From a virus, in the IMG/VR virus record IMGVR_UViG_3300046777_000527, positions 1 to 55,758 of that record: 55,758 nucleotides of DNA, one strand, 5' to 3'. The position numbers were made by a program, and so were the translations under genes. Shown here piece by piece: positions 1-55,758 of this stretch. Positions within the stretch are counted from its first letter, which is position 1; each line of letters opens with the position of its first letter. The notes below the pieces were generated by a model. The model did not search any database, was not told the DNA's origin, and worked only from the letters and a program-made list of their open reading frames with translations.

Positions 1-2
1 AT

Positions 3-2324
3 GTAGCTGGTCGTGCAGCTGCTAGCGGTGCCTATACGCCGTTTAATGCAGCGTTGCTTCGCTATGACCCTACGCAGACTATGCGTACGGACAGTTTTAC
101 GTCGCCTTTTACTGCACAGGGTTACATGTCGCCTTACATGCAGAATGTTGTGCAACAGCAGCAACGGGAAGCTAGGCGGCAGAGCGAGGTTCAAGCTAAC
201 CAAAACCGCGCTCAAGCTATTGGCGCAGGGGCATTCGGTGGTTCGCGTCAGGCAATCGTAGAAGCAGAACGTCAGCGCAACCTCGGCACTCAGCTGGGCG
301 ACATCCAAGGCGCAGGGCTGCAGCAGGCTTATCAACAAGGCCAGCAGCAGTTTAACCAAGAGCAAGCTAATTACATGGCTGCGCAGCAGGCTAACATGCA
401 AGCCGTGCAAAAAGCCCGCGAGATGGAGGAGATGTCTCGTCAGTACGGCGCTAACCTAGGACTACAAGGCTATGGCCAAACCCTGCAAGCAGCTCAGCTG
501 CTAGGTGCTCAAGGTGCTCAGAAGTTCCAGCAGGATATGGCTAAGCTGCAAGCCCAGTATGACATCGGCGCTAAACAGCAGGCTCAAGAGCAGGCGCTCA
601 TTAATCAGCAGATTCAGAACTACGCCACGGCGCAGCAGTACCCGCTTATGCAGCTGGGGGTTATGTCTAACATGCTGCGGGGTCTACCTATGCAGGCGTC
701 TACGTCTCAGATGTATCAGGCGCAGCCGTCCATATTTGCGCAAGGTGCAGGTGCAATAGGTACCGGTCTGGGGCTTATGCAGCAATACAACAAGGCGTTC
801 CCTAGCGCCCCCGGTAGTAAAGAAGGCGGCGTGGTTAAGATGGCTGCTGGCGGTATTGCTACGGGCGTACCAGTAGGTAAGCTACAGTCCATGGTGCGCA
901 GCTTCTCTGATGAAGAACTCCAAGCCAAGCTGCAGGATGAAGAAACCGATCAGGCTACTAAGGACGTGATGGGTGCTGATCTAGCGCGGCGTCAACGCCT
1001 GCGCGCTGGTATGCCTAAGATGGCTCCGGGCGGTATCGTGGCTTTTAGGAAAGGCGGGAAGAGCAAAAAAGAACTACCGCCTGATGGCATCGACACTTCT
1101 GGCACCGCTGATCCTACTGCTGGGCGCGGTATACAGACTGACGCTCCTGACGTACAAGGGTTTACTGAGAAAGGCGTCAACCCCTTCGGTCCTACTGCCC
1201 CTAACGCCCCTGCAGAAGTTGCACCTGAAGTAGCTGCTAATGCAGACGTAGAGAAAGGCATGCAGGAAGAGCTTAGCCGCCTTAAACCTATTGCTGAACG
1301 CCCCCTAGCTGAGCAGGTTAAACAAAACCAACTTGCAAGGGAGCAACAAGGCGTGCCTTCCCCTTATGCTAGCGAGATGGAGCAGATCAGAGAGCGTAAG
1401 CTTAAAGCTAAGGACGAGGAGAAAGAAGCTGCACAGGACCGGCTGATTAACTTCTTAACCCGCTGGGGTACTTTGCCCGGCCCCACGTTGGTAGCTATGA
1501 ACCGTGCTGGCGTAGAGATGATTGAGAAGTCCGAGCTAGATCGCAAAGACCAGCGCAAGCTGCTTGCCCAGCTGGAGGAATCCGAGCGTCAGATCAATCG
1601 CGCCGAGTATTCTCGTAAGCTAGGTGAAGAAGACCGCGCTCGTCAGGAGATTAAAGAAGCTGGCCAGATGTACTTCAAGGTTAGCCAAGACCTGCTGAAG
1701 CACAAGTACGACCTAGCGATGAAAGATGCCGACTTTAGGAAAGCCGTTGCCGTTGCTAAGGCTCAGAGCCCAAAGAGCGATGAGCTAGGTATTCAGATTA
1801 TGTACGAAGGTTTGATAGCACAAAACCCGGAGAAGTATCCGCCGGGGCCGGTTACTAGAATGCTAGCTGCGCAGGCTTGGCAGTCATCTAAACCGGGTGT
1901 CGTGTCTACTGAACTGGGACTCGGCCCTCGTAATGTTCAAGCCGCCGCCGCTGCATCTCAGGCCGGTACTGCTGCAGAGGACGCGGAGACTAAACGCTTG
2001 CGCGAACAACGGGAACAGCAGAAAGATTTTAGAGCTGCGATTTTTGATGCCGTCAATTTCAACCCTGAGAATCGAGCTGCTATAGCTCAAGCACGTAAAG
2101 CTGATGCAGCCGCTAAACGAGATATAGCTAGTGAGGGTAGCGAAGAGGCCAAAATCATGCGGCGTATTGAAGACGGGATTCGCTCTGAGTATCCGCTACT
2201 TACCCCGAAGAAAGCCGCCCCAGCGCCTAAAACAGATACTGCACCTAACGCACTAGCGGATAAAAAACCTGAGGTTAAGAAGGACGAGAAGAAAAAACCT
2301 TTGTCCGCGTTCGATAAAACATAA
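3..2324 (+). CDS. Gln-rich virion protein, probably internal/ejection type (5' partial)
   Basis: The frame is open from the first complete codon at base 3, so the true start lies left of the window; TTG at 54 is only the first possible internal start. About 774 residues are visible. The N-terminal third is Gln/Ala-rich and likely coiled coil. Two related segments, KMAAGGIAT and KMAPGGIVA (about residues 280 and 340), flank a charged stretch. The C-terminal half is charged and Ala-rich, ending in a Lys-rich tail. There is no signal peptide or membrane segment. It precedes the giant polyvalent gene by 9 bp, as internal virion proteins often do. Role is inferred from context and composition; no enzyme motif is seen. 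Confidence 0.6.
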   Translation, partial: VAGRAAASGAYTPFNAALLRYDPTQTMRTDSFTSPFTAQGYMSPYMQNVVQQQQREARRQSEVQANQNRAQAIGAGAFGGSRQAIVEAERQRNLGTQLGDIQGAGLQQAYQQGQQQFNQEQANYMAAQQANMQAVQKAREMEEMSRQYGANLGLQGYGQTLQAAQLLGAQGAQKFQQDMAKLQAQYDIGAKQQAQEQALINQQIQNYATAQQYPLMQLGVMSNMLRGLPMQASTSQMYQAQPSIFAQGAGAIGTGLGLMQQYNKAFPSAPGSKEGGVVKMAAGGIATGVPVGKLQSMVRSFSDEELQAKLQDEETDQATKDVMGADLARRQRLRAGMPKMAPGGIVAFRKGGKSKKELPPDGIDTSGTADPTAGRGIQTDAPDVQGFTEKGVNPFGPTAPNAPAEVAPEVAANADVEKGMQEELSRLKPIAERPLAEQVKQNQLAREQQGVPSPYASEMEQIRERKLKAKDEEKEAAQDRLINFLTRWGTLPGPTLVAMNRAGVEMIEKSELDRKDQRKLLAQLEESERQINRAEYSRKLGEEDRARQEIKEAGQMYFKVSQDLLKHKYDLAMKDADFRKAVAVAKAQSPKSDELGIQIMYEGLIAQNPEKYPPGPVTRMLAAQAWQSSKPGVVSTELGLGPRNVQAAAAASQAGTAAEDAETKRLREQREQQKDFRAAIFDAVNFNPENRAAIAQARKADAAAKRDIASEGSEEAKIMRRIEDGIRSEYPLLTPKKAAPAPKTDTAPNALADKKPEVKKDEKKKPLSAFDKT

Positions 2325-2333
2325 GGGTACGAC

Positions 2334-5300
2334 ATGGCGTTCGACGTTGAAGGTGCGCTAAAAGCTGGGTACTCGGAGGCAGATATTGCCTCGTATCTAG
2401 CTGGGCAAAGAGGGTTTGACCTAGAAGGCGCACGTAAAGCTGGATATTCCGACAGCGATATAGTTACGCACCTAGTTAATAAACCCGTACCTAAGGCTGA
2501 GCCTAAGCCCGAGCCTGCACCTGCACCAAAACCTGCTGCTCCCACCCCCATCCCCACGCCGGTAGAAGCTACTAAAGAGATCGACCCGACGACGGGTAAA
2601 CCATACCCTGAGCTACGTGCGCTACCTGACGAGCCTAGCATTTGGGATAGGTTGATGATGTGGGGTGGCGATAACAAAGCCAAAGCTGCTAACGAATATG
2701 CAGCTAGGCGCACTGCTGCTGAGAAGAAGATACCGCTATCCGAAGCCTACAAGATTACACCTGTAGCGCGACGCCCTACGTTTAACCCGGAAGGTAGACC
2801 CCTAGGTCAGGCTACTAAAGAGGCTGGAGAAGTCTTATCTAAATCCCTACCGGATGTACCCGCAGCTGTAGCTAATACCGCCTTGCGTGCTGTCCGTGGT
2901 GGTGACATACCTGTACAAGACCGCACATGGTTAGATAGAGCTATTACGGCTACTACTGTAGAACCACAGGAAACTGATCTTAATACGCAAGCTTTTGCTA
3001 ATGTTGGGCAGTCACTAGGCTACTCGGCTACCACGATGGTTGCCTCAGCAATCGCCGCTGCTGGGGGCACTGCTACCGCTGGCCCTTTAGGGGGCGCTAC
3101 CGCCGGATTTGGTACGTCCGCAGCCGTTTCTTACCGTGCTAGTAAGGATGAGTTTTTAGCCAGACTTAAAAAGAAACTAGACAAAGACTCCAAAAATACT
3201 TTCGACCGCCCGCTCAATGAAAAAGAATGGGCAGACGCTAAAAAAGAGTTCGATGACGCTGCTACTAAATATGGTGCGTGGGAAGCAGTGCCTGAGTCTA
3301 TTAGTAACTTGATCTTCCTTAAGGTTTTCTTAGCGCCTGTAAAAGCTGCTACTACCGCCGAGAAAGTTGCAGACTTTGCTAAACGCGCTGTTATATCGCA
3401 GCCGCCCGAACATATTACTGAGACTATTACAGCGCTTGGGCAGAACAAAGCTGAACTAGAGGCGGGGCTTACTAAAGAAGAGCTGCGTCTTAAAGATGCT
3501 TTTATGCAGCAGTTTATCCAGACCCTCGCTATCACCGGCGTGTTAGGTACAGGTGCTGTCGCTGCACAGAAAGCAAACCAATTCTACCAAGAGTACGTCG
3601 AGCCTAAAGTCCGTCCGGGGTCTGCGCTGGCTAGGGCTATACAAGCTGACCTAGTCACATACATGAACCAGCCCCGACAAGAGGCTGCGTTTACTACACC
3701 CCCGTCAGCCGCTGCGCCGGGAGTAACGCCTCCCGGGGTGCCCCCTCCTACTGAAGCTGCTGCACCAGCCGCACCGCCCGCTGCGCCGCCTGAGCCTACT
3801 TCTGTATTTACTGAGGCGCCGTCGGAGGACCCGCAAGTACAGGCGTTGACGCAGGCTTACGTAAGTAAAGGGTATCAACAAGAAGATGCTGAGCTGATTG
3901 CACGGATGCAGGTCGGTGCTTTAACCTTCCCTGTTACTGGCGCAGAGGGTAGAGCTATACAGCGGCAAAGCCCTGAAGATGAAGCACGGACTATGGCTGG
4001 CCGGGCTGAGCGCACAATGCTGCAAATGAAGGGGAGAAATGTTCCTGCTGCCGAGCCACCACCTTTTGTCACTGAACCAAGCACAGGTGAGTACAGCCCT
4101 GAAATGCCTCGCGGACGAGAGCGAGCCGCCCGAGGAACTGAAAGCCCTCTCGAGCGAGGACTGGATGCTGCTAGCCGTATTGCTGGACAACCTGTTGGAA
4201 GAGAAGAAGCTGAACGTGTTGCAGTAGATAACCGTAGCCGCCGTAGAGCCGAGTGGGTAGCAGGCGCGTTCCGTGGAGAGGCTTATCCTGACCTTAGCCC
4301 TATTCTGGGCGAGGCATGGATGCGCCGCACGCTAGCTAAGAATCCTACGCCTGAAGAATACGAGGAGGCCGCGTATGCAGAGCTGGAAAATACTGACGAT
4401 ATTTATACTCTTCCTGTTGAGCGCCGTGTACCACCTGCTGAGGTGGTGGGAGAAAGACCCGAGGGACGCGTTGAGCCAGCTGCTGAAGCTGCCCCTACCG
4501 AAGCGGTGGAAGCACCGCCTGCTGCTAAAACTGTTGAGTCTGTAAAGTCAGACAAAGAGAAAATATTTGAGTTGCAGCGTACTCAGCCAGAAGCTAAGAC
4601 TGGTGACGCTATTACTTTTAACCTGCCTTGGGTGCCGGGTGGTTATGAGGTATCGGGTATTGTAGGTAATTCCGTCTATATGGATAAAGACGGGCGCGAA
4701 GTCACTGCAGATACTCCGGGAGCTAAGCGCTATGTAAATGTTACCTACAAAGTAGACGGCGAGCAGATAACTAACCCGTTTGAAATAGATACGCTCCGCC
4801 TTAATACTATTCGTTTTGAGGAGAAACCCGACTTAACCAAACCTAAGGAGAAACCACGTGGCACTGAAGCCCCTAAAACCGTCGAAGCAAAAAAGGAAAG
4901 ACCGGCGAAACCCGCCGAGGGAGCCGCACCCGCAGGGCTAGAGCTTGAAGCTGGGCGCAAAGAAGAGCTTGAGGTAGACCCAGCAGTTTTAACCGCCGTA
5001 CAGCGTATCCCTAACGAAAAACTAAAGCAGCAGCTCATCGCTGAGTTTGGTGCCACTGCTGCTGGAGAGCCGCGTAAGCGTGCGCCGGGTGGTGGGCGTG
5101 AAGTTTCTGAAGCTGCAAAAACTAAAGAGGAACGTGGCGAGCAAGCTGCGGACATAGTCAACCTACTTCGTGATGTTCAGGCTGAGATAAGTGCGGCTAG
5201 GAAACTGGAGCGCAGTGCTAAAGGTGATGAGTTTGGTGTGGTTGGTCAGACTGCAGAGGAAGTGGCGTATCGTGAGGCGCTGCGTGACCTTAGCCTTGAT

Positions 5301-8300
5301 GTGTTAAGAGCCAGCCTATACAAGAGCGCACAGAAGTTTAGATCACGCCCTATCGTTGCGTATGGCGAGGCTGGCAAATATATAAAGAGCTTAAAACCTG
5401 ACGAGCAAGAACGGGCAAGAACTTTAGCAGAAGGTAAAGCTAATTATAGAACTTTACCTCCGCTACCTGAAATGCTGTCTACCCCCGCACAGCGTAAGCG
5501 AGCTATTGAAAAGATTAAAGCTGCGGAAGAAGAAGCAGCTGCAGAGCCTGTCAAAGAAGCACGCCCAGCTAAAGACGTAGTAACCGAGGCAGAGGAAGAG
5601 ATTAAATTCTTTACAACGCCAGAAGCAGAGGAGTTTAGGAAGCGCGGCGAAGAAGCTCGTAAGCGTGCTGAAGAGAAACAGCCACAAGAAAAGACTAGGT
5701 GGACAGACTTTAATGCGCGTCTACTGGCTAAAGCCATTCCGAAGTCTGAGAGCATGGAGGCTCAGTTTACTGAAGAAGAAATAGCAGATGCTATAGAGGA
5801 CATAGCTGACGATAAGTTTGACGCAGACGACGCTAAGAAGATGTCGTTTGACGATCTTAAAGAGTTTACTCAAGCTGCTATGCAGCTGGCGGCTGAGCGC
5901 CACACTACCGACACAGACAAGACCTTTAGGCAGCTAAACACCTTAGCTGGTGCGCTGACCTATATAGCCCAGACTGGCACACCCCTTGATGCTGGCATGG
6001 CTGAAGCTTTGCTTACTGGGGAGAATCTTGACCTAGTAAAGAACGTATCTCTGTACGCTGTCAAACCCCCCAAAGAGGGAGACACTCCTACGCAAGCGCA
6101 GAAGATGGTAAAAGGCGCTTTTGGTGCTTACGGCCCCCGTAAAGATAGAACGGGCGGTGTGGTATTTCTGGACGATTCCGGTAAAACCCAGTCGGGGCTT
6201 AATAATCTGACGGTGCTCCACGAGGGAGTGCATGCAGTCACGTCCATGAAGCTGTTTTATGTACAGGACATGATTGCTGCGGGTAGACAAGAGGAAGTAG
6301 ACGAGAAGCTGTTAGATGGGTATGACCAGCTAAATGAACTCATGGCGCAAGCTAACAATACCGCTGCCGACATGATGCGTAACAAAACGCTACCTAAACC
6401 CATAGCAGCTCTAGCGGCGAAAGACGCATTTACTGACGTGCATGAGTTTGTAGCTTACGGCCTTACCGACGCCAACATGAAGGCGTTCTTGCTGACGGTG
6501 CCGGGCGTAGGTGCGAAGAAGTCTGGCCTTTCCCGTTTTATATCCGCCATCCTGAACCTGTTGCAGTTGGGCAAAGCTAAAGCGTCGGCGCTGCGTGATC
6601 TTGTAATAGTGTCTGGCAAGTTCATGGAAGCCAAGACCCCGTCGGCTGCAGCTATGGCTGAGGCGTATGAGCAGTCAAAGCGCCTGAGCGAAAGCGAAGT
6701 TAAGCAAGTTAAAAAAGATATAGAGTCTGAAGCTGAGAATGAAGCAAAGGCTGATGAGATACAAAAAGACATAGCAAAAACTACGACTAATTACGACCCG
6801 CTACTAAATAAAGTAGGAAAGCTTTTTACCACTGCGCGTACGTTAGATGGGCTCAAAGGTTATTTGGTTGCTAACGTAAGAGCGATGAACGCTAATGCGT
6901 TAAAAGTGTTTTTACCTAAAGTGCCTAGAGATACGCTGTTTAGGATGGCTGAACGCGCGGATATACCGCGCATGGCTGAGGTAGAAAAGTTGTTCCGTGA
7001 CGCAGCGGATTTTCGCTTTAGTATGCTAGAGCGTGCGGAGGCTATAAGTAATAAGTGGGTAGCGCTGCCCGGCAAGATGCAAACGCTGCTGGCTAACACC
7101 ATGCACGAGTCTACTATTGTTCGTATAGACCCGTCTAAAGATACATCAAATGACACGCTAAACAAGATGTGGGAAGGGCTGACCCCCACAGCCAAAAAAG
7201 TTTATACGCAAACGCGTGATTTTTACGATACTAACCGCAAGCTGGTGTTTGCTTTAATGGCTCAGAACGTCCAAAACTCGGTCATGAACCCCGAGTCTAA
7301 AGCTGCGACCATAGAACGCCTACAGACACTTTACAACGACGCACAAGTAATTAAGCCTTATTTTCCGCTGATGCGGTATGGTGAATACTGGGCGCAGTTT
7401 GGTAAAGGGAACGACCTTAGCTTTGTCATGTACGAGAACGCTGCCGATAAAGAGCAAGCGGTGCAGGACTATATAAACGAAAAGAAAAAAGCTGGAGAAA
7501 AACGCGGTGATGTCGAAGAAAGATTACGAGAGAGTAAAGAACTTAGCGACGGAAACGACATACAGACGTTAATAGATAAGATGGCAGATAAGAGCAATCT
7601 GCTACAAGATATCTTACGTAGAATAAACGAGACGCCTAAGCTTGCAGACAAAGCGCTAAAAGACGCGTTTGCTTCTGAAGTTTATCAAATGTACCTGATG
7701 ACGCTGCCGGATGCGTCGTTTCAAAAAGCGTTCATAAAACGTAAAGACCGTAAAGGCTACTCTGAAGACGCGCTTCGTAACTTTACAGTTACTAGCAACC
7801 GCATGGCGCAGCAGATTACCAACATAAAGTACGGCCCAAAAATACGTAATGCTTTGAGCGCTGCTTTTTCAAGTGTAGAAGGCACGATAGATCGTGCACG
7901 TTCAGAGATGATTATTAACGAAGTAAAAACTCGTTACGTAAATGATTTAGCCCCGACCGAAGAATCTGGTTTTGCTATGGTGGCTAGAACGGCAACAAAG
8001 ATAGGATACTTTTATTACATGACCCGACTGCGTCATGTAGTTAGTAACATGTGGGCAATTCCTTCACGGTCATTCCCCATAACCTATAAGTACTTTGAGA
8101 TGAACGGTAAGGCGGACGCAGAGATGCAGAAAGCGTTTTCGCTAGGGTTACTTAACTCAGTGGGTGTAACAAGAAAGAACCCAGACGGAACGGTTACATA
8201 CACAATGCCCTCGTTGTTTTCGTCAGACTTAATACGTAACCACCCTGAGTTGTCGCGCCCAGAATATGCGCATATATTGCGTCGTATGAAACGTGTTACT

Positions 8301-9647
8301 TCTCATGAGACGCAAACATTTAACATCGTACTACGGAAAAATCTGACCAGTAGAACTAAGGGCGGCAAAGCGCTGGAATACGGAAACATGATTCTAGGTG
8401 CAGCAAACCAAGGTTCGGAGCGCATGGTTCGAGAATACACACTTTATAGCCTTTACACACGGGCACGCACGCAGCCTATTCGTGGTGCGGCAAAAGCAAT
8501 GAGCCCTGATGAAGCTATGGAGTTTGCGCACTCAGCAATGCAGGAAGCTTTGTACGATTACTCTTATGAGAACGAACCTGCGTGGATGAAAAACGCAGCA
8601 TTTATCATCCCTGCAAACTTTAAAAAGTGGAGCTTTTTTACAATAGCGTACTATTTCCGCAACATGCGCGCTATGCTTGCGCCATTGCCGTACGAGACTC
8701 GTAGAGGCGCAGCACTAGCTGTAGTAGGTTCGACGTTAATGGGGGTGTTGGGGTCAGGGCTAAAAGGCGCGTTTCTTATATCGCAGATGTTGATTGCTTA
8801 CGGTGCGGCGAGGTGGTTACTAGGTTCCCTAGGTATAGGTGGGGAAGATGAAGAGGAAAAATTCTTAAAAGACCTTAACTTACCAAAATGGTTTACCGAG
8901 ATCTACATACCCAGAATGTTTGGTGATACTGGGCTTGCGAACATTTTAAGGTCGGGAGCGTTGAATACAGCTTCTGGCGGAGATATAGCTAACTCTATAT
9001 CAGAAGGCTCTCTCATATTTAACGAGCTGCCTGATGAGACTATGTTTGATAATTTTGCAGATACGCTGGTGTCTGCTTACTTTGGGGCTACGGGTAGCCT
9101 TGTAGCTAAAGGTAAGAAAGCTTCTGACGCTTGGCATGTGGGAGATTGGCGGCTTGCGCTAAGTTCTGCGCTACCCGGAGTGGCGGGGGATGTGGCTACT
9201 GCGTATAGGTACACTCAAGATGGTGCACGGACTAGGAATTTAGATATTAGAAAGTACCCTCAAGAGTTTACAAAGATGGAACTATTCTTGCAAGGGCTTG
9301 GCTATAAACCAGCAAACCTAGCAAGGCTAGAAGAGGTAGATGCTCTAGTAGCGAGAAAGAAGACAGAGATAGCAAGCCGTCGGGAAAAAATTATTCGTGA
9401 CGTTGTTCAGTCTATAGAGATAGGCACCGAGAGCGCCATAAATAAACGGCTTGCAGATATACAGAAGTTTAACGCTATGTATCCTCATCCTGACTGGCGT
9501 ATTGACCCTGAAGATGTCATTAGCTATAGGAACAACCAGATAGATGAGAAATCTAAAAAGCTGCGCGGGCTAAAGATAGAACCGAAGCTCTATCAAATAC
9601 TACCTATGCGCGAAAAGTCTTTACGGGATATAGAACGCGGGAAATAA
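2334..9647 (+). CDS. Giant polyvalent virion protein with zinc-peptidase motif (2437 aa)
   Basis: The protein starts at ATG with AAGGG 8 bp upstream. Residues about 3-47 hold two copies of a motif close to FDxEGAxKAGYS. Pro/Ala-rich linkers follow near 50-80 and 440-500. HEGVH at 1296-1300 with HEF at 1370-1372 fits a gluzincin-type metallopeptidase (E1297 catalytic, E1371 possible third ligand). A hydrophobic stretch lies at about 2124-2165, inside a C-terminal region resembling the LPD38-type domain of large polyvalent phage proteins. Such proteins are packaged and injected with phage DNA, where they cleave peptidoglycan or counter host defence. Ejection with the DNA is inferred. Codon use looks uniform and no frameshift is visible. 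Confidence 0.7.
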   Translation: MAFDVEGALKAGYSEADIASYLAGQRGFDLEGARKAGYSDSDIVTHLVNKPVPKAEPKPEPAPAPKPAAPTPIPTPVEATKEIDPTTGKPYPELRALPDEPSIWDRLMMWGGDNKAKAANEYAARRTAAEKKIPLSEAYKITPVARRPTFNPEGRPLGQATKEAGEVLSKSLPDVPAAVANTALRAVRGGDIPVQDRTWLDRAITATTVEPQETDLNTQAFANVGQSLGYSATTMVASAIAAAGGTATAGPLGGATAGFGTSAAVSYRASKDEFLARLKKKLDKDSKNTFDRPLNEKEWADAKKEFDDAATKYGAWEAVPESISNLIFLKVFLAPVKAATTAEKVADFAKRAVISQPPEHITETITALGQNKAELEAGLTKEELRLKDAFMQQFIQTLAITGVLGTGAVAAQKANQFYQEYVEPKVRPGSALARAIQADLVTYMNQPRQEAAFTTPPSAAAPGVTPPGVPPPTEAAAPAAPPAAPPEPTSVFTEAPSEDPQVQALTQAYVSKGYQQEDAELIARMQVGALTFPVTGAEGRAIQRQSPEDEARTMAGRAERTMLQMKGRNVPAAEPPPFVTEPSTGEYSPEMPRGRERAARGTESPLERGLDAASRIAGQPVGREEAERVAVDNRSRRRAEWVAGAFRGEAYPDLSPILGEAWMRRTLAKNPTPEEYEEAAYAELENTDDIYTLPVERRVPPAEVVGERPEGRVEPAAEAAPTEAVEAPPAAKTVESVKSDKEKIFELQRTQPEAKTGDAITFNLPWVPGGYEVSGIVGNSVYMDKDGREVTADTPGAKRYVNVTYKVDGEQITNPFEIDTLRLNTIRFEEKPDLTKPKEKPRGTEAPKTVEAKKERPAKPAEGAAPAGLELEAGRKEELEVDPAVLTAVQRIPNEKLKQQLIAEFGATAAGEPRKRAPGGGREVSEAAKTKEERGEQAADIVNLLRDVQAEISAARKLERSAKGDEFGVVGQTAEEVAYREALRDLSLDVLRASLYKSAQKFRSRPIVAYGEAGKYIKSLKPDEQERARTLAEGKANYRTLPPLPEMLSTPAQRKRAIEKIKAAEEEAAAEPVKEARPAKDVVTEAEEEIKFFTTPEAEEFRKRGEEARKRAEEKQPQEKTRWTDFNARLLAKAIPKSESMEAQFTEEEIADAIEDIADDKFDADDAKKMSFDDLKEFTQAAMQLAAERHTTDTDKTFRQLNTLAGALTYIAQTGTPLDAGMAEALLTGENLDLVKNVSLYAVKPPKEGDTPTQAQKMVKGAFGAYGPRKDRTGGVVFLDDSGKTQSGLNNLTVLHEGVHAVTSMKLFYVQDMIAAGRQEEVDEKLLDGYDQLNELMAQANNTAADMMRNKTLPKPIAALAAKDAFTDVHEFVAYGLTDANMKAFLLTVPGVGAKKSGLSRFISAILNLLQLGKAKASALRDLVIVSGKFMEAKTPSAAAMAEAYEQSKRLSESEVKQVKKDIESEAENEAKADEIQKDIAKTTTNYDPLLNKVGKLFTTARTLDGLKGYLVANVRAMNANALKVFLPKVPRDTLFRMAERADIPRMAEVEKLFRDAADFRFSMLERAEAISNKWVALPGKMQTLLANTMHESTIVRIDPSKDTSNDTLNKMWEGLTPTAKKVYTQTRDFYDTNRKLVFALMAQNVQNSVMNPESKAATIERLQTLYNDAQVIKPYFPLMRYGEYWAQFGKGNDLSFVMYENAADKEQAVQDYINEKKKAGEKRGDVEERLRESKELSDGNDIQTLIDKMADKSNLLQDILRRINETPKLADKALKDAFASEVYQMYLMTLPDASFQKAFIKRKDRKGYSEDALRNFTVTSNRMAQQITNIKYGPKIRNALSAAFSSVEGTIDRARSEMIINEVKTRYVNDLAPTEESGFAMVARTATKIGYFYYMTRLRHVVSNMWAIPSRSFPITYKYFEMNGKADAEMQKAFSLGLLNSVGVTRKNPDGTVTYTMPSLFSSDLIRNHPELSRPEYAHILRRMKRVTSHETQTFNIVLRKNLTSRTKGGKALEYGNMILGAANQGSERMVREYTLYSLYTRARTQPIRGAAKAMSPDEAMEFAHSAMQEALYDYSYENEPAWMKNAAFIIPANFKKWSFFTIAYYFRNMRAMLAPLPYETRRGAALAVVGSTLMGVLGSGLKGAFLISQMLIAYGAARWLLGSLGIGGEDEEEKFLKDLNLPKWFTEIYIPRMFGDTGLANILRSGALNTASGGDIANSISEGSLIFNELPDETMFDNFADTLVSAYFGATGSLVAKGKKASDAWHVGDWRLALSSALPGVAGDVATAYRYTQDGARTRNLDIRKYPQEFTKMELFLQGLGYKPANLARLEEVDALVARKKTEIASRREKIIRDVVQSIEIGTESAINKRLADIQKFNAMYPHPDWRIDPEDVISYRNNQIDEKSKKLRGLKIEPKLYQILPMREKSLRDIERGK

Positions 9648-9672
9648 AAAACCCCCGGGGGGTACCCGGGGG
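9646..9672 (-). terminator. Intrinsic terminator between convergent gene blocks
   Basis: A perfect 8-bp stem, CCCCCGGG at 9652-9659 and CCCGGGGG at 9665-9672, closes a 5-nt loop. Six A residues at 9646-9651 give a U tract for leftward transcripts. It sits just past the stop codon of the giant rightward gene and about 230 bp beyond the last leftward gene. It should end leftward transcription well. It may also stop rightward transcription, although the rightward side has only a short A-rich tail. Confidence 0.85.
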
Positions 9673-9683
9673 AAAGATCGTGA

Positions 9684-9718
9684 AACCACGAAGGAGAGCG
9701 ACGACGAAGGAGCTAACA
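9684..9718 (+). repeat. Two copies of the phage leader/Shine-Dalgarno element without a start codon
   Basis: Bases 9684-9696 match the leader of the leftward gene starting at 14117, and 9701-9718 repeat exactly the 18 bases that lead into the ATPase gene at 32873 on the other strand. Neither copy is followed by a convincing start codon: ACG follows the second. The two look like a decayed or duplicated translation-initiation element left in the convergent intergenic region. Confidence 0.55.
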
Positions 9719-9847
9719 ACGCCGTCAGGTGCTTTATATCACACTCTCCACACCCGCACACCTCTTACCCCTAGTTCTATCACGCACTTTGTCACGACTG
9801 AGTACTTCAGACGCTTTGTGACTTTATGCACTGTGGCTGTTGCTACT

Positions 9848-9901
9848 GGACAATTTAAGCAGGGTATAAAGAAGGAGTGCCCTTTCTTAAATTGCTTCCA
9901 A
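9848..9901 (-). other. 3'-end hairpin abutting the primase-helicase stop codon
   Basis: CAATTTAAG at 9852-9860 is the exact reverse complement of 9887-9895. TGGA (9848-9851) and TCCA (9898-9901) extend the stem after a 2-nt bulge, and AGGG and CCCT can pair inside. The element ends on the base before the stop codon of the leftward gene. There is no U tract, so it looks more like a mRNA 3'-end stabiliser or processing site than a terminator. Confidence 0.55.
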
Positions 9902-12733
9902 TTAATTTGGTAGACTACCCCCTCGATTTTCATTCGCATTCTCCACGTAATTATCTACGTTAATGAACTCAGGGGTACTGCAGTCAAACTCTATGACGTG
10001 AACAGGTAGACCTTTGATCTTGGTGCCTGTGGTCATGCGCCGTGTGGTGCTGCCCTTGTAGATGCCTTTCTCGTGCAGCTGCTTCAGTGTGTTCTTGAAG
10101 TTGATCTGCCGCTCCACGCAGTCAGTCTTGAACGCTTTGTTCACGATGAACATCTTTTTAGTATCGGGCTCGTATCGTATAATCAACTCACCGTACGGCT
10201 CCAGTATTGGCGCAGGGGTCATCTTTGTTCTCGCGTCTGCCTCACCATCGACCACGAGAATGTTGCGCATGTGGCGGTTGATGAAGTCACCGATAATTCC
10301 CGATGCGTCGTCTACAGGTGCTTCGTTGTCGGCACGGATGTCACGTATCATCTCGCATGCCCACTTGTAGATAGCCTTCATGTCGAAGTCATGCAGCCCC
10401 AGCGACTTGGCTATGAGACCGCCCATGATGTTACATGCAACAACCCCAGACCAGAACCGCTCGCGCTGAGTCAGGCGCAACTCCTTGTCAATCTTGGCTT
10501 GCACTTCCAGTAACTGCTCGATGGCTGTCTCTTTGTGGCCGACTAGCCACTGGATGTAAATGTCACCCGCTAGGCCGTAGTTCTCTAGCAGTAGGTGGTC
10601 AAACATCGCCTTGCCTTCCTCGGTGCTGATGACGCCGCTATAGCCGATCTCGTACTCGATCAAGCGCATGCGCTCCCCATCCGGGCTGTCTTTCAGGCTG
10701 GCCAGACGCTCATAGAAGCTAGAGTTGCCGGACGTTAAAGAGATGTTGCCCCACGTGGTGTTGTTGGCGCGCAGCTCGTTAGCCGATGCTTTCTGTCTGT
10801 CCTTACCCCGACCCTGTGACATGGCATAGGCCATGTTAGAGAAGTCCTCAGCCCGCATGTTCGTGATCTCGTCCATGGTGAAGGGCAGGTTGTTCATCAC
10901 GCCCAGCTTGTGCATACGGGCGTTCATGGTGTCACCGGGGATGGAGGCTAAGCGGTGTGGGTGTCCGTAGACGCTGTTGCACATATACAACGTAGTGGAC
11001 TTACCTGAGCCTGAGTTCTTAAAGATGACGTTGATGATGGCACCCGACAACCCCATAAACTTCAGCAGCGGGGAGCCAAAGGCTGTAAGTGCAGCAAACG
11101 CATTAGCCTCTAGCCCCGGGCGGGCGTACATGTTGAACACTTCCTTCCACTTTTCTAACGACCCCCTAGGCACCATGAACTGCGCTATGTTTGCTGTATG
11201 GTTTGATGGCGGGCTGTAGTAGATGTTGTCCGCCGTTATTTCTCTGTCCCCGATGATGAACTTGCTGTCGTTGTCTACCCAGCCAAACTGTGTCCTCATA
11301 ACTTCCGCCTTCTTCGATAGTTGTATGTCTTTAATAGAACTGACCAAAAAACTTACAATGTTGTCCATCTGACCCTTGTGACCGATGATGCCCTGCTGCC
11401 CTAAAAGCTTCTTTGGTTCGTCTTTTCCTAACAATACACTTGCAGGAATTGCAAACTCTTTTACCCCGTCTTGTGGCAGGTGCGCCCGGATAAGCGTCAT
11501 CTCACCCAGATCAGGGTCATGCATACGCTTTACAACATACAGGTCGTGCTCATAGACCAGCGTGGGGTCAGCATCGTCATCGTTGCTCTTATAGATGCCG
11601 CCCGTCTTGCCCCTGAAGTACGGGTAGGGAAAAGCGGGGATACTGTAAGAAACTTGTTCTTCTTCGTCCTCGACCTCGTAAGTCCCGTCCTCAGACTCTT
11701 CAGCCTTGGCTATTTCTTTACCTAGGACAATCGGGGTTGTGATCTTGCCTTTGTGTATGCAGGTGTCACAGCCTCCGGGGTTTTCCTTCTCGAACGTCTC
11801 ACAAAAGTGCGGACCGCCACGACGCTGCAGGTCTTGCACCTTAAGCTCTACCTCGAACGGGTCGTAGCCGGGATATTGCTCCGACATCTTATGCGCTGCT
11901 GACACCCCCTCTTCACAAAACGCCGTGACCGACAGCGCGCTACGCCATAGGTTATAACTAATGGTTTCTTGGTTCTGATAGCAGTGCAGTAGCTGCGGAC
12001 AGCCTTTACCCTCAGCCGACTTCAGCATGATGGTCTTGAACCGTGAGATGCGGTTGCCCATCAACGACAGGGTCAAAGCACTGCGCTGGATGTCCCGGCG
12101 CGGGGCAAACTTCTTCTCGGTCACCCCTAGTATTTTCTGTAGCTCATCAGGCTCAGTTGCGTTGCCTTCTACTAGCACCGTAACCGCAGAGGGTGGGCTG
12201 TCCTTGAAGTTAAGTGTCCCCGGCACGCGCAGTATCCGGGCAGGCTCGAAACAAGCCGGGTCTACCAGCAGCTCATGGATGCGGCATAATTCCTTTAATC
12301 TATCGCTGAGCTGCCGCCAATTGTTTTGATCTATCGTTTTGGTGAACGGCCAGTATGCGTGTATCCCGCGCCCAGAATTTACGATCACGGGTCTGGGTAA
12401 CCCGATAGTTTTGCAGAAGCTTTGCAGCTCTTGTAGGCCGGTGGCTTGGTCTATGTACCCGTCGCCCTCGGCAGCTTTCTCTTCCCCGCAGTCTATGTCT
12501 ACCCACAGTGCCTTGAAGTAGGCAGCGTTGTCCTTGGTGCGGCTCTCATTTGTCTTGTACTTTGCGCAACCAAAGTAGACATCGTACTTCAGGGAGATTA
12601 ATTGCTCGACTAACTCATCTACTTCTTCTCTAGTCTCTACAAGATGCTGGTCAACCTTCTTGCCTCTAATACCTACAACTGCGTACCACCCCTCGGGGGC
12701 GAGTACTGTGTCTAGCAAGTCAAAGTTAGCCAT
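9902..12733 (-). CDS. AEP-type primase fused to DUF927-like helicase
   Basis: The N-terminal domain carries archaeo-eukaryotic primase signatures: VDID at 78-81 (metal-binding Asp79 and Asp81), SGRGIH at 120-125 and RILRVPGTLNF at 167-177. A Cys-rich stretch in the middle (C, then CDTC and H) may bind zinc. The C-terminal part has a Walker A motif NSGSGKST at about 573-580 and fits the DUF927 helicase family. It likely primes and unwinds DNA at the phage fork. There is no Shine-Dalgarno sequence before the ATG, and a strong terminator ends 12 bp upstream, so this gene may have its own promoter or depend on read-through. The gene is last in the leftward block. Confidence 0.85.
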   Translation of the reverse strand: MANFDLLDTVLAPEGWYAVVGIRGKKVDQHLVETREEVDELVEQLISLKYDVYFGCAKYKTNESRTKDNAAYFKALWVDIDCGEEKAAEGDGYIDQATGLQELQSFCKTIGLPRPVIVNSGRGIHAYWPFTKTIDQNNWRQLSDRLKELCRIHELLVDPACFEPARILRVPGTLNFKDSPPSAVTVLVEGNATEPDELQKILGVTEKKFAPRRDIQRSALTLSLMGNRISRFKTIMLKSAEGKGCPQLLHCYQNQETISYNLWRSALSVTAFCEEGVSAAHKMSEQYPGYDPFEVELKVQDLQRRGGPHFCETFEKENPGGCDTCIHKGKITTPIVLGKEIAKAEESEDGTYEVEDEEEQVSYSIPAFPYPYFRGKTGGIYKSNDDDADPTLVYEHDLYVVKRMHDPDLGEMTLIRAHLPQDGVKEFAIPASVLLGKDEPKKLLGQQGIIGHKGQMDNIVSFLVSSIKDIQLSKKAEVMRTQFGWVDNDSKFIIGDREITADNIYYSPPSNHTANIAQFMVPRGSLEKWKEVFNMYARPGLEANAFAALTAFGSPLLKFMGLSGAIINVIFKNSGSGKSTTLYMCNSVYGHPHRLASIPGDTMNARMHKLGVMNNLPFTMDEITNMRAEDFSNMAYAMSQGRGKDRQKASANELRANNTTWGNISLTSGNSSFYERLASLKDSPDGERMRLIEYEIGYSGVISTEEGKAMFDHLLLENYGLAGDIYIQWLVGHKETAIEQLLEVQAKIDKELRLTQRERFWSGVVACNIMGGLIAKSLGLHDFDMKAIYKWACEMIRDIRADNEAPVDDASGIIGDFINRHMRNILVVDGEADARTKMTPAPILEPYGELIIRYEPDTKKMFIVNKAFKTDCVERQINFKNTLKQLHEKGIYKGSTTRRMTTGTKIKGLPVHVIEFDCSTPEFINVDNYVENANENRGGSLPN

Positions 12734-12745
12734 GGATAAACTCGG

Positions 12746-12772
12746 AAAAAAAGGGAGGGGTCTCCCCCTCCC
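12746..12772 (-). terminator. Intrinsic terminator upstream of primase-helicase
   Basis: An 8-bp stem, GGGAGGGG at 12753-12760 and CCCCTCCC at 12765-12772, closes a 4-nt loop. On the leftward strand it is followed by seven U residues (12752-12746). It lies between the ssDNA-binding-like gene and the primase-helicase, so it should cut primase expression relative to the upstream genes. Confidence 0.85.
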
Positions 12773-12802
12773 AAAGCCGCAGGGCGCGGCGCGAGAAGCT
12801 AT

Positions 12803-13723
12803 TTAATCGTCAGCACTCCACGCATTAACCACATCAGCCAAGCTCTTGCCCTCCGTAGGCGCAGGCGTCGCTTTCTTGCTCGAACGCTTCGTTGGCTCAG
12901 CGATAGCGGGTTCATCCTCCTCTTCTTCCACAACCTTCGCCTTAGGCGCAGGCTTACTCGCGGTCTCGAACTCCTCGTCATTGCCCTCACCTTTATCCAC
13001 GGCGGCTACGTTCAGGATGACTGCTTTCTGGGCTTCAGGCGATACCACAGCCTCGTCTACGACTGCTTGCAGCTCAGGGTGCGACGCCACAAAATCCACG
13101 GCACGGAAGCGCACCTGCTGGTTGTCGTCCTCGTCAAAGCTCAGCTCAGTAATCACACCGTCAATGTTCTCACCGTTAGCAATCACGTAGTCGATGTAGG
13201 CGTTCAGCGGGAACAGCTGGCCAGCGCCCTTACCAAAGATTGACTTTGATGCAAGCTTAAGCTGGTAGATATCACCGTGGTTATTGCCGCCGATCTCGTC
13301 CGGTAACACAACAGCTACACGACGCTCGAACCGGCATGCGCGGGTTGTACCCTGACCGGAGCCCTTGACGTTCTGTGGGCAGGTCTCGCACTTCTTCGAC
13401 TGAGGGTCTTTGATGCTAGCGTCCGGTGCATTACCGTCGTTCGACCAGCAGTCAGGTGCTGTGGCTTCCGCGCTAGGGTCGTAGGCTTTCATGTAGAAAG
13501 TGCGCTGGGCAGTTGCCTGAGCTACACCTACCAGTACCACGCGCAGCGGTGCGTTGAACTTGCCAGCCACGTCGCCATTAACTACACGCACGAACTTGCC
13601 GTTGCGGGGTGAGATGCGCTTTAAGCGGTTAGCTTTCATCAGGCTCTGGGTCAGAGCACTGGGGGCTTTTTTACCAGCGATAGCTACGTCGCGGTTCTTA
13701 AAAATTGAAACTTCGTTAGTCAT
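12803..13723 (-). CDS. Probable ssDNA-binding protein with zinc site and acidic tail
   Basis: This 306-residue protein has four cysteines, C92, C112, C115 and C130, in a layout that could hold zinc. The region from about 130 to 215 looks beta-rich, as in an OB fold. The tail from about 240 is Ala/Pro/Lys/Glu-rich and ends in Trp-Ser-Ala-Asp-Asp. Acidic C-terminal tips recruit partners in phage and bacterial SSBs. It sits between helicase and primase genes and has SD GGAG 8 bp upstream, inside the end of the preceding gene (8-bp overlap). Family membership is inferred from shape and context; a regulatory protein is the main alternative. Confidence 0.55.
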   Translation of the reverse strand: MTNEVSIFKNRDVAIAGKKAPSALTQSLMKANRLKRISPRNGKFVRVVNGDVAGKFNAPLRVVLVGVAQATAQRTFYMKAYDPSAEATAPDCWSNDGNAPDASIKDPQSKKCETCPQNVKGSGQGTTRACRFERRVAVVLPDEIGGNNHGDIYQLKLASKSIFGKGAGQLFPLNAYIDYVIANGENIDGVITELSFDEDDNQQVRFRAVDFVASHPELQAVVDEAVVSPEAQKAVILNVAAVDKGEGNDEEFETASKPAPKAKVVEEEEDEPAIAEPTKRSSKKATPAPTEGKSLADVVNAWSADD

Positions 13724-14117
13724 TCTTGCCTCTCCTTACTGTGATCTTAAACTGGCTATCTACAAGCATGCCGGGTGGGAATACATCTGGGTTCTCTTCA
13801 ATAAACTGCTTCATGTTGGTCTGATGTATACGGCGCTCAAGCAAACCATACGCATCATTATCACGGATGAAGTTGTACATAGAGTCCCAGTCGTTAGTCC
13901 AGTAGCGTGTAGCTACACGGCGCATAACGGTACCTGCTGGGGTTTTAATGCTGGTGGATTCGGTGTCTCTGAAGACCTCTAACATCTCGGCTTCAACGAC
14001 AGCCATCTGCTCAGCAAGCTTCTTATCTTCCTCTTCGTACGCGGTTTTTATTTTGTCCCGCTCATCGCGTATCTTGAGGTAGATAGTGGCCAGCTGATTC
14101 ACTGACGTATCACTCAT
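13716..14117 (-). CDS. Coiled-coil phage protein of unknown function (133 aa)
   Basis: Residues about 10-55 form a Glu/Lys/Arg-rich helix, followed by a short beta segment (KTPAGTVMRR) and a Trp/Tyr-rich C-terminal part. The layout recalls Gp157-like or Gam-like proteins that protect phage DNA ends, but no signature is decisive. It starts with ATG after AAGGAGCTAAA, the leader element shared by several leftward genes. It overlaps the ssDNA-binding-like gene by 8 bp, which suggests coupling to it. No catalytic residues are evident. Confidence 0.6.
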   Translation of the reverse strand: MSDTSVNQLATIYLKIRDERDKIKTAYEEEDKKLAEQMAVVEAEMLEVFRDTESTSIKTPAGTVMRRVATRYWTNDWDSMYNFIRDNDAYGLLERRIHQTNMKQFIEENPDVFPPGMLVDSQFKITVRRGKND

Positions 14118-14264
14118 TTTAGCTCCTTCGTGGTTAGTGCAGGGTCACTGGGTAGGGGGTTATATAGAGAAAGAAGCAGCAAAAAACTCTATTAACTTAG
14201 CCCAGCCCCTGCTGCGGTAGTTACTCGCCACACACCGCTTGGCGTCGTCGCTTGCACTGCCTCT
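14118..14264 (-). promoter_or_regulatory. Short intergenic leader with repeated SD element
   Basis: This 147-bp gap on the leftward strand ends in CCACGAAGGAGCTAAA just before the ATG at 14117. It also holds TATATA near 14160, a possible -10 element without a good -35. The gap breaks an otherwise overlapping operon, so an internal promoter or processing site is plausible. No strong hairpin was seen. Confidence 0.3.
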
Positions 14265-15824
14265 TTATCTTACACCAAGTTCCTGCTTATACAACTCAAT
14301 TATTTTGTTATGGTTCGTGATGTTATTTTGCAACATGTAATACATCCGTCGCTCTACTTCGCTGCCTTTCACATGAACAATAGTCATGGCATTTTTTTGT
14401 CCCGGTCTATTAATTCGCGCATTAGCCTGAAGGTAGGTTTCCACAGAAGTGACGGGTGCGTACCAGATGACTGTATTGGCAGCAGTAAGCGTAAGTCCAT
14501 GCGATGCAGCTTGTGGCTGTATGATGAGAACTTTCGGCTCCTTTTCATTTTGAAATCTCTGGATGATGTCATGTCTTTTATTAACTGTTACCTGACCGCT
14601 AATTATCTCTGCGGTAATTCCAGCCTTTGCCAGATGGCTTTTAAGAAGCTCGATAGTATGTGTGAAGGGGACGAACACCAGCACCTTGTGACTGGACTCC
14701 TCGATAACCTCCTGCACTACGTTGAGTCGATTAGTCACATCGAACTCTATGACTTCTTTGTCATCTGAATAAACGGCACCGCCTGATATTTGTAGCAGCT
14801 TGTTAAGCTTTACAGCTGCGTTGACTGCAGTAACTTCTTCACCGTCTGCTGCCATCAGCATCTGATCTTTAAGCACTTTGTAGTACTTAGCCTGCTGCGG
14901 CGTCAACGGCGCTTCCCGCTCGACAAACGTAACCTCCGGCAAGTCCAGACACTGCGCTTTCTCAAACCGTATAGCTGGCTGCAGGGCGTTGTGCACTATA
15001 GCTTCAGCGTTCTGGCGCGGTATCCAGCGGAACTGCCCCACCTTCTCCATCACCTTGTCGCGGAACTGCCCAAAGAACTTAGGTACACCGTCAGGGTTTA
15101 CCATTTTTGCTAGACCGTAGGCGTCTACCGGGGACTGCGCAGCAGGGGTGCCTGTCAGCATCCATAGCCATGTGTCCGGGGTTATCAACGTCTTCAATGC
15201 TTTCCAGCGGTTTGTCTGCATATTCTTGTAGGCGCTAGCTTCGTCGGCCACGATCAGATCAAACCCACCGTTAGCTATCTCATCCTTGACAATGTCTACG
15301 CCATCAAAGTTGATGATGACAAACTCAGCATCGCCTTGAATAATCTTAGCGCGCTGCTCCCGCTTCCCATGCGCCACGTCACAGCTGCGGTGCACAGCAA
15401 ACTTAAACAGGTCAGCTTGCCATGCAGACTTCATGATCGACAACGGACAGATAATTAGCACGCGCTTTACTAGCCCTAGTTTCATCAAGTAGTCAGCCGC
15501 CCAGATAACTGCTGCGGTCTTGCCAGTGCCCTGCTCGTTAAAACAAAATGCTTTCTTACGCAGCGTCAGGAACGATGCTGTTTCTTTCTGATGTGCAAAC
15601 GGACGGAACTGCCCCGGCCAGTCATAGTCCCTAGTGATAGTGCTAGGCACGTTCTTGATCTTCAGGGTAGCTAGCTCTTGCGCTTCCTTCAGGCCGAAGT
15701 AAACGGCAACGTCGTGTAGCCCATCAGGTAGCCACCCGATGATCTTACTTTTCTTAATCTTCTCGGTGACTAGATGTGGTCGTCTAGTTCTTATCACGAG
15801 TACCTTGTTATCTATGATTTGCAC
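14265..15824 (-). CDS. SNF2-like superfamily 2 DNA helicase/ATPase
   Basis: The 519-residue protein shows the full SF2 order: Q-like region at about 74-85, Walker A NEQGTGKTA at 96-104, DEAS box at 194-197, TGTP at 224-227, and a C-terminal motif VI ending in RINRPGQK. That last motif is typical of the SWI2/SNF2 group. Such phage helicases move on duplex DNA and act in replication, recombination or clearing of bound proteins. It follows, in transcription order, a nuclease-rich cluster, which fits a recombination role. The length suits a minimal SNF2 motor with no added domains. Confidence 0.9.
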   Translation of the reverse strand: MQIIDNKVLVIRTRRPHLVTEKIKKSKIIGWLPDGLHDVAVYFGLKEAQELATLKIKNVPSTITRDYDWPGQFRPFAHQKETASFLTLRKKAFCFNEQGTGKTAAVIWAADYLMKLGLVKRVLIICPLSIMKSAWQADLFKFAVHRSCDVAHGKREQRAKIIQGDAEFVIINFDGVDIVKDEIANGGFDLIVADEASAYKNMQTNRWKALKTLITPDTWLWMLTGTPAAQSPVDAYGLAKMVNPDGVPKFFGQFRDKVMEKVGQFRWIPRQNAEAIVHNALQPAIRFEKAQCLDLPEVTFVEREAPLTPQQAKYYKVLKDQMLMAADGEEVTAVNAAVKLNKLLQISGGAVYSDDKEVIEFDVTNRLNVVQEVIEESSHKVLVFVPFTHTIELLKSHLAKAGITAEIISGQVTVNKRHDIIQRFQNEKEPKVLIIQPQAASHGLTLTAANTVIWYAPVTSVETYLQANARINRPGQKNAMTIVHVKGSEVERRMYYMLQNNITNHNKIIELYKQELGVR

Positions 15825-15994
15825 TTTATTTTTACTTTATAGCCAGCTAAGTCTTTGTCTAAACTATCTGCTAAACGTAGCTTTATGTACGCAGCCCAGA
15901 TTGTGTCGTCATGTTCGATTTCAACTGAAGCCTCACTAATCCAGTCCGAACCTACCCGCAACAACCACACTGCTCTGGCTTCTTCTAGCGTCAT
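15812..15994 (-). CDS. Small unknown protein (60 aa)
   Basis: A 60-residue open frame sits neatly between two genes, overlapping the helicase start by 13 bp and the upstream gene by 4 bp. It has balanced charge, two Trp residues and a Lys-rich end, with no known motif. The SD is weak (GAGAG about 9 bp upstream). The tight fit in the operon is the main support. Confidence 0.6.
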   Translation of the reverse strand: MTLEEARAVWLLRVGSDWISEASVEIEHDDTIWAAYIKLRLADSLDKDLAGYKVKIKCKS

Positions 15995-16275
15995 TTTTTA
16001 CGCTCTCGTTTGCTTGTTTCAGACACAAGGTCATGTCCAGCGTTGCGGCGGAACGAACGGTTCTTGCCCGGTGCTTCTAACTTGATACCGTCTTTGTTCG
16101 CGCCACCTTTAGACAAAGCTTTAACGTGTGCTACGTCTTTACCTGCACGGCTCACACCGTCTTTGTCTAGCTTGCGTCGTGCGCGCTGGCGCTCCATGCG
16201 GTCAGGCAACTCACCGCGTTCTTTCTGCTGCTCGTATTCTTTCTTGTACGGCCTAGGTTTGTTTACGTAAGGCAT
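15991..16275 (-). CDS. Small basic HNH-like protein (94 aa)
   Basis: The protein is rich in Arg and Lys and contains DVAH (47-50), LSKGGAN (54-60) and KNRSF (71-75). This D-H-N spacing resembles small phage HNH proteins, in which the first His is catalytic and the Asn orients it. The zinc-type second His (H81) is a weak match, so activity is uncertain. SD AGAGG lies 8 bp before the ATG. It neighbours a RecB-like nuclease and a SNF2 helicase, which supports a DNA-processing role. Confidence 0.55.
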   Translation of the reverse strand: MPYVNKPRPYKKEYEQQKERGELPDRMERQRARRKLDKDGVSRAGKDVAHVKALSKGGANKDGIKLEAPGKNRSFRRNAGHDLVSETSKRERKK

Positions 16276-16277
16276 AG

Positions 16278-16952
16278 CTAACCTCTTGTGTTATGTGCGC
16301 ACTCCGTTACGGGGCAGTATCGGCATAGGGGGCCCGACACTGGGTTCCATACATTTGTTTTAATAGCTGCTTCTAGTCTTGTCAGCTCTGGCTCCATGCT
16401 GTTCAGGTACGACGAGCGCATGATGAACTCATGCTCTTTCTTAACCATCTCGTTGCTTACCACAAAAAGCAGGGCTGACTTTATATTAACCACTTTCGGG
16501 AAGTGCGTAAACACCGCACCGGCCAGCAGGTCTAGCTGTTTTGTATCTGCGTACTTTGCGTTCTTACTTGTCTTATAGTCAACAAGCCAAGCCTGTTGTT
16601 TCTCTTCGTTAATTATGAGCAGGTCGGCTATGCCGCGCCACCATACATCCTTGGCAAAGAAGTCACACGCCACGAAGCGACCGTCCCGTTTCGCCACGCC
16701 CAGTTTGATTTCACAGTACTTGTCGCCCTCAATACGCTTAAGAGCTTCCAGTGTCGGCGCGATAAAACTAAACTTCGGCGGTATGGGAGTGGCATCCTTA
16801 ATATAATTCTCTGCTGCTGAATGTAGCTCCTTGCCGTAAATGGTTGCGGTAGAGTCTTCATCCTTTACATCCTTCACTATGCGTAGGTGGTAGTACTTCT
16901 TCGGGCACTGGTCGAAGGTCTTGATGCTGCTGTATGACCACGCTGGAATCAT
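16278..16952 (-). CDS. Cas4/RecB-like PD-(D/E)XK exonuclease with four-Cys cluster
   Basis: The 224-residue protein starts with YSSIKTFDQCPKKYY, the typical N-terminus of this group. Catalytic candidates are H44, E81, D110, D125 and K127 (DYK), with Q139 in the QxxxY-like helix. Cysteines C16, C210, C213 and C218 match the four-cysteine 4Fe-4S binding of Cas4 and AddB nucleases. It probably resects DNA ends for recombination or degrades host DNA. It overlaps the next gene by ATGA and has SD GAGGAAG. No cas genes or CRISPR repeats occur here, so a CRISPR role has no support. Confidence 0.85.
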   Translation of the reverse strand: MIPAWSYSSIKTFDQCPKKYYHLRIVKDVKDEDSTATIYGKELHSAAENYIKDATPIPPKFSFIAPTLEALKRIEGDKYCEIKLGVAKRDGRFVACDFFAKDVWWRGIADLLIINEEKQQAWLVDYKTSKNAKYADTKQLDLLAGAVFTHFPKVVNIKSALLFVVSNEMVKKEHEFIMRSSYLNSMEPELTRLEAAIKTNVWNPVSGPLCRYCPVTECAHNTRG

Positions 16953-17152
16953 ATCTTCCTCTGGCAGATAAACGCCTGAATGTCCACGCGGAAAGCGCCA
17001 GCAAACTTACAGTCAGCAGCGATGCGGCTCTCGGTGTTGACGCTGCCTATCCACAACCCCAGAACGAACAGGACTATAGCTACTAGCGATTTTGCCCAGA
17101 CTTCTGTGATGAAGTCCCATATCTTCCTGAAGTTGATTGCGTCTACTATCAT
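16949..17152 (-). CDS. Small single-pass membrane protein (67 aa)
   Basis: Residues about 22-38 (SLVAIVLFVLGLWIGSV) form one membrane segment. A positively charged N-terminal flank suggests the N-terminus stays in the cytoplasm. Two cysteines (48 and 63) follow the helix. It overlaps both neighbours by ATGA. It could be a spanin-like or accessory membrane protein; its place among replication genes argues against lysis, and its function is unknown. Confidence 0.6.
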   Translation of the reverse strand: MIVDAINFRKIWDFITEVWAKSLVAIVLFVLGLWIGSVNTESRIAADCKFAGAFRVDIQAFICQRKI

Positions 17153-17496
17153 CTTTCTAAGCCCTTCATTATCATGACCATAGCGATAGCCTGACTCAAT
17201 GTCTGACCTTCTTCTACGATAAACATCTCGTGCTCCCAGTCAAAGTGTCCGTGGTGCATAGGGTTACTCTTCTTGGTGCTTACTTCTAGCAGGCGTCCGT
17301 TTACCGCTGGCACTAGCTTGACCATAAGCTCAGGCACAGTGCTATGGTCTGAGTCAGAGCGGAGTACCGCAGTTTGTAACTCGCTGCGAACCTTTCTATT
17401 CTCTGCGCGGTGCCTTAACTTAAACGCTATCTCCCCGACGACAGACCCTGCTATCCCGCATATCACACCTACCCCCAGACTCATTGCGTCTAACAT
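17149..17496 (-). CDS. Membrane-anchored unknown protein (115 aa)
   Basis: A Gly/Val/Ile-rich segment at about 5-25 is a likely membrane anchor, followed by the basic stretch KLRHRAENRKVR. The rest is soluble, with a His-rich patch (MHHGHFDWEHE) near residue 80. It overlaps the polymerase gene by 7 bp and the small membrane protein by 4 bp. No family is recognised. The pair of adjacent membrane proteins beside the polymerase could tether replication to the membrane, but this is speculative. Confidence 0.55.
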   Translation of the reverse strand: MLDAMSLGVGVICGIAGSVVGEIAFKLRHRAENRKVRSELQTAVLRSDSDHSTVPELMVKLVPAVNGRLLEVSTKKSNPMHHGHFDWEHEMFIVEEGQTLSQAIAMVMIMKGLER

Positions 17497-19322
17497 TCTC
17501 CGTAGCTCCTTCCGTAGCCTGCCTCACAGTTAAGTGGCAGGTCTGGTGCCCACTCAGGGCGAAGTTTCATACATAGCTCGACGAACTCTTTGCCTGTGTC
17601 CTTTTCTTCTTCCGGGACTATGCAGGCGATAGCGTCGTGCACCGTCATTACTACCTTGTACTTCTTGGCAATAATCAGCATCTGATTACCGATGACAATA
17701 CGCGCTAGAGCTTGGCAAACATTCTCTGTTACCTTGCCGCCATATATCCTATTTGGTATGGTGGCTTTACCCCTCTTTGTATCGTACACCATTTCTGCAG
17801 AACCGTCATCCCTTTGTGTGACGCGCAGGTTCGGGTACTTTATGTACATACCGTTAGGTAACTTGATACCTCGTTTACCTTCTATCTTCAGCACGCCATC
17901 ACGACCTAGCGTACTTGTTTGATTGTCTCGGATATGTTCAAGAGCCTTGCCTGCAGCTTTCCAGAAGGCGGCAATCTTCGGGTACGTCTCACGATAAACG
18001 GAGATGATGCGCTGGCATTCTTCAAGCTCCAGAGTCGTTCCGAAAACTTTAAGTTGTGCTTGGAACTTCTGAGCACCCATGCCATACCCCGCCCCCAAGA
18101 TCGTAGTTTTCCCAACGAACCTCTCTTCTTTAGAAATCTGCGATATGTCTTTGTTGTAAATAGCCGACGCCATGATCTTATAAACATCCTCGCCATTCTC
18201 AAATGCCTTTACTAGATCATCCTGCCCAGCCAGCCACGCCAGCGTCCGCGCCTCGATCTGCGACGAGTCTGAGTCGATCATCACATAACCATCAGGTGCC
18301 ATGATTGCGTTTTTAAGCGCGCTTGAGCGGGGAAGGTTTTGAAGGTTTAGTTTGTCATCACCACCCCACCGTCCTGTGTGGGCGGCGTAGTAGCGTAGGG
18401 GAACTGGCATCAATCCTCTGGTAGCAATACCCATAAACCGCTCGGTACGAGTTTCTTCCAGCGTAGACTTCACGCCTAGCCGCGCAGCTACAAGAGCCTG
18501 CACTTGCGTGCTTTCATGGTCGAGCAAAGCTTTGAACTCTTCGTCACTTTTAGCAAACGCCCATGTCTCTTTGCCAGTAGTAGGGCTGATCTTACGTGGA
18601 GGCACAACACCGCATACCTTTAACAGTTGCGCGAACTTCTCGTTCGACATAAGGTCTGCTTTACCGCCAGCCAAAAAGTCTACGTCGTTGAGTAGTGTTG
18701 CTTTCTTATTGACAACAATGTGCAAGTGGTGGTTCAACCAATCCCAGTCTAGCTTTAGCACTGGCTCTGAGAACATACGGATGGTCAGATCAATCAGCTT
18801 TAGCTCAGACTGCACGAAGTGTGGCGACAGTACTTTGAATAGCTCTAGGGTTAGCTCGCAGTCGTTCTTGCAGTACTCGCCATACGCTGCAAGGTCAGCA
18901 GGGGTAAAGTCTAGGCGGCGTTTACCTAGCGCGTTTACAACTTCGGTTCCTTTCTCCCCGAGGCTGTAGTACTGTGCCAAGGCTTCAAGGCGACCTCCCA
19001 CCTCGATGGTATGCACAGCCCGTGCCATACTAAGAGTATCAAGGATACCCCTAGGCCGAATGCCAAAACACCAAGAAAGAATAGCGGCGTCAAACATAGC
19101 GTTATGAGCCAAGACCAGATTTTCCTGAAGGTTAAGCGACTCCAGAAACTTCTTGATTGTGTTGTGTGTACCTGATACCCACTGTGCGACACTTCCTTCC
19201 TCCTTTATGCCTACGCCTATAACCTCAAACCGTTCGTCGCGGATGTACTCTTCCGTGGTCAGCTTTGATAGGCTGAACTCACGGTCGTAGTAGGTTTCAA
19301 AATCAAGGCAGATTATTTTCAT
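17490..19322 (-). CDS. Family A DNA polymerase with 3'-5' exonuclease (610 aa)
   Basis: The N-terminal DEDD exonuclease is complete: D7 and E9 in DFET, D78 in AHNAMFD, and Y150/D154 in YCKND. The polymerase motif A reads SDSSQIEAR with catalytic D352, preceded by NLQNLPR. Motif B is the helix RFVGKTTILGAGYGMG. Motif C is VHDAI with D563; the usual Glu after the Asp is replaced by Ala564. The size is close to compact phage family A polymerases without a 5'-nuclease domain. It is the replicative polymerase by context. It overlaps neighbours on both sides, and its start shares ATGA with the previous stop. Confidence 0.93.
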   Translation of the reverse strand: MKIICLDFETYYDREFSLSKLTTEEYIRDERFEVIGVGIKEEGSVAQWVSGTHNTIKKFLESLNLQENLVLAHNAMFDAAILSWCFGIRPRGILDTLSMARAVHTIEVGGRLEALAQYYSLGEKGTEVVNALGKRRLDFTPADLAAYGEYCKNDCELTLELFKVLSPHFVQSELKLIDLTIRMFSEPVLKLDWDWLNHHLHIVVNKKATLLNDVDFLAGGKADLMSNEKFAQLLKVCGVVPPRKISPTTGKETWAFAKSDEEFKALLDHESTQVQALVAARLGVKSTLEETRTERFMGIATRGLMPVPLRYYAAHTGRWGGDDKLNLQNLPRSSALKNAIMAPDGYVMIDSDSSQIEARTLAWLAGQDDLVKAFENGEDVYKIMASAIYNKDISQISKEERFVGKTTILGAGYGMGAQKFQAQLKVFGTTLELEECQRIISVYRETYPKIAAFWKAAGKALEHIRDNQTSTLGRDGVLKIEGKRGIKLPNGMYIKYPNLRVTQRDDGSAEMVYDTKRGKATIPNRIYGGKVTENVCQALARIVIGNQMLIIAKKYKVVMTVHDAIACIVPEEEKDTGKEFVELCMKLRPEWAPDLPLNCEAGYGRSYGEC

Positions 19323-19771
19323 TTAATACCTATGGCTTTCCCGACACGGCTCATTAGCGTCGGGGTCTTTGGTTCTTCATAAGGCATCGGGACTATGGCA
19401 CCGGGTTGAAGTACGTTGTTTTGAAGCATGCTTGGGCGTATTCCCGCCCCCATCGCCATACCACCACCGGCGTAAATCTTTGTCTGCGCTAAGTTACGCT
19501 GCTCTTGTCTTTCTTCACGCTCTGGGTCTAGCACTCTCTGCATAACCATGTCGTTGAACTGCGGCACCCAGATATGTTCGCGGAACTTCTCATGTAGGGC
19601 TCTAATTTCCTCCTCTGTCATACCGTACGCATGGTTTTTATCCCCCGCCACGTAAGTCCTGACAGAGTTAATAACGTCTTCCCACTTGCCGAACTGCTCC
19701 TTAAACTCTTCAGGGTGCGACTCGATACGAGCTAAAATGATCTTTACTCCTGCGCTGAAATGTTCACTCAT
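19319..19771 (-). CDS. Unknown phage protein (150 aa)
   Basis: The first 100 residues are charged and helical. The remainder is Gly/Met/Pro-rich (about 105-140) and ends in a basic tip. It starts at ATG with AAGGAGCTAAA upstream, which lies in the end of the VRR-NUC gene. It is coupled to the polymerase gene by ATGA. No family or catalytic motif is recognised. A polymerase accessory role is possible from position alone. Confidence 0.65.
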   Translation of the reverse strand: MSEHFSAGVKIILARIESHPEEFKEQFGKWEDVINSVRTYVAGDKNHAYGMTEEEIRALHEKFREHIWVPQFNDMVMQRVLDPEREERQEQRNLAQTKIYAGGGMAMGAGIRPSMLQNNVLQPGAIVPMPYEEPKTPTLMSRVGKAIGIK

Positions 19772-20060
19772 CTTTTAGCTCCTTTATGATTGTCTCCACA
19801 AGGTCTACGTTATCCTCCCGCACTACCACGGCTATACCACCAGCAGTCTGTATGCTTTTAATCTCGCGTTGCTGTAACGCGGTAGGTTCGTTCTTACCTG
19901 CCTTGCACTCGATGGCTATAAACCGACCGCGAACACAAGCAACAATATCAGGAACACCAGAACGACCATATCCATGGGTAGCCGGGAAGAAGTAGTAGAC
20001 GTTGTGGGCTTTGAGTATCTTGACTACAGCTGACTTTACTTTAGACTCCGGTGTTGACAT
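19764..20060 (-). CDS. VRR-NUC domain nuclease (98 aa)
   Basis: The protein is a stand-alone VRR-NUC module of the PD-(D/E)XK superfamily. Catalytic residues visible are D38 in GVPDIV, E51 and K53 in IECKAG, and Q63 following TAL, plus E5 near the start. Phage members cut branched DNA such as Holliday junctions, or nick DNA during packaging. It lies between the AT-hook and polymerase blocks. Its start overlaps the AT-hook gene by 20 bp. The length is usual for the family. Confidence 0.88.
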   Translation of the reverse strand: MSTPESKVKSAVVKILKAHNVYYFFPATHGYGRSGVPDIVACVRGRFIAIECKAGKNEPTALQQREIKSIQTAGGIAVVVREDNVDLVETIIKELKDE

Positions 20061-20328
20061 GGAGATACTCCAGTGCTTTCTTTAAGTGTCGGATAGCCAT
20101 AGTGATGCGCAGGTTGCGCGTATCGGTATCAGTAATTTTTCTAGCAGCCGCTTTACTACCTGCCGGGCGTCCACGCTTCCTAGGTGGGGCGCCATTTTCC
20201 TTACGTACTTTACACAGCATGGCGCTGATAGACCTGATGTTACCGCCGCGTTTTAGGAAGATTTCTTGCGCGCTCATGTTCGGGTTCTTACGAATAAAGT
20301 CGGCCATACTCATTCTTTTGCGTCCCAT
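20041..20328 (-). CDS. AT-hook containing DNA-binding protein (95 aa)
   Basis: The start chosen is the ATG at 20328, because AAAGGAGCTAACATG gives a strong SD; a longer frame upstream has no such signal. The middle of the protein holds RKRGRPAGSK (about 50-59), a classic AT-hook with the GRP core that binds the minor groove of AT-rich DNA. An N-terminal helix-rich part carries the basic stretch MGRKRMSMADF. It could be a nucleoid-type regulator or help the adjacent VRR-NUC nuclease find its target. No enzymatic motif is present. Confidence 0.7.
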   Translation of the reverse strand: MGRKRMSMADFIRKNPNMSAQEIFLKRGGNIRSISAMLCKVRKENGAPPRKRGRPAGSKAAARKITDTDTRNLRITMAIRHLKKALEYLHVNTGV

Positions 20329-20357
20329 GTTAGCTCCTTTCGTGGTTGTGCATGTTT

Positions 20358-20936
20358 TTACGCATGCTTTTGTATAGCTAATTGATACCCCACCATACAT
20401 ACGGTGCACTGATTAGCAAAAGCTAAAGTGAAAAAATCAATTGCGGGTTTAGGGCGGTGTAGTAGGTCTGGCATTTCTCTCCACATGTAGTCATCAAACA
20501 ACATGATGCCGCCTTTGCGTAGTAGGCCGAACGCCATACACGCATCAGTTAAAACATCGGGGGTCGTGTGGCTTCCATCGACATAGATAAAGTCGTAGTA
20601 CTCATGCTCCCCCCGCGTTATTAAACGTCCAAGCCCGTCGTAAGATGTTGTAGCAAGCACATCGATCAGCTGTGTTTCTCTACGTGCTTCTTCTACATTT
20701 TCATCAAACGTCTGACGTAACGTAGACAAGTTCAAACCTTCATGCTCTTCTCCACCGCCGAACGTGTCAATAACTTGGATTACTCCATCATCACTTAACA
20801 TGTTCGATAGCATCCAGCAGGTAGCCCTCCCTTCAAAGCAGCCTATCTCTAAGATACGATCTACTTTACCGAGAGCGTTCTTCACTGCATGAAAGTTCTG
20901 TACGCTGTTACTGAACCAGTCTTGTGTAAACTTCAT
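20358..20936 (-). CDS. Class I SAM-dependent methyltransferase (192 aa)
   Basis: The SAM-binding glycine motif is ILEIGCFEGRA (about 28-38), followed by an acidic end of strand 2 (VIDTF), DFIYVDGSH (motif near 120) and GGIMLFDDYMW. This matches the methyltransferase 24-like fold, whose members often act on glycans or small molecules. Its place at the head of the glycosyltransferase genes suggests it caps or modifies the sugar chain. SD AAGGAG lies 9 bp upstream. It is not a DNA methyltransferase by motif: no DPPY or PCQ is seen. Confidence 0.8.
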   Translation of the reverse strand: MKFTQDWFSNSVQNFHAVKNALGKVDRILEIGCFEGRATCWMLSNMLSDDGVIQVIDTFGGGEEHEGLNLSTLRQTFDENVEEARRETQLIDVLATTSYDGLGRLITRGEHEYYDFIYVDGSHTTPDVLTDACMAFGLLRKGGIMLFDDYMWREMPDLLHRPKPAIDFFTLAFANQCTVCMVGYQLAIQKHA

Positions 20937-20941
20937 GCGAC

Positions 20942-21703
20942 TTACTCCTTAGGCTGTATGGGGGTAGGCTTAGGCATCAGGCTACCGTCGAAGATGTGCG
21001 TACCTACGTGACCCAGCTGCGCCCACGGCGCTGCCCATACTTTGCCTTCGCACTTCTCGCGCCATATCTTGCAGAAGTGATAGTCCTCCGATAGCAGGCG
21101 CTCACCGATAGGCTCGATGCTGGTAGCAAAAAATTCGTGAATGCGCTCTTGTCCGATATTGCCGCCAAGATCGTTGGTGTCGTTGATATAGCTAGGCACA
21201 TGCTCTTTCAAAGACTCGAACACCTCACGCTTGATAAGCATGAACCCTGTGCCGCCATTCCATATTTCAACAGGGCTACCTATCTCTACACGCTGCTCTT
21301 CCGCATAGCCGACGAGGTTGACTACGAACGAACCTGAGTATTTGCGTAGCTCGTGCGCGGGTACGCCAGCTTGCGCCGCTGCATGTATCGCGCCCCAGTT
21401 AATTTCTTTCTTGGGGTATATGCCGCAGATAATCGGCTTATCCGCTAGTATCATAGGCAGAACATCTTTAGCATCAAAGCGTATATCAGCATCAATAAAC
21501 ATCAGGTGCGTGAAGTCCGTCTTTAAGAACCCATGCACCAGTGCGTTGCGGGCGCGCTGAATCAACGACTCGTTAAACAAGAAGCTAGCGGCTGTATCGA
21601 TGCGGTTATCTCGCAGTATGTTTTGCAACGTCATGATCGACTGCGTGTAGTATCCAGCGCACATGCCGCCGTACATAGGTGTGGCTATAAAAAGTTTTGT
21701 CAT
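20942..21703 (-). CDS. GT-A glycosyltransferase-like protein (253 aa), paralogue A
   Basis: The fold starts with TPMYGG, and a metal-binding DxD lies at 71-73 (FIDADIRF), followed by CGIYPKK. Later elements GGTGFMLIKREVF and SEDYHFC are shared with the paralogue at 22444-23208. The family transfers sugars from nucleotide-sugar donors. The donor and acceptor are not readable from the sequence. It belongs to a run of sugar genes and has a good SD (GGAG, 8 bp). Confidence 0.75.
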   Translation of the reverse strand: MTKLFIATPMYGGMCAGYYTQSIMTLQNILRDNRIDTAASFLFNESLIQRARNALVHGFLKTDFTHLMFIDADIRFDAKDVLPMILADKPIICGIYPKKEINWGAIHAAAQAGVPAHELRKYSGSFVVNLVGYAEEQRVEIGSPVEIWNGGTGFMLIKREVFESLKEHVPSYINDTNDLGGNIGQERIHEFFATSIEPIGERLLSEDYHFCKIWREKCEGKVWAAPWAQLGHVGTHIFDGSLMPKPTPIQPKE

Positions 21704-21724
21704 TATCAGCTCCAGTTAGTTATG

Positions 21725-22447
21725 TTACGTTTTTCGCCACGGAAAATCTCCGTCATATTTTTTCAGCATGTGCTCGTTGCCTCTTATAAAGAACTCCGCG
21801 CTTACTGAATCCGCTCTGCTTGCCACTCTATAGTTCACGCTGTACTGCCCACTTGTATCAAAAACTTTCTGGGTATGCATCATGAACATCGACAACAACC
21901 TATCTACCTCCGGTTGCTCGTCTGGATGCCTCGCCCTGCGATACCATGCAGGAGAAAACTGCAGTGCGGCTACCTTCGGTATTAAAAAACAATTCAAGTC
22001 CACGAACAGATCGTTGATGACTGAAACCCACTTACCTAATGACTCGCAGTCATCGTTGCATACGTACTCCCCCTCTTGATTAACTATCTTACGTAACGAA
22101 TACGCCCATGTATTTCCTTTTTCTATAACGTCAACAAGCGACTGAATATGGTTTTCTTCATACCAATTATCTTCGTCCAGAAAACATAGGAAGTCACCTT
22201 TAGCAACGTAGGTCATAGCCCCGTAGATTCTGTGCCCGTTGTACTGGTCTTTGCCTGTTGCATACGGCAAATTAATGACGTCTACATTCTGATAGTCCTG
22301 CAAGGCAATACGTGCTTTGGGGTAGTCGCCATCCACTACAACTAGATGCTGTATGTTTTTATAGGTCTGTGCCTTAACAGAATCCATAGCCTGTTTAAAG
22401 ACAGGTGCTCCCGTCGTAGGCGTTATCACAGTAACCAAAGGGTTCAT
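21725..22447 (-). CDS. Family 2 glycosyltransferase (240 aa)
   Basis: The N-terminus has VITPTTGA followed by a long helix and VVVDGDY, typical of the GT2 nucleotide-binding half. The metal-binding triad is DED at 91-93 in FLDEDNWY. The enzyme transfers a sugar from a nucleotide donor, probably to phage or host surface glycan. It overlaps the paralogous glycosyltransferase upstream by ATGA. The catalytic base region late in the protein is less clear, as is common in short GT2 members. Confidence 0.8.
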   Translation of the reverse strand: MNPLVTVITPTTGAPVFKQAMDSVKAQTYKNIQHLVVVDGDYPKARIALQDYQNVDVINLPYATGKDQYNGHRIYGAMTYVAKGDFLCFLDEDNWYEENHIQSLVDVIEKGNTWAYSLRKIVNQEGEYVCNDDCESLGKWVSVINDLFVDLNCFLIPKVAALQFSPAWYRRARHPDEQPEVDRLLSMFMMHTQKVFDTSGQYSVNYRVASRADSVSAEFFIRGNEHMLKKYDGDFPWRKT

Positions 22448-23208
22448 GTATTGTTCCTTCCCGCCCTCATCAAGTCTCCTGCATATACATGCTGACCTAC
22501 GTGGCGCAACTCTATCGACGGGTCAGCGTATATTTGCCCGCCTTCTGTCTTCCACAGCTCACAGAAGTGATAGTCCTCAGAGAGCAACAGCCCTAGCTCA
22601 GTGATGCTGGTGCCAAAGAACTCGCGTGTTAAGGGGGCTAAGAACTGACCGTTTGCAGGGTTGGTAATCAAGCTAGTGCGGTACGTAGGAACCTTAAAGC
22701 GCAGCGCTTTAAACACATCACGGTGTATCAACATGAACCCTGTGCCGCCGTGCAGGACTTCTACCAAACCATTTTCGTCCAGCGGAACCTTGTCTCCATC
22801 ATCAGCCACAGCATTTAGCACGTAGCTACAACCAAACTTATCTATATCCTGCTCACCACGCAGCGCGGCCTCGCGTATCCTATCCCAGAACAAAAATTTC
22901 TTGGGGTAGATGCCACACACCATCTGTTTCTCGTGCTGCAGTAGCTTGTAGATACCATCGGTGGGGAACCAGATGTCGGCGTCGATGAACATCAGGTAAT
23001 CGTCCCGTGTCTCGTCGAGGAAGTACCGCACGATCTCGTTACGGGCGCGGGTAATCAGGGCTTCCTTGTTCATGAACTGCCAGCGGGTCTTGATGCCCTG
23101 ATTCTCAAGATAGCTGACGCTACGTAACATGCTGTCTACATACTCCATATACATCGCACCACCATACGCAGGTGTGCCGATCATGATGGTAGGTTTGCCG
23201 TCGATCAT
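22444..23208 (-). CDS. GT-A glycosyltransferase-like protein (254 aa), paralogue B
   Basis: It shares order and motifs with paralogue A: TPAYGG near the start, DxD at 76-78 (FIDADIWF), CGIYPKK, HGGTGFMLIHRDVF and SEDYHFCELW. Paralogue A keeps the same layout at nearly the same length, so duplication followed by divergence is likely. Both probably recognise different donors or acceptors. It overlaps its neighbours by ATGA on both sides, so the cassette is one transcription unit. Confidence 0.75.
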   Translation of the reverse strand: MIDGKPTIMIGTPAYGGAMYMEYVDSMLRSVSYLENQGIKTRWQFMNKEALITRARNEIVRYFLDETRDDYLMFIDADIWFPTDGIYKLLQHEKQMVCGIYPKKFLFWDRIREAALRGEQDIDKFGCSYVLNAVADDGDKVPLDENGLVEVLHGGTGFMLIHRDVFKALRFKVPTYRTSLITNPANGQFLAPLTREFFGTSITELGLLLSEDYHFCELWKTEGGQIYADPSIELRHVGQHVYAGDLMRAGRNNT

Positions 23209-24149
23209 ACATTCACCATGTGTTTAAGTATTGTGTCTACAAAATACTTGTTGTAAAACTGCTCGGATTGAGGAGAAGCAAGGAACTCCCGCGCTGCAGC
23301 GAGGTATGTCTCGTACTCACTGCTCGGCATCTCGTGGAGATACCTATGTAGTTCTTCGTATGACTGGAACTTCTTAAGGTCAACAAAGCACTCAGGCGGT
23401 ACGTGGTCGTACACATTAGGTGCGCCCCAGTAAATAGGCACAACACCGACCATAAAGCAGTCAGTCATCTTTTCACTGACGTAGCCATGCGCGTTGTTGC
23501 AGTTCTCATACGTGATGCAGAAGCGGTAGTTCGACAGCGTCTTTAGTTTGTCATCGGTAGAGCCTCTGTATGTGGGGAAGTTATACATACCCCAGAACCG
23601 CCCCCACAGATCAAAATCGTTCGGCGCGTACCGCGTGAAGAACTCTATAGCTTCTATGCGTCTTTCATACAAGCTGTTGGGGTGCGAGCTTCTCTTGTGC
23701 GTGTTCATCAGGCACAACAGTTTGCGGTTGTAGTACTCTGAAAGCGGTTTATCGAAGTTAAACAAAACAGAGTCTTGTAGGTTTGTCGTGAAGTTAGACT
23801 TAATAAACTTCTTGCCATCGACTAACCTATCATCCCACGTAAAAACCTTCTCGCACATACCTATGAAGTCATCATGGTAGTTGTTAGGGATTATTAAATC
23901 AGGTTCAAACATCACAGCGAATATGCGCGGCGCTTTGGCTTTAATGGCAGAGGGTCTGTCCATCAGAATAAGCAGGTCGCCTTCGTCGCACTGGTCAGGT
24001 GTGAACATATCGATGCCACGTTCTTTTGCTGCTGCATACAGCTCGTTCCATGGGCGCATTAGACCAGCGCCGATGTCACTTTCAAGGGTATGAAACAATG
24101 TCCCGTTGGTAGTAACAAAGTCATACGTACTTTGAACTATTACTTTCAT
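23205..24149 (-). CDS. GT10 alpha-1,3-fucosyltransferase-like enzyme (314 aa)
   Basis: The C-terminal half carries the GT10 signature from about 208 to 242, reading YRFCITYEN, then HGYVSEKMTD and VPIYWGAP. E215, N219 and the SEK triad at 225-227 line the GDP-fucose site in this family. Known members transfer fucose from GDP-fucose to N-acetylglucosamine-type acceptors. The N-terminal half is a smaller Rossmann-like domain. It has a strong SD (GAAGGAGC). GT10 genes are known in bacterial O-antigen and some viral loci. A phage copy suggests remodelling of the host surface or virion. Confidence 0.88.
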   Translation of the reverse strand: MKVIVQSTYDFVTTNGTLFHTLESDIGAGLMRPWNELYAAAKERGIDMFTPDQCDEGDLLILMDRPSAIKAKAPRIFAVMFEPDLIIPNNYHDDFIGMCEKVFTWDDRLVDGKKFIKSNFTTNLQDSVLFNFDKPLSEYYNRKLLCLMNTHKRSSHPNSLYERRIEAIEFFTRYAPNDFDLWGRFWGMYNFPTYRGSTDDKLKTLSNYRFCITYENCNNAHGYVSEKMTDCFMVGVVPIYWGAPNVYDHVPPECFVDLKKFQSYEELHRYLHEMPSSEYETYLAAAREFLASPQSEQFYNKYFVDTILKHMVNV

Positions 24150-24158
24150 ATAGCTCCT

Positions 24159-24368
24159 TCAGTCGGGACGTTTGCCTTTTATTAAATCTATCATCTCCGC
24201 GTAAGCTGATCTGCTGTGCTCATGCGTTCTTGCAAACACCATCTCCTTTGCAACCTCGTAAACTTCTGCCATCGTTTCTAACATTTTTGCTGCCTCAAGG
24301 TCACGCTCGTCTCGTGGCAGATGGCGCAGGTAGCTGGCTAGCTCGTGCGCTTTGTATTTTGTGCTCAT
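24159..24368 (-). CDS. Small unknown protein (69 aa)
   Basis: A charged helical protein (DERDLEAAKMLETMAEVYEV) with no membrane segment or Cys. It lies between two fucosyltransferase-type genes and overlaps the upstream gene by ATGA. It is more like short phage proteins of the leftward operon than part of the sugar pathway. Function is unknown. Confidence 0.6.
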   Translation of the reverse strand: MSTKYKAHELASYLRHLPRDERDLEAAKMLETMAEVYEVAKEMVFARTHEHSRSAYAEMIDLIKGKRPD

Positions 24369-25378
24369 ATCAGGACATATCTAAAGACTGGGTTGAATAG
24401 ACTTTGTGGATGCCCACTGTACATAGAGCGACACCAGTGTGCTGCGTTCACCAAGTTAGCACTCGGACAAGCCATGCTTTCTTTAGCTTCTACCAGCGCA
24501 ATAAAGTTCTTCAGTATGGGCATGCACGACACCTTACCGCTGTAGTTATGGTGGTAGCCCTTAGCGGTAGCCGGTGTGATATTGCGGGTCAGCCCAGTGC
24601 CAAGGTTCTTTATCTTCTCTGCGTACTCGTGGTCATCCGATAATATAAAAGTTTTGCGAACCCGTCTACTTAAATTACGCAGGTCAGTTATAAATGTATG
24701 GGGTGGTGGCTCTACTGTCTCAGCCTGTAGCTTGTCTCCCCCTCTCACGAATACCAGCCCGCTATCTCGCACGTTGTACGTATCGCCATCATAGAAAGAC
24801 TGAATGTTACGCCGGACGTTAATATAGAAATTATCCTTAAACGCCATAAACATTTTTACGTAGTCATCATCGCCCTTGAATATGGAGTCACGCATAGACT
24901 CAAAGTGCACCGCCTGTGGCGCAGCGGGTAGCTTCTCCAGCACCTCTATGTCAGGGAATATTTTATTGAACGGTTCCTCGTACCCCCACCAGTTGTACGT
25001 ACCGTCAATCACCAGCTTCTTATCGTTCAGTTCAGCTACGAACGCAGCCACAATGATGTTCTCGATGACTGAGAAAAAGCCCGACTGCCTAGGCTGGTAC
25101 AGCATCTCACCTTTGTAGACAGCCTTCGGTGCCTCTGCGCCCAGCGGAAACATGCCACGGTACATCTCATACCGCTCTTCGCTTAAGTTATATTTATCGC
25201 AAGCCAGCTCCATGCCAAGGCAGCTGACGATCTCCTGCTTGTAAAAGATATTGTTGGGTAGCTTCGTAGGTATATCGTTTAACGCCGCCGCGTCCCCCCA
25301 CAGGTAGCGCCTTGCAGCTATGGCAGCTAGCCGGTCAGCGTCACCCTCTGGGCTGGAGTACTTATGGAATTGAATCAT
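24365..25378 (-). CDS. Fucosyltransferase-like GT-B protein (337 aa)
   Basis: The segment from residue 99 reads GFFSVIENIIVAAF and ends in KKLVID, as in the N-domain of O-fucosyltransferases and NodZ. A GDP-fucose-binding motif follows at 211-216 (VRGGDK), then FILSDDHEYA and ALVEAKESMACPSAN near the C-terminus. This pattern recalls GT11, GT23 or GT65-type folds. With the GT10 enzyme it makes two candidate fucose transferases. GDP-fucose synthesis genes are not in the window, so the donor would come from the host. Exact family is not settled. Confidence 0.6.
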   Translation of the reverse strand: MIQFHKYSSPEGDADRLAAIAARRYLWGDAAALNDIPTKLPNNIFYKQEIVSCLGMELACDKYNLSEERYEMYRGMFPLGAEAPKAVYKGEMLYQPRQSGFFSVIENIIVAAFVAELNDKKLVIDGTYNWWGYEEPFNKIFPDIEVLEKLPAAPQAVHFESMRDSIFKGDDDYVKMFMAFKDNFYINVRRNIQSFYDGDTYNVRDSGLVFVRGGDKLQAETVEPPPHTFITDLRNLSRRVRKTFILSDDHEYAEKIKNLGTGLTRNITPATAKGYHHNYSGKVSCMPILKNFIALVEAKESMACPSANLVNAAHWCRSMYSGHPQSLFNPVFRYVLI

Positions 25379-25581
25379 TCAGCACCTTTATCTCTGGCTT
25401 TTAACATTGCATCTGCCATTGCATAACACTCAAGGGCTAGCCCCTCTGCGCTCACGCCGGGGTCGCCCGGTTCTCCTACGCTAAACTTCTCTCCGTCTTT
25501 TTCTAGGTCTTTTACATAATCTGGGTACAGCACTTGCATCGCCATCACAGCAAACAAGTCCCTCATCTCATCGTTCACCAT
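25375..25581 (-). CDS. Short acidic phage protein (68 aa)
   Basis: Helical N- and C-terminal ends surround an acidic, Gly/Pro-rich middle. The C-terminal AMADAMLKAR resembles short phage proteins found near sugar or regulatory genes in other phages. It starts after a 7-bp overlap with the 54-residue gene and ends by ATGA with the fucosyltransferase-like gene. Function is unknown. Confidence 0.6.
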   Translation of the reverse strand: MVNDEMRDLFAVMAMQVLYPDYVKDLEKDGEKFSVGEPGDPGVSAEGLALECYAMADAMLKARDKGAE

Positions 25582-25739
25582 AGTGCTCTCCCGTGTGTCG
25601 TAGGGTTAGGCGGGACAGGGCGGTGCTTTGCTTTCTCTACTATCTTCCACCCCGGCTGTATGAACTTCACAGCTTCCCATCGCTCCCAGAATTTTCTGAA
25701 TAGCTTTCCTTCTTCGTCGTAGACTTCGAATCTCATCAT
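25575..25739 (-). CDS. Small basic Trp-rich protein (54 aa)
   Basis: This frame is shorter than most gene finders accept, but it fills the gap exactly. It starts with ATG overlapping the stop of the XRE gene by ATGA and ends inside the start of the 68-residue gene. The protein opens MMRFEVYDEEGK, has four Trp residues and a Pro-rich tail (RPVPPNPTTHG). No family is recognised. Both junctions fit translational coupling, which is the main support. Confidence 0.65.
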   Translation of the reverse strand: MMRFEVYDEEGKLFRKFWERWEAVKFIQPGWKIVEKAKHRPVPPNPTTHGRALW

Positions 25740-25954
25740 TTCCTCGCAAGCTCACGTATCTGCTCGATGGTCAGATTAGTATTGTCGTAAATAGCAAGGA
25801 TGATTTTAGCCGTGACGCCCTTCTTGTTGTTGCGTATACGGCTGATGACAGGCGCAGTCACGTTGATCTTCTTTGCTATGGCTAGGTCAGTGTCGCCTAT
25901 GCCTATCTCACGCAGGTAGTCCAGTAGTGCGTTAGGGACTTTAGGTTCACTCAT
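25736..25954 (-). CDS. XRE/Cro-type helix-turn-helix regulator (72 aa)
   Basis: The protein has a single helix-turn-helix: residues about 21-47 read DTDLAIAKKINV, then APVISRIRNN, with the second helix as recognition helix. The length suits a stand-alone Cro-like repressor without a cleavage or dimer domain. It may control early operons. Its target is not known, and the CTTACA array at 35.2-35.5 kb is one candidate. It is coupled to the 54-residue gene downstream. Confidence 0.75.
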   Translation of the reverse strand: MSEPKVPNALLDYLREIGIGDTDLAIAKKINVTAPVISRIRNNKKGVTAKIILAIYDNTNLTIEQIRELARK

Positions 25955-25955
25955 C

Positions 25956-26138
25956 TTATATCCTCAGCATTAGTCCGAAAAACTTAGAAAGGAAAGACTG
26001 CTTCTTGTCCTGCCATCCTAGCAGCACACTCTGTGCGAATCTTTCCTCTGGGGTGTAGTCATCTTCTTTAATTCGGGGTGTATAAAACCGCCCGATCTTG
26101 GGCGGCTCTTCCCTGATAAACTTACCATCCTTTAGCAT
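25956..26138 (-). CDS. Small basic unknown protein (60 aa)
   Basis: A charged N-terminus (KFIREEPPKIGRF) is followed by an aromatic, hydrophobic tail (LSKFFGLMLRI). The tail is short for a full membrane span and may be a peripheral helix. It lies 1 bp before the XRE gene. No family or motif is known. Confidence 0.55.
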   Translation of the reverse strand: MLKDGKFIREEPPKIGRFYTPRIKEDDYTPEERFAQSVLLGWQDKKQSFLSKFFGLMLRI

Positions 26139-26146
26139 AGTTTCTC

Positions 26147-26533
26147 CTATACAACGTGACGATAAATCTCGATTGTCTGGTTTGCCTTGTTGTAGGTAGA
26201 TGAGTATGTACCTTTACCCCAATGAGTCGTACACCATGAACACACGTTGCCGCGCACATTCTCAGGGTTGTACTTACCTACAGGAACACTGGCGATGTTA
26301 TCTGGTTGTAGGTTCTCAACGTACTGCAGGATATGGTTACGCACTTCGCCTATGGGGTACTGACTAGCTGCACGAGTGCGGGTCTTTTGCTTCTTGGGCG
26401 CGACAGCTTTTAAGTTGCCGTACTCTTCGTCGCCTTCTTTGGTGAACACCTTGAACTGAATGTAACCCTTGCGCTCTAATATCTCAAGGTCGTGTATGGC
26501 TTTAGCCATCATCTTACGGAATACTTGTTCCAT
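26147..26533 (-). CDS. Unknown protein with possible zinc pair (128 aa)
   Basis: The N-terminal half is a helix-rich segment, then a basic linker (PKKQKTRTRAA). In the C-terminal part CSWC and H occur close together, which could hold a metal. SD AGGAGC lies about 10 bp upstream of the ATG. It precedes the XRE block in the leftward operon. Function is unknown. Confidence 0.6.
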   Translation of the reverse strand: MEQVFRKMMAKAIHDLEILERKGYIQFKVFTKEGDEEYGNLKAVAPKKQKTRTRAASQYPIGEVRNHILQYVENLQPDNIASVPVGKYNPENVRGNVCSWCTTHWGKGTYSSTYNKANQTIEIYRHVV

Positions 26534-26550
26534 AGCGGTTTAGCTCCTGA

Positions 26551-27390
26551 TTAATATGCTGCGTCTATGATGTACATCTCCCCGACTCGCAGCCCTACGC
26601 CGGGTACAACCTCATGCTCTGCTACCAGCTTCAACATACCTACCTGCCTGCGTACATCTTCCGGTACGTCATCAGCCAGATACTCCTTTATCTCAGTCGG
26701 AGATTTAGCAACAGTATATTTATCATCCTTAATTGTTACCGTCAACAATTTATGTTGTTGTAATTTTGTATGGATGTCCGATAAGTCATTAGCCCTATCT
26801 ATCAGCCCGGCAAGCTCTGTGTGCGCTTTGATAGCTCCTGTATCCTCTAGCGTTGATTTGAATTCCTCCCAGTATTTATCTTTAAGAAACCTAACCCCCG
26901 GCTCCATCAGTATCCTATGCGCGTAGTCCACATCCCGTTCAGCCTGACCCGCAGCCCTACCTGCTATATTTGATGCCATTCCCCACGCCTCGTCTATCTT
27001 ATCGACCAAGGTTTTAGGGTAGAAATTCTTGTGTATCTGCTTTAGCGCGTCCTTTAACTTGCCAGTTTTGAACGTCGTACCCCTATCCCTTTTCTCCGCA
27101 ATGCGTTTGTTATATACGGCAAAGACGTACTCCCTTGCATGCTCTCCGCGCTTGCGTCTAGTCTCAACTCCTATTTGCCCTAGTAGTTCTTCAGTAGCCG
27201 TAATGGAGACCTGCAACTCCATCACCCAAGCAACTTTGTTGTCGTACTGCCTACTTGCATAATTTACACTTAGCATCCAGTCCGGGTGCTTCTCTGCCAC
27301 GGCATACGCCAGTGGCTCTAACGTCGGGTGGAGTTTGAGTTCCCATCCATCCCCTACCGGCTCGTGCTCTAGTTTGATGTTGCTATACAT
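26551..27390 (-). CDS. Unknown phage protein (279 aa)
   Basis: The start is placed at 27390 because GGAGG lies 7 bp before that ATG; a 14-residue extension upstream lacks such a signal. The protein is mixed alpha/beta, with a helical middle (about 100-200) and a final beta-rich part (KLLTVTIKDDKYTV). It overlaps the upstream gene by 8 bp. It sits beside the 298-residue and DUF3150-like genes. No known motif is seen. Confidence 0.65.
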   Translation of the reverse strand: MYSNIKLEHEPVGDGWELKLHPTLEPLAYAVAEKHPDWMLSVNYASRQYDNKVAWVMELQVSITATEELLGQIGVETRRKRGEHAREYVFAVYNKRIAEKRDRGTTFKTGKLKDALKQIHKNFYPKTLVDKIDEAWGMASNIAGRAAGQAERDVDYAHRILMEPGVRFLKDKYWEEFKSTLEDTGAIKAHTELAGLIDRANDLSDIHTKLQQHKLLTVTIKDDKYTVAKSPTEIKEYLADDVPEDVRRQVGMLKLVAEHEVVPGVGLRVGEMYIIDAAY

Positions 27391-28279
27391 CTTCTGCCTC
27401 CATGAAAGTCTTAAACTTTTTGTAACGATCAACCTTGACCTGACCGGCTGGCACTAGCTCACGCATGAGCACATGCGGGTTTAACGCAATCAAAATCTCA
27501 TCAAACCCACGCATAACTTTTGCGTCAGTGAAACTAAGCACGCCGTTCCAGTAATGGTCTGAGTGCGAATGCACAAGCCACAAAGAAGCTTGATGCCAGT
27601 TCTCCTGCCCCCCACGCACCATCCCCATAAATTTATTCAGCGTCTGCAGATGCCGCTCTCCATCCAGCCGCCACGTATCTAAAGCCAGCGTGGTTACTAC
27701 TATTGCATTAACAGGTGACGATTCTGCCAGCGGTACTAAAACTTCTTCCACGATCTTCTTCTCAACCTTCCCCTCCAGTATCTTCAGGTATCCAGACAGG
27801 AACTTCTTAAAGTCTTTAACATCCTTGCGTACCTCGCTCATAGCCTTGCGGTCAATGACATGCACCACATCCCCCACGCAGCGTGTCGGCACTAGGTAGC
27901 CGTTCTCGTTACGAAGTTCTAACCCCGCGACGTTGTACACGTTCTCGCCTAGCCACAGCACCAGCTTGTTGTCTCTCACGCTGCACATGACGTTCAGCAC
28001 ATCACCGATGAACTTAGCCGTGGTGTCAGACTTATAGCTAGCGTCGAATGTGATAGCGCCGTGGTCGTGGAATGTCACCACGTGATGACGGTACAACTTG
28101 CAGTGTATCCTCGCCTCCCCTGCAACTATCTGGAACTGTGGCTTCCTGCGATAACCCAGTGGGCGTACGCCTGCATTGCGTCCACTGCCACGGATAGGCT
28201 CGACGCTCTCGTAGTGCGCCTTTGCCTCGTCATAACTGCGTATGGGCATGATGCCCGATCTCCAGCTCACGATTGTCAT
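27383..28279 (-). CDS. Unknown phage protein (298 aa)
   Basis: The protein is basic at its start and largely beta-rich around 50-130, with a helical Lys-rich part from about 145 to 185. A pair of histidines in HSHSDHYWNG (near 240) could be metal-binding. SD GGAGG lies 8 bp upstream, and its ATG shares TAATG with the upstream stop. It sits in the leftward block with the AAA+/VWA module and may belong to it. Confidence 0.65.
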   Translation of the reverse strand: MTIVSWRSGIMPIRSYDEAKAHYESVEPIRGSGRNAGVRPLGYRRKPQFQIVAGEARIHCKLYRHHVVTFHDHGAITFDASYKSDTTAKFIGDVLNVMCSVRDNKLVLWLGENVYNVAGLELRNENGYLVPTRCVGDVVHVIDRKAMSEVRKDVKDFKKFLSGYLKILEGKVEKKIVEEVLVPLAESSPVNAIVVTTLALDTWRLDGERHLQTLNKFMGMVRGGQENWHQASLWLVHSHSDHYWNGVLSFTDAKVMRGFDEILIALNPHVLMRELVPAGQVKVDRYKKFKTFMEAEDV

Positions 28280-28674
28280 TAGAAGTCCTCCGTTATTGGT
28301 TCACCTTTGCACTTACTGTCTGCTTTGTAAAGTTCACCGCCGTAGTATCCGTTGCTTGAATTTCGAAACTCCAGCACACACGTACCTTTGTCTGTGTGGA
28401 TGCGATGAAACATTACTCGGTCATACTCCTGCTTCGTTGCTTCAGGCTCGACTTGCAGCAGCGAATACATGTCTACGTCATCTACACTATGTACTGTGCC
28501 GCCGATCAAAGCACTGACAAAGTTCACATGGTTTATCCACGACTCAGAGCAGCAGTCAGCAAAGCAATAGAAGTCATACCTACCCTGATCTGTAACGAAC
28601 GCAATGTGTTCTCTGCCCTCGTCCATCAACAGCTCCTGCACCTGCTTACCTACCAGCACATCTAGCACGCTCAT
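28279..28674 (-). CDS. Unknown Cys-containing protein (131 aa)
   Basis: The start at ATG 28674 is preferred because GAGGTGGGT precedes it by a few bases, overlapping the stop of the DUF3150-like gene. A longer frame upstream would overlap that gene by over 100 bp. The body has CFADCCSESW (about 38-47) and several Tyr/Asp-rich strands. It is not a known family. It is coupled to the next gene by TAATG. Confidence 0.65.
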   Translation of the reverse strand: MSVLDVLVGKQVQELLMDEGREHIAFVTDQGRYDFYCFADCCSESWINHVNFVSALIGGTVHSVDDVDMYSLLQVEPEATKQEYDRVMFHRIHTDKGTCVLEFRNSSNGYYGGELYKADSKCKGEPITEDF

Positions 28675-28681
28675 ACCCACC

Positions 28682-29542
28682 TCACCAGTCAAACTTCTTA
28701 AGGATGTCATCGACCTTAGCCTTGACATCTTCACGTACACCTGCATGCTCTTTGATGTCCTCCATGTCCACGCCCACCAAGGCTCGCTCAAGGTCGCGCC
28801 TCGCTTCCTCTAGCTTGGGGTCGTTAGTAATGTTCAGCTTAGTCAGCAGCTGGCACAGTCGTTGTGGGTTCTCAAGCAGGGTGTCGTGGTAGCGTTTCTT
28901 TGTACCGTCGTCATCTTTCAGCTTGGTCGATAAGGCTTGCAGCTCGTCGTGCAGCCTGTCCCATGCCTCGTGTACCGCCTTGCCTACACGATCTTCAAAG
29001 TCTTGTTGATAGCTCTGCTCCATCTCAGCACGTAGGTCTGCGAGTTCTTGGTTGGCAGCATCGAGTCGGAAGTCACCAGCCTCAGGCAGCGGGGAGAACA
29101 CCAGCCGCATACCGTACTTGCTTTGTATATCCATCAGGTCTGGATAGTCGCTGGCTTTGTATAGCGCGCCTAGGTTTTGCTGCGCTGTAGAGACTAGGTT
29201 GTTGTATTCAGCGTACAACTTGTTGCACATATTATCGTAGGTAGTACGGAACTGATTCATCTGCGCTTTGTATTCAAGCACCAGCTTTACCGGCAGGATA
29301 CGTGCGCCCTTGTTCGACCACGGCAGCGTCATCTGATTGTGATACAGCCTGATATGTGCTGCGTACTTAGCGATATCTGAGACTAGGCTAGTGCCAGCCA
29401 TCAGATTCTTATACACCTTGCTAGCATCGCGGCTAGCGTTGTTGGTTGCGTTGACGTTATCTGCTACGTCACGGTCTAGTTTGCTTGCACCCCATGTGGA
29501 TACGTTGAGTTCCACTAGCACTGCGCTTGACGATATGCTCAT
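28682..29542 (-). CDS. DUF3150-like coiled-coil protein of AAA+/VWA module (286 aa)
   Basis: The protein is helical throughout. It has an N-terminal helical part with a TLPW-containing stretch (about 70-80), a long helix-rich middle and charged coiled-coil segments to the end. The layout recalls DUF3150 proteins, which are found beside MoxR-type ATPases and VWA proteins in phages and mobile elements. That pairing is exactly what is seen here (ATPase at 31806-32873, VWA protein at 29816-31027). It probably bridges the two or binds the target. SD AAGGGG precedes the ATG. Family assignment is moderate. Confidence 0.6.
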   Translation of the reverse strand: MSISSSAVLVELNVSTWGASKLDRDVADNVNATNNASRDASKVYKNLMAGTSLVSDIAKYAAHIRLYHNQMTLPWSNKGARILPVKLVLEYKAQMNQFRTTYDNMCNKLYAEYNNLVSTAQQNLGALYKASDYPDLMDIQSKYGMRLVFSPLPEAGDFRLDAANQELADLRAEMEQSYQQDFEDRVGKAVHEAWDRLHDELQALSTKLKDDDGTKKRYHDTLLENPQRLCQLLTKLNITNDPKLEEARRDLERALVGVDMEDIKEHAGVREDVKAKVDDILKKFDW

Positions 29543-29559
29543 GATTACCCCTTTAAAAA

Positions 29560-29805
29560 TTATCGTTCCTCAGGCTTACCCGCCAGTCGCATTATCTCTA
29601 CCTCGTTGTCCGTTAAGAACTTGAGCGATAGGCGTGATGCATCTCTATCCTGCGGGAAGATGTGATATGTAGTACCCCCCTGCTCTTTAGCTTGCCACTT
29701 CTCACGATACAGCTCTGCTTTAGCTATCAGCTCGACTAACTGAATAGCATCCTTGCTATCTAGCACATACCCTGTGTGGCTTATCTCTACTATCATCTTG
29801 CTCAT
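29560..29805 (-). CDS. Small unknown protein (81 aa)
   Basis: The start is the ATG at 29805, after GGGGGTTAGGT; a much longer frame upstream lies inside the VWA gene and is a shadow. The protein is mixed alpha/beta and charged, with no motif. It lies between the VWA and DUF3150-like genes, so it may belong to that module, but the function is unknown. Confidence 0.6.
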   Translation of the reverse strand: MSKMIVEISHTGYVLDSKDAIQLVELIAKAELYREKWQAKEQGGTTYHIFPQDRDASRLSLKFLTDNEVEIMRLAGKPEER

Positions 29806-29815
29806 ACCTAACCCC

Positions 29816-31027
29816 CTAGTCATTGATGTGAATAGTTTGACCCACTGGAGATGTGACAGTGTTGCCGCCACAGATGACCCACAGTACAGGCGAGTCCCAC
29901 TCACCGCCCCAGTCGCTGCCCACGTACCCGTCGGTAAGAATGATGGAGCACTCAGGCTTGATATTCTTCTCCTTAAGGTAGCGAGTAATACAGCTCGGAG
30001 AAGTACCGCCACCACCCTTAGGCTTAGTCGATTCAACCAGCGAACCCATCGATGTAGCGTCGTATTCTTCATGGCCTGCCACTTCACCGTCCCAGTACAG
30101 CAGATCAACTTTGTCAGGCGTAACTTCATCAGCTATCCCCTTAACTTCTGACAGGAATGCGGCTAACTCCTGCCCCCCGATGGAACCACTTGTATCCACG
30201 CCGATCACTAGGTGTCCGACTTTCTCGCTGATAAGTGTGGGCATGTACGTATCGCCCGACAGGAACCGTCTGTTTACTCGCCGCCATGATGAACTATCCT
30301 TCCCCTTACAGATTGATTTGACATACTCACGTAGCACCTCGCGCCAGTTGACCTTAGGTTCAAGCATCTCCTGCAGCTCACGGCTTAGCCCACCTGCGCC
30401 CTCACCCTTCAACTTCTTATGTGCCATAGCACCTTGACGTAACGCCTGATCTACTTCCTTCTCAAGCTCACGCTTCTCTGCATCAGACAAAGCATCAGCA
30501 CCACCCCAGTCATGCTCGTCGATGCCATCACCCATACCACCGTTCTTCGGGTCGAACATACCCTTACCGTCTTTCTTGTCCTGCTTAAGCAGGTCGAACA
30601 CTTGCTTAGCGTTCATGCCACGATACTTCTCATCGACTAGACCGATCTGCTTACCACCTAGCACTGGGAACTTTAGGTGTACGCCCTTAGGGTCAAGGTC
30701 TTTAAGCTGGATATTGATGACGTAGTCGCACGCCATGTTAGCTAGCTGCGCATCTTCCTTCCACAGCTTCACCCATGTAGTTAAGTGTCGATACGCTTTG
30801 TGCATAGCCTCGTGCAGTACGACAAAGGCAAGTTCCTTCTCGTTGATGATCTTCACAAACTCACGACCATAGAACTCGTCGCGTCCGTTGGTTGCTGCCG
30901 TAGGTATGGTGTCGATGATGCTGGTCTTACCGACCATAAGAATGCCTGACCACATTGCGAACTCAGGGTTGCGCATCAGTGCAATCTTCACCTTCTTCAG
31001 CTTACGTTCTTCTTTATCTATTGCCAT
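29816..31027 (-). CDS. VWA-like protein with zinc-peptidase domain (403 aa)
   Basis: Start chosen at ATG 31027 after AAAGGAGC; a 40-residue extension has no SD. The N-terminal domain has HEAMH (72-76), the zinc-binding HExxH, within LHEAMHKAYRH. The C-terminal half is a VWA fold with a MIDAS triad DTSGS at 278-282, then GGGGTSP and ILTDGY. This two-part layout matches the DUF2201-type family. With a MoxR ATPase such proteins act as chaperone or remodelling complexes in which VWA binds a metal-bridged partner. The peptidase may cut a host or virion protein; the target is unknown. Confidence 0.82.
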   Translation of the reverse strand: MAIDKEERKLKKVKIALMRNPEFAMWSGILMVGKTSIIDTIPTAATNGRDEFYGREFVKIINEKELAFVVLHEAMHKAYRHLTTWVKLWKEDAQLANMACDYVINIQLKDLDPKGVHLKFPVLGGKQIGLVDEKYRGMNAKQVFDLLKQDKKDGKGMFDPKNGGMGDGIDEHDWGGADALSDAEKRELEKEVDQALRQGAMAHKKLKGEGAGGLSRELQEMLEPKVNWREVLREYVKSICKGKDSSSWRRVNRRFLSGDTYMPTLISEKVGHLVIGVDTSGSIGGQELAAFLSEVKGIADEVTPDKVDLLYWDGEVAGHEEYDATSMGSLVESTKPKGGGGTSPSCITRYLKEKNIKPECSIILTDGYVGSDWGGEWDSPVLWVICGGNTVTSPVGQTIHIND

Positions 31028-31236
31028 AGGTCTAGCTCCTTTTGTGCTGGTGGGTCTAACAGTTGAATCATGCGCAGCTTTTCTTCTGCTTCCTTGCGTG
31101 TCATGGGTGGAGTTATGGATTCTTCTGTTTTTCCATCTAGCCTCCACACTCTGTACCAGATAGGTTCTCGTCGCTCGTTATGTTGATAAACGTCCTCATT
31201 ATCTTTAGCAAGCCACGCTATTATGTATTCACGCAT
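31018..31236 (-). CDS. Small unknown protein (72 aa)
   Basis: A charged, Trp-rich small protein with a helical C-terminus (TRKEAEEKLRMIQLL). It starts at an ATG after GAGGAGG and overlaps the VWA gene by 10 bp. The SD is very close to the ATG, so a start a few codons later is possible. No family or motif is known. Confidence 0.55.
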   Translation of the reverse strand: MREYIIAWLAKDNEDVYQHNERREPIWYRVWRLDGKTEESITPPMTRKEAEEKLRMIQLLDPPAQKELDLWQ

Positions 31237-31588
31237 CCTCCTCGTCCTCCGTTTCCTCCTTACTCACGTACCGCTGGTCTGGTTCTATGTGCAGTTTTAA
31301 GTAGCCGATCATTCGGTCAAAGCTACCTACAGTTACGCGCTTGATAGCAAACCTACGTGGGGGCTGTATACCCACGGCTCTATAGAACGCAAAACTAGCG
31401 TTGTCCACATCCCAGTGCATAACCTGATATCTGAACCTACCGTTGCGCTCCCACCCGTTGATAGATAGTCCTACCCGTAGACCGCCTACAATCAGATCGG
31501 CATACTTATCTCGCAGCTTGCACATAGCCATGTACTTCTTCATCTTGGCACTGTGCCATAACGCTCTGTATCTATTGCGTACTTTCAT
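31229..31588 (-). CDS. Unknown basic protein (119 aa)
   Basis: The start is ATG 31588, with GGGGAGTGAGG just upstream; a GTG two codons earlier overlaps the preceding stop. The N-terminus is Arg/Lys-rich (MKVRNRYRALWHSAKMKKY). The middle is beta-rich, and the end is acidic (ETEDEEDA). A basic start and acidic tail suggest nucleic-acid or protein binding, but no known fold is visible. Confidence 0.6.
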   Translation of the reverse strand: MKVRNRYRALWHSAKMKKYMAMCKLRDKYADLIVGGLRVGLSINGWERNGRFRYQVMHWDVDNASFAFYRAVGIQPPRRFAIKRVTVGSFDRMIGYLKLHIEPDQRYVSKEETEDEEDA

Positions 31589-31590
31589 CC

Positions 31591-31806
31591 TCACTCCCCT
31601 ATCAGTAGTCTGACGTAGCGGTTTATCTCGGCTTGGTCAGTGGTTTCTAAGATGATCTCGGTCATGGGTGAATTGAAGCGATAGATAGCATAGCGATACT
31701 CGTCTTTCTTCTCGTCATGCCACCCTGCTACTGCATACCCTGCTTCTCTTAGGTTCGCAACAGTCTTGTTCACCACCACCCACTTACCATCGAACTCGAT
31801 AGCCAT
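31591..31806 (-). CDS. Small unknown protein (71 aa)
   Basis: A compact beta-rich protein (KWVVVNKTVANLR, then YAIYRFN), with no Cys or membrane segment. Its ATG shares an A with the stop of the AAA+ ATPase (TAATG), so the two are translationally coupled. That makes it a candidate small partner of the ATPase. Function is unknown. Confidence 0.6.
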   Translation of the reverse strand: MAIEFDGKWVVVNKTVANLREAGYAVAGWHDEKKDEYRYAIYRFNSPMTEIILETTDQAEINRYVRLLIGE

Positions 31807-32873
31807 TACAGCAAGTCCTCGTTTTTAGCCACCCAGTCGCTGAATGCTTTGCATGCGAACGCAACCTTCTGCTTTGTCTGTGACTTAGCGATGTTGATAG
31901 CGAACGCTGCTTGCCACTCTGGTTCGAACCGCTCAAGGTACTGCATGAAGGGAGTGATGGTGTCTTTCTCTACCTTACTGATAGCACCGAACACCACGAT
32001 TGCAGATGCACCTGCAGACTTAGGCACAGGCGTATGTAGTGGGTCTTTGATTGTTGACTCCCACGTAGGAAGCTGGTCAGCAAAGTCAAGGTAGGCTTGG
32101 AAGTCACGCGCAGCTGGCTCACCGATTGCGCCTTTCAATGCAGACAGTACGCTGTCGTTGTCTAGCGTCTTGCGAACCTTGACGATGTGTGATGCACGTT
32201 CGAGTGAACGCGGGGATACGTAAGCCTGCATAGGCTTAGTGGGGTTGAAGATATAGGGATTCTCTTTCTGGCTTTCGTCTGTATAGCTTGCGAACAGCTG
32301 CGGGAATTGCTTACCGAACGCAAGTATCTCTGGTGCAATGTCGTTGTTCATAGCCCAGTCAGCCCATTCGTCGAACGATGGCTTCGATACCTGCACAGGA
32401 ATTATGCGGTTTAGAGTGTGCGCTTTAAGTACGTCGCCCACGCCGTCTGTGGCTAGGTTGCCAGTCAGAAACACGATAGTCTCAGGATGCACAGGGATAT
32501 CACCGAGGCGAGGATTGTGCGCCTCTAGCAACGGATGCAGCATGTTAATCACTGCAGGAAAGCCCTTACTGAACTCGTCGAGCATGACGATCATAGGCTT
32601 GTTGGTATGGAACCCGAACCTAGCGTTAGGATAGTAGCGGGTAGTCTTTGTCTCATGGTCGATGACAGGCATGGCGATGTCACCTAAGTCCATGTTGGGC
32701 ACATCAATATAGGCAAGCCCGTGGTTCGGGAACCGCTCTTTCAGAGCGGACATAATTGAAGATTTGCCGATGCCCGGCTCACCACGCAACAAGTATCGGT
32801 TCATCGGGGTAGATGCAATCAGGTTAGCTGCTTGCTTCAGAGTTACGGTAGTGCCAAAGTTTATAGCTGCCAT
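31806..32873 (-). CDS. MoxR-type AAA+ ATPase (355 aa)
   Basis: Walker A is GEPGIGKS at 31-38, Walker B MIVMLDEF at 94-101 and sensor 1 TGN at 137-139. Sensor 2 is not obvious. The MoxR group works with VWA proteins to remodel or load cofactors onto targets, and the VWA/zinc-peptidase protein lies about 0.8 kb downstream. The leader has AAGGAGCTAAC before the ATG, identical over 18 bases to a copy in the 9.7 kb intergenic region. The ATPase probably heads a functional unit with the VWA and DUF3150-like genes. Confidence 0.85.
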   Translation of the reverse strand: MAAINFGTTVTLKQAANLIASTPMNRYLLRGEPGIGKSSIMSALKERFPNHGLAYIDVPNMDLGDIAMPVIDHETKTTRYYPNARFGFHTNKPMIVMLDEFSKGFPAVINMLHPLLEAHNPRLGDIPVHPETIVFLTGNLATDGVGDVLKAHTLNRIIPVQVSKPSFDEWADWAMNNDIAPEILAFGKQFPQLFASYTDESQKENPYIFNPTKPMQAYVSPRSLERASHIVKVRKTLDNDSVLSALKGAIGEPAARDFQAYLDFADQLPTWESTIKDPLHTPVPKSAGASAIVVFGAISKVEKDTITPFMQYLERFEPEWQAAFAINIAKSQTKQKVAFACKAFSDWVAKNEDLL

Positions 32874-33058
32874 GTTAGCTCCTTCGTCGTTAGTAATAGT
32901 GAAGCCAAGGTGCGTCGGCTTCGTAGTTTATGCACCGCCATTCCGTGCTGCGCATTCCTTACCGGCTCGCAATGGTCAAGCACCGGCTCATCCTCGCTGT
33001 AGGTTTGCTTTCCACCTACGCTCACTGTCGCTAGTGTTTGTGGGCTACCTGCCACAAC
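32874..33058 (-). promoter_or_regulatory. 185-bp leader with hairpin and repeats
   Basis: This gap is the longest break in the 20-35 kb leftward block. It holds ACCGGCTC twice (32961-32968 and 32982-32989) and a hairpin of GTAGGT (32999-33004) with ACCTAC (33014-33019). GGTGC and GCACC can also pair. The end carries ACGACGAAGGAGCTAAC before the ATPase ATG. A promoter or attenuator for the ATPase is plausible. A 64-residue GTG-start frame across it lacks an SD and runs into the ATPase, so it was not called. Confidence 0.35.
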
Positions 33059-33250
33059 TCAGGGTTTTACCACGTTGATGCGTTGCTGCTTCTCATCCCA
33101 CTCTATGCGCACGTTGCCTTTGGCTACGTCTAGGATGATTTCCCACGCCATGTTTATTGCTTTGCCTACCTGCGTGATTTTGTAAACCAGATACAAGTTC
33201 AGCCCCGCCATAGCTAGGGCACAAAGAGATACCAGTTCCATGTCGCTCAT
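33059..33250 (-). CDS. Small single-pass membrane protein (63 aa)
   Basis: Start is ATG 33250, after GGGGGTGGT; a 22-residue upstream extension lies inside the neighbour. Residues about 8-25 (SLCALAMAGLNLYLVYKI) form a membrane helix. The rest is cytoplasmic or periplasmic with a basic region. It overlaps a 27-residue peptide gene by ATGA. It is likely a phage envelope-associated protein. Function is not known. Confidence 0.6.
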   Translation of the reverse strand: MSDMELVSLCALAMAGLNLYLVYKITQVGKAINMAWEIILDVAKGNVRIEWDEKQQRINVVKP

Positions 33251-33330
33251 ACCACCCCCATACTTAAAAGCACTGCCATTACACAAGCCAGCACTAGACA
33301 TGCCAGCACCACCCACGTATCAGGCTCCAT
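33247..33330 (-). CDS. Tiny single-pass membrane peptide (27 aa)
   Basis: The peptide runs MEPDTWVVLACLVLACVMAV and on, with a hydrophobic helix over nearly its full length. GTGGAGG lies directly before the ATG. It overlaps both neighbours: its start sits in the end of the 75-residue gene and its stop shares ATGA with the 63-residue membrane gene. The nested overlaps and SD support translation, although the length is too short for certainty. A small holin-like or regulatory peptide is possible. Confidence 0.45.
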   Translation of the reverse strand: MEPDTWVVLACLVLACVMAVLLSMGVV

Positions 33331-33547
33331 CCTCCACCTCCTCTCTTATATCCACCTTCATGATCTCGCGTATCTCGTGCGCACGTAAAACCTGATCCAG
33401 TCTTGCCCTTATCTCCCTTACTGGTACGTGCGATACACCAAAGAAGTGTGAGTGCAGCTGGTTATGTTTCGCTGCCTCTGCCTCCCACTGCGCTACTCGC
33501 GCATCCCTGATCTCACGCTTTCTCGCGTGACTCCCTGCTGGCGCCAT
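33320..33547 (-). CDS. Small charged unknown protein (75 aa)
   Basis: Start is ATG 33547, after GGAGGAC. The protein is Arg/Glu-rich and helical (RKREIRDARVAQWEAEAAK), ending in EEVEDGA. The 53-residue gene two positions upstream ends similarly in EVLDGA, which hints at repeated duplication here. It overlaps the upstream paralogue by 35 bp. No known family. Confidence 0.6.
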   Translation of the reverse strand: MAPAGSHARKREIRDARVAQWEAEAAKHNQLHSHFFGVSHVPVREIRARLDQVLRAHEIREIMKVDIREEVEDGA

Positions 33548-33749
33548 GTGTCCTCCATTTCCAGTCGTCGTACCCATACGCTCGTCTAGCTAACTTAACT
33601 ACACGATCAAATTCTTCCTCGCATGCATGCTTTAAGTTTATCCACCATCGTCGATCTTCGTCGTCATGCTGGTACGATGCCCCTAGCATGTAAGCATATA
33701 TCTCCTTCCTACATAACTCCATTAGTCTTTCTCTATCTTCAGGCTCCAT
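33513..33749 (-). CDS. Small paralogous phage protein, copy A (78 aa)
   Basis: The protein starts MEPEDRERL and contains DDEDRRWW, a layout shared with the 69-residue copy at 33863-34072: EDRE, then LGA, then DE-R-W. The rest is helical and basic with Trp-rich ends (YDDWKWRT). SD GGGAGG is about 8 bp upstream. It is one of two tandem copies; the function is unknown. The overlapping neighbours suggest a compact genome under pressure for length. Confidence 0.65.
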   Translation of the reverse strand: MEPEDRERLMELCRKEIYAYMLGASYQHDDEDRRWWINLKHACEEEFDRVVKLARRAYGYDDWKWRTHGASRESREKA

Positions 33750-33900
33750 CTAATACCTCCCGTATTCTCTGCATCATCTCTGGTGTGCGTAGCTTCTCTA
33801 GTAACTCTTGCAGTTCTCTTTCCTCTTTCTCGCGCTTCGCCTTTATCTTGGTTCCGTACGGCTCACGCTTCGTCGGCGGTAGTAGTGTTCTTTTTTCCAT
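33739..33900 (-). CDS. Small charged helical protein (53 aa)
   Basis: The frame starts MEKRTLLPPTKREPYG, then has a long Lys/Glu helix (KREKEERELQELLEKL). It overlaps the upstream paralogue by 38 bp and the downstream copy by 11 bp. GGAGG is about 13 bp upstream of the ATG, a little far. It ends in EVLDGA, close to the end of the 75-residue neighbour. A coiled coil is likely; there is no known family. Confidence 0.55.
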   Translation of the reverse strand: MEKRTLLPPTKREPYGTKIKAKREKEERELQELLEKLRTPEMMQRIREVLDGA

Positions 33901-34072
33901 AGAGTTCATTCGCCTCCTGTACTAATTGCATGTACTCTAATTTGTGCATGTCGTATAGCCGCTCCCATCTGTGGCGTTCCTCATCAGTCCATGCACCCTC
34001 TGCGCCTAGCGTGGCGGCTAGGTTCGACCTCTTAAATATCTCTCGTAACCACTCTCTATCTTCTTCACTCAT
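33863..34072 (-). CDS. Small paralogous phage protein, copy B (69 aa)
   Basis: It starts MSEEDREWLREIFKRS and contains LGAEGAWTDEERHRW, matching copy A at 33513-33749 in order and spacing. Both are about 70-80 residues and highly charged. The ATG overlaps the upstream stop (GGATGAGTG). The function is unknown, but the family is repeated twice within 600 bp. Two copies suggest a dosage need or diverging binding specificity. Confidence 0.65.
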   Translation of the reverse strand: MSEEDREWLREIFKRSNLAATLGAEGAWTDEERHRWERLYDMHKLEYMQLVQEANELYGKKNTTTADEA

Positions 34073-34289
34073 CCTTCACCCCACTGAGTCTCGCAGCGAA
34101 CCCATCGTAGAACGCACGCTGGTATATCTCCCAACATAGGATTGCCACGGCGGTCTGTTGCTCATCAGGCACTCGTCCGTCCATCTGGTTCATCCAGTGC
34201 GCACCATCACTCCAGTTCACATAGAACAGTCGTCTGCATTCTTTATCTAGTTCACTCGGTACTTGTGCCATGTTGTGATCTCCGCTCAT
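34065..34289 (-). CDS. Small unknown protein (74 aa)
   Basis: The start is ATG 34289, with GGGAGGAGAT upstream, and the A is shared with the upstream stop (ATGA). Five upstream codons in frame have no SD. The protein is mixed helical with RRLFYVNWSDGAHWM and two cysteines. It has no known family. Each side overlaps a neighbour. Confidence 0.6.
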   Translation of the reverse strand: MSGDHNMAQVPSELDKECRRLFYVNWSDGAHWMNQMDGRVPDEQQTAVAILCWEIYQRAFYDGFAARLSGVKDE

Positions 34290-34441
34290 ATCTCCTCCCA
34301 CTCCTCTACGTCGCCCACACCCTCGGCTTTGCTCAGGTCGAACTTCTCCTGCATTAGCAGCAGTGCATCTTCCTCGTTGTCTGCTTCGACCTCGACCTCT
34401 TGGTAGTACCTAAACACCACTGTGCCTCTGTATCTAGTCAT
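34286..34441 (-). CDS. Small acidic protein (51 aa)
   Basis: This short frame fills a gap exactly between two genes. It starts with ATG overlapping the stop of the zinc-type protein and ends in the ATGA of the next gene. The protein is acidic (VEVEADNEEDALLL, then DVEEWEEI) with an N-terminal beta-like stretch. It has no family. Its tight coupling on both sides supports it. Confidence 0.6.
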   Translation of the reverse strand: MTRYRGTVVFRYYQEVEVEADNEEDALLLMQEKFDLSKAEGVGDVEEWEEI

Positions 34442-34665
34442 GTCGTCCTCTTTGGGTTTAGTTGTTTAAGAATCTCGCGGTCAGTGACTACCATGTAAGC
34501 CACCTTGTTCATGTTCACCACGCAATGCTTCACTTGCCTTGCTACCTTGTCCCCGCACTGTGGGCAGGTGATCGGCTCTTTGTCGTTTATGCAACGCTGC
34601 GCCCTTGCCGGTGCTACCTGCTCCACGTAGCACTGTGTGCATAGGTATCTAGTGTCCTCATCCAT
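34438..34665 (-). CDS. Small zinc-ribbon-like protein (75 aa)
   Basis: CTQC (9-12) and CPQC (34-37) form two CxxC knuckles 25 residues apart, as in small zinc ribbons that bind nucleic acid or proteins. Start is ATG 34665 after GAGAGG; a GTG two codons earlier is less likely. It overlaps the downstream gene by ATGA. It may be a transcription or repair accessory factor. No known relative was recognised. Confidence 0.65.
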   Translation of the reverse strand: MDEDTRYLCTQCYVEQVAPARAQRCINDKEPITCPQCGDKVARQVKHCVVNMNKVAYMVVTDREILKQLNPKRTT

Positions 34666-34903
34666 GTTCACCTCTCAATAGCTTGTACTTAAGTTCAATG
34701 TGGTTGCGCACCTCTGCTTCTGTGTACTCGTCTGGGTCTAGGAACTCCTCGTTGCCGGTGTCATGCCACAGGATTACCCACTGCGCATCAAAATCACTAG
34801 GTTCGGCAAAATCCCCATCAACATTAACAGCTTGATAAGACGCAACGTCCTCACCATTTTCGTTCAAGTCCCACCACCCCACGTTGTCTTTAATCCACTC
34901 CAT
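34658..34903 (-). CDS. Small acidic protein (81 aa)
   Basis: Start is ATG 34903, sharing its A with the stop of the upstream gene; GTG one codon earlier is less likely. The protein is acidic and aromatic (DNVGWWDLNENGED, DFDAQWVILWHD). It looks like one of the acidic nucleic-acid mimic-like small phage proteins, but nothing shows a host target. Function is unknown. Confidence 0.55.
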   Translation of the reverse strand: MEWIKDNVGWWDLNENGEDVASYQAVNVDGDFAEPSDFDAQWVILWHDTGNEEFLDPDEYTEAEVRNHIELKYKLLRGEHG

Positions 34904-35085
34904 CACTGCACCTGTCTGGGTTCTGCCATGATCTGCCAGTAGTCAAAGTTCTCTAGGTATGCAGCGCGTTGACGCTCAAGCCACTCGTTCTCTAGCATCT
35001 CTAACAATGCCTCGTCTGCTTCGGATAGTGCGTCGTCGAACGCAGCCTGTTGTAATTCCATTAACCCTTTCTTTACCTGTCCCAT
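34903..35085 (-). CDS. Small acidic helical protein (60 aa)
   Basis: The protein is helix-forming and acidic in the middle (ALSEADEALLEMLENEW), with a basic start. SD AAAGGGG is close upstream of the ATG. It is the second gene of the leftward run after the tiny membrane peptide. No family is known. Confidence 0.6.
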   Translation of the reverse strand: MGQVKKGLMELQQAAFDDALSEADEALLEMLENEWLERQRAAYLENFDYWQIMAEPRQVQ

Positions 35086-35099
35086 GTTTATCCCCTTTG

Positions 35100-35195
35100 T
35101 TAGAAAACCCAGATGATGAGTGCGAATCCTACGATTGCACCGATGAATGCACCGACTATTGCGGCGACGATTGCTTCCATCTCATGATCTTGCAT
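35100..35195 (-). CDS. Tiny membrane peptide with glycine zipper (31 aa)
   Basis: The peptide is MQDHEMEAIV followed by AAIVGAFIGAIVGFALII and a short aromatic end. The G-x3-G-x3-G spacing is a glycine zipper that packs helices in membranes. A perfect SD (AGGAGGTCACA) precedes the ATG. It is the first gene after the CTTACA array, so it is the promoter-proximal gene of this leftward run. It could form a small membrane oligomer. Lysis control is possible but not shown. Confidence 0.65.
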   Translation of the reverse strand: MQDHEMEAIVAAIVGAFIGAIVGFALIIWVF

Positions 35196-35332
35196 TGTGA
35201 CCTCCTGAGTGTAAGGAAAATACCCCTGTTTGTAAGGAAAAAAGGGCTGAATCTAACGGAACTCTTACAAAAGAAAAGCGCACCTGAGAATCTTACAATG
35301 TAGCAATGGTGCGGTGTTTGAGATGTTCTTAT

Positions 35333-35364
35333 ATTATATTATTATTATTATGTAAGAATGTAAG
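35333..35364 (-). promoter_or_regulatory. Candidate leftward promoter within CTTACA array
   Basis: On the leftward strand TATAAT is exact at 35338-35333. A CTTACA copy at 35364-35359 could serve as a weak -35 with an adjacent AT-rich spacer (about 20 bp), or 17 bp with the alternative -10 TAATAT. The transcript would start about 130 bp before the first small gene. If the CTTACA motifs are operators, a regulator would cover this promoter. The -35 match is poor, so confidence is low. Confidence 0.35.
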
Positions 35365-35392
35365 AGGATTTTAAAAACAGAGCGACACCCCG

Positions 35393-35411
35393 CTGCCTAT
35401 TTTTTAGGCAG
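35393..35411. other. Hairpin with T5 loop inside the array
   Basis: CTGCCTA at 35393-35399 pairs with TAGGCAG at 35405-35411 around a TTTTT loop. It sits between CTTACA copies at 35359 and 35416. It is not followed by a T tract on either strand, so it is unlikely to be a terminator. A replication or structure-specific protein could recognise it. Confidence 0.45.
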
Positions 35412-35574
35412 GTGCTGTAAGACCTCTCCGACGAGAATTTTCGGAATCGTTCAATTTTTCGTCTTACAATCTTACAATGCTGTAAGTCTTTGATTTTAAA
35501 GGGAAAATAGTGTAAGATTTCATCTGAGCAAGTCTTACAGTCTTACAATGCTTGCCTTTTAAAACCAAAGCGGA

Positions 35575-35597
35575 TATGCTGCTGATACAGCAGCATA
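35575..35597 (-). terminator. Perfect 10-bp hairpin after the 165-residue gene
   Basis: TATGCTGCTG at 35575-35584 pairs perfectly with CAGCAGCATA at 35588-35597, with an ATA loop. It is 16 bp downstream of the gene at 35614-36111 on the leftward strand. A TTTT run lies about 12 bp after it, so it may act as a weak terminator or as a transcript-stabilising hairpin. It would separate this gene from the array-driven operon. Confidence 0.5.
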
Positions 35598-35613
35598 CCC
35601 AAGCCCGCCCCAC

Positions 35614-36111
35614 TTACTCCGCTTTTGCTGGTACGAGTGCGCGCAGTGGCTCCAGTAACTCCATATGCGCGATAGTGACCGACTCTTGCTGCGCGAATTT
35701 TTCGCACTGTTTGACTAGTGCTTCAATCTTAACGGCAAGGTCATACATTGAGACTGGGTTCGGTGCTTTGATAGCTTCGTACCACGGAAGTTCTGCTAAT
35801 GATACGAACAATTCCATAGGGTCTGTTTCTACATCGTCGCGCTTACGATAGATAAAGTTCTTGACAGTCTTATCGTACTCAAGCTTGCCGAACTTTTCCA
35901 AATAAGCAACGAAGCTATTAAGGCGCAAGCCTTTATTAGCTGATAGAGTTTCATAGATACCCTGAGCTACTGTGACATCACCATGCACGTTAGCGTAGCC
36001 GATAGCTGAGACTGCGAGTTTCTGAATATCACGGTTTAGTGATTTGCCGCGACCCGATACCGATTTTGCGAGTTCGATAACTTGATCTTTGGTAAGCAGA
36101 TTTGCTGACAT
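35614..36111 (-). CDS. Unknown early phage protein (165 aa)
   Basis: Start is ATG 36111 after AAGGGGG; an upstream ATG five codons earlier is less suited. The protein starts MSANLLTKDQVIELAK, then RGKSLNRDIQKLAVS, and is helical with a basic patch (IYRKRDDVE). Similar small proteins recur in phage early regions, but no function is known to me. It is alone between two large non-coding control regions, so it may be the early regulator that acts on them. A DNA-binding role is inferred only from position. Confidence 0.65.
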   Translation of the reverse strand: MSANLLTKDQVIELAKSVSGRGKSLNRDIQKLAVSAIGYANVHGDVTVAQGIYETLSANKGLRLNSFVAYLEKFGKLEYDKTVKNFIYRKRDDVETDPMELFVSLAELPWYEAIKAPNPVSMYDLAVKIEALVKQCEKFAQQESVTIAHMELLEPLRALVPAKAE

Positions 36112-36135
36112 GATAACCCCCTTCATTGTTTAATT

Positions 36136-36180
36136 GACAATAGCATAGGAACTGAGCGAACTCTGACCTATGCCATTGTC
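36136..36180. promoter_or_regulatory. Long inverted repeat upstream of the 165-residue gene
   Basis: GACAATAGCATAGG (36136-36149) and CCTATGCCATTGTC (36167-36180) are inverted repeats with 13 of 14 matches and a 17-nt spacer. In leftward RNA the mismatch becomes a G-U pair, so a 14-bp stem can form. It ends 25 bp before the gene's start codon. It could be an operator half-site pair, a leader hairpin or the end of an upstream RNA. No T tract follows. Confidence 0.65.
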
Positions 36181-36751
36181 CGGCGCGCTGGCATATGACA
36201 CACCGAAAACAATGTTTAGCCTTGCATTTTTACTAACGCGGTTCTAAACCGCTAATTAGTAGCACGATACAGAACGAACAACACATTAGCGAAAAGATAA
36301 TGCGCGCCCTGTATGCACTATGCTAGGGTTTGCCTGACCGAGCGATTCTTAATTGTCGCCTGATTCCAGTCAGCATGTATCCTCAGTCACTACGCACGAA
36401 CCCCTACCTGCAAGCCCTTGCACGTTTCACTGAGGTTTGCATAACCCCATCACCCTAGTTTTCCCCCATTACAGAGGCGGTGACCTGAGCGCGGCATTTC
36501 GGTGCGCGCCCTATCCCTACACACCGATATGCACTAGGCTCGGTGTCGCCCTACGATTCCATTATGCCCGTATTGCACCGCAACATCGTTGTGGATACGT
36601 TAGCAATAATAAGCGCAGGCTCTGCGAGGCAAAGGCGTAACGTCAAAAGCGAAAGTCAAAAGCGCACAGCTTGGATCACCACGACGGCTGGTGGCATAAC
36701 GAAAAAATTCGTCGGAGCACCACATACCCCCCACCCCCCAGATATGCAGAG
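36181..36751. other. Non-coding control region without called gene
   Basis: No convincing gene was found in this stretch. A hairpin lies at 36232-36260, with GCGGTT and AACCGC as its core stem. Two segments, near 36302 and 36502, share TGCGCGCCCT and TATGCACTA. The region switches from leftward to rightward genes and thus likely holds divergent promoters. No clear -10/-35 pair was seen. Confidence 0.5.
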
Positions 36752-36871
36752 TAGGAGTCCCAACAAACACATACACACTAATTTGCACAACCAATACCAC
36801 CCCCCATAACAATTCTTACACTACATATCAAAATCACAATATTCAGAACACCCCCCAATAGGAGTCCCAAC
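36733..36871. repeat. C6 tracts and 13-bp direct repeats
   Basis: ACCCCCCA occurs at 36733-36740, 36799-36806 and 36850-36857; another C6 run is adjacent to the first. TAGGAGTCCCAAC is repeated exactly at 36752-36764 and 36859-36871, 107 bp apart, each after a C6 tract. One more CTTACA lies at 36815-36820. The complementary strand has G6 runs that could form G-quadruplexes. Repeated sites next to the small terminase gene fit a packaging (pac) recognition region. Confidence 0.55.
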
Positions 36872-36989
36872 CTCCTCTGCAAAACGGGGTATATTTATAT
36901 TTCCAGCGGCGGTGTGGTGGGTACACGCAGACCGACAAGGCTAGGTTGCTCGGTTCGAATCCGAGACGCTGGACTCCTTTACAAAACGG
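36872..36989. repeat. 16-bp direct repeats flanking the tRNA-like element
   Basis: CTCCTCTGCAAAACGG at 36872-36887 and CTCCTTTACAAAACGG at 36974-36989 differ at two bases. They are 102 bp apart and lie at either side of the tRNA-like element. Such boundaries could come from insertion of a short segment, or mark a two-site binding region. The left copy directly follows a TAGGAGTCCCAAC repeat. Confidence 0.55.
36902..36974 (+). other. tRNA-like element, probably degenerate
   Basis: TCCAGCG (36902-36908) pairs perfectly with CGCTGGA (36967-36973). A D-arm of GTGT (36912-36915) and ACAC (36923-36926), and a T-arm CTCGG TTCGAAT CCGAG (36949-36965) with the canonical TTCGAAT loop, are clear. The 20 bases between them do not give a canonical 7-nt anticodon loop: at best GACC and GGTT pair around 10 nt. 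Position 8 is not T, and the 3' end is not CCA. It looks like a decayed or tRNA-mimic structure ahead of the small terminase gene. A working tRNA is not supported. Confidence 0.5.
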
Positions 36990-37013
36990 CACCCCAGTGT
37001 TATAACCGCGCCC

Positions 37014-37643
37014 ATGGTTAACATCGAACCTACAGCGGGGCCTGCTGTGCCTTACAACACGGACCCCGAGGAAGCCAAAACCTTCCACGACACACTAGCT
37101 GTGGCGGCAAACACTGCTGACCTATTAAAAGAGCTAGGTGCTCCGATGGAGACAGAAAAGGACGACATAGACAAAGTCGTCAACCTCCTTAAAGCCAGCG
37201 AACGACATAAAGCCCCAGTAGCTTTGCGAGACTCCGGTACCGCCAGCGCCGCCGCTTTGTTCCTAAAGTCATATGCCAATAAAGTAGCTGCCGATGCAGC
37301 TGAGATACGCAGTGCTATCACGGCAAAACTGATGGAGATTGCGAACTGTGGCGACCCACGGTATGAACTCAAAGCTCTGGAACTGCTAGGCAAACATAGT
37401 GACATCGGCCTCTTTACTGAGCGCAGCGAGATAACGATCAACCACAAGACATCCGACGACCTAGAAGCAGCTATTAAAGAACGAGTAAAGCGGCTGCTCA
37501 ATGCGACCACCGTGGATGTGACCCCCGTAATAGATAATCTTGATGAAGAACTCGGCGTGATAGACGACGAGCCGCGTGCGTTGCTAGACGAGATAGGCGG
37601 AAAAGCCGACGAGGGGGACGATGACGACACCCACCCTCAATAA
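37014..37643 (+). CDS. terS: Terminase small subunit
   Basis: The 209-residue protein has a helical, Ala/Lys-rich middle and the segment KALELLGKHSDIGLFTER (about 120-137), which resembles many phage small terminases. It ends in an acidic tail. It overlaps the large terminase gene by 23 bp, the usual order. The ATG has no visible SD and lies 40 bp after the tRNA-like element and the direct repeats. TerS binds the packaging signal on concatemeric DNA and hands it to TerL; the repeats just upstream are the natural candidate. Confidence 0.8.
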   Translation: MVNIEPTAGPAVPYNTDPEEAKTFHDTLAVAANTADLLKELGAPMETEKDDIDKVVNLLKASERHKAPVALRDSGTASAAALFLKSYANKVAADAAEIRSAITAKLMEIANCGDPRYELKALELLGKHSDIGLFTERSEITINHKTSDDLEAAIKERVKRLLNATTVDVTPVIDNLDEELGVIDDEPRALLDEIGGKADEGDDDDTHPQ

Positions 37644-39147
37644 TCTAAGCCTGAAAGACATACCTAGCATCCTCCCGCTGCTTAGTCAGTCGGAGCAAAG
37701 GCAGCTGCTGCTTGAGCTAGAGACGCTAGCAGAGCTAAAGAGAAAGGAAGGCGCGCAGAAATACTTCATGAACTTCGTTCAGGAGGTGTGGCCGACGTTC
37801 ATTGTGGGGCGGCATCACCGCAGGATGGCGGAAGCGTTTGAAAGGGTGGCAAATGGGACTTGTAAACGTCTTATTATTAATATGCCTCCTCGCCATACTA
37901 AGTCCGAATTTGCTTCTTATCTTCTCCCTGCTTGGTTTTTAGGGAAATTTCCGCATAAAAAGGTCATTCAGACGTCCCATACTGCTGAACTAGCGGTAGG
38001 TTTTGGTCGAAAAGTGCGAAATTTGGTGGATTCCGAGGTCTATCAGCGCATTTTTCCGGGTGTAGGACTGCAAACTGACAGTAAAGCAGCCGGTCGATGG
38101 AACACAAACAAGGCTGGTGACTACTTCGCTATCGGTGTGGGGGGTGCCGTGACCGGTAAAGGTGCGGATATCCTGATAATTGACGACCCGCACAGCGAAC
38201 AAGAGGCTGCACTGGCTCAAGTGAACCCCGAAATCTACGACAAAGTGTACGAGTGGTACACATCTGGCCCACGTCAGCGTCTACAACCGGGTGGAAGCAT
38301 AGTTATAGTGATGACTCGGTGGTCTTTGCGTGATCTGACCGGGCAAGTTATCAAATCTTCAGCCGCACGCGGCGGAGATGAGTGGGAAGTCATCGAGTTT
38401 CCTGCATTATTGCCATCTGGTAACCCACTTTGGCCTGAGTTCTGGTCTCTTACGGAGCTGGAAGCACTAAAGACGGAACTGCCGAACGCAAAGTGGATGG
38501 CTCAGTACCAGCAACAGCCCACATCCGACAGTGCGGCTATTGTTAAGCGTGAGTGGTGGAGGGTCTGGGAGGGTGAGGACCCGCCTGCATGTGACTTTAT
38601 CCTGCAAACATGGGATACGGCGCACGAGAAGAACACCCGGGCGGACTTTAGTGCCTGCACCACGTGGGGGGTGTGGTACAACCCCGAGGACAACGACCAG
38701 CCTAACTTGATACTGCTAAATAGCTTCAAAGAGCGGCTGGAGTGGGTGGAGCTCAAGAAGCGCGCCTTTGAGCACTACAAGGAGTGGGAGCCCGACAACA
38801 TCCTGATAGAGAAAAAAGCCACGGGTGGGCCGCTGATATATGAGTTCAGGGCCATGGGCATACCTGCCATGGAGTTTACGCCGGGCAAGGGCAACGACAA
38901 GATAAGTAGGCTAAATGCCGTCTCAGACATCATAGCTTCAGGTAAGGTGTGGGTACCTGAGACACGGTGGGCCGAGGAGCTGGTGGACGAGATAGCGTCA
39001 TTCCCCAGTGGAGAGCATGACGACTTAGTTGACGCGACCACACTGGCGCTGATGAGGTTTAGACAAGGTGGGTTCATACGCCTGCCTAGCGACGAGCCGG
39101 ACGAGATCAAGTGGTTCAAGTCGCACAGACGCGAAGCATATTATTAA
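37621..39147 (+). CDS. terL: Terminase large subunit
   Basis: The ATPase half has a variant Walker A, MPPRHTKS at 88-95, and Walker B ILIIDDPH (184-191). The nuclease half has D332 in WDTA, E397 in IEKKATG and the HDDLVDATT cluster with D468 and D471. The length (508) is normal. It packages DNA into the prohead with TerS and portal. Bases about 37850-38060 are AT-rich with T-ending codons unlike flanking segments, which hints at recombination within the gene. Confidence 0.95.
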   Translation: MTTPTLNNLSLKDIPSILPLLSQSEQRQLLLELETLAELKRKEGAQKYFMNFVQEVWPTFIVGRHHRRMAEAFERVANGTCKRLIINMPPRHTKSEFASYLLPAWFLGKFPHKKVIQTSHTAELAVGFGRKVRNLVDSEVYQRIFPGVGLQTDSKAAGRWNTNKAGDYFAIGVGGAVTGKGADILIIDDPHSEQEAALAQVNPEIYDKVYEWYTSGPRQRLQPGGSIVIVMTRWSLRDLTGQVIKSSAARGGDEWEVIEFPALLPSGNPLWPEFWSLTELEALKTELPNAKWMAQYQQQPTSDSAAIVKREWWRVWEGEDPPACDFILQTWDTAHEKNTRADFSACTTWGVWYNPEDNDQPNLILLNSFKERLEWVELKKRAFEHYKEWEPDNILIEKKATGGPLIYEFRAMGIPAMEFTPGKGNDKISRLNAVSDIIASGKVWVPETRWAEELVDEIASFPSGEHDDLVDATTLALMRFRQGGFIRLPSDEPDEIKWFKSHRREAYY

Positions 39148-39156
39148 GGATAGATC

Positions 39157-41634
39157 ATGGCAATCGACAAAGCACTATATGCAGCACCTCAAGGACTGGG
39201 CGTGGAGGAGATGGAGCCTGACCTTGAAATTGAGATCGAAGACCCGGAGTCAGTGACTATCGGCATGGATGGTCTGGAGGTTGAGATCACACCTGACGAC
39301 GAGGAGGATGACTTTGATGCCAACCTCGCTGAAGAGATGGATGAGCAGGAGCTGGCGATACTAGCTGGTGAGTTAATAAGTGACATCGAGGATGACCTGT
39401 CGTCCCGCAAGGACTGGGTGCAGACTTATGTTGATGGCCTTGACCTACTGGGGATGAAACTTGAAGAGAGAACGGAGCCGTGGGCGGGAGCTTGTGGAGT
39501 CGTACATCCGCTTATGTCGGAAGCTTTGGTTAAGTTCCAGTCCGAGACCATCATGGAAACTTTTCCGGCGGCTGGTCCTGTCAAAACTAAGATCATCGGA
39601 AAAGAGACTCCGGAGAAAAAAGACGCTTCAGAGCGTGTACAGGCAGATATGAATTACCGCCTGACGGAGCAGATGCCTGAGTTCCGTCCAGAGCATGAGC
39701 GCATGTTGTGGGGCTTGGGTCTGTCAGGCAACGCATTTAAGAAGGTCTACTATGATCCGGCACTGGGTCGTCAGGTGTCTATATTTGTCCCGGCTGAAGA
39801 CTTGATCGTGCCGTACGGCGCGAGTTCTCTGCGCACAGCGGAGCGTGTCACACATGTGATGAGGAAGACCGAGAACGAGATGAGGAAGCTGCAGGTCGAT
39901 GGCTTCTATAGAGACATTGATCTGGGCGAGCCACAGAATATTCTTGATGATATCGAGAAGAAGATCGCTGAGAAGCTGGGCTTTAGAGCAACAATAGATA
40001 GTCGCTACAGACTGTATGAAGTGCAGGTTGAGTTAGACCTGCCGGGGTATGAGGACAAGGATGAGGACGGAGAACCAACGGGGATCGCACTCCCATACAT
40101 CGTCACAGTCGAAAAAACCAGCCAAAAAATCCTTGCCGTCCGCCGCAACTGGCGGCCAGAAGACAAGCTCAAGAACAAGCGCAACCACTTCGTCCACTAC
40201 GGCTACGTCCCGGGGTTCGGCTTCTACTGCTTCGGACTCATTCATCTTATCGGAGCTTTTGCAAAGTCGGGCACATCCATTCTGCGTCAACTGGTTGATG
40301 CAGGCACCCTCTCCAACCTTCCGGGTGGGCTTAAATCTAGAGGACTGCGCATCAAAGGAGACGACACCCCCATCACTCCCGGCGAATTTAGAGATGTCGA
40401 TGTCCCGAGTGGAAGCATTAGGGACAACATTCTCCCTCTCCCCTACAAAGAACCCAGTCAAGTCCTAGCAGGCTTGATGAACCAGATCATCGAGGAAGGC
40501 CGTCGGTTCGCCTCTGCTGCAGATATGAAGGTCTCCGACATGTCGGCGCAGGCGCCTGTGGGCACCACGCTGGCAATTCTGGAGCGCACACTTAAAGTGA
40601 TGTCGGCAGTTCAGGCCCGCATCCACTACTCGATGCAAGAGGAGTTTAGGCTTCTCAAAGACATCATCCGTGACTACACCTCACCTGACTATGACTACGA
40701 GCCCTTCGAAGGCCGTCCGTCAGTAAAGCAGGAAGACTATGACCAAGTAGACGTCATCCCGGTCAGTGATCCTAACGCTGCAACCATGAGTCAGAAAGTG
40801 GTGCAGTATCAAGCTGCACTGCAGCTGGCACAAACGGCTCCGCAACTGTATGACCTGCCATACCTGCACCGTCAGATGTTGGACGTGCTGGGCATTAAGA
40901 ATGCATCAAAAATGGTGCCGCTGCCAGATGACCAGAAGCCACGTGACCCCATCACGGAGAACATGGACCTGCTAAAAGGCAAGCCGCTAAAAGCATTCAT
41001 GTTCCAAGATCATCAGGCGCATATCATGGTCCACCAAGCTGCAGTGCAAGACCCCAAGGTGCAGATGCTACTTGCACAGAATCCGAACGCACAAGCAATG
41101 ATGGCGGCTATGCAGGCGCATATCGCAGAACACCTAGGCTTTGAGTACAAGCGTCAGATGCAAGAGATGATGGGTATCGAGCTGCCGGACTACGACGAGG
41201 ATGAGGACACCGTCATTCCGCACGAAATGGAGAACCGCATCGCTCAGGCTGCAGCTCAAGCGTCGCAGGTTCTGCTACAGCAACATCAGCAGGAGGCGCA
41301 AGCGCAACAGGCGCAGCAACAGCTGCAAGACCCTGTGGTCCAGATGCAGATGCAAGAGCTGGCCATCAAGCAAGCAGAACAGCAACGCAAGGCACAGAAG
41401 GACGCCATCGACGCACAGCTCAAGCAAGAGCAGCTGGAGATCGAGCGTCAACGCATCGAGTCGCAAGAGCAGATCGCTGGTGCAAACCTTGCTATGAAGC
41501 ATCTAAACGACAAAGAACGACTGGACGCAGAGCAGGAGCGTGAGGGCTTTAGAGCTGGCATGCAGATGATGCAGAAGCGCCATGAGGTCGCTAATAAACC
41601 ACAACCCAAGCCGCCTACCAAGAAAGGTGAATAA
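39157..41634 (+). CDS. Portal protein
   Basis: The 825-residue protein has an acidic N-terminal arm, a large alpha/beta core and a Gln-rich helical C-terminus (from about 690), as in podovirus portals. Landmarks include ERTEPWAGACGVVHPLM and PFEGRPSVKQEDYD. It forms the dodecameric ring at the DNA entry vertex. It has an SD (AAGGA, 8 bp upstream) and follows TerL by 9 bp. Bases around 40060-40460 use mostly C-ending codons, unlike their neighbours. Confidence 0.9.
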   Translation: MAIDKALYAAPQGLGVEEMEPDLEIEIEDPESVTIGMDGLEVEITPDDEEDDFDANLAEEMDEQELAILAGELISDIEDDLSSRKDWVQTYVDGLDLLGMKLEERTEPWAGACGVVHPLMSEALVKFQSETIMETFPAAGPVKTKIIGKETPEKKDASERVQADMNYRLTEQMPEFRPEHERMLWGLGLSGNAFKKVYYDPALGRQVSIFVPAEDLIVPYGASSLRTAERVTHVMRKTENEMRKLQVDGFYRDIDLGEPQNILDDIEKKIAEKLGFRATIDSRYRLYEVQVELDLPGYEDKDEDGEPTGIALPYIVTVEKTSQKILAVRRNWRPEDKLKNKRNHFVHYGYVPGFGFYCFGLIHLIGAFAKSGTSILRQLVDAGTLSNLPGGLKSRGLRIKGDDTPITPGEFRDVDVPSGSIRDNILPLPYKEPSQVLAGLMNQIIEEGRRFASAADMKVSDMSAQAPVGTTLAILERTLKVMSAVQARIHYSMQEEFRLLKDIIRDYTSPDYDYEPFEGRPSVKQEDYDQVDVIPVSDPNAATMSQKVVQYQAALQLAQTAPQLYDLPYLHRQMLDVLGIKNASKMVPLPDDQKPRDPITENMDLLKGKPLKAFMFQDHQAHIMVHQAAVQDPKVQMLLAQNPNAQAMMAAMQAHIAEHLGFEYKRQMQEMMGIELPDYDEDEDTVIPHEMENRIAQAAAQASQVLLQQHQQEAQAQQAQQQLQDPVVQMQMQELAIKQAEQQRKAQKDAIDAQLKQEQLEIERQRIESQEQIAGANLAMKHLNDKERLDAEQEREGFRAGMQMMQKRHEVANKPQPKPPTKKGE

Positions 41635-41825
41635 TGGACAAAGTCATCGAAGTTGTACTGATAGAGCTGCGCTCCAGACGACAGCAGCTCTCAGAGGCTG
41701 TGTCACAAAACAACGCCAAGACTATCGAGGACTATAGATATATGTGTGGTGAAATCCGAGGTCTCACCACCGTAGAGATGTACCTTTTAGACCTCGCTAA
41801 AAATATGGAGTCATTTGATGAGTGA
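41634..41825 (+). CDS. Small unknown protein (63 aa)
   Basis: A helical, charged protein starting MDKVIEVVLIELRSRRQQL. Its ATG shares the A of the portal stop (TAATG), so it is coupled to portal. It ends inside the start of the co-chaperonin gene. Its place between portal and capsid assembly genes suggests a head-assembly role, but no motif shows it. Confidence 0.65.
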   Translation: MDKVIEVVLIELRSRRQQLSEAVSQNNAKTIEDYRYMCGEIRGLTTVEMYLLDLAKNMESFDE

Positions 41826-42225
41826 AATCCTAATCGGCTCAAACCCCGATTCGCTGGATGCAACAACCTTACCCGCCACAGCTGAAGAGAAAGGTAAACA
41901 GCTGCCAGAGCCTACGGGGTACCACATCCTTGTGGCGTTGCCTGAAGTTGAAGGTACCTACGACAGCGGCCTAGTAAAAGCCGATCAGACCATGCACTAC
42001 GAGCAGGTGCTAGCTACTGTGTTTTTTGTAGTGAAGCTCGGTCCAGATGCATACACGGACAAAGCTAGGTTCCCTAACGGACCATGGTGCAAGCAGGGTG
42101 ACTTTATTCTTGCCCGCCCTAACAGTGGCACCCGCCTAAAAATTCATGGTCGGGAGTTCCGTCTGATTAATGACGATTCTGTCGAAGCGGTCGTAGACGA
42201 TCCGCGTGGCATTTCGCGTGCGTAA
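41818..42225 (+). CDS. GroES-like co-chaperonin (135 aa)
   Basis: Start is ATG 41818, overlapping the upstream stop by 8 bp; the TTG one codon earlier is not used. The body shows the Cpn10 pattern: GYHILVALPEVEGTYDSGLVKA, then an extended mobile region, GDFILARPNSGTRLKIHGRE and EAVVDDP. Phage co-chaperonins such as T4 gp31 replace GroES so that GroEL can fold the capsid protein. Its place between portal and scaffold fits. The mobile loop IVL-like tripeptide is not obvious. Confidence 0.75.
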   Translation: MSEILIGSNPDSLDATTLPATAEEKGKQLPEPTGYHILVALPEVEGTYDSGLVKADQTMHYEQVLATVFFVVKLGPDAYTDKARFPNGPWCKQGDFILARPNSGTRLKIHGREFRLINDDSVEAVVDDPRGISRA

Positions 42226-42236
42226 GGAGTATCAAC

Positions 42237-43220
42237 ATGGCTAAAGCTGGAATGGATGACTACAAGTTCCCCGATGAGATCGAGGACAAAGAGCCGGAGC
42301 TGAAGGTTGAGCTGCCGGAGGATGATTTTAAAATTGAAATTGAGGACGACACCCCACCCGAGGACAGAGGCAAAACGCCTATGCCGGAGGCTATTGTTAA
42401 CGAAGTGGAACAAGACGAGCTTGAGGAATATTCTGACAAAGCCAAGGAACGGCTAAAGCAGCTCAAGAAAGTCTGGCACGACGAGCGCCGTGAGAAAGAG
42501 CGGGCTCTGCGGGAGCAGCAGGAAGCCCTACGTGTAGCCCAGCAGATGTTAGCAGAAAATAAACGCCTTAAGGAAACTCTTACAAAAGGTGAGCAAGAGT
42601 ACATCTCTACGATGCAGTATGCGGCTGACCGCGACCTAGAGATGGCAAAAGAGAAACTAAAGAAGGCTCAGGAGACCTACGACCAAGATCAGGTTATAGA
42701 AGCTCAGCAGGAGTTGTTTGAGGCCACAATTCGCAAGGACAAGGCTAAAAACTTTAGACCTACTTTACAAACTACAGAAACTGAGGTACAACTGCCGCAA
42801 AATCAGGGCCAGTCTCAAGCGGCAGCCCCTGACCCCAGATATGCAGCATGGGTTTCACGCAACGAGTCATGGTTTCAAAAAGACCCTGAAATGACTAACG
42901 CGGCGTACGGACTCCATGAAAAGTTAGCTCAACAGTACGGCCAACAATATATTGGTACTGATGAGTACTACCAGCGGATAGATAACACTATTCGCAAACG
43001 TTTTCCTGAGGCGTTTACAAACAACGCCGCAGCAGATGAAGAACCTGCTGACTCCAAACCTCAGCGCCGGGCGAGCACCGTTGTAGCTTCTGCCAAGCGA
43101 AGCACTGCTCCGAAGAGTATTAAGCTGACAGCGACCCAAGTAGCGCTGGCGAAGAGGCTCAAACTAACACCGGAACAGTACGCTAAAGAACTTCTTAAAC
43201 TGGAGAATCGCAATGGCTGA
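42237..43220 (+). CDS. Capsid scaffold protein
   Basis: The protein is acidic at its N-terminus, then a long helix rich in Glu/Lys/Gln (about 65-180), a Gln/Pro linker and a basic C-terminal end (SIKLTATQVALAKRLKL). This is the typical scaffold plan: a coiled coil with a basic capsid-binding tail. It lies directly before the capsid cluster with SD AAGGAG. No protease is seen beside it, so the scaffold may exit uncut. Confidence 0.8.
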   Translation: MAKAGMDDYKFPDEIEDKEPELKVELPEDDFKIEIEDDTPPEDRGKTPMPEAIVNEVEQDELEEYSDKAKERLKQLKKVWHDERREKERALREQQEALRVAQQMLAENKRLKETLTKGEQEYISTMQYAADRDLEMAKEKLKKAQETYDQDQVIEAQQELFEATIRKDKAKNFRPTLQTTETEVQLPQNQGQSQAAAPDPRYAAWVSRNESWFQKDPEMTNAAYGLHEKLAQQYGQQYIGTDEYYQRIDNTIRKRFPEAFTNNAAADEEPADSKPQRRASTVVASAKRSTAPKSIKLTATQVALAKRLKLTPEQYAKELLKLENRNG

Positions 43221-43668
43221 AAAAGACAACCGCCTCACCCGTGAGCTTGAATCCCGTGCAGCTGTAGAACGCCCTAAGCAGTGGGCACCCGCAGAACTCC
43301 TGCCGGAACCGGACAAACAACCCGGTTTTAACTATAGGTGGATTCGCGTAGCGACGCTGAACCAAAACGACCCCCGCAATATTTCCGCAAAACTGCGTGA
43401 AGGCTGGGAGCCGGTAAAGCTGTCGGAGCAACCACAATTTCAACTGCTAGTCGATCCGAATAGTCGCTTTAAGGACAACATCGAGATCGGCGGGTTGTTG
43501 CTGTGCAAGACGCCATCTGAGTTTGTTGAGCAGCGGACTGAACACTACCGCAAGCAAACTGAAGCTCAGACGTTAGCAGTGGACAACAGCTTAATGCGTG
43601 AGAATGACCCTCGCATGCCTTTGTTTAACGAGCGGAAGTCTTCCACATCGTTCGGCAAGGGTAGGTAA
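43213..43668 (+). CDS. Unknown head-region protein (151 aa)
   Basis: The protein overlaps the scaffold gene by 8 bp. It has the segments FNYRWIRVATLNQNDPRN and GLLLCKTPSEFVEQRTEHYRK. It occurs between scaffold and capsid genes, as short proteins of unknown role do in many podoviruses. A capsid-assembly partner is likely. No signature allows a firm name. Confidence 0.65.
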   Translation: MAEKDNRLTRELESRAAVERPKQWAPAELLPEPDKQPGFNYRWIRVATLNQNDPRNISAKLREGWEPVKLSEQPQFQLLVDPNSRFKDNIEIGGLLLCKTPSEFVEQRTEHYRKQTEAQTLAVDNSLMRENDPRMPLFNERKSSTSFGKGR

Positions 43669-43691
43669 ATTTTTAACTTTGGAGCTTAACT

Positions 43692-44348
43692 ATGGCATAT
43701 CCTACCGTTGACAAGCCTTACGGCTTGAAGCCGATCAATCTGATCGGTGGTCAGCCTTATGCCGGTTCCACTCGCCTCATGAAGATTGCTTCTGGCTATG
43801 CCACCAGCATCTACTACGGCGACGTGGTAAAGCGTGTTTCGAACGGTACCATTGAGAAAGACACTGGCACCTCGACCGCTACACCGGTTGGCATTTTCCT
43901 AGGCTGCACTTACACCAGCGCCGTTACTGGCCAGAAGCTGTTTGCTCAGTACTTCCCCGCTGGCACTGTAGCTTCGGACATTCAGGCATACGTGGTCGAT
44001 GACCCTGATGTTCTGTTCAAAGTAGCTACCGTTTCGTCTGGCACCACTGTGGCTTTCTATGGCCCAGAGCTGGTCGGTGAGAACGCTGTTCTGGTTCAGA
44101 ATGCTGGTTCGAACACCACTGGTGACTCGGCTGTTGGTATCTTCGGTGGCAACACTGCAACTACCGCGTCGTTCCCGGTTCGTATCGTTGACTTGATTCC
44201 TGACACCTCCAATAGCGCTAATGGCTACTGCGAGTACGTCTGTAAGTTCAACGCACCGTATATGGTGTCTACCTTCACTAGCCCGGGTAATACCGTGGCA
44301 ACTGTAGTGACTGGCGGCCATCAGTATCTCAACCCGACAGGCGTATAA
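43692..44348 (+). CDS. Probable capsid decoration/cement protein (218 aa)
   Basis: The protein is Gly/Thr/Val-rich and mostly beta, starting MAYPTVDKPYGLKPINLIGG, without coiled coils or catalytic motifs. Its place directly before the major capsid gene, 12 bp away, is typical of capsid decoration proteins. SD TTTGGAGC precedes the ATG. Identification rests on context and composition. Confidence 0.6.
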   Translation: MAYPTVDKPYGLKPINLIGGQPYAGSTRLMKIASGYATSIYYGDVVKRVSNGTIEKDTGTSTATPVGIFLGCTYTSAVTGQKLFAQYFPAGTVASDIQAYVVDDPDVLFKVATVSSGTTVAFYGPELVGENAVLVQNAGSNTTGDSAVGIFGGNTATTASFPVRIVDLIPDTSNSANGYCEYVCKFNAPYMVSTFTSPGNTVATVVTGGHQYLNPTGV

Positions 44349-44360
44349 GGAGTCTGACAA

Positions 44361-45269
44361 ATGGCTATTTCACGTGCACAACTACTGAAAGAGCTGCTGC
44401 CCGGCCTGAACGCCCTGTTTGGTCTGGAGTACGCACGCTACGGCGAAGAACACAAGGAAATCTACGAGACCGAGACTTCCGAGCGTTCGTTCGAAGAAGA
44501 GACCAAGCTGTCTGGCTTCAGCGCAGCTCCGGTCAAAAACGAAGGTTCTGCAATTGCGTACGACAATGCGCAGGAAGCATGGACCGCTCGCTACAACCAC
44601 GAAACCATCGCTCTGGGTTTCTCGCTGACCGAAGAGGCCATCGAGGACAACCTGTATGACAGCCTCTCGGCTCGTTATACCAAAGCGCTGGCTCGTGCTA
44701 TGGCCTACACCAAGCAGGTTAAGGCTGCCAACGTCCTGAACAACGGCTTCTCGTCTACTTACCCCGGTGGTGACGGTGTTGCTCTGTTCTCGTCGGCGCA
44801 CCCGCTGGTGTCTGGTGGCACTAACAGCAACATCCCCTCCACCCCTGCTGACCTGAACGAGACTTCTCTGGAAGCCGCCGTTATCCAGATCGCAGCATGG
44901 ACGGATGAACGTGGCCTGCTGATCGCAGCTAAGCCTCGCAAGCTGGTTGTCCCGCCTGCCCTTCAGTTCGTTGCGACTCGTCTGCTGGAAACCGAACTGC
45001 GCGTCGGTACCAACGACAACGACATCAACGCCCTGAAGAACAATGGCTCGATCCCTGAGGGCTACACGATCAACCACTTCCTGACCGACACGAACGCATG
45101 GTTCCTGACCACTGATGTTCCTAACGGTATGAAGCACTTTGTTCGTACCCCGCTGGCTCAGTCAATGGATGGTGACTTTGACACCGGCAACGTGCGTTAT
45201 AAGTCCCGTGAGCGTTACTCGTTCGGCTGGTCTGACCCGCTGGGCATGTATGGCTCGCAAGGTGCCTAA
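44361..45269 (+). CDS. Major capsid protein (Mu gpT-like)
   Basis: The 302-residue protein has FEEETKLSGF, NHETIALGFSLTEEAIED, and HPLVSGGTNSN, a pattern I recognise from Mu-type major head proteins with an HK97 fold. It is the most expressed late protein by expectation. Codons are C/G-ending and clean. An SD AAGGAG lies upstream, and a strong terminator follows the stop by only 7 bp. Confidence 0.85.
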   Translation: MAISRAQLLKELLPGLNALFGLEYARYGEEHKEIYETETSERSFEEETKLSGFSAAPVKNEGSAIAYDNAQEAWTARYNHETIALGFSLTEEAIEDNLYDSLSARYTKALARAMAYTKQVKAANVLNNGFSSTYPGGDGVALFSSAHPLVSGGTNSNIPSTPADLNETSLEAAVIQIAAWTDERGLLIAAKPRKLVVPPALQFVATRLLETELRVGTNDNDINALKNNGSIPEGYTINHFLTDTNAWFLTTDVPNGMKHFVRTPLAQSMDGDFDTGNVRYKSRERYSFGWSDPLGMYGSQGA

Positions 45270-45270
45270 A

Positions 45271-45301
45271 TGAAACGAGGGGGTTTCGGCCCCCTCTTTC
45301 A
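45271..45301 (+). terminator. Intrinsic terminator after the capsid gene
   Basis: GAGGGGG at 45277-45283 pairs with CCCCCTC at 45290-45296 around TTTCGG. TGAAA and TTTCA extend the stem with one bulged C. The T run after the stem is short (TTT). It is 1 bp from the capsid stop and would reduce transcription of the downstream structural genes relative to capsid. Confidence 0.8.
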
Positions 45302-45405
45302 TGTGCTATAAAAGCAGTATTCCGGGGCTCCCCGGTGAGGCAAACGGTTCCCGGACCGACTTCATGCAGATTGCCCCACCGAACTCGCATGAGAGGACAA
45401 TTTAA
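45302..45405 (+). promoter_or_regulatory. Leader after the capsid terminator with hairpins
   Basis: GCTATAAAA at about 45305 is a possible -10. CCGGGG (45322-45327) and CCCCGG (45330-45335) form a perfect hairpin with a 2-nt loop. CGGT and ACCG pair around TCCCGG further on. The leader ends in AGAGGACA before the ATG of the next gene. Restart of transcription here is possible, but no -35 is clear. Confidence 0.35.
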
Positions 45406-45879
45406 ATGCCTGTATCTACTACCCAAAGTATTTGGCGCTCGGGCGGCGGCGACACGACCCGTCAAGCTTATTGCGGCTCCGGTGTCATGGCTGCTGGTTT
45501 CTATGTTGCTAATGCAGCTGTTTCCGGTAACGTCGTTGTTGCTTCTGGCCAAACTGCACCTGTCATTCTGCCTGCTAACGCGGTAGTAACGTCGGTTGTC
45601 ATTACAACTCCGCTGGACTCTGGTTCGATCAATGTCGGCTACCAGACCGTGACTGGCGGCGCTTCTAGCGCAAACTTCTACGTTTCGGCGCTGGCTGCTA
45701 CCTCGGCTAAGACCATCACTCCCGGCGCAACCGGTGCAGGTTCGGGTGTTGGCACAACGGCAAACGCTTCGGTGAACTTCACCATCACTACTGAGAGTGC
45801 AAGCTCGGCTGTGGGCGACGTCGGCGGCTACATCACTTACTACGTCACTGATTACCTGTTCGGCCAGCAGAACGTCTAA
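45406..45879 (+). CDS. Ser/Thr/Ala-rich structural protein (157 aa)
   Basis: The protein is beta-rich with many Ser, Thr, Ala and Val residues and few charges, as in head fibre or decoration proteins. It has no Cys pair or catalytic site (Cys23 alone). It has a leader with hairpins and SD AGAGGAC. It follows the capsid terminator, so its expression may be set independently. Function is inferred from composition. Confidence 0.65.
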   Translation: MPVSTTQSIWRSGGGDTTRQAYCGSGVMAAGFYVANAAVSGNVVVASGQTAPVILPANAVVTSVVITTPLDSGSINVGYQTVTGGASSANFYVSALAATSAKTITPGATGAGSGVGTTANASVNFTITTESASSAVGDVGGYITYYVTDYLFGQQNV

Positions 45880-45891
45880 TAGGAGGTCGTC

Positions 45892-46161
45892 ATGACCATG
45901 CAAACAGACGTTAAGGCTAAAAGCCTTGGATCGACAGGTTTAGTGTATGAAGGCCGCACTCGGGTCAAAGGCTTAATTATTGGCGCGAGTGCTAGTGCGG
46001 GAAACGTGACGTTGGCTGATGGTGGCGTAAACGTATTTGCCATTCAGACGGTTGCAAACGGAGAAACTTTCAACGCGCTTATTCCGGGCGAGGGAGTTCT
46101 TTTTTCAACTAACGTATCCGCGACGTTGCTTAACACAACTGTTACGGTGTTCTATGGCTAA
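45892..46161 (+). CDS. Small beta-rich structural protein (89 aa)
   Basis: The protein has the segments RVKGLIIGASASAGNVTLADGG and TVTVFYG, a beta-sandwich look. Similar short proteins follow capsid genes in phages and may decorate heads. SD AGGAGG is exact. The stop overlaps the start of the next gene by 8 bp. Confidence 0.65.
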   Translation: MTMQTDVKAKSLGSTGLVYEGRTRVKGLIIGASASAGNVTLADGGVNVFAIQTVANGETFNALIPGEGVLFSTNVSATLLNTTVTVFYG

Positions 46162-46408
46162 GAGTCCAGCATGGCAGCGCAAGGAAGGCAAGAACCCCAA
46201 GGGTGGACTCAACGCCAAAGGGCGAGCCTCCTACAACGCGGCGAACCCCGGCAAACCGGGCCTGAAAGCACCTCAACCCGAGGGCGGCCCTCGCCGGGAT
46301 TCCTTCTGCGCCCGCATGAAGGGTATGAAGAAAAAGCTGACCTCAGCCAAAACTGCCAACGACCCGAACAGCCGTATTAATAAGTCTTTGAGGGCATGGA
46401 AATGCTGA
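46154..46408 (+). CDS. Lys/Gly-rich small protein, DUF6321-like (84 aa)
   Basis: The start is the ATG at 46154; a longer frame upstream is a shadow. The protein opens MAKSPAWQRKEGKNPKGGL, has PQPEGGPRRDSFCARM and ends in SLRAWKC. This pattern recurs in phages, and I recall it as DUF6321, but the number is from memory. It is strongly basic and small. A role in virion DNA condensation or head assembly is possible but unproven. Confidence 0.7.
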   Translation: MAKSPAWQRKEGKNPKGGLNAKGRASYNAANPGKPGLKAPQPEGGPRRDSFCARMKGMKKKLTSAKTANDPNSRINKSLRAWKC

Positions 46409-46599
46409 AGTACGAGAACATGGACGATACGACAAAACACATACTGGATGCTATGTCCGTCGTCACAGTCGTGGGGACGATAGTTCAAATGCTGCCATCT
46501 ATAGCCGCACTGTTCACTATTGTGTGGACAGGAATTCGTATATACGAGACAGACACAGTCCAGAAACTTCTGGGTAAGGGGAACAAAGATGGCGAGTAA
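46402..46599 (+). CDS. Holin-like membrane protein (65 aa)
   Basis: Start is ATG 46402, with GAGGG 7 bp upstream; an ATG two codons earlier is too close to it. One hydrophobic stretch, about residues 18-42 (MSVVTVVGTIVQMLP then IAALFTIVWTGI), can form one or two membrane helices. The following RIYETDTVQKLLGKG is a pattern I know from small phage holins. A holin makes pores that release the endolysin. No endolysin gene is seen nearby. Confidence 0.65.
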   Translation: MLKYENMDDTTKHILDAMSVVTVVGTIVQMLPSIAALFTIVWTGIRIYETDTVQKLLGKGNKDGE

Positions 46600-46816
46600 A
46601 GAGAACGTCAAACCCCCAAAAATGGAAACTGTTGGTGAGGAGTCTATCGCAGACAAGATCAAGTCCGTTAAACAGGAAGAGCAACAGCGGAAGATGGAGA
46701 AAGAAGTCTACCCGCCTAAAACTCCTGAGCCAGTAAAAAAGGCTAAGGGCGGCACCGCTTCGTCTCGTGCTGACGGCTGTGCAATGCGCGGCAAAACCCG
46801 TGGAAAGATGTACTGA
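46589..46816 (+). CDS. Small basic protein with phage C-terminal motif (75 aa)
   Basis: Start is ATG 46589, overlapping the holin-like gene by 11 bp. The middle is Lys/Glu-rich and helical (IKSVKQEEQQRKMEKE). It ends in KAKGGTASSRADGCAMRGKT and a basic tip, a motif I have seen in small phage virion proteins. The role is unknown. Confidence 0.65.
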   Translation: MASKENVKPPKMETVGEESIADKIKSVKQEEQQRKMEKEVYPPKTPEPVKKAKGGTASSRADGCAMRGKTRGKMY

Positions 46817-48069
46817 TGCCTAGCGTATCTGACCTTAGAGAACAGCTGAAAAACCAGCTGGCTGATTTTGACAATAGGGTCAAAGAGCTAAACGCGTCTA
46901 AACCAAACAAAGCAAAAGAACGCGAAGCATGGTTAAAAGACCGTCAGAAAGAAAAAAACGAGATAAACGCCAACTTTGCAAACCGCCTTAGAGACCTTAA
47001 TAACGAGTACTCCCAGCGAATCAGAGATTTTGACAAAGACACCAATAACGAGCAAAGTTCTCGTCAACGGGATATAAACAATGAGCGCGATGCTGCGTCT
47101 AAGCGACGCATGCAAACTGAGCTAACAGAGTGGCAAAGAAACCGCGCTGCTGAGCGTACTCGTCTTTTAGCAGACCAACAAAGCGCGATCAATGAAACAA
47201 ATAAAAACAAAGCTAACGAAATAGCAAACAAAGACAACGAAATTAAACAGTACAACACGGACTATACAAACTGGGTTGCGGATACTGACAAGCAAATAGC
47301 GCAGCTAGGTAAAGATAAAGGCGCTTTTAACACCACCCAGAACCAAGCTATACAGCAGCGTGGTGTGGTAGAAACGCAAGCTAAAAAATTGGGCATTGAG
47401 CCAGATGAGTATGAACAGTTTTTAAGTAAAAAGGCAGATTATCAGCAGTTAAAGCAAGAGTACAAACCGTATCTAGGTCAGCTGACTGAGAACGCTACTC
47501 GTGACGCGGCTATTGCTGAAATTGCTAGAGCGCAAAAGATAGACCCCTCGGTGTTGAAAAACTACTTTGCGTCACGGGAAATTACGCCGTTGTACGAGCA
47601 AGCCGAACGAGCTAAAGCTGAAGCTACCGCTAAAGCTGAAGCCGATGCTAAAGCGTATCAACAGTCGCAAGCGGCTAGAGCGGCGCAGATGCAAGAGTAT
47701 GCAAACCAGATGGCAGCAAAGATGCAGGCGCGCAAAGCTCAAAATTACGCGCAGATGTACAACGTGCTATCTCAGAACATGCCTACTCCTGTAGGGTATG
47801 CTCAGCCAGCTACAAGCCGTCAAGCCCAGACTACTATGTTAGACGCTGGCAGTGGTGGGTATGGGATTATGCCGCCACAACAGATGTCACCCGCACAGAT
47901 TGCTCAGATGTCGGGGATTATGCCTCAGGGTACACCACTACCCCCTGAACTGATGCAACAGCTCGCACAGCAACAGGCGTCACGGCAGGCGGCCCAGCAG
48001 CAGGTAGCGCAGGAAAGCCCACAAGGTGTACAACCCGCTAAGCGCGGCGGCATCATGAGAGGGATGTGA
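46816..48069 (+). CDS. Long coiled-coil protein, Gln/Ala-rich (417 aa)
   Basis: Residues about 1-150 form a strongly charged coiled coil rich in Asn, Lys and Glu. The rest is Gln/Ala-rich with a second helical part, then a Pro/Met/Gln-rich tail ending in AKRGGIMRGM. This recalls the Gln-rich protein at the left edge of the window and internal core proteins of podoviruses. It may be a head core or ejection protein. It shares its ATG with the upstream stop (TGATG). Confidence 0.65.
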   Translation: MPSVSDLREQLKNQLADFDNRVKELNASKPNKAKEREAWLKDRQKEKNEINANFANRLRDLNNEYSQRIRDFDKDTNNEQSSRQRDINNERDAASKRRMQTELTEWQRNRAAERTRLLADQQSAINETNKNKANEIANKDNEIKQYNTDYTNWVADTDKQIAQLGKDKGAFNTTQNQAIQQRGVVETQAKKLGIEPDEYEQFLSKKADYQQLKQEYKPYLGQLTENATRDAAIAEIARAQKIDPSVLKNYFASREITPLYEQAERAKAEATAKAEADAKAYQQSQAARAAQMQEYANQMAAKMQARKAQNYAQMYNVLSQNMPTPVGYAQPATSRQAQTTMLDAGSGGYGIMPPQQMSPAQIAQMSGIMPQGTPLPPELMQQLAQQQASRQAAQQQVAQESPQGVQPAKRGGIMRGM

Positions 48070-48470
48070 TGCCAGCAGTGTCGAAGAAACAGGAACGGTT
48101 CATGCAGGCGGTTGCCCACAACCCTGCGTTTGCCAAGAAAGTTGGAGTGTCGCAGAAGGTAGGTAAAGAATTTACTAAATCTGGAGGTGGTATGGCTGAG
48201 TCGAAGAAGATGGTTGGTAAGGAGGTAGCGTTCATGAAGAAAAAAGGCGCTCCAAAGTCCATGATTAAACATGAGGAAGCTGAGATGAAAGGTATGAAAA
48301 AAGGCGGTATGGCTAAGTATGCCAAGGGCGGCATGGTCGGTGCTTCGAAGATGGGCGCGGTTAAGACTGCAGCTCCTAGCCGTGACGGTGTTGCTACTAA
48401 GGGTAAGACCAAAGGCACCATGATTAAGATGGCCGGTGCTAAAGGTATGAAGTACGGCGGCAAGTGCTGA
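48069..48470 (+). CDS. Lys/Gly-rich protein with DUF3008-like start (133 aa)
   Basis: The start is ATG 48069 sharing its A with the upstream stop. The protein opens MPAVSKKQERFMQ, which resembles DUF3008, followed by Lys/Gly/Met-rich segments (MKKGGMAKYAKGGMV, KGTMIKMAGAKGMKYGG). It is highly basic. Such proteins occur as short runs in phages and are likely packaged or assist assembly. No domain with known activity is present. Confidence 0.65.
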   Translation: MPAVSKKQERFMQAVAHNPAFAKKVGVSQKVGKEFTKSGGGMAESKKMVGKEVAFMKKKGAPKSMIKHEEAEMKGMKKGGMAKYAKGGMVGASKMGAVKTAAPSRDGVATKGKTKGTMIKMAGAKGMKYGGKC

Positions 48471-48471
48471 C

Positions 48472-48756
48472 ATGATGCCCTCACGTGGCATGGGCGCCAT
48501 AAACCCTTCTAAGATGCCCGGCGGGAAGAAGAAAGCCCGTCGGGATGACACTGACTTTACTCAGTATAAAGAGGGCGGTAAGGTATCCAAAGTCAACGAG
48601 GCTGGCAACTATACCAAGCCCGGCATGAGGAAAGCTCTGTTTAATCAGATCAAAAACTCAGCTACGCAAGGTACAGCTGCCGGACAGTGGAGTGCTAGGA
48701 AAGCACAGCTGCTAGCAAAGAAGTACAAAGAAAAAGGCGGGGGGTATAAAGGATGA
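48472..48756 (+). CDS. Lys/Gly-rich small protein (94 aa)
   Basis: The protein begins MMPSRGMGAINPSKMPGGKK, then has SKVNEAGNYTKPGMR and GQWSARKAQLLAKKYKE. It is strongly basic and part of the same run. An identical style of protein occurs in related phages. Function is unknown. The start may be the second ATG at 48475. Confidence 0.65.
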   Translation: MMPSRGMGAINPSKMPGGKKKARRDDTDFTQYKEGGKVSKVNEAGNYTKPGMRKALFNQIKNSATQGTAAGQWSARKAQLLAKKYKEKGGGYKG

Positions 48757-48986
48757 AAGCCCCTCAGCAAAGCTTGAAGGCGTGGACTGACCAGAAATGG
48801 CGGACTAAGTCTGGCAAGCCATCGTCAAAGACCGGTGAGCGGTATCTGCCGGAGAGGGCGATTAAAGCGTTGAGCCCAGCTGAGTATGCAGCTACGACAA
48901 GGGCAAAGCGCGCTGGCAAAGCTGCCGGGAAGCAGTTTGTGAAGCAACCCAAGGGCGTAGCCCAGAAGACCGCGAGGTTTAGATAA
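48753..48986 (+). CDS. Basic protein with KAWT motif (77 aa)
   Basis: The protein reads SLKAWTDQKWRTKSGKPSSK, then ERYLPERAIKALSPAEYAA and KQFVKQPKGVA. It resembles a small family found in phages and algal viruses; no number is claimed. It starts with ATGA overlap on the previous stop. It is basic and may bind nucleic acid. Confidence 0.65.
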   Translation: MKAPQQSLKAWTDQKWRTKSGKPSSKTGERYLPERAIKALSPAEYAATTRAKRAGKAAGKQFVKQPKGVAQKTARFR

Positions 48987-49165
48987 TGGCTGAGAAGTGG
49001 ATACAGAAAGCGATCAAGAAGCCCGGTGCTTTGCGTGCGCAGCTTGGCGCAAAGGAAGGCAAACCTATCCCAGCTAAGAAGCTAGCTGCAGCAGCCAAGA
49101 AACCCGGCAAGCTAGGACAACGTGCTCGTCTGGCTCAGACTCTGGGTAAGATGAAGAAGAAATAA
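48986..49165 (+). CDS. Small basic protein, KAIKKPGAL family (59 aa)
   Basis: The frame is 59 codons, sits between two stops, and shares the A of the upstream stop codon (TAATG). It begins MAEKWIQKAIKKPGAL and ends LAQTLGKMKKK. The KAIKKPGAL and RAQLGAKEG segments are familiar from small phage and giant-virus proteins. It ends one base before the next gene's start. It is strongly basic; the role is unknown. Confidence 0.75.
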   Translation: MAEKWIQKAIKKPGALRAQLGAKEGKPIPAKKLAAAAKKPGKLGQRARLAQTLGKMKKK

Positions 49166-49906
49166 ATGGCATACACATCCGACACGTACAACTTTAACCC
49201 TGACCTCAACGAACTGTTCGAAGAGGCGTTTGAGCGTTGCGGCTTAGAGCTACGCTCGGGTTATGACTTCCGTACGGCGCGGCGTAGCCTAAACTTCTTG
49301 CTGGCCGAGTGGGGTAACCGGGGTATCAACCTGTGGACTATTGAGCAGGGCGAGATACCCCTCATTCAAGGGCAAGTGACTTATGATCTTCCTGCCAATA
49401 CAGTTGATCTTGTTGAGCATGTTATTCGTACTAATGCTGGACAGGGCCCTAATCAGACCGATCTGAATATCACGCGGATCAGCGTATCAACTTACTCTAC
49501 TATCCCTAACAAGCTTACACAGGGTCGTCCTATTCAAGTATGGGTAAACCGTCAGTCAGGACAAAAGGTAGGGTCGAACACTGCTACGCCGAGCTATCCG
49601 CAGATTAATGTCTGGCCTGCGCCCGATCAGGGCTCAGCTGAAGTGCCTTACTATTACTTTAAGTACTGGCGCATGCGCCGTATTTTTGACGCTGGTAGTG
49701 GTACAAACGTGGTGGATATTCCGTTTCGTTTCTACAACGCTATGGTGGCTGGACTGTCGTTCATGCTGGCGGTTAAACGCCCTGAGGTAGACCCGATGCG
49801 CGTGCAGGCACTGAAGATGATGTATGACGAAGCGTGGGACTTGGCGTCTGGTGAGGATAGGGAAAAGGCGGCAGATCGGTTTGTTCCTCGTGAGTCGTTT
49901 ATTTAA
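49166..49906 (+). CDS. Head-to-tail adaptor, P22 gp4-like (246 aa)
   Basis: The protein has a helical N-terminus (NPDLNELFEEAFERCGLELRS), a middle beta region, and a helical C-terminus (RVQALKMMYDEAWDLASGEDREKAADRF). This layout resembles packaged-DNA stabilisation proteins such as P22 gp4 that plug the portal of short-tailed phages. It begins one base after the previous stop. The assignment rests on pattern and position, before the second adaptor-like gene. Confidence 0.7.
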   Translation: MAYTSDTYNFNPDLNELFEEAFERCGLELRSGYDFRTARRSLNFLLAEWGNRGINLWTIEQGEIPLIQGQVTYDLPANTVDLVEHVIRTNAGQGPNQTDLNITRISVSTYSTIPNKLTQGRPIQVWVNRQSGQKVGSNTATPSYPQINVWPAPDQGSAEVPYYYFKYWRMRRIFDAGSGTNVVDIPFRFYNAMVAGLSFMLAVKRPEVDPMRVQALKMMYDEAWDLASGEDREKAADRFVPRESFI

Positions 49907-49908
49907 CC

Positions 49909-50322
49909 ATGAGTAACAGGTTTGCTAGTGGTAAGAATGCGATCTCGGAGTGTGATCGTTGCGGGTTTAGATATAAGCTAAAGGAACTACGGAAGCTTAC
50001 GATCAAGACCAAGCAGGTCAACATCAAGGTCTGCAAGACATGCTGGGAACCAGACCAGCCGCAGTTGCAGTTAGGTATGTATCCCGTGGACGATCCTCAA
50101 GCGTTGCGCGATCCACGGCCAGATAAAAGCTATACGCAGTCCGGCTACACTGGCCTGCAGCTGACGTTAGATACAGACTTTGGTGACCCGGGCGAGGGCA
50201 GTAGGATTATTCAGTGGGGGTGGAACCCGGTAGGTGGGGCGCAAGCGTACGACAACCCGCTGACCCCCAACAACTTGGTGTCAGTGCCGGTGGTAGCAAA
50301 CGTGACTATTACGATCACTTAG
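49909..50322 (+). CDS. Zinc-ribbon-like phage protein (137 aa)
   Basis: CDRC (15-18) and CKTC (42-45) form two CxxC pairs 23 residues apart, followed by a Pro-rich linker and a beta-like C-terminus. This combination recurs in tailed phages, in which the second part may be a tail or head piece. There is no SD before the ATG; it follows the adaptor stop by 2 bp. A structural role is inferred. Confidence 0.65.
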   Translation: MSNRFASGKNAISECDRCGFRYKLKELRKLTIKTKQVNIKVCKTCWEPDQPQLQLGMYPVDDPQALRDPRPDKSYTQSGYTGLQLTLDTDFGDPGEGSRIIQWGWNPVGGAQAYDNPLTPNNLVSVPVVANVTITIT

Positions 50323-50330
50323 GAGTAAAT

Positions 50331-50486
50331 ATGGACAAGATGAAACAGGTAGCCAAAGCAGAAGTTAAGGCTCATGAGAAGCGCATGCACCATGGCAAAG
50401 GCATGAAAAAAGGAGGCGTCACTAGCATGGACATGAAGAAGATGGGCCGTAACCTTGCTCGTGCCGCAAACCAGAGAGGTCGATAA
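50331..50486 (+). CDS. Small Lys/Met/His-rich protein (51 aa)
   Basis: The start is ATG 50331, with a good SD (TTAGGAGT, 6 bp upstream); a longer frame upstream lies within the zinc-ribbon gene and is a shadow. The protein includes EVKAHEKRMHHGKGMKKGG. It belongs to the run of Lys/Gly-rich virion-region proteins. Its His and Met content could bind metal; no function is known. Confidence 0.65.
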   Translation: MDKMKQVAKAEVKAHEKRMHHGKGMKKGGVTSMDMKKMGRNLARAANQRGR

Positions 50487-50749
50487 TGGCTAAGTTTTCA
50501 CAGAAAGTGAAAGGCAAGGAAGTCGGTCAGGCTTCCGTGTACGCCGCCCCCCATGACATGAAGGGTAAGTCTTCTAGCATCGACGCCGATTCCCGCTATA
50601 CCCCCGGCGCTAATGTCATGAACGAGATGAACCCATCTGTTGCTGGACTCAGCAAAGGCAACTATAAGGGCACCAAGACTGACGGTATCGTCACTCGGGG
50701 TAACGGCGCAGCAACTAAAGGTACTAAAGCACGCGGTCCGATGGCATGA
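50486..50749 (+). CDS. Small Gly/Lys-rich protein (87 aa)
   Basis: The protein starts MAKFSQKVKGKEVGQAS and ends with GIVTRGNGAATKGTKARGPM. It shares A with the upstream stop (TAATG) and overlaps the adaptor by ATGA. It is another member of the Lys/Gly-rich run. The role is unknown. Confidence 0.65.
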   Translation: MAKFSQKVKGKEVGQASVYAAPHDMKGKSSSIDADSRYTPGANVMNEMNPSVAGLSKGNYKGTKTDGIVTRGNGAATKGTKARGPMA

Positions 50750-51420
50750 CTTATACAGAGCTTGTAGCCGCTATAACGGCGTACACCGAGAACTACGAAC
50801 AATTGTTCGTAGACAATATTCCTGTGTTTGTTACACAGGCGGAACAGCGCATCTATAACTCTGTGCTTATCCCGCCCCTACGCAAGAACGTGACCGGTGC
50901 GACTAAAGCGAACAACAAGTATCTGCCATGCCCCGTAGATTATCTGTCCTCATATTCCATGGCGGTTATAGATGCTGACGGCAATTACGAGTATCTGCTT
51001 AACAAAGACGTTAACTTTATTCGTGCGGCATACCCTAGCCCAGCTGATACTGGCATACCTAGGTATTACTCTATTTTTGGCCCTGCGGTAGCCAGCGAGA
51101 TCATTTCTGATGAGCTAACGTTTATTCTGGGTCCGACCCCTGACGCCGCGTATTCAGTGGAGCTGCACTATTACTATTACCCTGAGTCAATCACAATAGC
51201 CGCCGATGGGCGCACGTGGCTGGGCGATAACTACGACCCTATTTTGCTCTACGGTTCTTTGCTAGAGGCTTACACTTTTATGAAGGGTGAGCAAGACGTT
51301 ATGGCGTTCTATGGGCAAAAGTATGCTGAGGCGTTGCAACAGCTTACTCGTCTGGGCGATGGTCTGGAGCGTGGCGATGCATACCGTGAAGGTCAGCCAA
51401 GGATTAAGGTGACCACGTGA
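50746..51420 (+). CDS. Tail adaptor-like structural protein (224 aa)
   Basis: The protein has a helical start (MTYTELVAAITAYTEN), a beta-rich body (YLPCPVDYLSSYS, ELHYYYYPESI) and a helical end (AYTFMKGEQDVMAFYGQKYAEAL). The pattern resembles tail tube or adaptor proteins of podoviruses. It is coupled to its neighbours by ATGA. With the gp4-like gene it completes a two-part short-tail connector. The exact family is not established. Confidence 0.65.
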   Translation: MTYTELVAAITAYTENYEQLFVDNIPVFVTQAEQRIYNSVLIPPLRKNVTGATKANNKYLPCPVDYLSSYSMAVIDADGNYEYLLNKDVNFIRAAYPSPADTGIPRYYSIFGPAVASEIISDELTFILGPTPDAAYSVELHYYYYPESITIAADGRTWLGDNYDPILLYGSLLEAYTFMKGEQDVMAFYGQKYAEALQQLTRLGDGLERGDAYREGQPRIKVTT

Positions 51421-51839
51421 CCATACAACAGGGCATAACTAATAGCTTCAAGGAGCAGATGTTGCAGGGGCAGCAGAACCTGACTTCAGATACCTTGAAG
51501 ATGGCCTTGTATACGGCGTTTGCTACGTTAGGTCCTACTACCACTGTGTATAGCTCAGAAGGTGAAACGTCGGGTACAGGTTACACGGCGGGGGGTGAAA
51601 CGCTAGTAAACGTTAATATTTCGTCATCATCTAACGGCATTGTCTACGTAAGCTTTAACAACCCTGTCTGGGCAAATGCTACGTTTACTACACGCGGTGC
51701 CCTTATTTATAATGCTACACAGAGCAACAGCTCTGTGGCTGTTTTGGACTTCGGGGCAGATAAAACCCCGGCTGGACAAACCTTTACCGTCACATTGCCT
51801 GCCAATACAGCAACGACGGCTTTAATTCGTTTTCCTTGA
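51417..51839 (+). CDS. Virion structural protein (140 aa)
   Basis: The protein starts at GTG 51417, overlapping the adaptor stop. It is Thr/Ser/Gly-rich and beta, with the opening pattern TNSFKEQMLQGQQNLTSDTL and KMALYTAFA that recurs in phage tail-fibre regions. It probably builds part of the tail or fibre. No enzymatic motif is seen. Confidence 0.65.
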   Translation: MTIQQGITNSFKEQMLQGQQNLTSDTLKMALYTAFATLGPTTTVYSSEGETSGTGYTAGGETLVNVNISSSSNGIVYVSFNNPVWANATFTTRGALIYNATQSNSSVAVLDFGADKTPAGQTFTVTLPANTATTALIRFP

Positions 51840-51848
51840 GGAGTCATC

Positions 51849-52424
51849 ATGACTATTGAATCTTCTAAATCCAGCGAGACCGTCAGCGGTGCTGTTGCGC
51901 GTAAGACCGGTTTTGTTGAGAACATGTCGGCAGGCGGTGTGTTTACCGTTACTTGCCATGACAAAGACGGCAACCTGAAGTGGGCTGACCTTGCTCCAAA
52001 CCTTGTGGTCAACACAGGTCTGCAGGACATGAACACCAAATTCTTCACTGGCTCATCCTATACAGCTACGTGGTACATCGGTCTGGTGGGTAACACTGCT
52101 TCGAACACTACTTTTTCTGGTGGCGACACTCTGGCCTCGCACGCTGGCTGGGAAGAGAACAGCAGCTACACTGGCAATCGCAAGGCTGCTACATTTGGCG
52201 CAGCTACGTTGGCTGACCCATCAAATATCAACAATGCATCGTCTACCGCGTCGTTCACCATGAACGCTAACGCGACTATTTCTGGTGCTTTCTTGGCAAA
52301 TGTAGCTACAGGTACATCCGGCACGCTGTTCTCGGTGTCTGACTTTCAGTCGCCCGGCGACCGTCAGGTTGTTTCTGGCGACGTGCTAAACGTAACTTAT
52401 TCGTTCAACCTTGATGCGTCTTAA
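51849..52424 (+). CDS. Virion structural protein (191 aa)
   Basis: The protein is beta-rich, with FVENMSAGGVFTVTCHDKDG near the start and a Ser/Thr/Ala-rich middle. It has SD GAGGAGT. Similar proteins accompany tail genes in environmental phages. It is likely a tail component. The name cannot be more exact from the sequence. Confidence 0.65.
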   Translation: MTIESSKSSETVSGAVARKTGFVENMSAGGVFTVTCHDKDGNLKWADLAPNLVVNTGLQDMNTKFFTGSSYTATWYIGLVGNTASNTTFSGGDTLASHAGWEENSSYTGNRKAATFGAATLADPSNINNASSTASFTMNANATISGAFLANVATGTSGTLFSVSDFQSPGDRQVVSGDVLNVTYSFNLDAS

Positions 52425-52436
52425 TAGGAGATGACT

Positions 52437-52607
52437 ATGTTTAAGAAGGGCGACAAGGTCAGACTGAAAGTTACGACACCGCAAGGTGAGATTGCGCACA
52501 TGCGCATGGACGAGGACGGCACTATCTGGTACTTGATGTCATGGACTAACGACGACACTACGCAAGAGCGCTGGTTTACTTTTGACGAGCTGGAATCTGT
52601 GGAGTAA
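52437..52607 (+). CDS. Small SH3/KOW-like protein (56 aa)
   Basis: The frame is below usual gene-finder length but has a strong SD (TAGGAG, 6 bp) and fills the gap between structural genes. It starts MFKKGDKVRLKVTTPQGE and ends in WFTFDELESVE. This layout resembles the small YodC/DUF2158-type beta barrel. Another in-frame ATG at 52431 is too close to the SD. A capsid or tail accessory role is possible. Confidence 0.7.
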   Translation: MFKKGDKVRLKVTTPQGEIAHMRMDEDGTIWYLMSWTNDDTTQERWFTFDELESVE

Positions 52608-52610
52608 TGT

Positions 52611-53519
52611 GTGGCCATCGTCGATGGGGGCTATAGCAGCGGTACATGGGGCGAAGCTGGGTGGGGCTGTTCGGTCTACTACCCGCTTGTCTCTAACGCT
52701 GGCTGGGGGCTAGGCGCATGGGGGTCTGATGGTTGGGGGCTTGGCGACGGTGGGTTGGTTACGGCCTCTGAACAGACGAACATTGCTGGCACGGCTCCTG
52801 TCATAGTCTTTATTGAAGAGAGCGCGGCAGCTGCAGATTTTGTCTTTAGCCAGCAAATTAAAGTTGGTACGGTTAGCGAGACGGCAACGGCAGCGGATAC
52901 GGTAGCAAGCGTGTTTGCTCTTGGTGTTAGTGTTGCAGAGTCTGCTGCGGTAAGTGATGTGGTGTCTAGCCTGTTTACTGTAAATGGGCGCGTAAGCGAA
53001 ACGGCAGCTGCAGCGGACGTAGTAAGCAGCCTAGCAAATGTAAACTCTCGGGTGGCTGAGAGTGTTGTAGCAACAGATGCAGTAACACCGCTACGCACCA
53101 CGTTTGGTACGGTGTCAGAGACTGCAGCTGGACTCGACGAGGTTTCATCTATACCTGCTTACAGGGTAGTTGTTGACGAGACGGTGTCAGGTAATGTTGA
53201 GATAACAAGCGTCTTTGCTATACCAAACAATATAGGTGAAGGCGTAGTGGCTGCAGACGATATTAACGTATTTAACACAATGCTCACCAGCATTGTAGAA
53301 GCGGCAAATGTTTCGTTGACCGTAGCAGCTCAAGCAGACTTCAGTGTGCAGGTCGCAGAGACAACAACAGCAGCAGACGCGGATAGCGCAACAGGCAGTA
53401 TTACAGTATTTGTATCCGACTCGGTTACAGCGGTAGATAGAGTAAGCAGAAGGTTGTTGTGGGAGCCGATAGATACCGGTGTAGACGAGGACTGGACGCT
53501 CATAAACACTAATTTGTAA
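52611..53519 (+). CDS. Repeat-containing tail or fibre protein (302 aa)
   Basis: The start is GTG 52611, 3 bp after the small gene. The first 50 residues are Trp/Gly-rich (GGYSSGTWGEAGWG, GAWGSDGWGLG). Then about eight repeats of 21-23 residues follow, each with the core VSETA or VAESA followed by D-x-V-x-S. The Ser-rich, beta-prone repeats suggest a fibrous shaft. The Trp-rich start is like a head-binding or trimer tip. It likely forms part of the tail fibre. No known family is claimed. Confidence 0.7.
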   Translation: MAIVDGGYSSGTWGEAGWGCSVYYPLVSNAGWGLGAWGSDGWGLGDGGLVTASEQTNIAGTAPVIVFIEESAAAADFVFSQQIKVGTVSETATAADTVASVFALGVSVAESAAVSDVVSSLFTVNGRVSETAAAADVVSSLANVNSRVAESVVATDAVTPLRTTFGTVSETAAGLDEVSSIPAYRVVVDETVSGNVEITSVFAIPNNIGEGVVAADDINVFNTMLTSIVEAANVSLTVAAQADFSVQVAETTTAADADSATGSITVFVSDSVTAVDRVSRRLLWEPIDTGVDEDWTLINTNL

Positions 53520-53528
53520 GGAAACATT

Positions 53529-54125
53529 ATGGCGAGTACATATTCCGCGCTAAAGATCGAGCTGATTGGTACCGGTGACCAAGCGGGTACATGGGGCGCT
53601 ACTACTAACACCAACCTCGGAACGGCACTTGAAGAAGCTATCACTGGTTCTGCCAACGTTACGTTTGCTAGCTCGAACGTTGCAATTGCTCTGACAGATA
53701 CAAACGCCACGCAGACTGCACGTAACTTGCGGCTTAACTTGGTAGGAACAATTACCAATGCGCAAACCCTGTTTATCCCAGCGATAGAAAAGCAGTACCT
53801 TATTGTCAACGGCCTATCTAACTCGGTTGTTATTTCCAACGGTACAAACGCTGCGCCCACTGGCACGACGGTAACGATTCCTGCTGGTAAGTCGGCAGTG
53901 GTGTTTAACGATTCTGCTAATGTGGCGGAAACGACAAACTTTTTTAGCGTGTTGTCGCTGGGTTCGCCTCTGGCTATTAGTAGTGGTGGTACGGGTCTGG
54001 CGACTATTGGTTCTAACGGGCAAGTTTTAACATCAAACGGCACAGTGGCCTCATGGCAAACTCCAGCAGCAACTGGCGTGACTACTGGTAAAGCAATCGC
54101 TATGGCGATGATATTTGGCTTCTAA
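53529..54125 (+). CDS. Tail fibre/needle-like structural protein (198 aa)
   Basis: The opening MASTYSALKIELIGTGDQAG and TWGATTNTNLGTALEEAI is a recurrent start in phage fibre and tail proteins. The middle is beta-rich. Near the end GGTGLATIGSNGQVL precedes a short tail. It has SD AAGGAAAC. A fibre or tail-spike base role is likely; receptor specificity cannot be read. Confidence 0.65.
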   Translation: MASTYSALKIELIGTGDQAGTWGATTNTNLGTALEEAITGSANVTFASSNVAIALTDTNATQTARNLRLNLVGTITNAQTLFIPAIEKQYLIVNGLSNSVVISNGTNAAPTGTTVTIPAGKSAVVFNDSANVAETTNFFSVLSLGSPLAISSGGTGLATIGSNGQVLTSNGTVASWQTPAATGVTTGKAIAMAMIFGF

Positions 54126-54136
54126 GGAGTATATAA

Positions 54137-54538
54137 ATGGCAAACCCTAACATCGTTAATGTTACGCAGATTTATGGGCAGACTAACTTTCTGACCCCTG
54201 CGAATACATCTACGCTCGTGCTGGTAGCAAACACCAGCGGCTCAGGCAACGTGTTCAAGATCGATCAGGTTGTCGCTGCTAACCAGACCAACACCGCTGC
54301 AAACGTGACTGTATCTATTTTCACAAGCGGCGCAACTTCGTCTGGTAACGCTGTGACCACCGGCGCTGGCAACACGTTCCCGATTGCATCAAACATCTCT
54401 GTTCCTGCGTATGCTTCGCTGATCGTGATGGACAAGACCACGGCGACTTATTTACTGGAAGATCGTTCCATTGTTTGCGCCAGCGGTACTGCGAATGCAA
54501 TTACCTTCTCGGTAAGCTACGAACAAATCAGCTCGTAA
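54137..54538 (+). CDS. Beta-rich structural protein (133 aa)
   Basis: The protein is low in charge and Thr/Ser/Ala-rich, with STLVLVANTSGSGNVFKID and a final ITFSVSYEQISS. It has an excellent SD (AAGGAGTATATAA). Its place between two fibre-type genes suggests a fibre accessory or capping role. No catalytic motif is visible. Confidence 0.65.
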   Translation: MANPNIVNVTQIYGQTNFLTPANTSTLVLVANTSGSGNVFKIDQVVAANQTNTAANVTVSIFTSGATSSGNAVTTGAGNTFPIASNISVPAYASLIVMDKTTATYLLEDRSIVCASGTANAITFSVSYEQISS

Positions 54539-54547
54539 GGGGTAGCA

Positions 54548-55758
54548 ATGGCAATTCACGGGTATCCCGGCAACATTATCAGCGCGTCTTCTCCGCTGTA
54601 TACGCCCGGCTTTGCTTCGGGTATCTGGAATCTTGGCAGTTGGCCTAGAGGGGTGACTGTTGTTCAGACCTTTACTACATCTGGCTTCTTCACTGTTCCT
54701 GCTGGTGTGACGGCGGTGGACTATCTGGTGGTGGCTGGCGGGGGAAGTGGTGGAGGCAAGGGGAACAACGGTGGTGGAGGTGGCGCTGGAGGTTTTAGAT
54801 TAGGCACAGCGTTTCGAGTTACTCCGGGTGCTACTTATGCCATTACAGTTGGTTCTGGTGGGACTGCCCCAGCAACAGAAATTCTTGGTTCAAATGGAGC
54901 CAATTCTTCGTTTAGCACAATAACGTCTACCGGCGGCGGAGGCGGTGGAAGATTTGGTGTTGGCGGATCGAATACTGCAAGAGATGGTGGGTCTGGCGGT
55001 GGTTCTGGTGCTTCCAGCGGCGCAGCAACTCCCGGAGGCAATGGAAACGTAGGTGGCTATACACCTTCAGAAGGCAATAATGGAGGCCCCGGAAACGCAT
55101 CTCCGGGCACTGCTGGCGGCGGCGGTGGTGGCGCATCTCAAGTGGGTGGTAGCGCAGGATCTCCAAACATTGGAGGCAATGGAGGCAACGGCACTGCAAC
55201 CACTATTTCTGGAACGTCCACAACCTATTCTGGTGGTGGCGGAGGAGGCACTGGTGGCGCAACAGCAGGAGTTGGTGGCACAGGCGGTGGCGGTAACGGC
55301 GCAACAAACAATAATGGCAGTGGTCAAAACGGTGGTGTCAACACAGGCGGCGGTGGCGGTGGATCTACTGGCGGCGGCTCATCCCCGAATCCAAACCCTG
55401 CTGGCTCAGGCGGCTCTGGCATTGTCATTATCCGCTACATAGGTTCAGTTGGCTCTGGGCAGATAAACACTTTTACAGGACTTGGCACATTAACTATTCC
55501 TCAAGGGATCACCAGTGTTGACTATCTTGTAGTCGCTGGCGGAGGCGGTGGTGGTGGAACTGGTTCTGGTATTGGCGGTGGTGGCGGTGGTGCTGGCGGT
55601 TTTAGAACTGGCACTGGTTTTCCAGTGATACCGGGTGCTTCTTACACAATTACTGTTGGTTCTGGCGGTGCTGGCAGTAGTACTACGACGCAAGGTGCCA
55701 ACGGAACTGATTCTGTTTTTTCTACCATTACTTCTACCGGAGGCGGTGGTGGTGGTTC
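54548..55758 (+). CDS. Glycine-rich tail fibre/adhesin (3' partial)
   Basis: The frame is open to the right edge, at least 403 residues, with SD AAGGGGT. It starts MAIHGYPGNIISASSPLYTP. After a beta segment (FTTSGFFTVPAGVTAVDYLV) it has an AGGG-rich region, a second beta part with AITVGSGGT, and a long Gly/Ser/Asn-rich stretch to about residue 285. GGSGIVIIRY follows, and the whole domain then repeats from about residue 305. Such polyglycine domains occur in phage receptor-binding adhesins. The repeat spacing is 267 residues. The end is outside the window. Confidence 0.75.
   Translation, partial: MAIHGYPGNIISASSPLYTPGFASGIWNLGSWPRGVTVVQTFTTSGFFTVPAGVTAVDYLVVAGGGSGGGKGNNGGGGGAGGFRLGTAFRVTPGATYAITVGSGGTAPATEILGSNGANSSFSTITSTGGGGGGRFGVGGSNTARDGGSGGGSGASSGAATPGGNGNVGGYTPSEGNNGGPGNASPGTAGGGGGGASQVGGSAGSPNIGGNGGNGTATTISGTSTTYSGGGGGGTGGATAGVGGTGGGGNGATNNNGSGQNGGVNTGGGGGGSTGGGSSPNPNPAGSGGSGIVIIRYIGSVGSGQINTFTGLGTLTIPQGITSVDYLVVAGGGGGGGTGSGIGGGGGGAGGFRTGTGFPVIPGASYTITVGSGGAGSSTTTQGANGTDSVFSTITSTGGGGGG

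Follow-up and report, generated by a model that had tools for sequence, protein, structure and literature searches.

Iteron origins, IHF and the DUF927 initiator helicases of staphylococcal islands are already known, and the alpha protein of phage P4 is a primase-helicase that recognises short origin repeats by itself. The C-terminal domain of the SaPI Rep helicase reads an origin of short iterons, and two hexamers apparently take part; the DUF927 protein Cch is related to SaPIbov1 Rep, and Cch2 binds iterons through its C-terminal domain (PMC7581432). In mobile elements, AEP primases are found joined to DUF927 and to a C-terminal winged helix for which origin recognition has been proposed (PMC5862659), and IHF acts at iteron plasmid origins, e.g. 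those of pSC101 and R6K (PMC4980987).

The virus DNA analysed here (the window, one IMG/VR record of 55,758 bases) contains an array of short repeats at the head of a leftward replication operon. This array is probably the replication origin of the phage, with a primase-helicase as its proposed initiator, and this is the best supported of the readings weighed below. As in SaPIbov1, a DUF927-type helicase, for which an initiator role is proposed here, goes together with many short iterons; the element-specific origin and the proposed two-hexamer binding are those of the SaPI (PMC7581432). In a SaPI the rep gene is followed directly by the origin, whereas about 22 kb separate the phage array (35.2–35.5 kb) from the gene of the primase-helicase (9.9–12.7 kb), a distance that counts against an origin of the SaPI type. 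Further differences are the fusion of the phage helicase to an AEP primase, the IHF sites at the phage array, and the terminase and capsid genes that the phage carries itself, while a SaPI is a satellite island. SCCmec Cch (5dgk) is the closest solved structure to the phage primase-helicase, but Cch2, a member of a different helicase family, goes with three iterons, whereas the phage arrays have 10–18 copies in both orientations and IHF sites. Like the origins of pSC101 and R6K, the array combines iterons with A+T-rich DNA and with an IHF site whose place relative to the iterons is fixed; it differs from them in that no DnaA boxes were found, that the repeats are opposed rather than only direct, and that the candidate initiator is a helicase-primase and not a RepA/pi-type protein. 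P4 alpha is, like the phage protein, a primase-helicase, of a different helicase family.

The iteron array and its surroundings

Within positions 35210–35547, 13 exact copies of CTTACA/TGTAAG were counted against about 0.2 expected locally, seven reading TGTAAG and six CTTACA on the plus strand. On both strands of the whole window the word was found 32 times, against 31.9 in shuffled sequence, and the excess is therefore confined to the array. The counts agree with the preliminary description of this DNA, which had reported 13 copies in both orientations where fewer than one was expected; the word was not dense elsewhere in the genome, which had been set beforehand as a check against that claim. 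The hexamer is embedded in a longer motif, approximately [A/T][A/T]TGTAAGA, and forms its core.

As previously described, there are three same-orientation pairs with 8 bp spacing (35351/35359, 35463/35471 and 35534/35542) and a single dyad (35471–35486) whose arms are 4 nt apart. In the layout analysis, the left tandem pair TGTAAGAATGTAAG (35351–35364, plus strand) borders a core of conserved length (35365–35462), which measures 104 bp from the last left site to the first right site and holds an extra TGTAAG at 35416. The right tandem pair CTTACAATCTTACA (35463–35476, minus strand) is opposed to the left one, and the third pair CTTACAGTCTTACA, from the word count, lies at 35534–35547 on the minus strand. 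A consensus match to an IHF site, AATCAAAGACTTA, was found at 35483–35495 on the minus strand, 20 bp to the right of the first iteron on the right-hand side. The A+T-rich DNA that had been noted among the copies corresponds to a tract of 89% A+T at 35325–35352, which adjoins the left pair and is a candidate unwinding element; in the window it lies beside the tandem pairs and not between them, and in some relatives it is not A+T-rich, two points that count against the origin reading. A search of Rfam across 30–40 kb gave no credible match.

No convincing gene was found inside the array, which sits between an ORF at 35103–35195 and a 170-aa gene at 35614–36126 (both minus strand). The gene-free stretch followed by a small leftward gene had also been described before; the gene is a 31-codon ORF with a ribosome-binding site, the first of the leftward operon, 68% identical in G001 and encoding a 31-residue putative membrane peptide. 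The 170-aa gene P0001 (phrog_1448, no assigned function) was previously given as a 165-residue gene, and a terminator-like hairpin (35571–35601, minus strand) closes it and sets it apart from the array. Across the relatives (G003–G016), the slot at 35614–36126 between array and small terminase gene is occupied by unrelated protein families (three clusters and singletons), and one contig, G007, carries two paralogues of the slot gene, one on each side of the array.

The leftward operon extends to 9.9 kb. It includes a PolA-type DNA polymerase (17490–19322, minus strand), an exonuclease, a helicase and a resolvase-like protein, together with a conserved replication-module protein of 306 aa (12803–13723, minus strand) that is probably SSB-like, judging by its acidic C-terminal tail. 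The 943-aa primase-helicase (9902–12733, minus strand) comes last. A MoxR-type ATPase and VWA/metallopeptidase-like (DUF2201) pair at 29816–32873 (minus strand) is kept in nearly all relatives that reach that far, and a methyltransferase gene clustered with several glycosyltransferase-like ones at 20358–24149 (minus strand) is not shared by most relatives.

The rightward genes begin with a likely terminase small subunit, TerS (37014–37643, plus strand), so called from its place beside TerL and its own sequence, with no family hit, and the large subunit, TerL (37621–39147, plus strand). Cumulative GC skew reaches its minimum at about 36–38 kb; since the genes change direction there as well, it was not used as proof of an origin. 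Upstream of the TerS gene, at 36902–36973 (plus strand), a tRNA-like cloverleaf with a 7-bp acceptor stem and a GGTTCGAATCC T arm was observed; ARAGORN reported none with default settings, while relaxed settings gave a number of doubtful tRNA calls in the stretch, one of them a tRNA-Cys at this place. In 27 of 68 relatives (L007–L086) the contig starts 600–1200 bp upstream of TerL (36700–37014 in the window), in C-run-rich (ACCCCC) non-coding DNA, which may represent a genome end, a repeat-broken assembly or a hypervariable stretch.

The position between the terminator-like hairpin and the first leftward ORF is where the promoter of the operon would be expected. The promoter is probably inside the array or next to it, so that origin and operator roles could coexist. 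An early operator alone, in which a phage regulator would bind the words cooperatively, IHF would shape the complex and the promoter of the leftward operon would be controlled with no replication start, is an unlikely explanation in our estimate. Opposed operators with IHF occur in other phages, e.g. Mu, and weak promoter-like sites were found within the A+T tract, in about the number expected by chance. Against this explanation, no promoter element at a fixed place and no recognisable regulator conserved with the array were found, the genes for the XRE protein and the 170-aa protein not being common to the array-bearing relatives at large, and a symmetric two-sided core of fixed length would be more typical of an origin.

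Fixed layout and drifting word among related phages

Relatives were collected by a scan with the terminase protein and are mostly uncultured; named phages gave no match to the array region at the DNA level. In the terminase gene of one relative (G033:C1:46786–48303, minus strand, large subunit) one in-frame TAG was reported. Most relatives with enough upstream sequence carry a dense array about 2–3 kb upstream of the terminase gene, where the leftward replication operon begins. Conservation in related phages had been named as a check by the preliminary description, and in the L005 contig (75% identity in P0001) 13 of 13 sites are kept at corresponding places with altered spacers.

Words in the relatives were counted as TGT-anchored hexamers because an unconstrained EM motif search drifted to low-complexity words in several genomes. 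High-scoring hexamer clusters elsewhere (e.g. CCAAGG in G011) were set aside as repetitive coding sequence. TGTAAG was the word in the window, G001–G005, G013 and G017; TGTTAG in G006, G007, G016, G019, L024 and L056; TGTTAT/C in G008, G009, G014, G015, G020, G038, G039, L032, L069 and L077; and TGTTCT/C in L027 and L073. G010 has mixed words and shares TGTAAG with the window. The distant named relative Planktothrix phage Pag-Yong1 (L091) has nine copies of GTCATA at the corresponding place. This GTCATAC array lies upstream of TerL at about 13013–13366, no DUF927 primase-helicase was detected in the phage, and the array is perhaps the same device run by another initiator.

The layout stays fixed while the word drifts by lineage. 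Arrays contain 10–18 copies in both orientations, and in 31 of 34 a core of 103–123 bp is bounded by a rightward site and a leftward site. Left of the core, sites point rightward in 147 cases and leftward in 61; right of it, 155 point leftward and 47 rightward. Among same-orientation pairs a spacing of 8 bp is commonest (48 pairs), followed by 7 bp (19 pairs), and 7 bp is also the commonest spacing of back-to-back pairs (20). Of the 34 arrays, 14 have both of the opposed tandem pairs at the flanks; when gaps and orientations were permuted inside each array, 2000 trials gave 0.25 such arrays on average and never more than 3, a comparison that overstates certainty because the core rule was set after the arrays had been viewed and related arrays are not independent.

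A second conserved element within the arrays, AATCAANGACTTA, fits the published IHF consensus WATCAANNNNTTR (PMC10380432). Over 43 array regions, 33 consensus sites were counted where the same genomes would predict 1.5 (22-fold enrichment), and 27 of the 43 arrays have such a site. Offsets were measured from the first leftward iteron in the right pair: every one of the 20 IHF sites on the right side of the core begins at +20 to +23 or +30 to +33, while the other seven fall at −154 to −177. The two sets of right-side positions are about 10 bp apart, which suggests helical phasing. DnaA boxes were not enriched (2 against 1.3 expected over the 43 arrays), and the array of the window has none.

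Candidate binding proteins

The 943-aa protein contains a DUF927 domain (PF06048, 3.9e-25) and matches SCCmec Cch (5dgk; profile 5.9e-12, fold 4.6e-13) and SaPIbov1 Rep (8tch; profile 3.7e-10, fold 5.2e-12). It also matches a PrimPol domain (6zp9), both by profile and by the fold of the predicted structure. In that structure, parts of the helicase were predicted with low confidence, and the C-terminal region (about residues 851–916) appears winged-helix-like. On these sequence and fold matches, the phage's own primase-helicase is the likely initiator.

The preliminary description had instead named the XRE protein or the product of the 165-residue gene as the binder, and neither turned out to be conserved with the array. 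The XRE gene (25736–25954) gave no tblastn hit in the 19 contigs and records searched, some of them too short to reach it, and on that ground the protein was rejected as array binder. The 165/170-residue gene was found only in the close relatives G001, G002 and L004, with unrelated proteins in its place in the other array contigs. Its product P0001 was likewise rejected because it does not go with the array; the predicted structure has low confidence (mean pLDDT of 63) and gave no significant fold match.

Covariation of the word with 13 core proteins, assessed by exclusive shared residues and by segment identity, singled out no binder in a sample with few independent TGTAAG contigs. In G019, which has the word TGTTAG and a helicase and polymerase close to those of the window, the primase-helicase and the 306-aa protein are more diverged than expected. 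G010 has TGTAAG in common with the window, yet the last 43 residues of its primase-helicase are 21% identical. The divergence in G019 is no more than suggestive of a link between word and protein, and G010 points the opposite way.

A true origin with a different initiator, either an uncharacterised leftward protein or a host protein, appears improbable, about as much so as the early operator. The covariation analysis, which did not point to the primase-helicase, speaks for it, as does Pag-Yong1 with its different word and no detected DUF927 protein. On the other hand, the remaining conserved proteins are HNH-like, exonuclease, polymerase, resolvase, SSB-like, Gam-like, VWA and MoxR proteins, with no known initiator among them, and the related DUF927 helicases of SaPIs are initiators.

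The terminase genes raise the further question of a packaging start. At lambda cosB, repeats are combined with IHF, and gpNu1 and IHF bind there; the phage resembles it in having repeated sites and IHF near terminase genes, and TerS with IHF might bind the array in the same manner. We regard this as very unlikely, more so than the other alternatives. Wherever a contig extends to the likely TerS gene, that gene goes with the array. Four phages that share TerL (DSL-LC04, 023Pt_psg01, HTVC027P and HTVC023P) were found to be without this array, a DUF927 protein or a detectable TerS match, although an empty profile result shows nothing by itself. As TerS, too, went undetected in these phages, which packaging would also predict, they give no means of telling the primase-helicase and TerS apart. 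Unlike cosB, however, the array lies about 1.5 kb from the TerS gene, with an unrelated, changing gene between, and has 10–18 copies in a symmetric layout, and no cos site was identified. Moreover, the word did not track TerS residues, and the contig starts of relatives, which need not mark genome ends, cluster upstream of TerL and not at the array.

Proposed mechanism and significance

The preliminary description had left the choice between an iteron origin and a dense early operator. The first is now well supported: the array is dense and keeps a two-sided layout among relatives, its IHF sites are phased, an A+T tract adjoins it, it stands at the head of the replication operon, and the genome encodes a primase-helicase resembling SaPI Rep. 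The second has become the less likely role.

For a replication origin read by the primase-helicase, we infer origin activity, word binding, the identity of the binder and the place of melting along the following lines. Copies of the primase-helicase would bind the short words as iterons, with the winged helix at the C-terminus as the probable contact, and two opposed complexes would assemble on the opposed tandem pairs flanking the 104 bp core. IHF would bend the DNA beside the right-hand pair, at a position phased to that pair. Melting of the core or of the adjoining A+T tract would then allow two helicases to be loaded in opposite directions, and the fused primase would begin synthesis. Related phages would hold to the layout while the word drifts, presumably along with its recogniser.

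The wider proposal concerns a widespread family of uncultured phages with an origin of the SaPI type, an MCM-like initiator helicase with a fused primase, helically phased IHF, and a word that was rewritten several times on a fixed architecture; we consider the case for it evenly balanced. A non-exhaustive full-text search of the literature returned no report of a DUF927 initiator combined with IHF and a drifting word on a fixed scaffold in a large phage family. If true, the proposal would provide dozens of natural initiator-origin pairs in which a change of specificity without loss of function could be tested, the mutual compatibility of related pairs would become testable, and sequence by itself would suffice to mark origins in phage genomes from metagenomes. 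The array would offer a natural record of an origin and its reading protein changing together.
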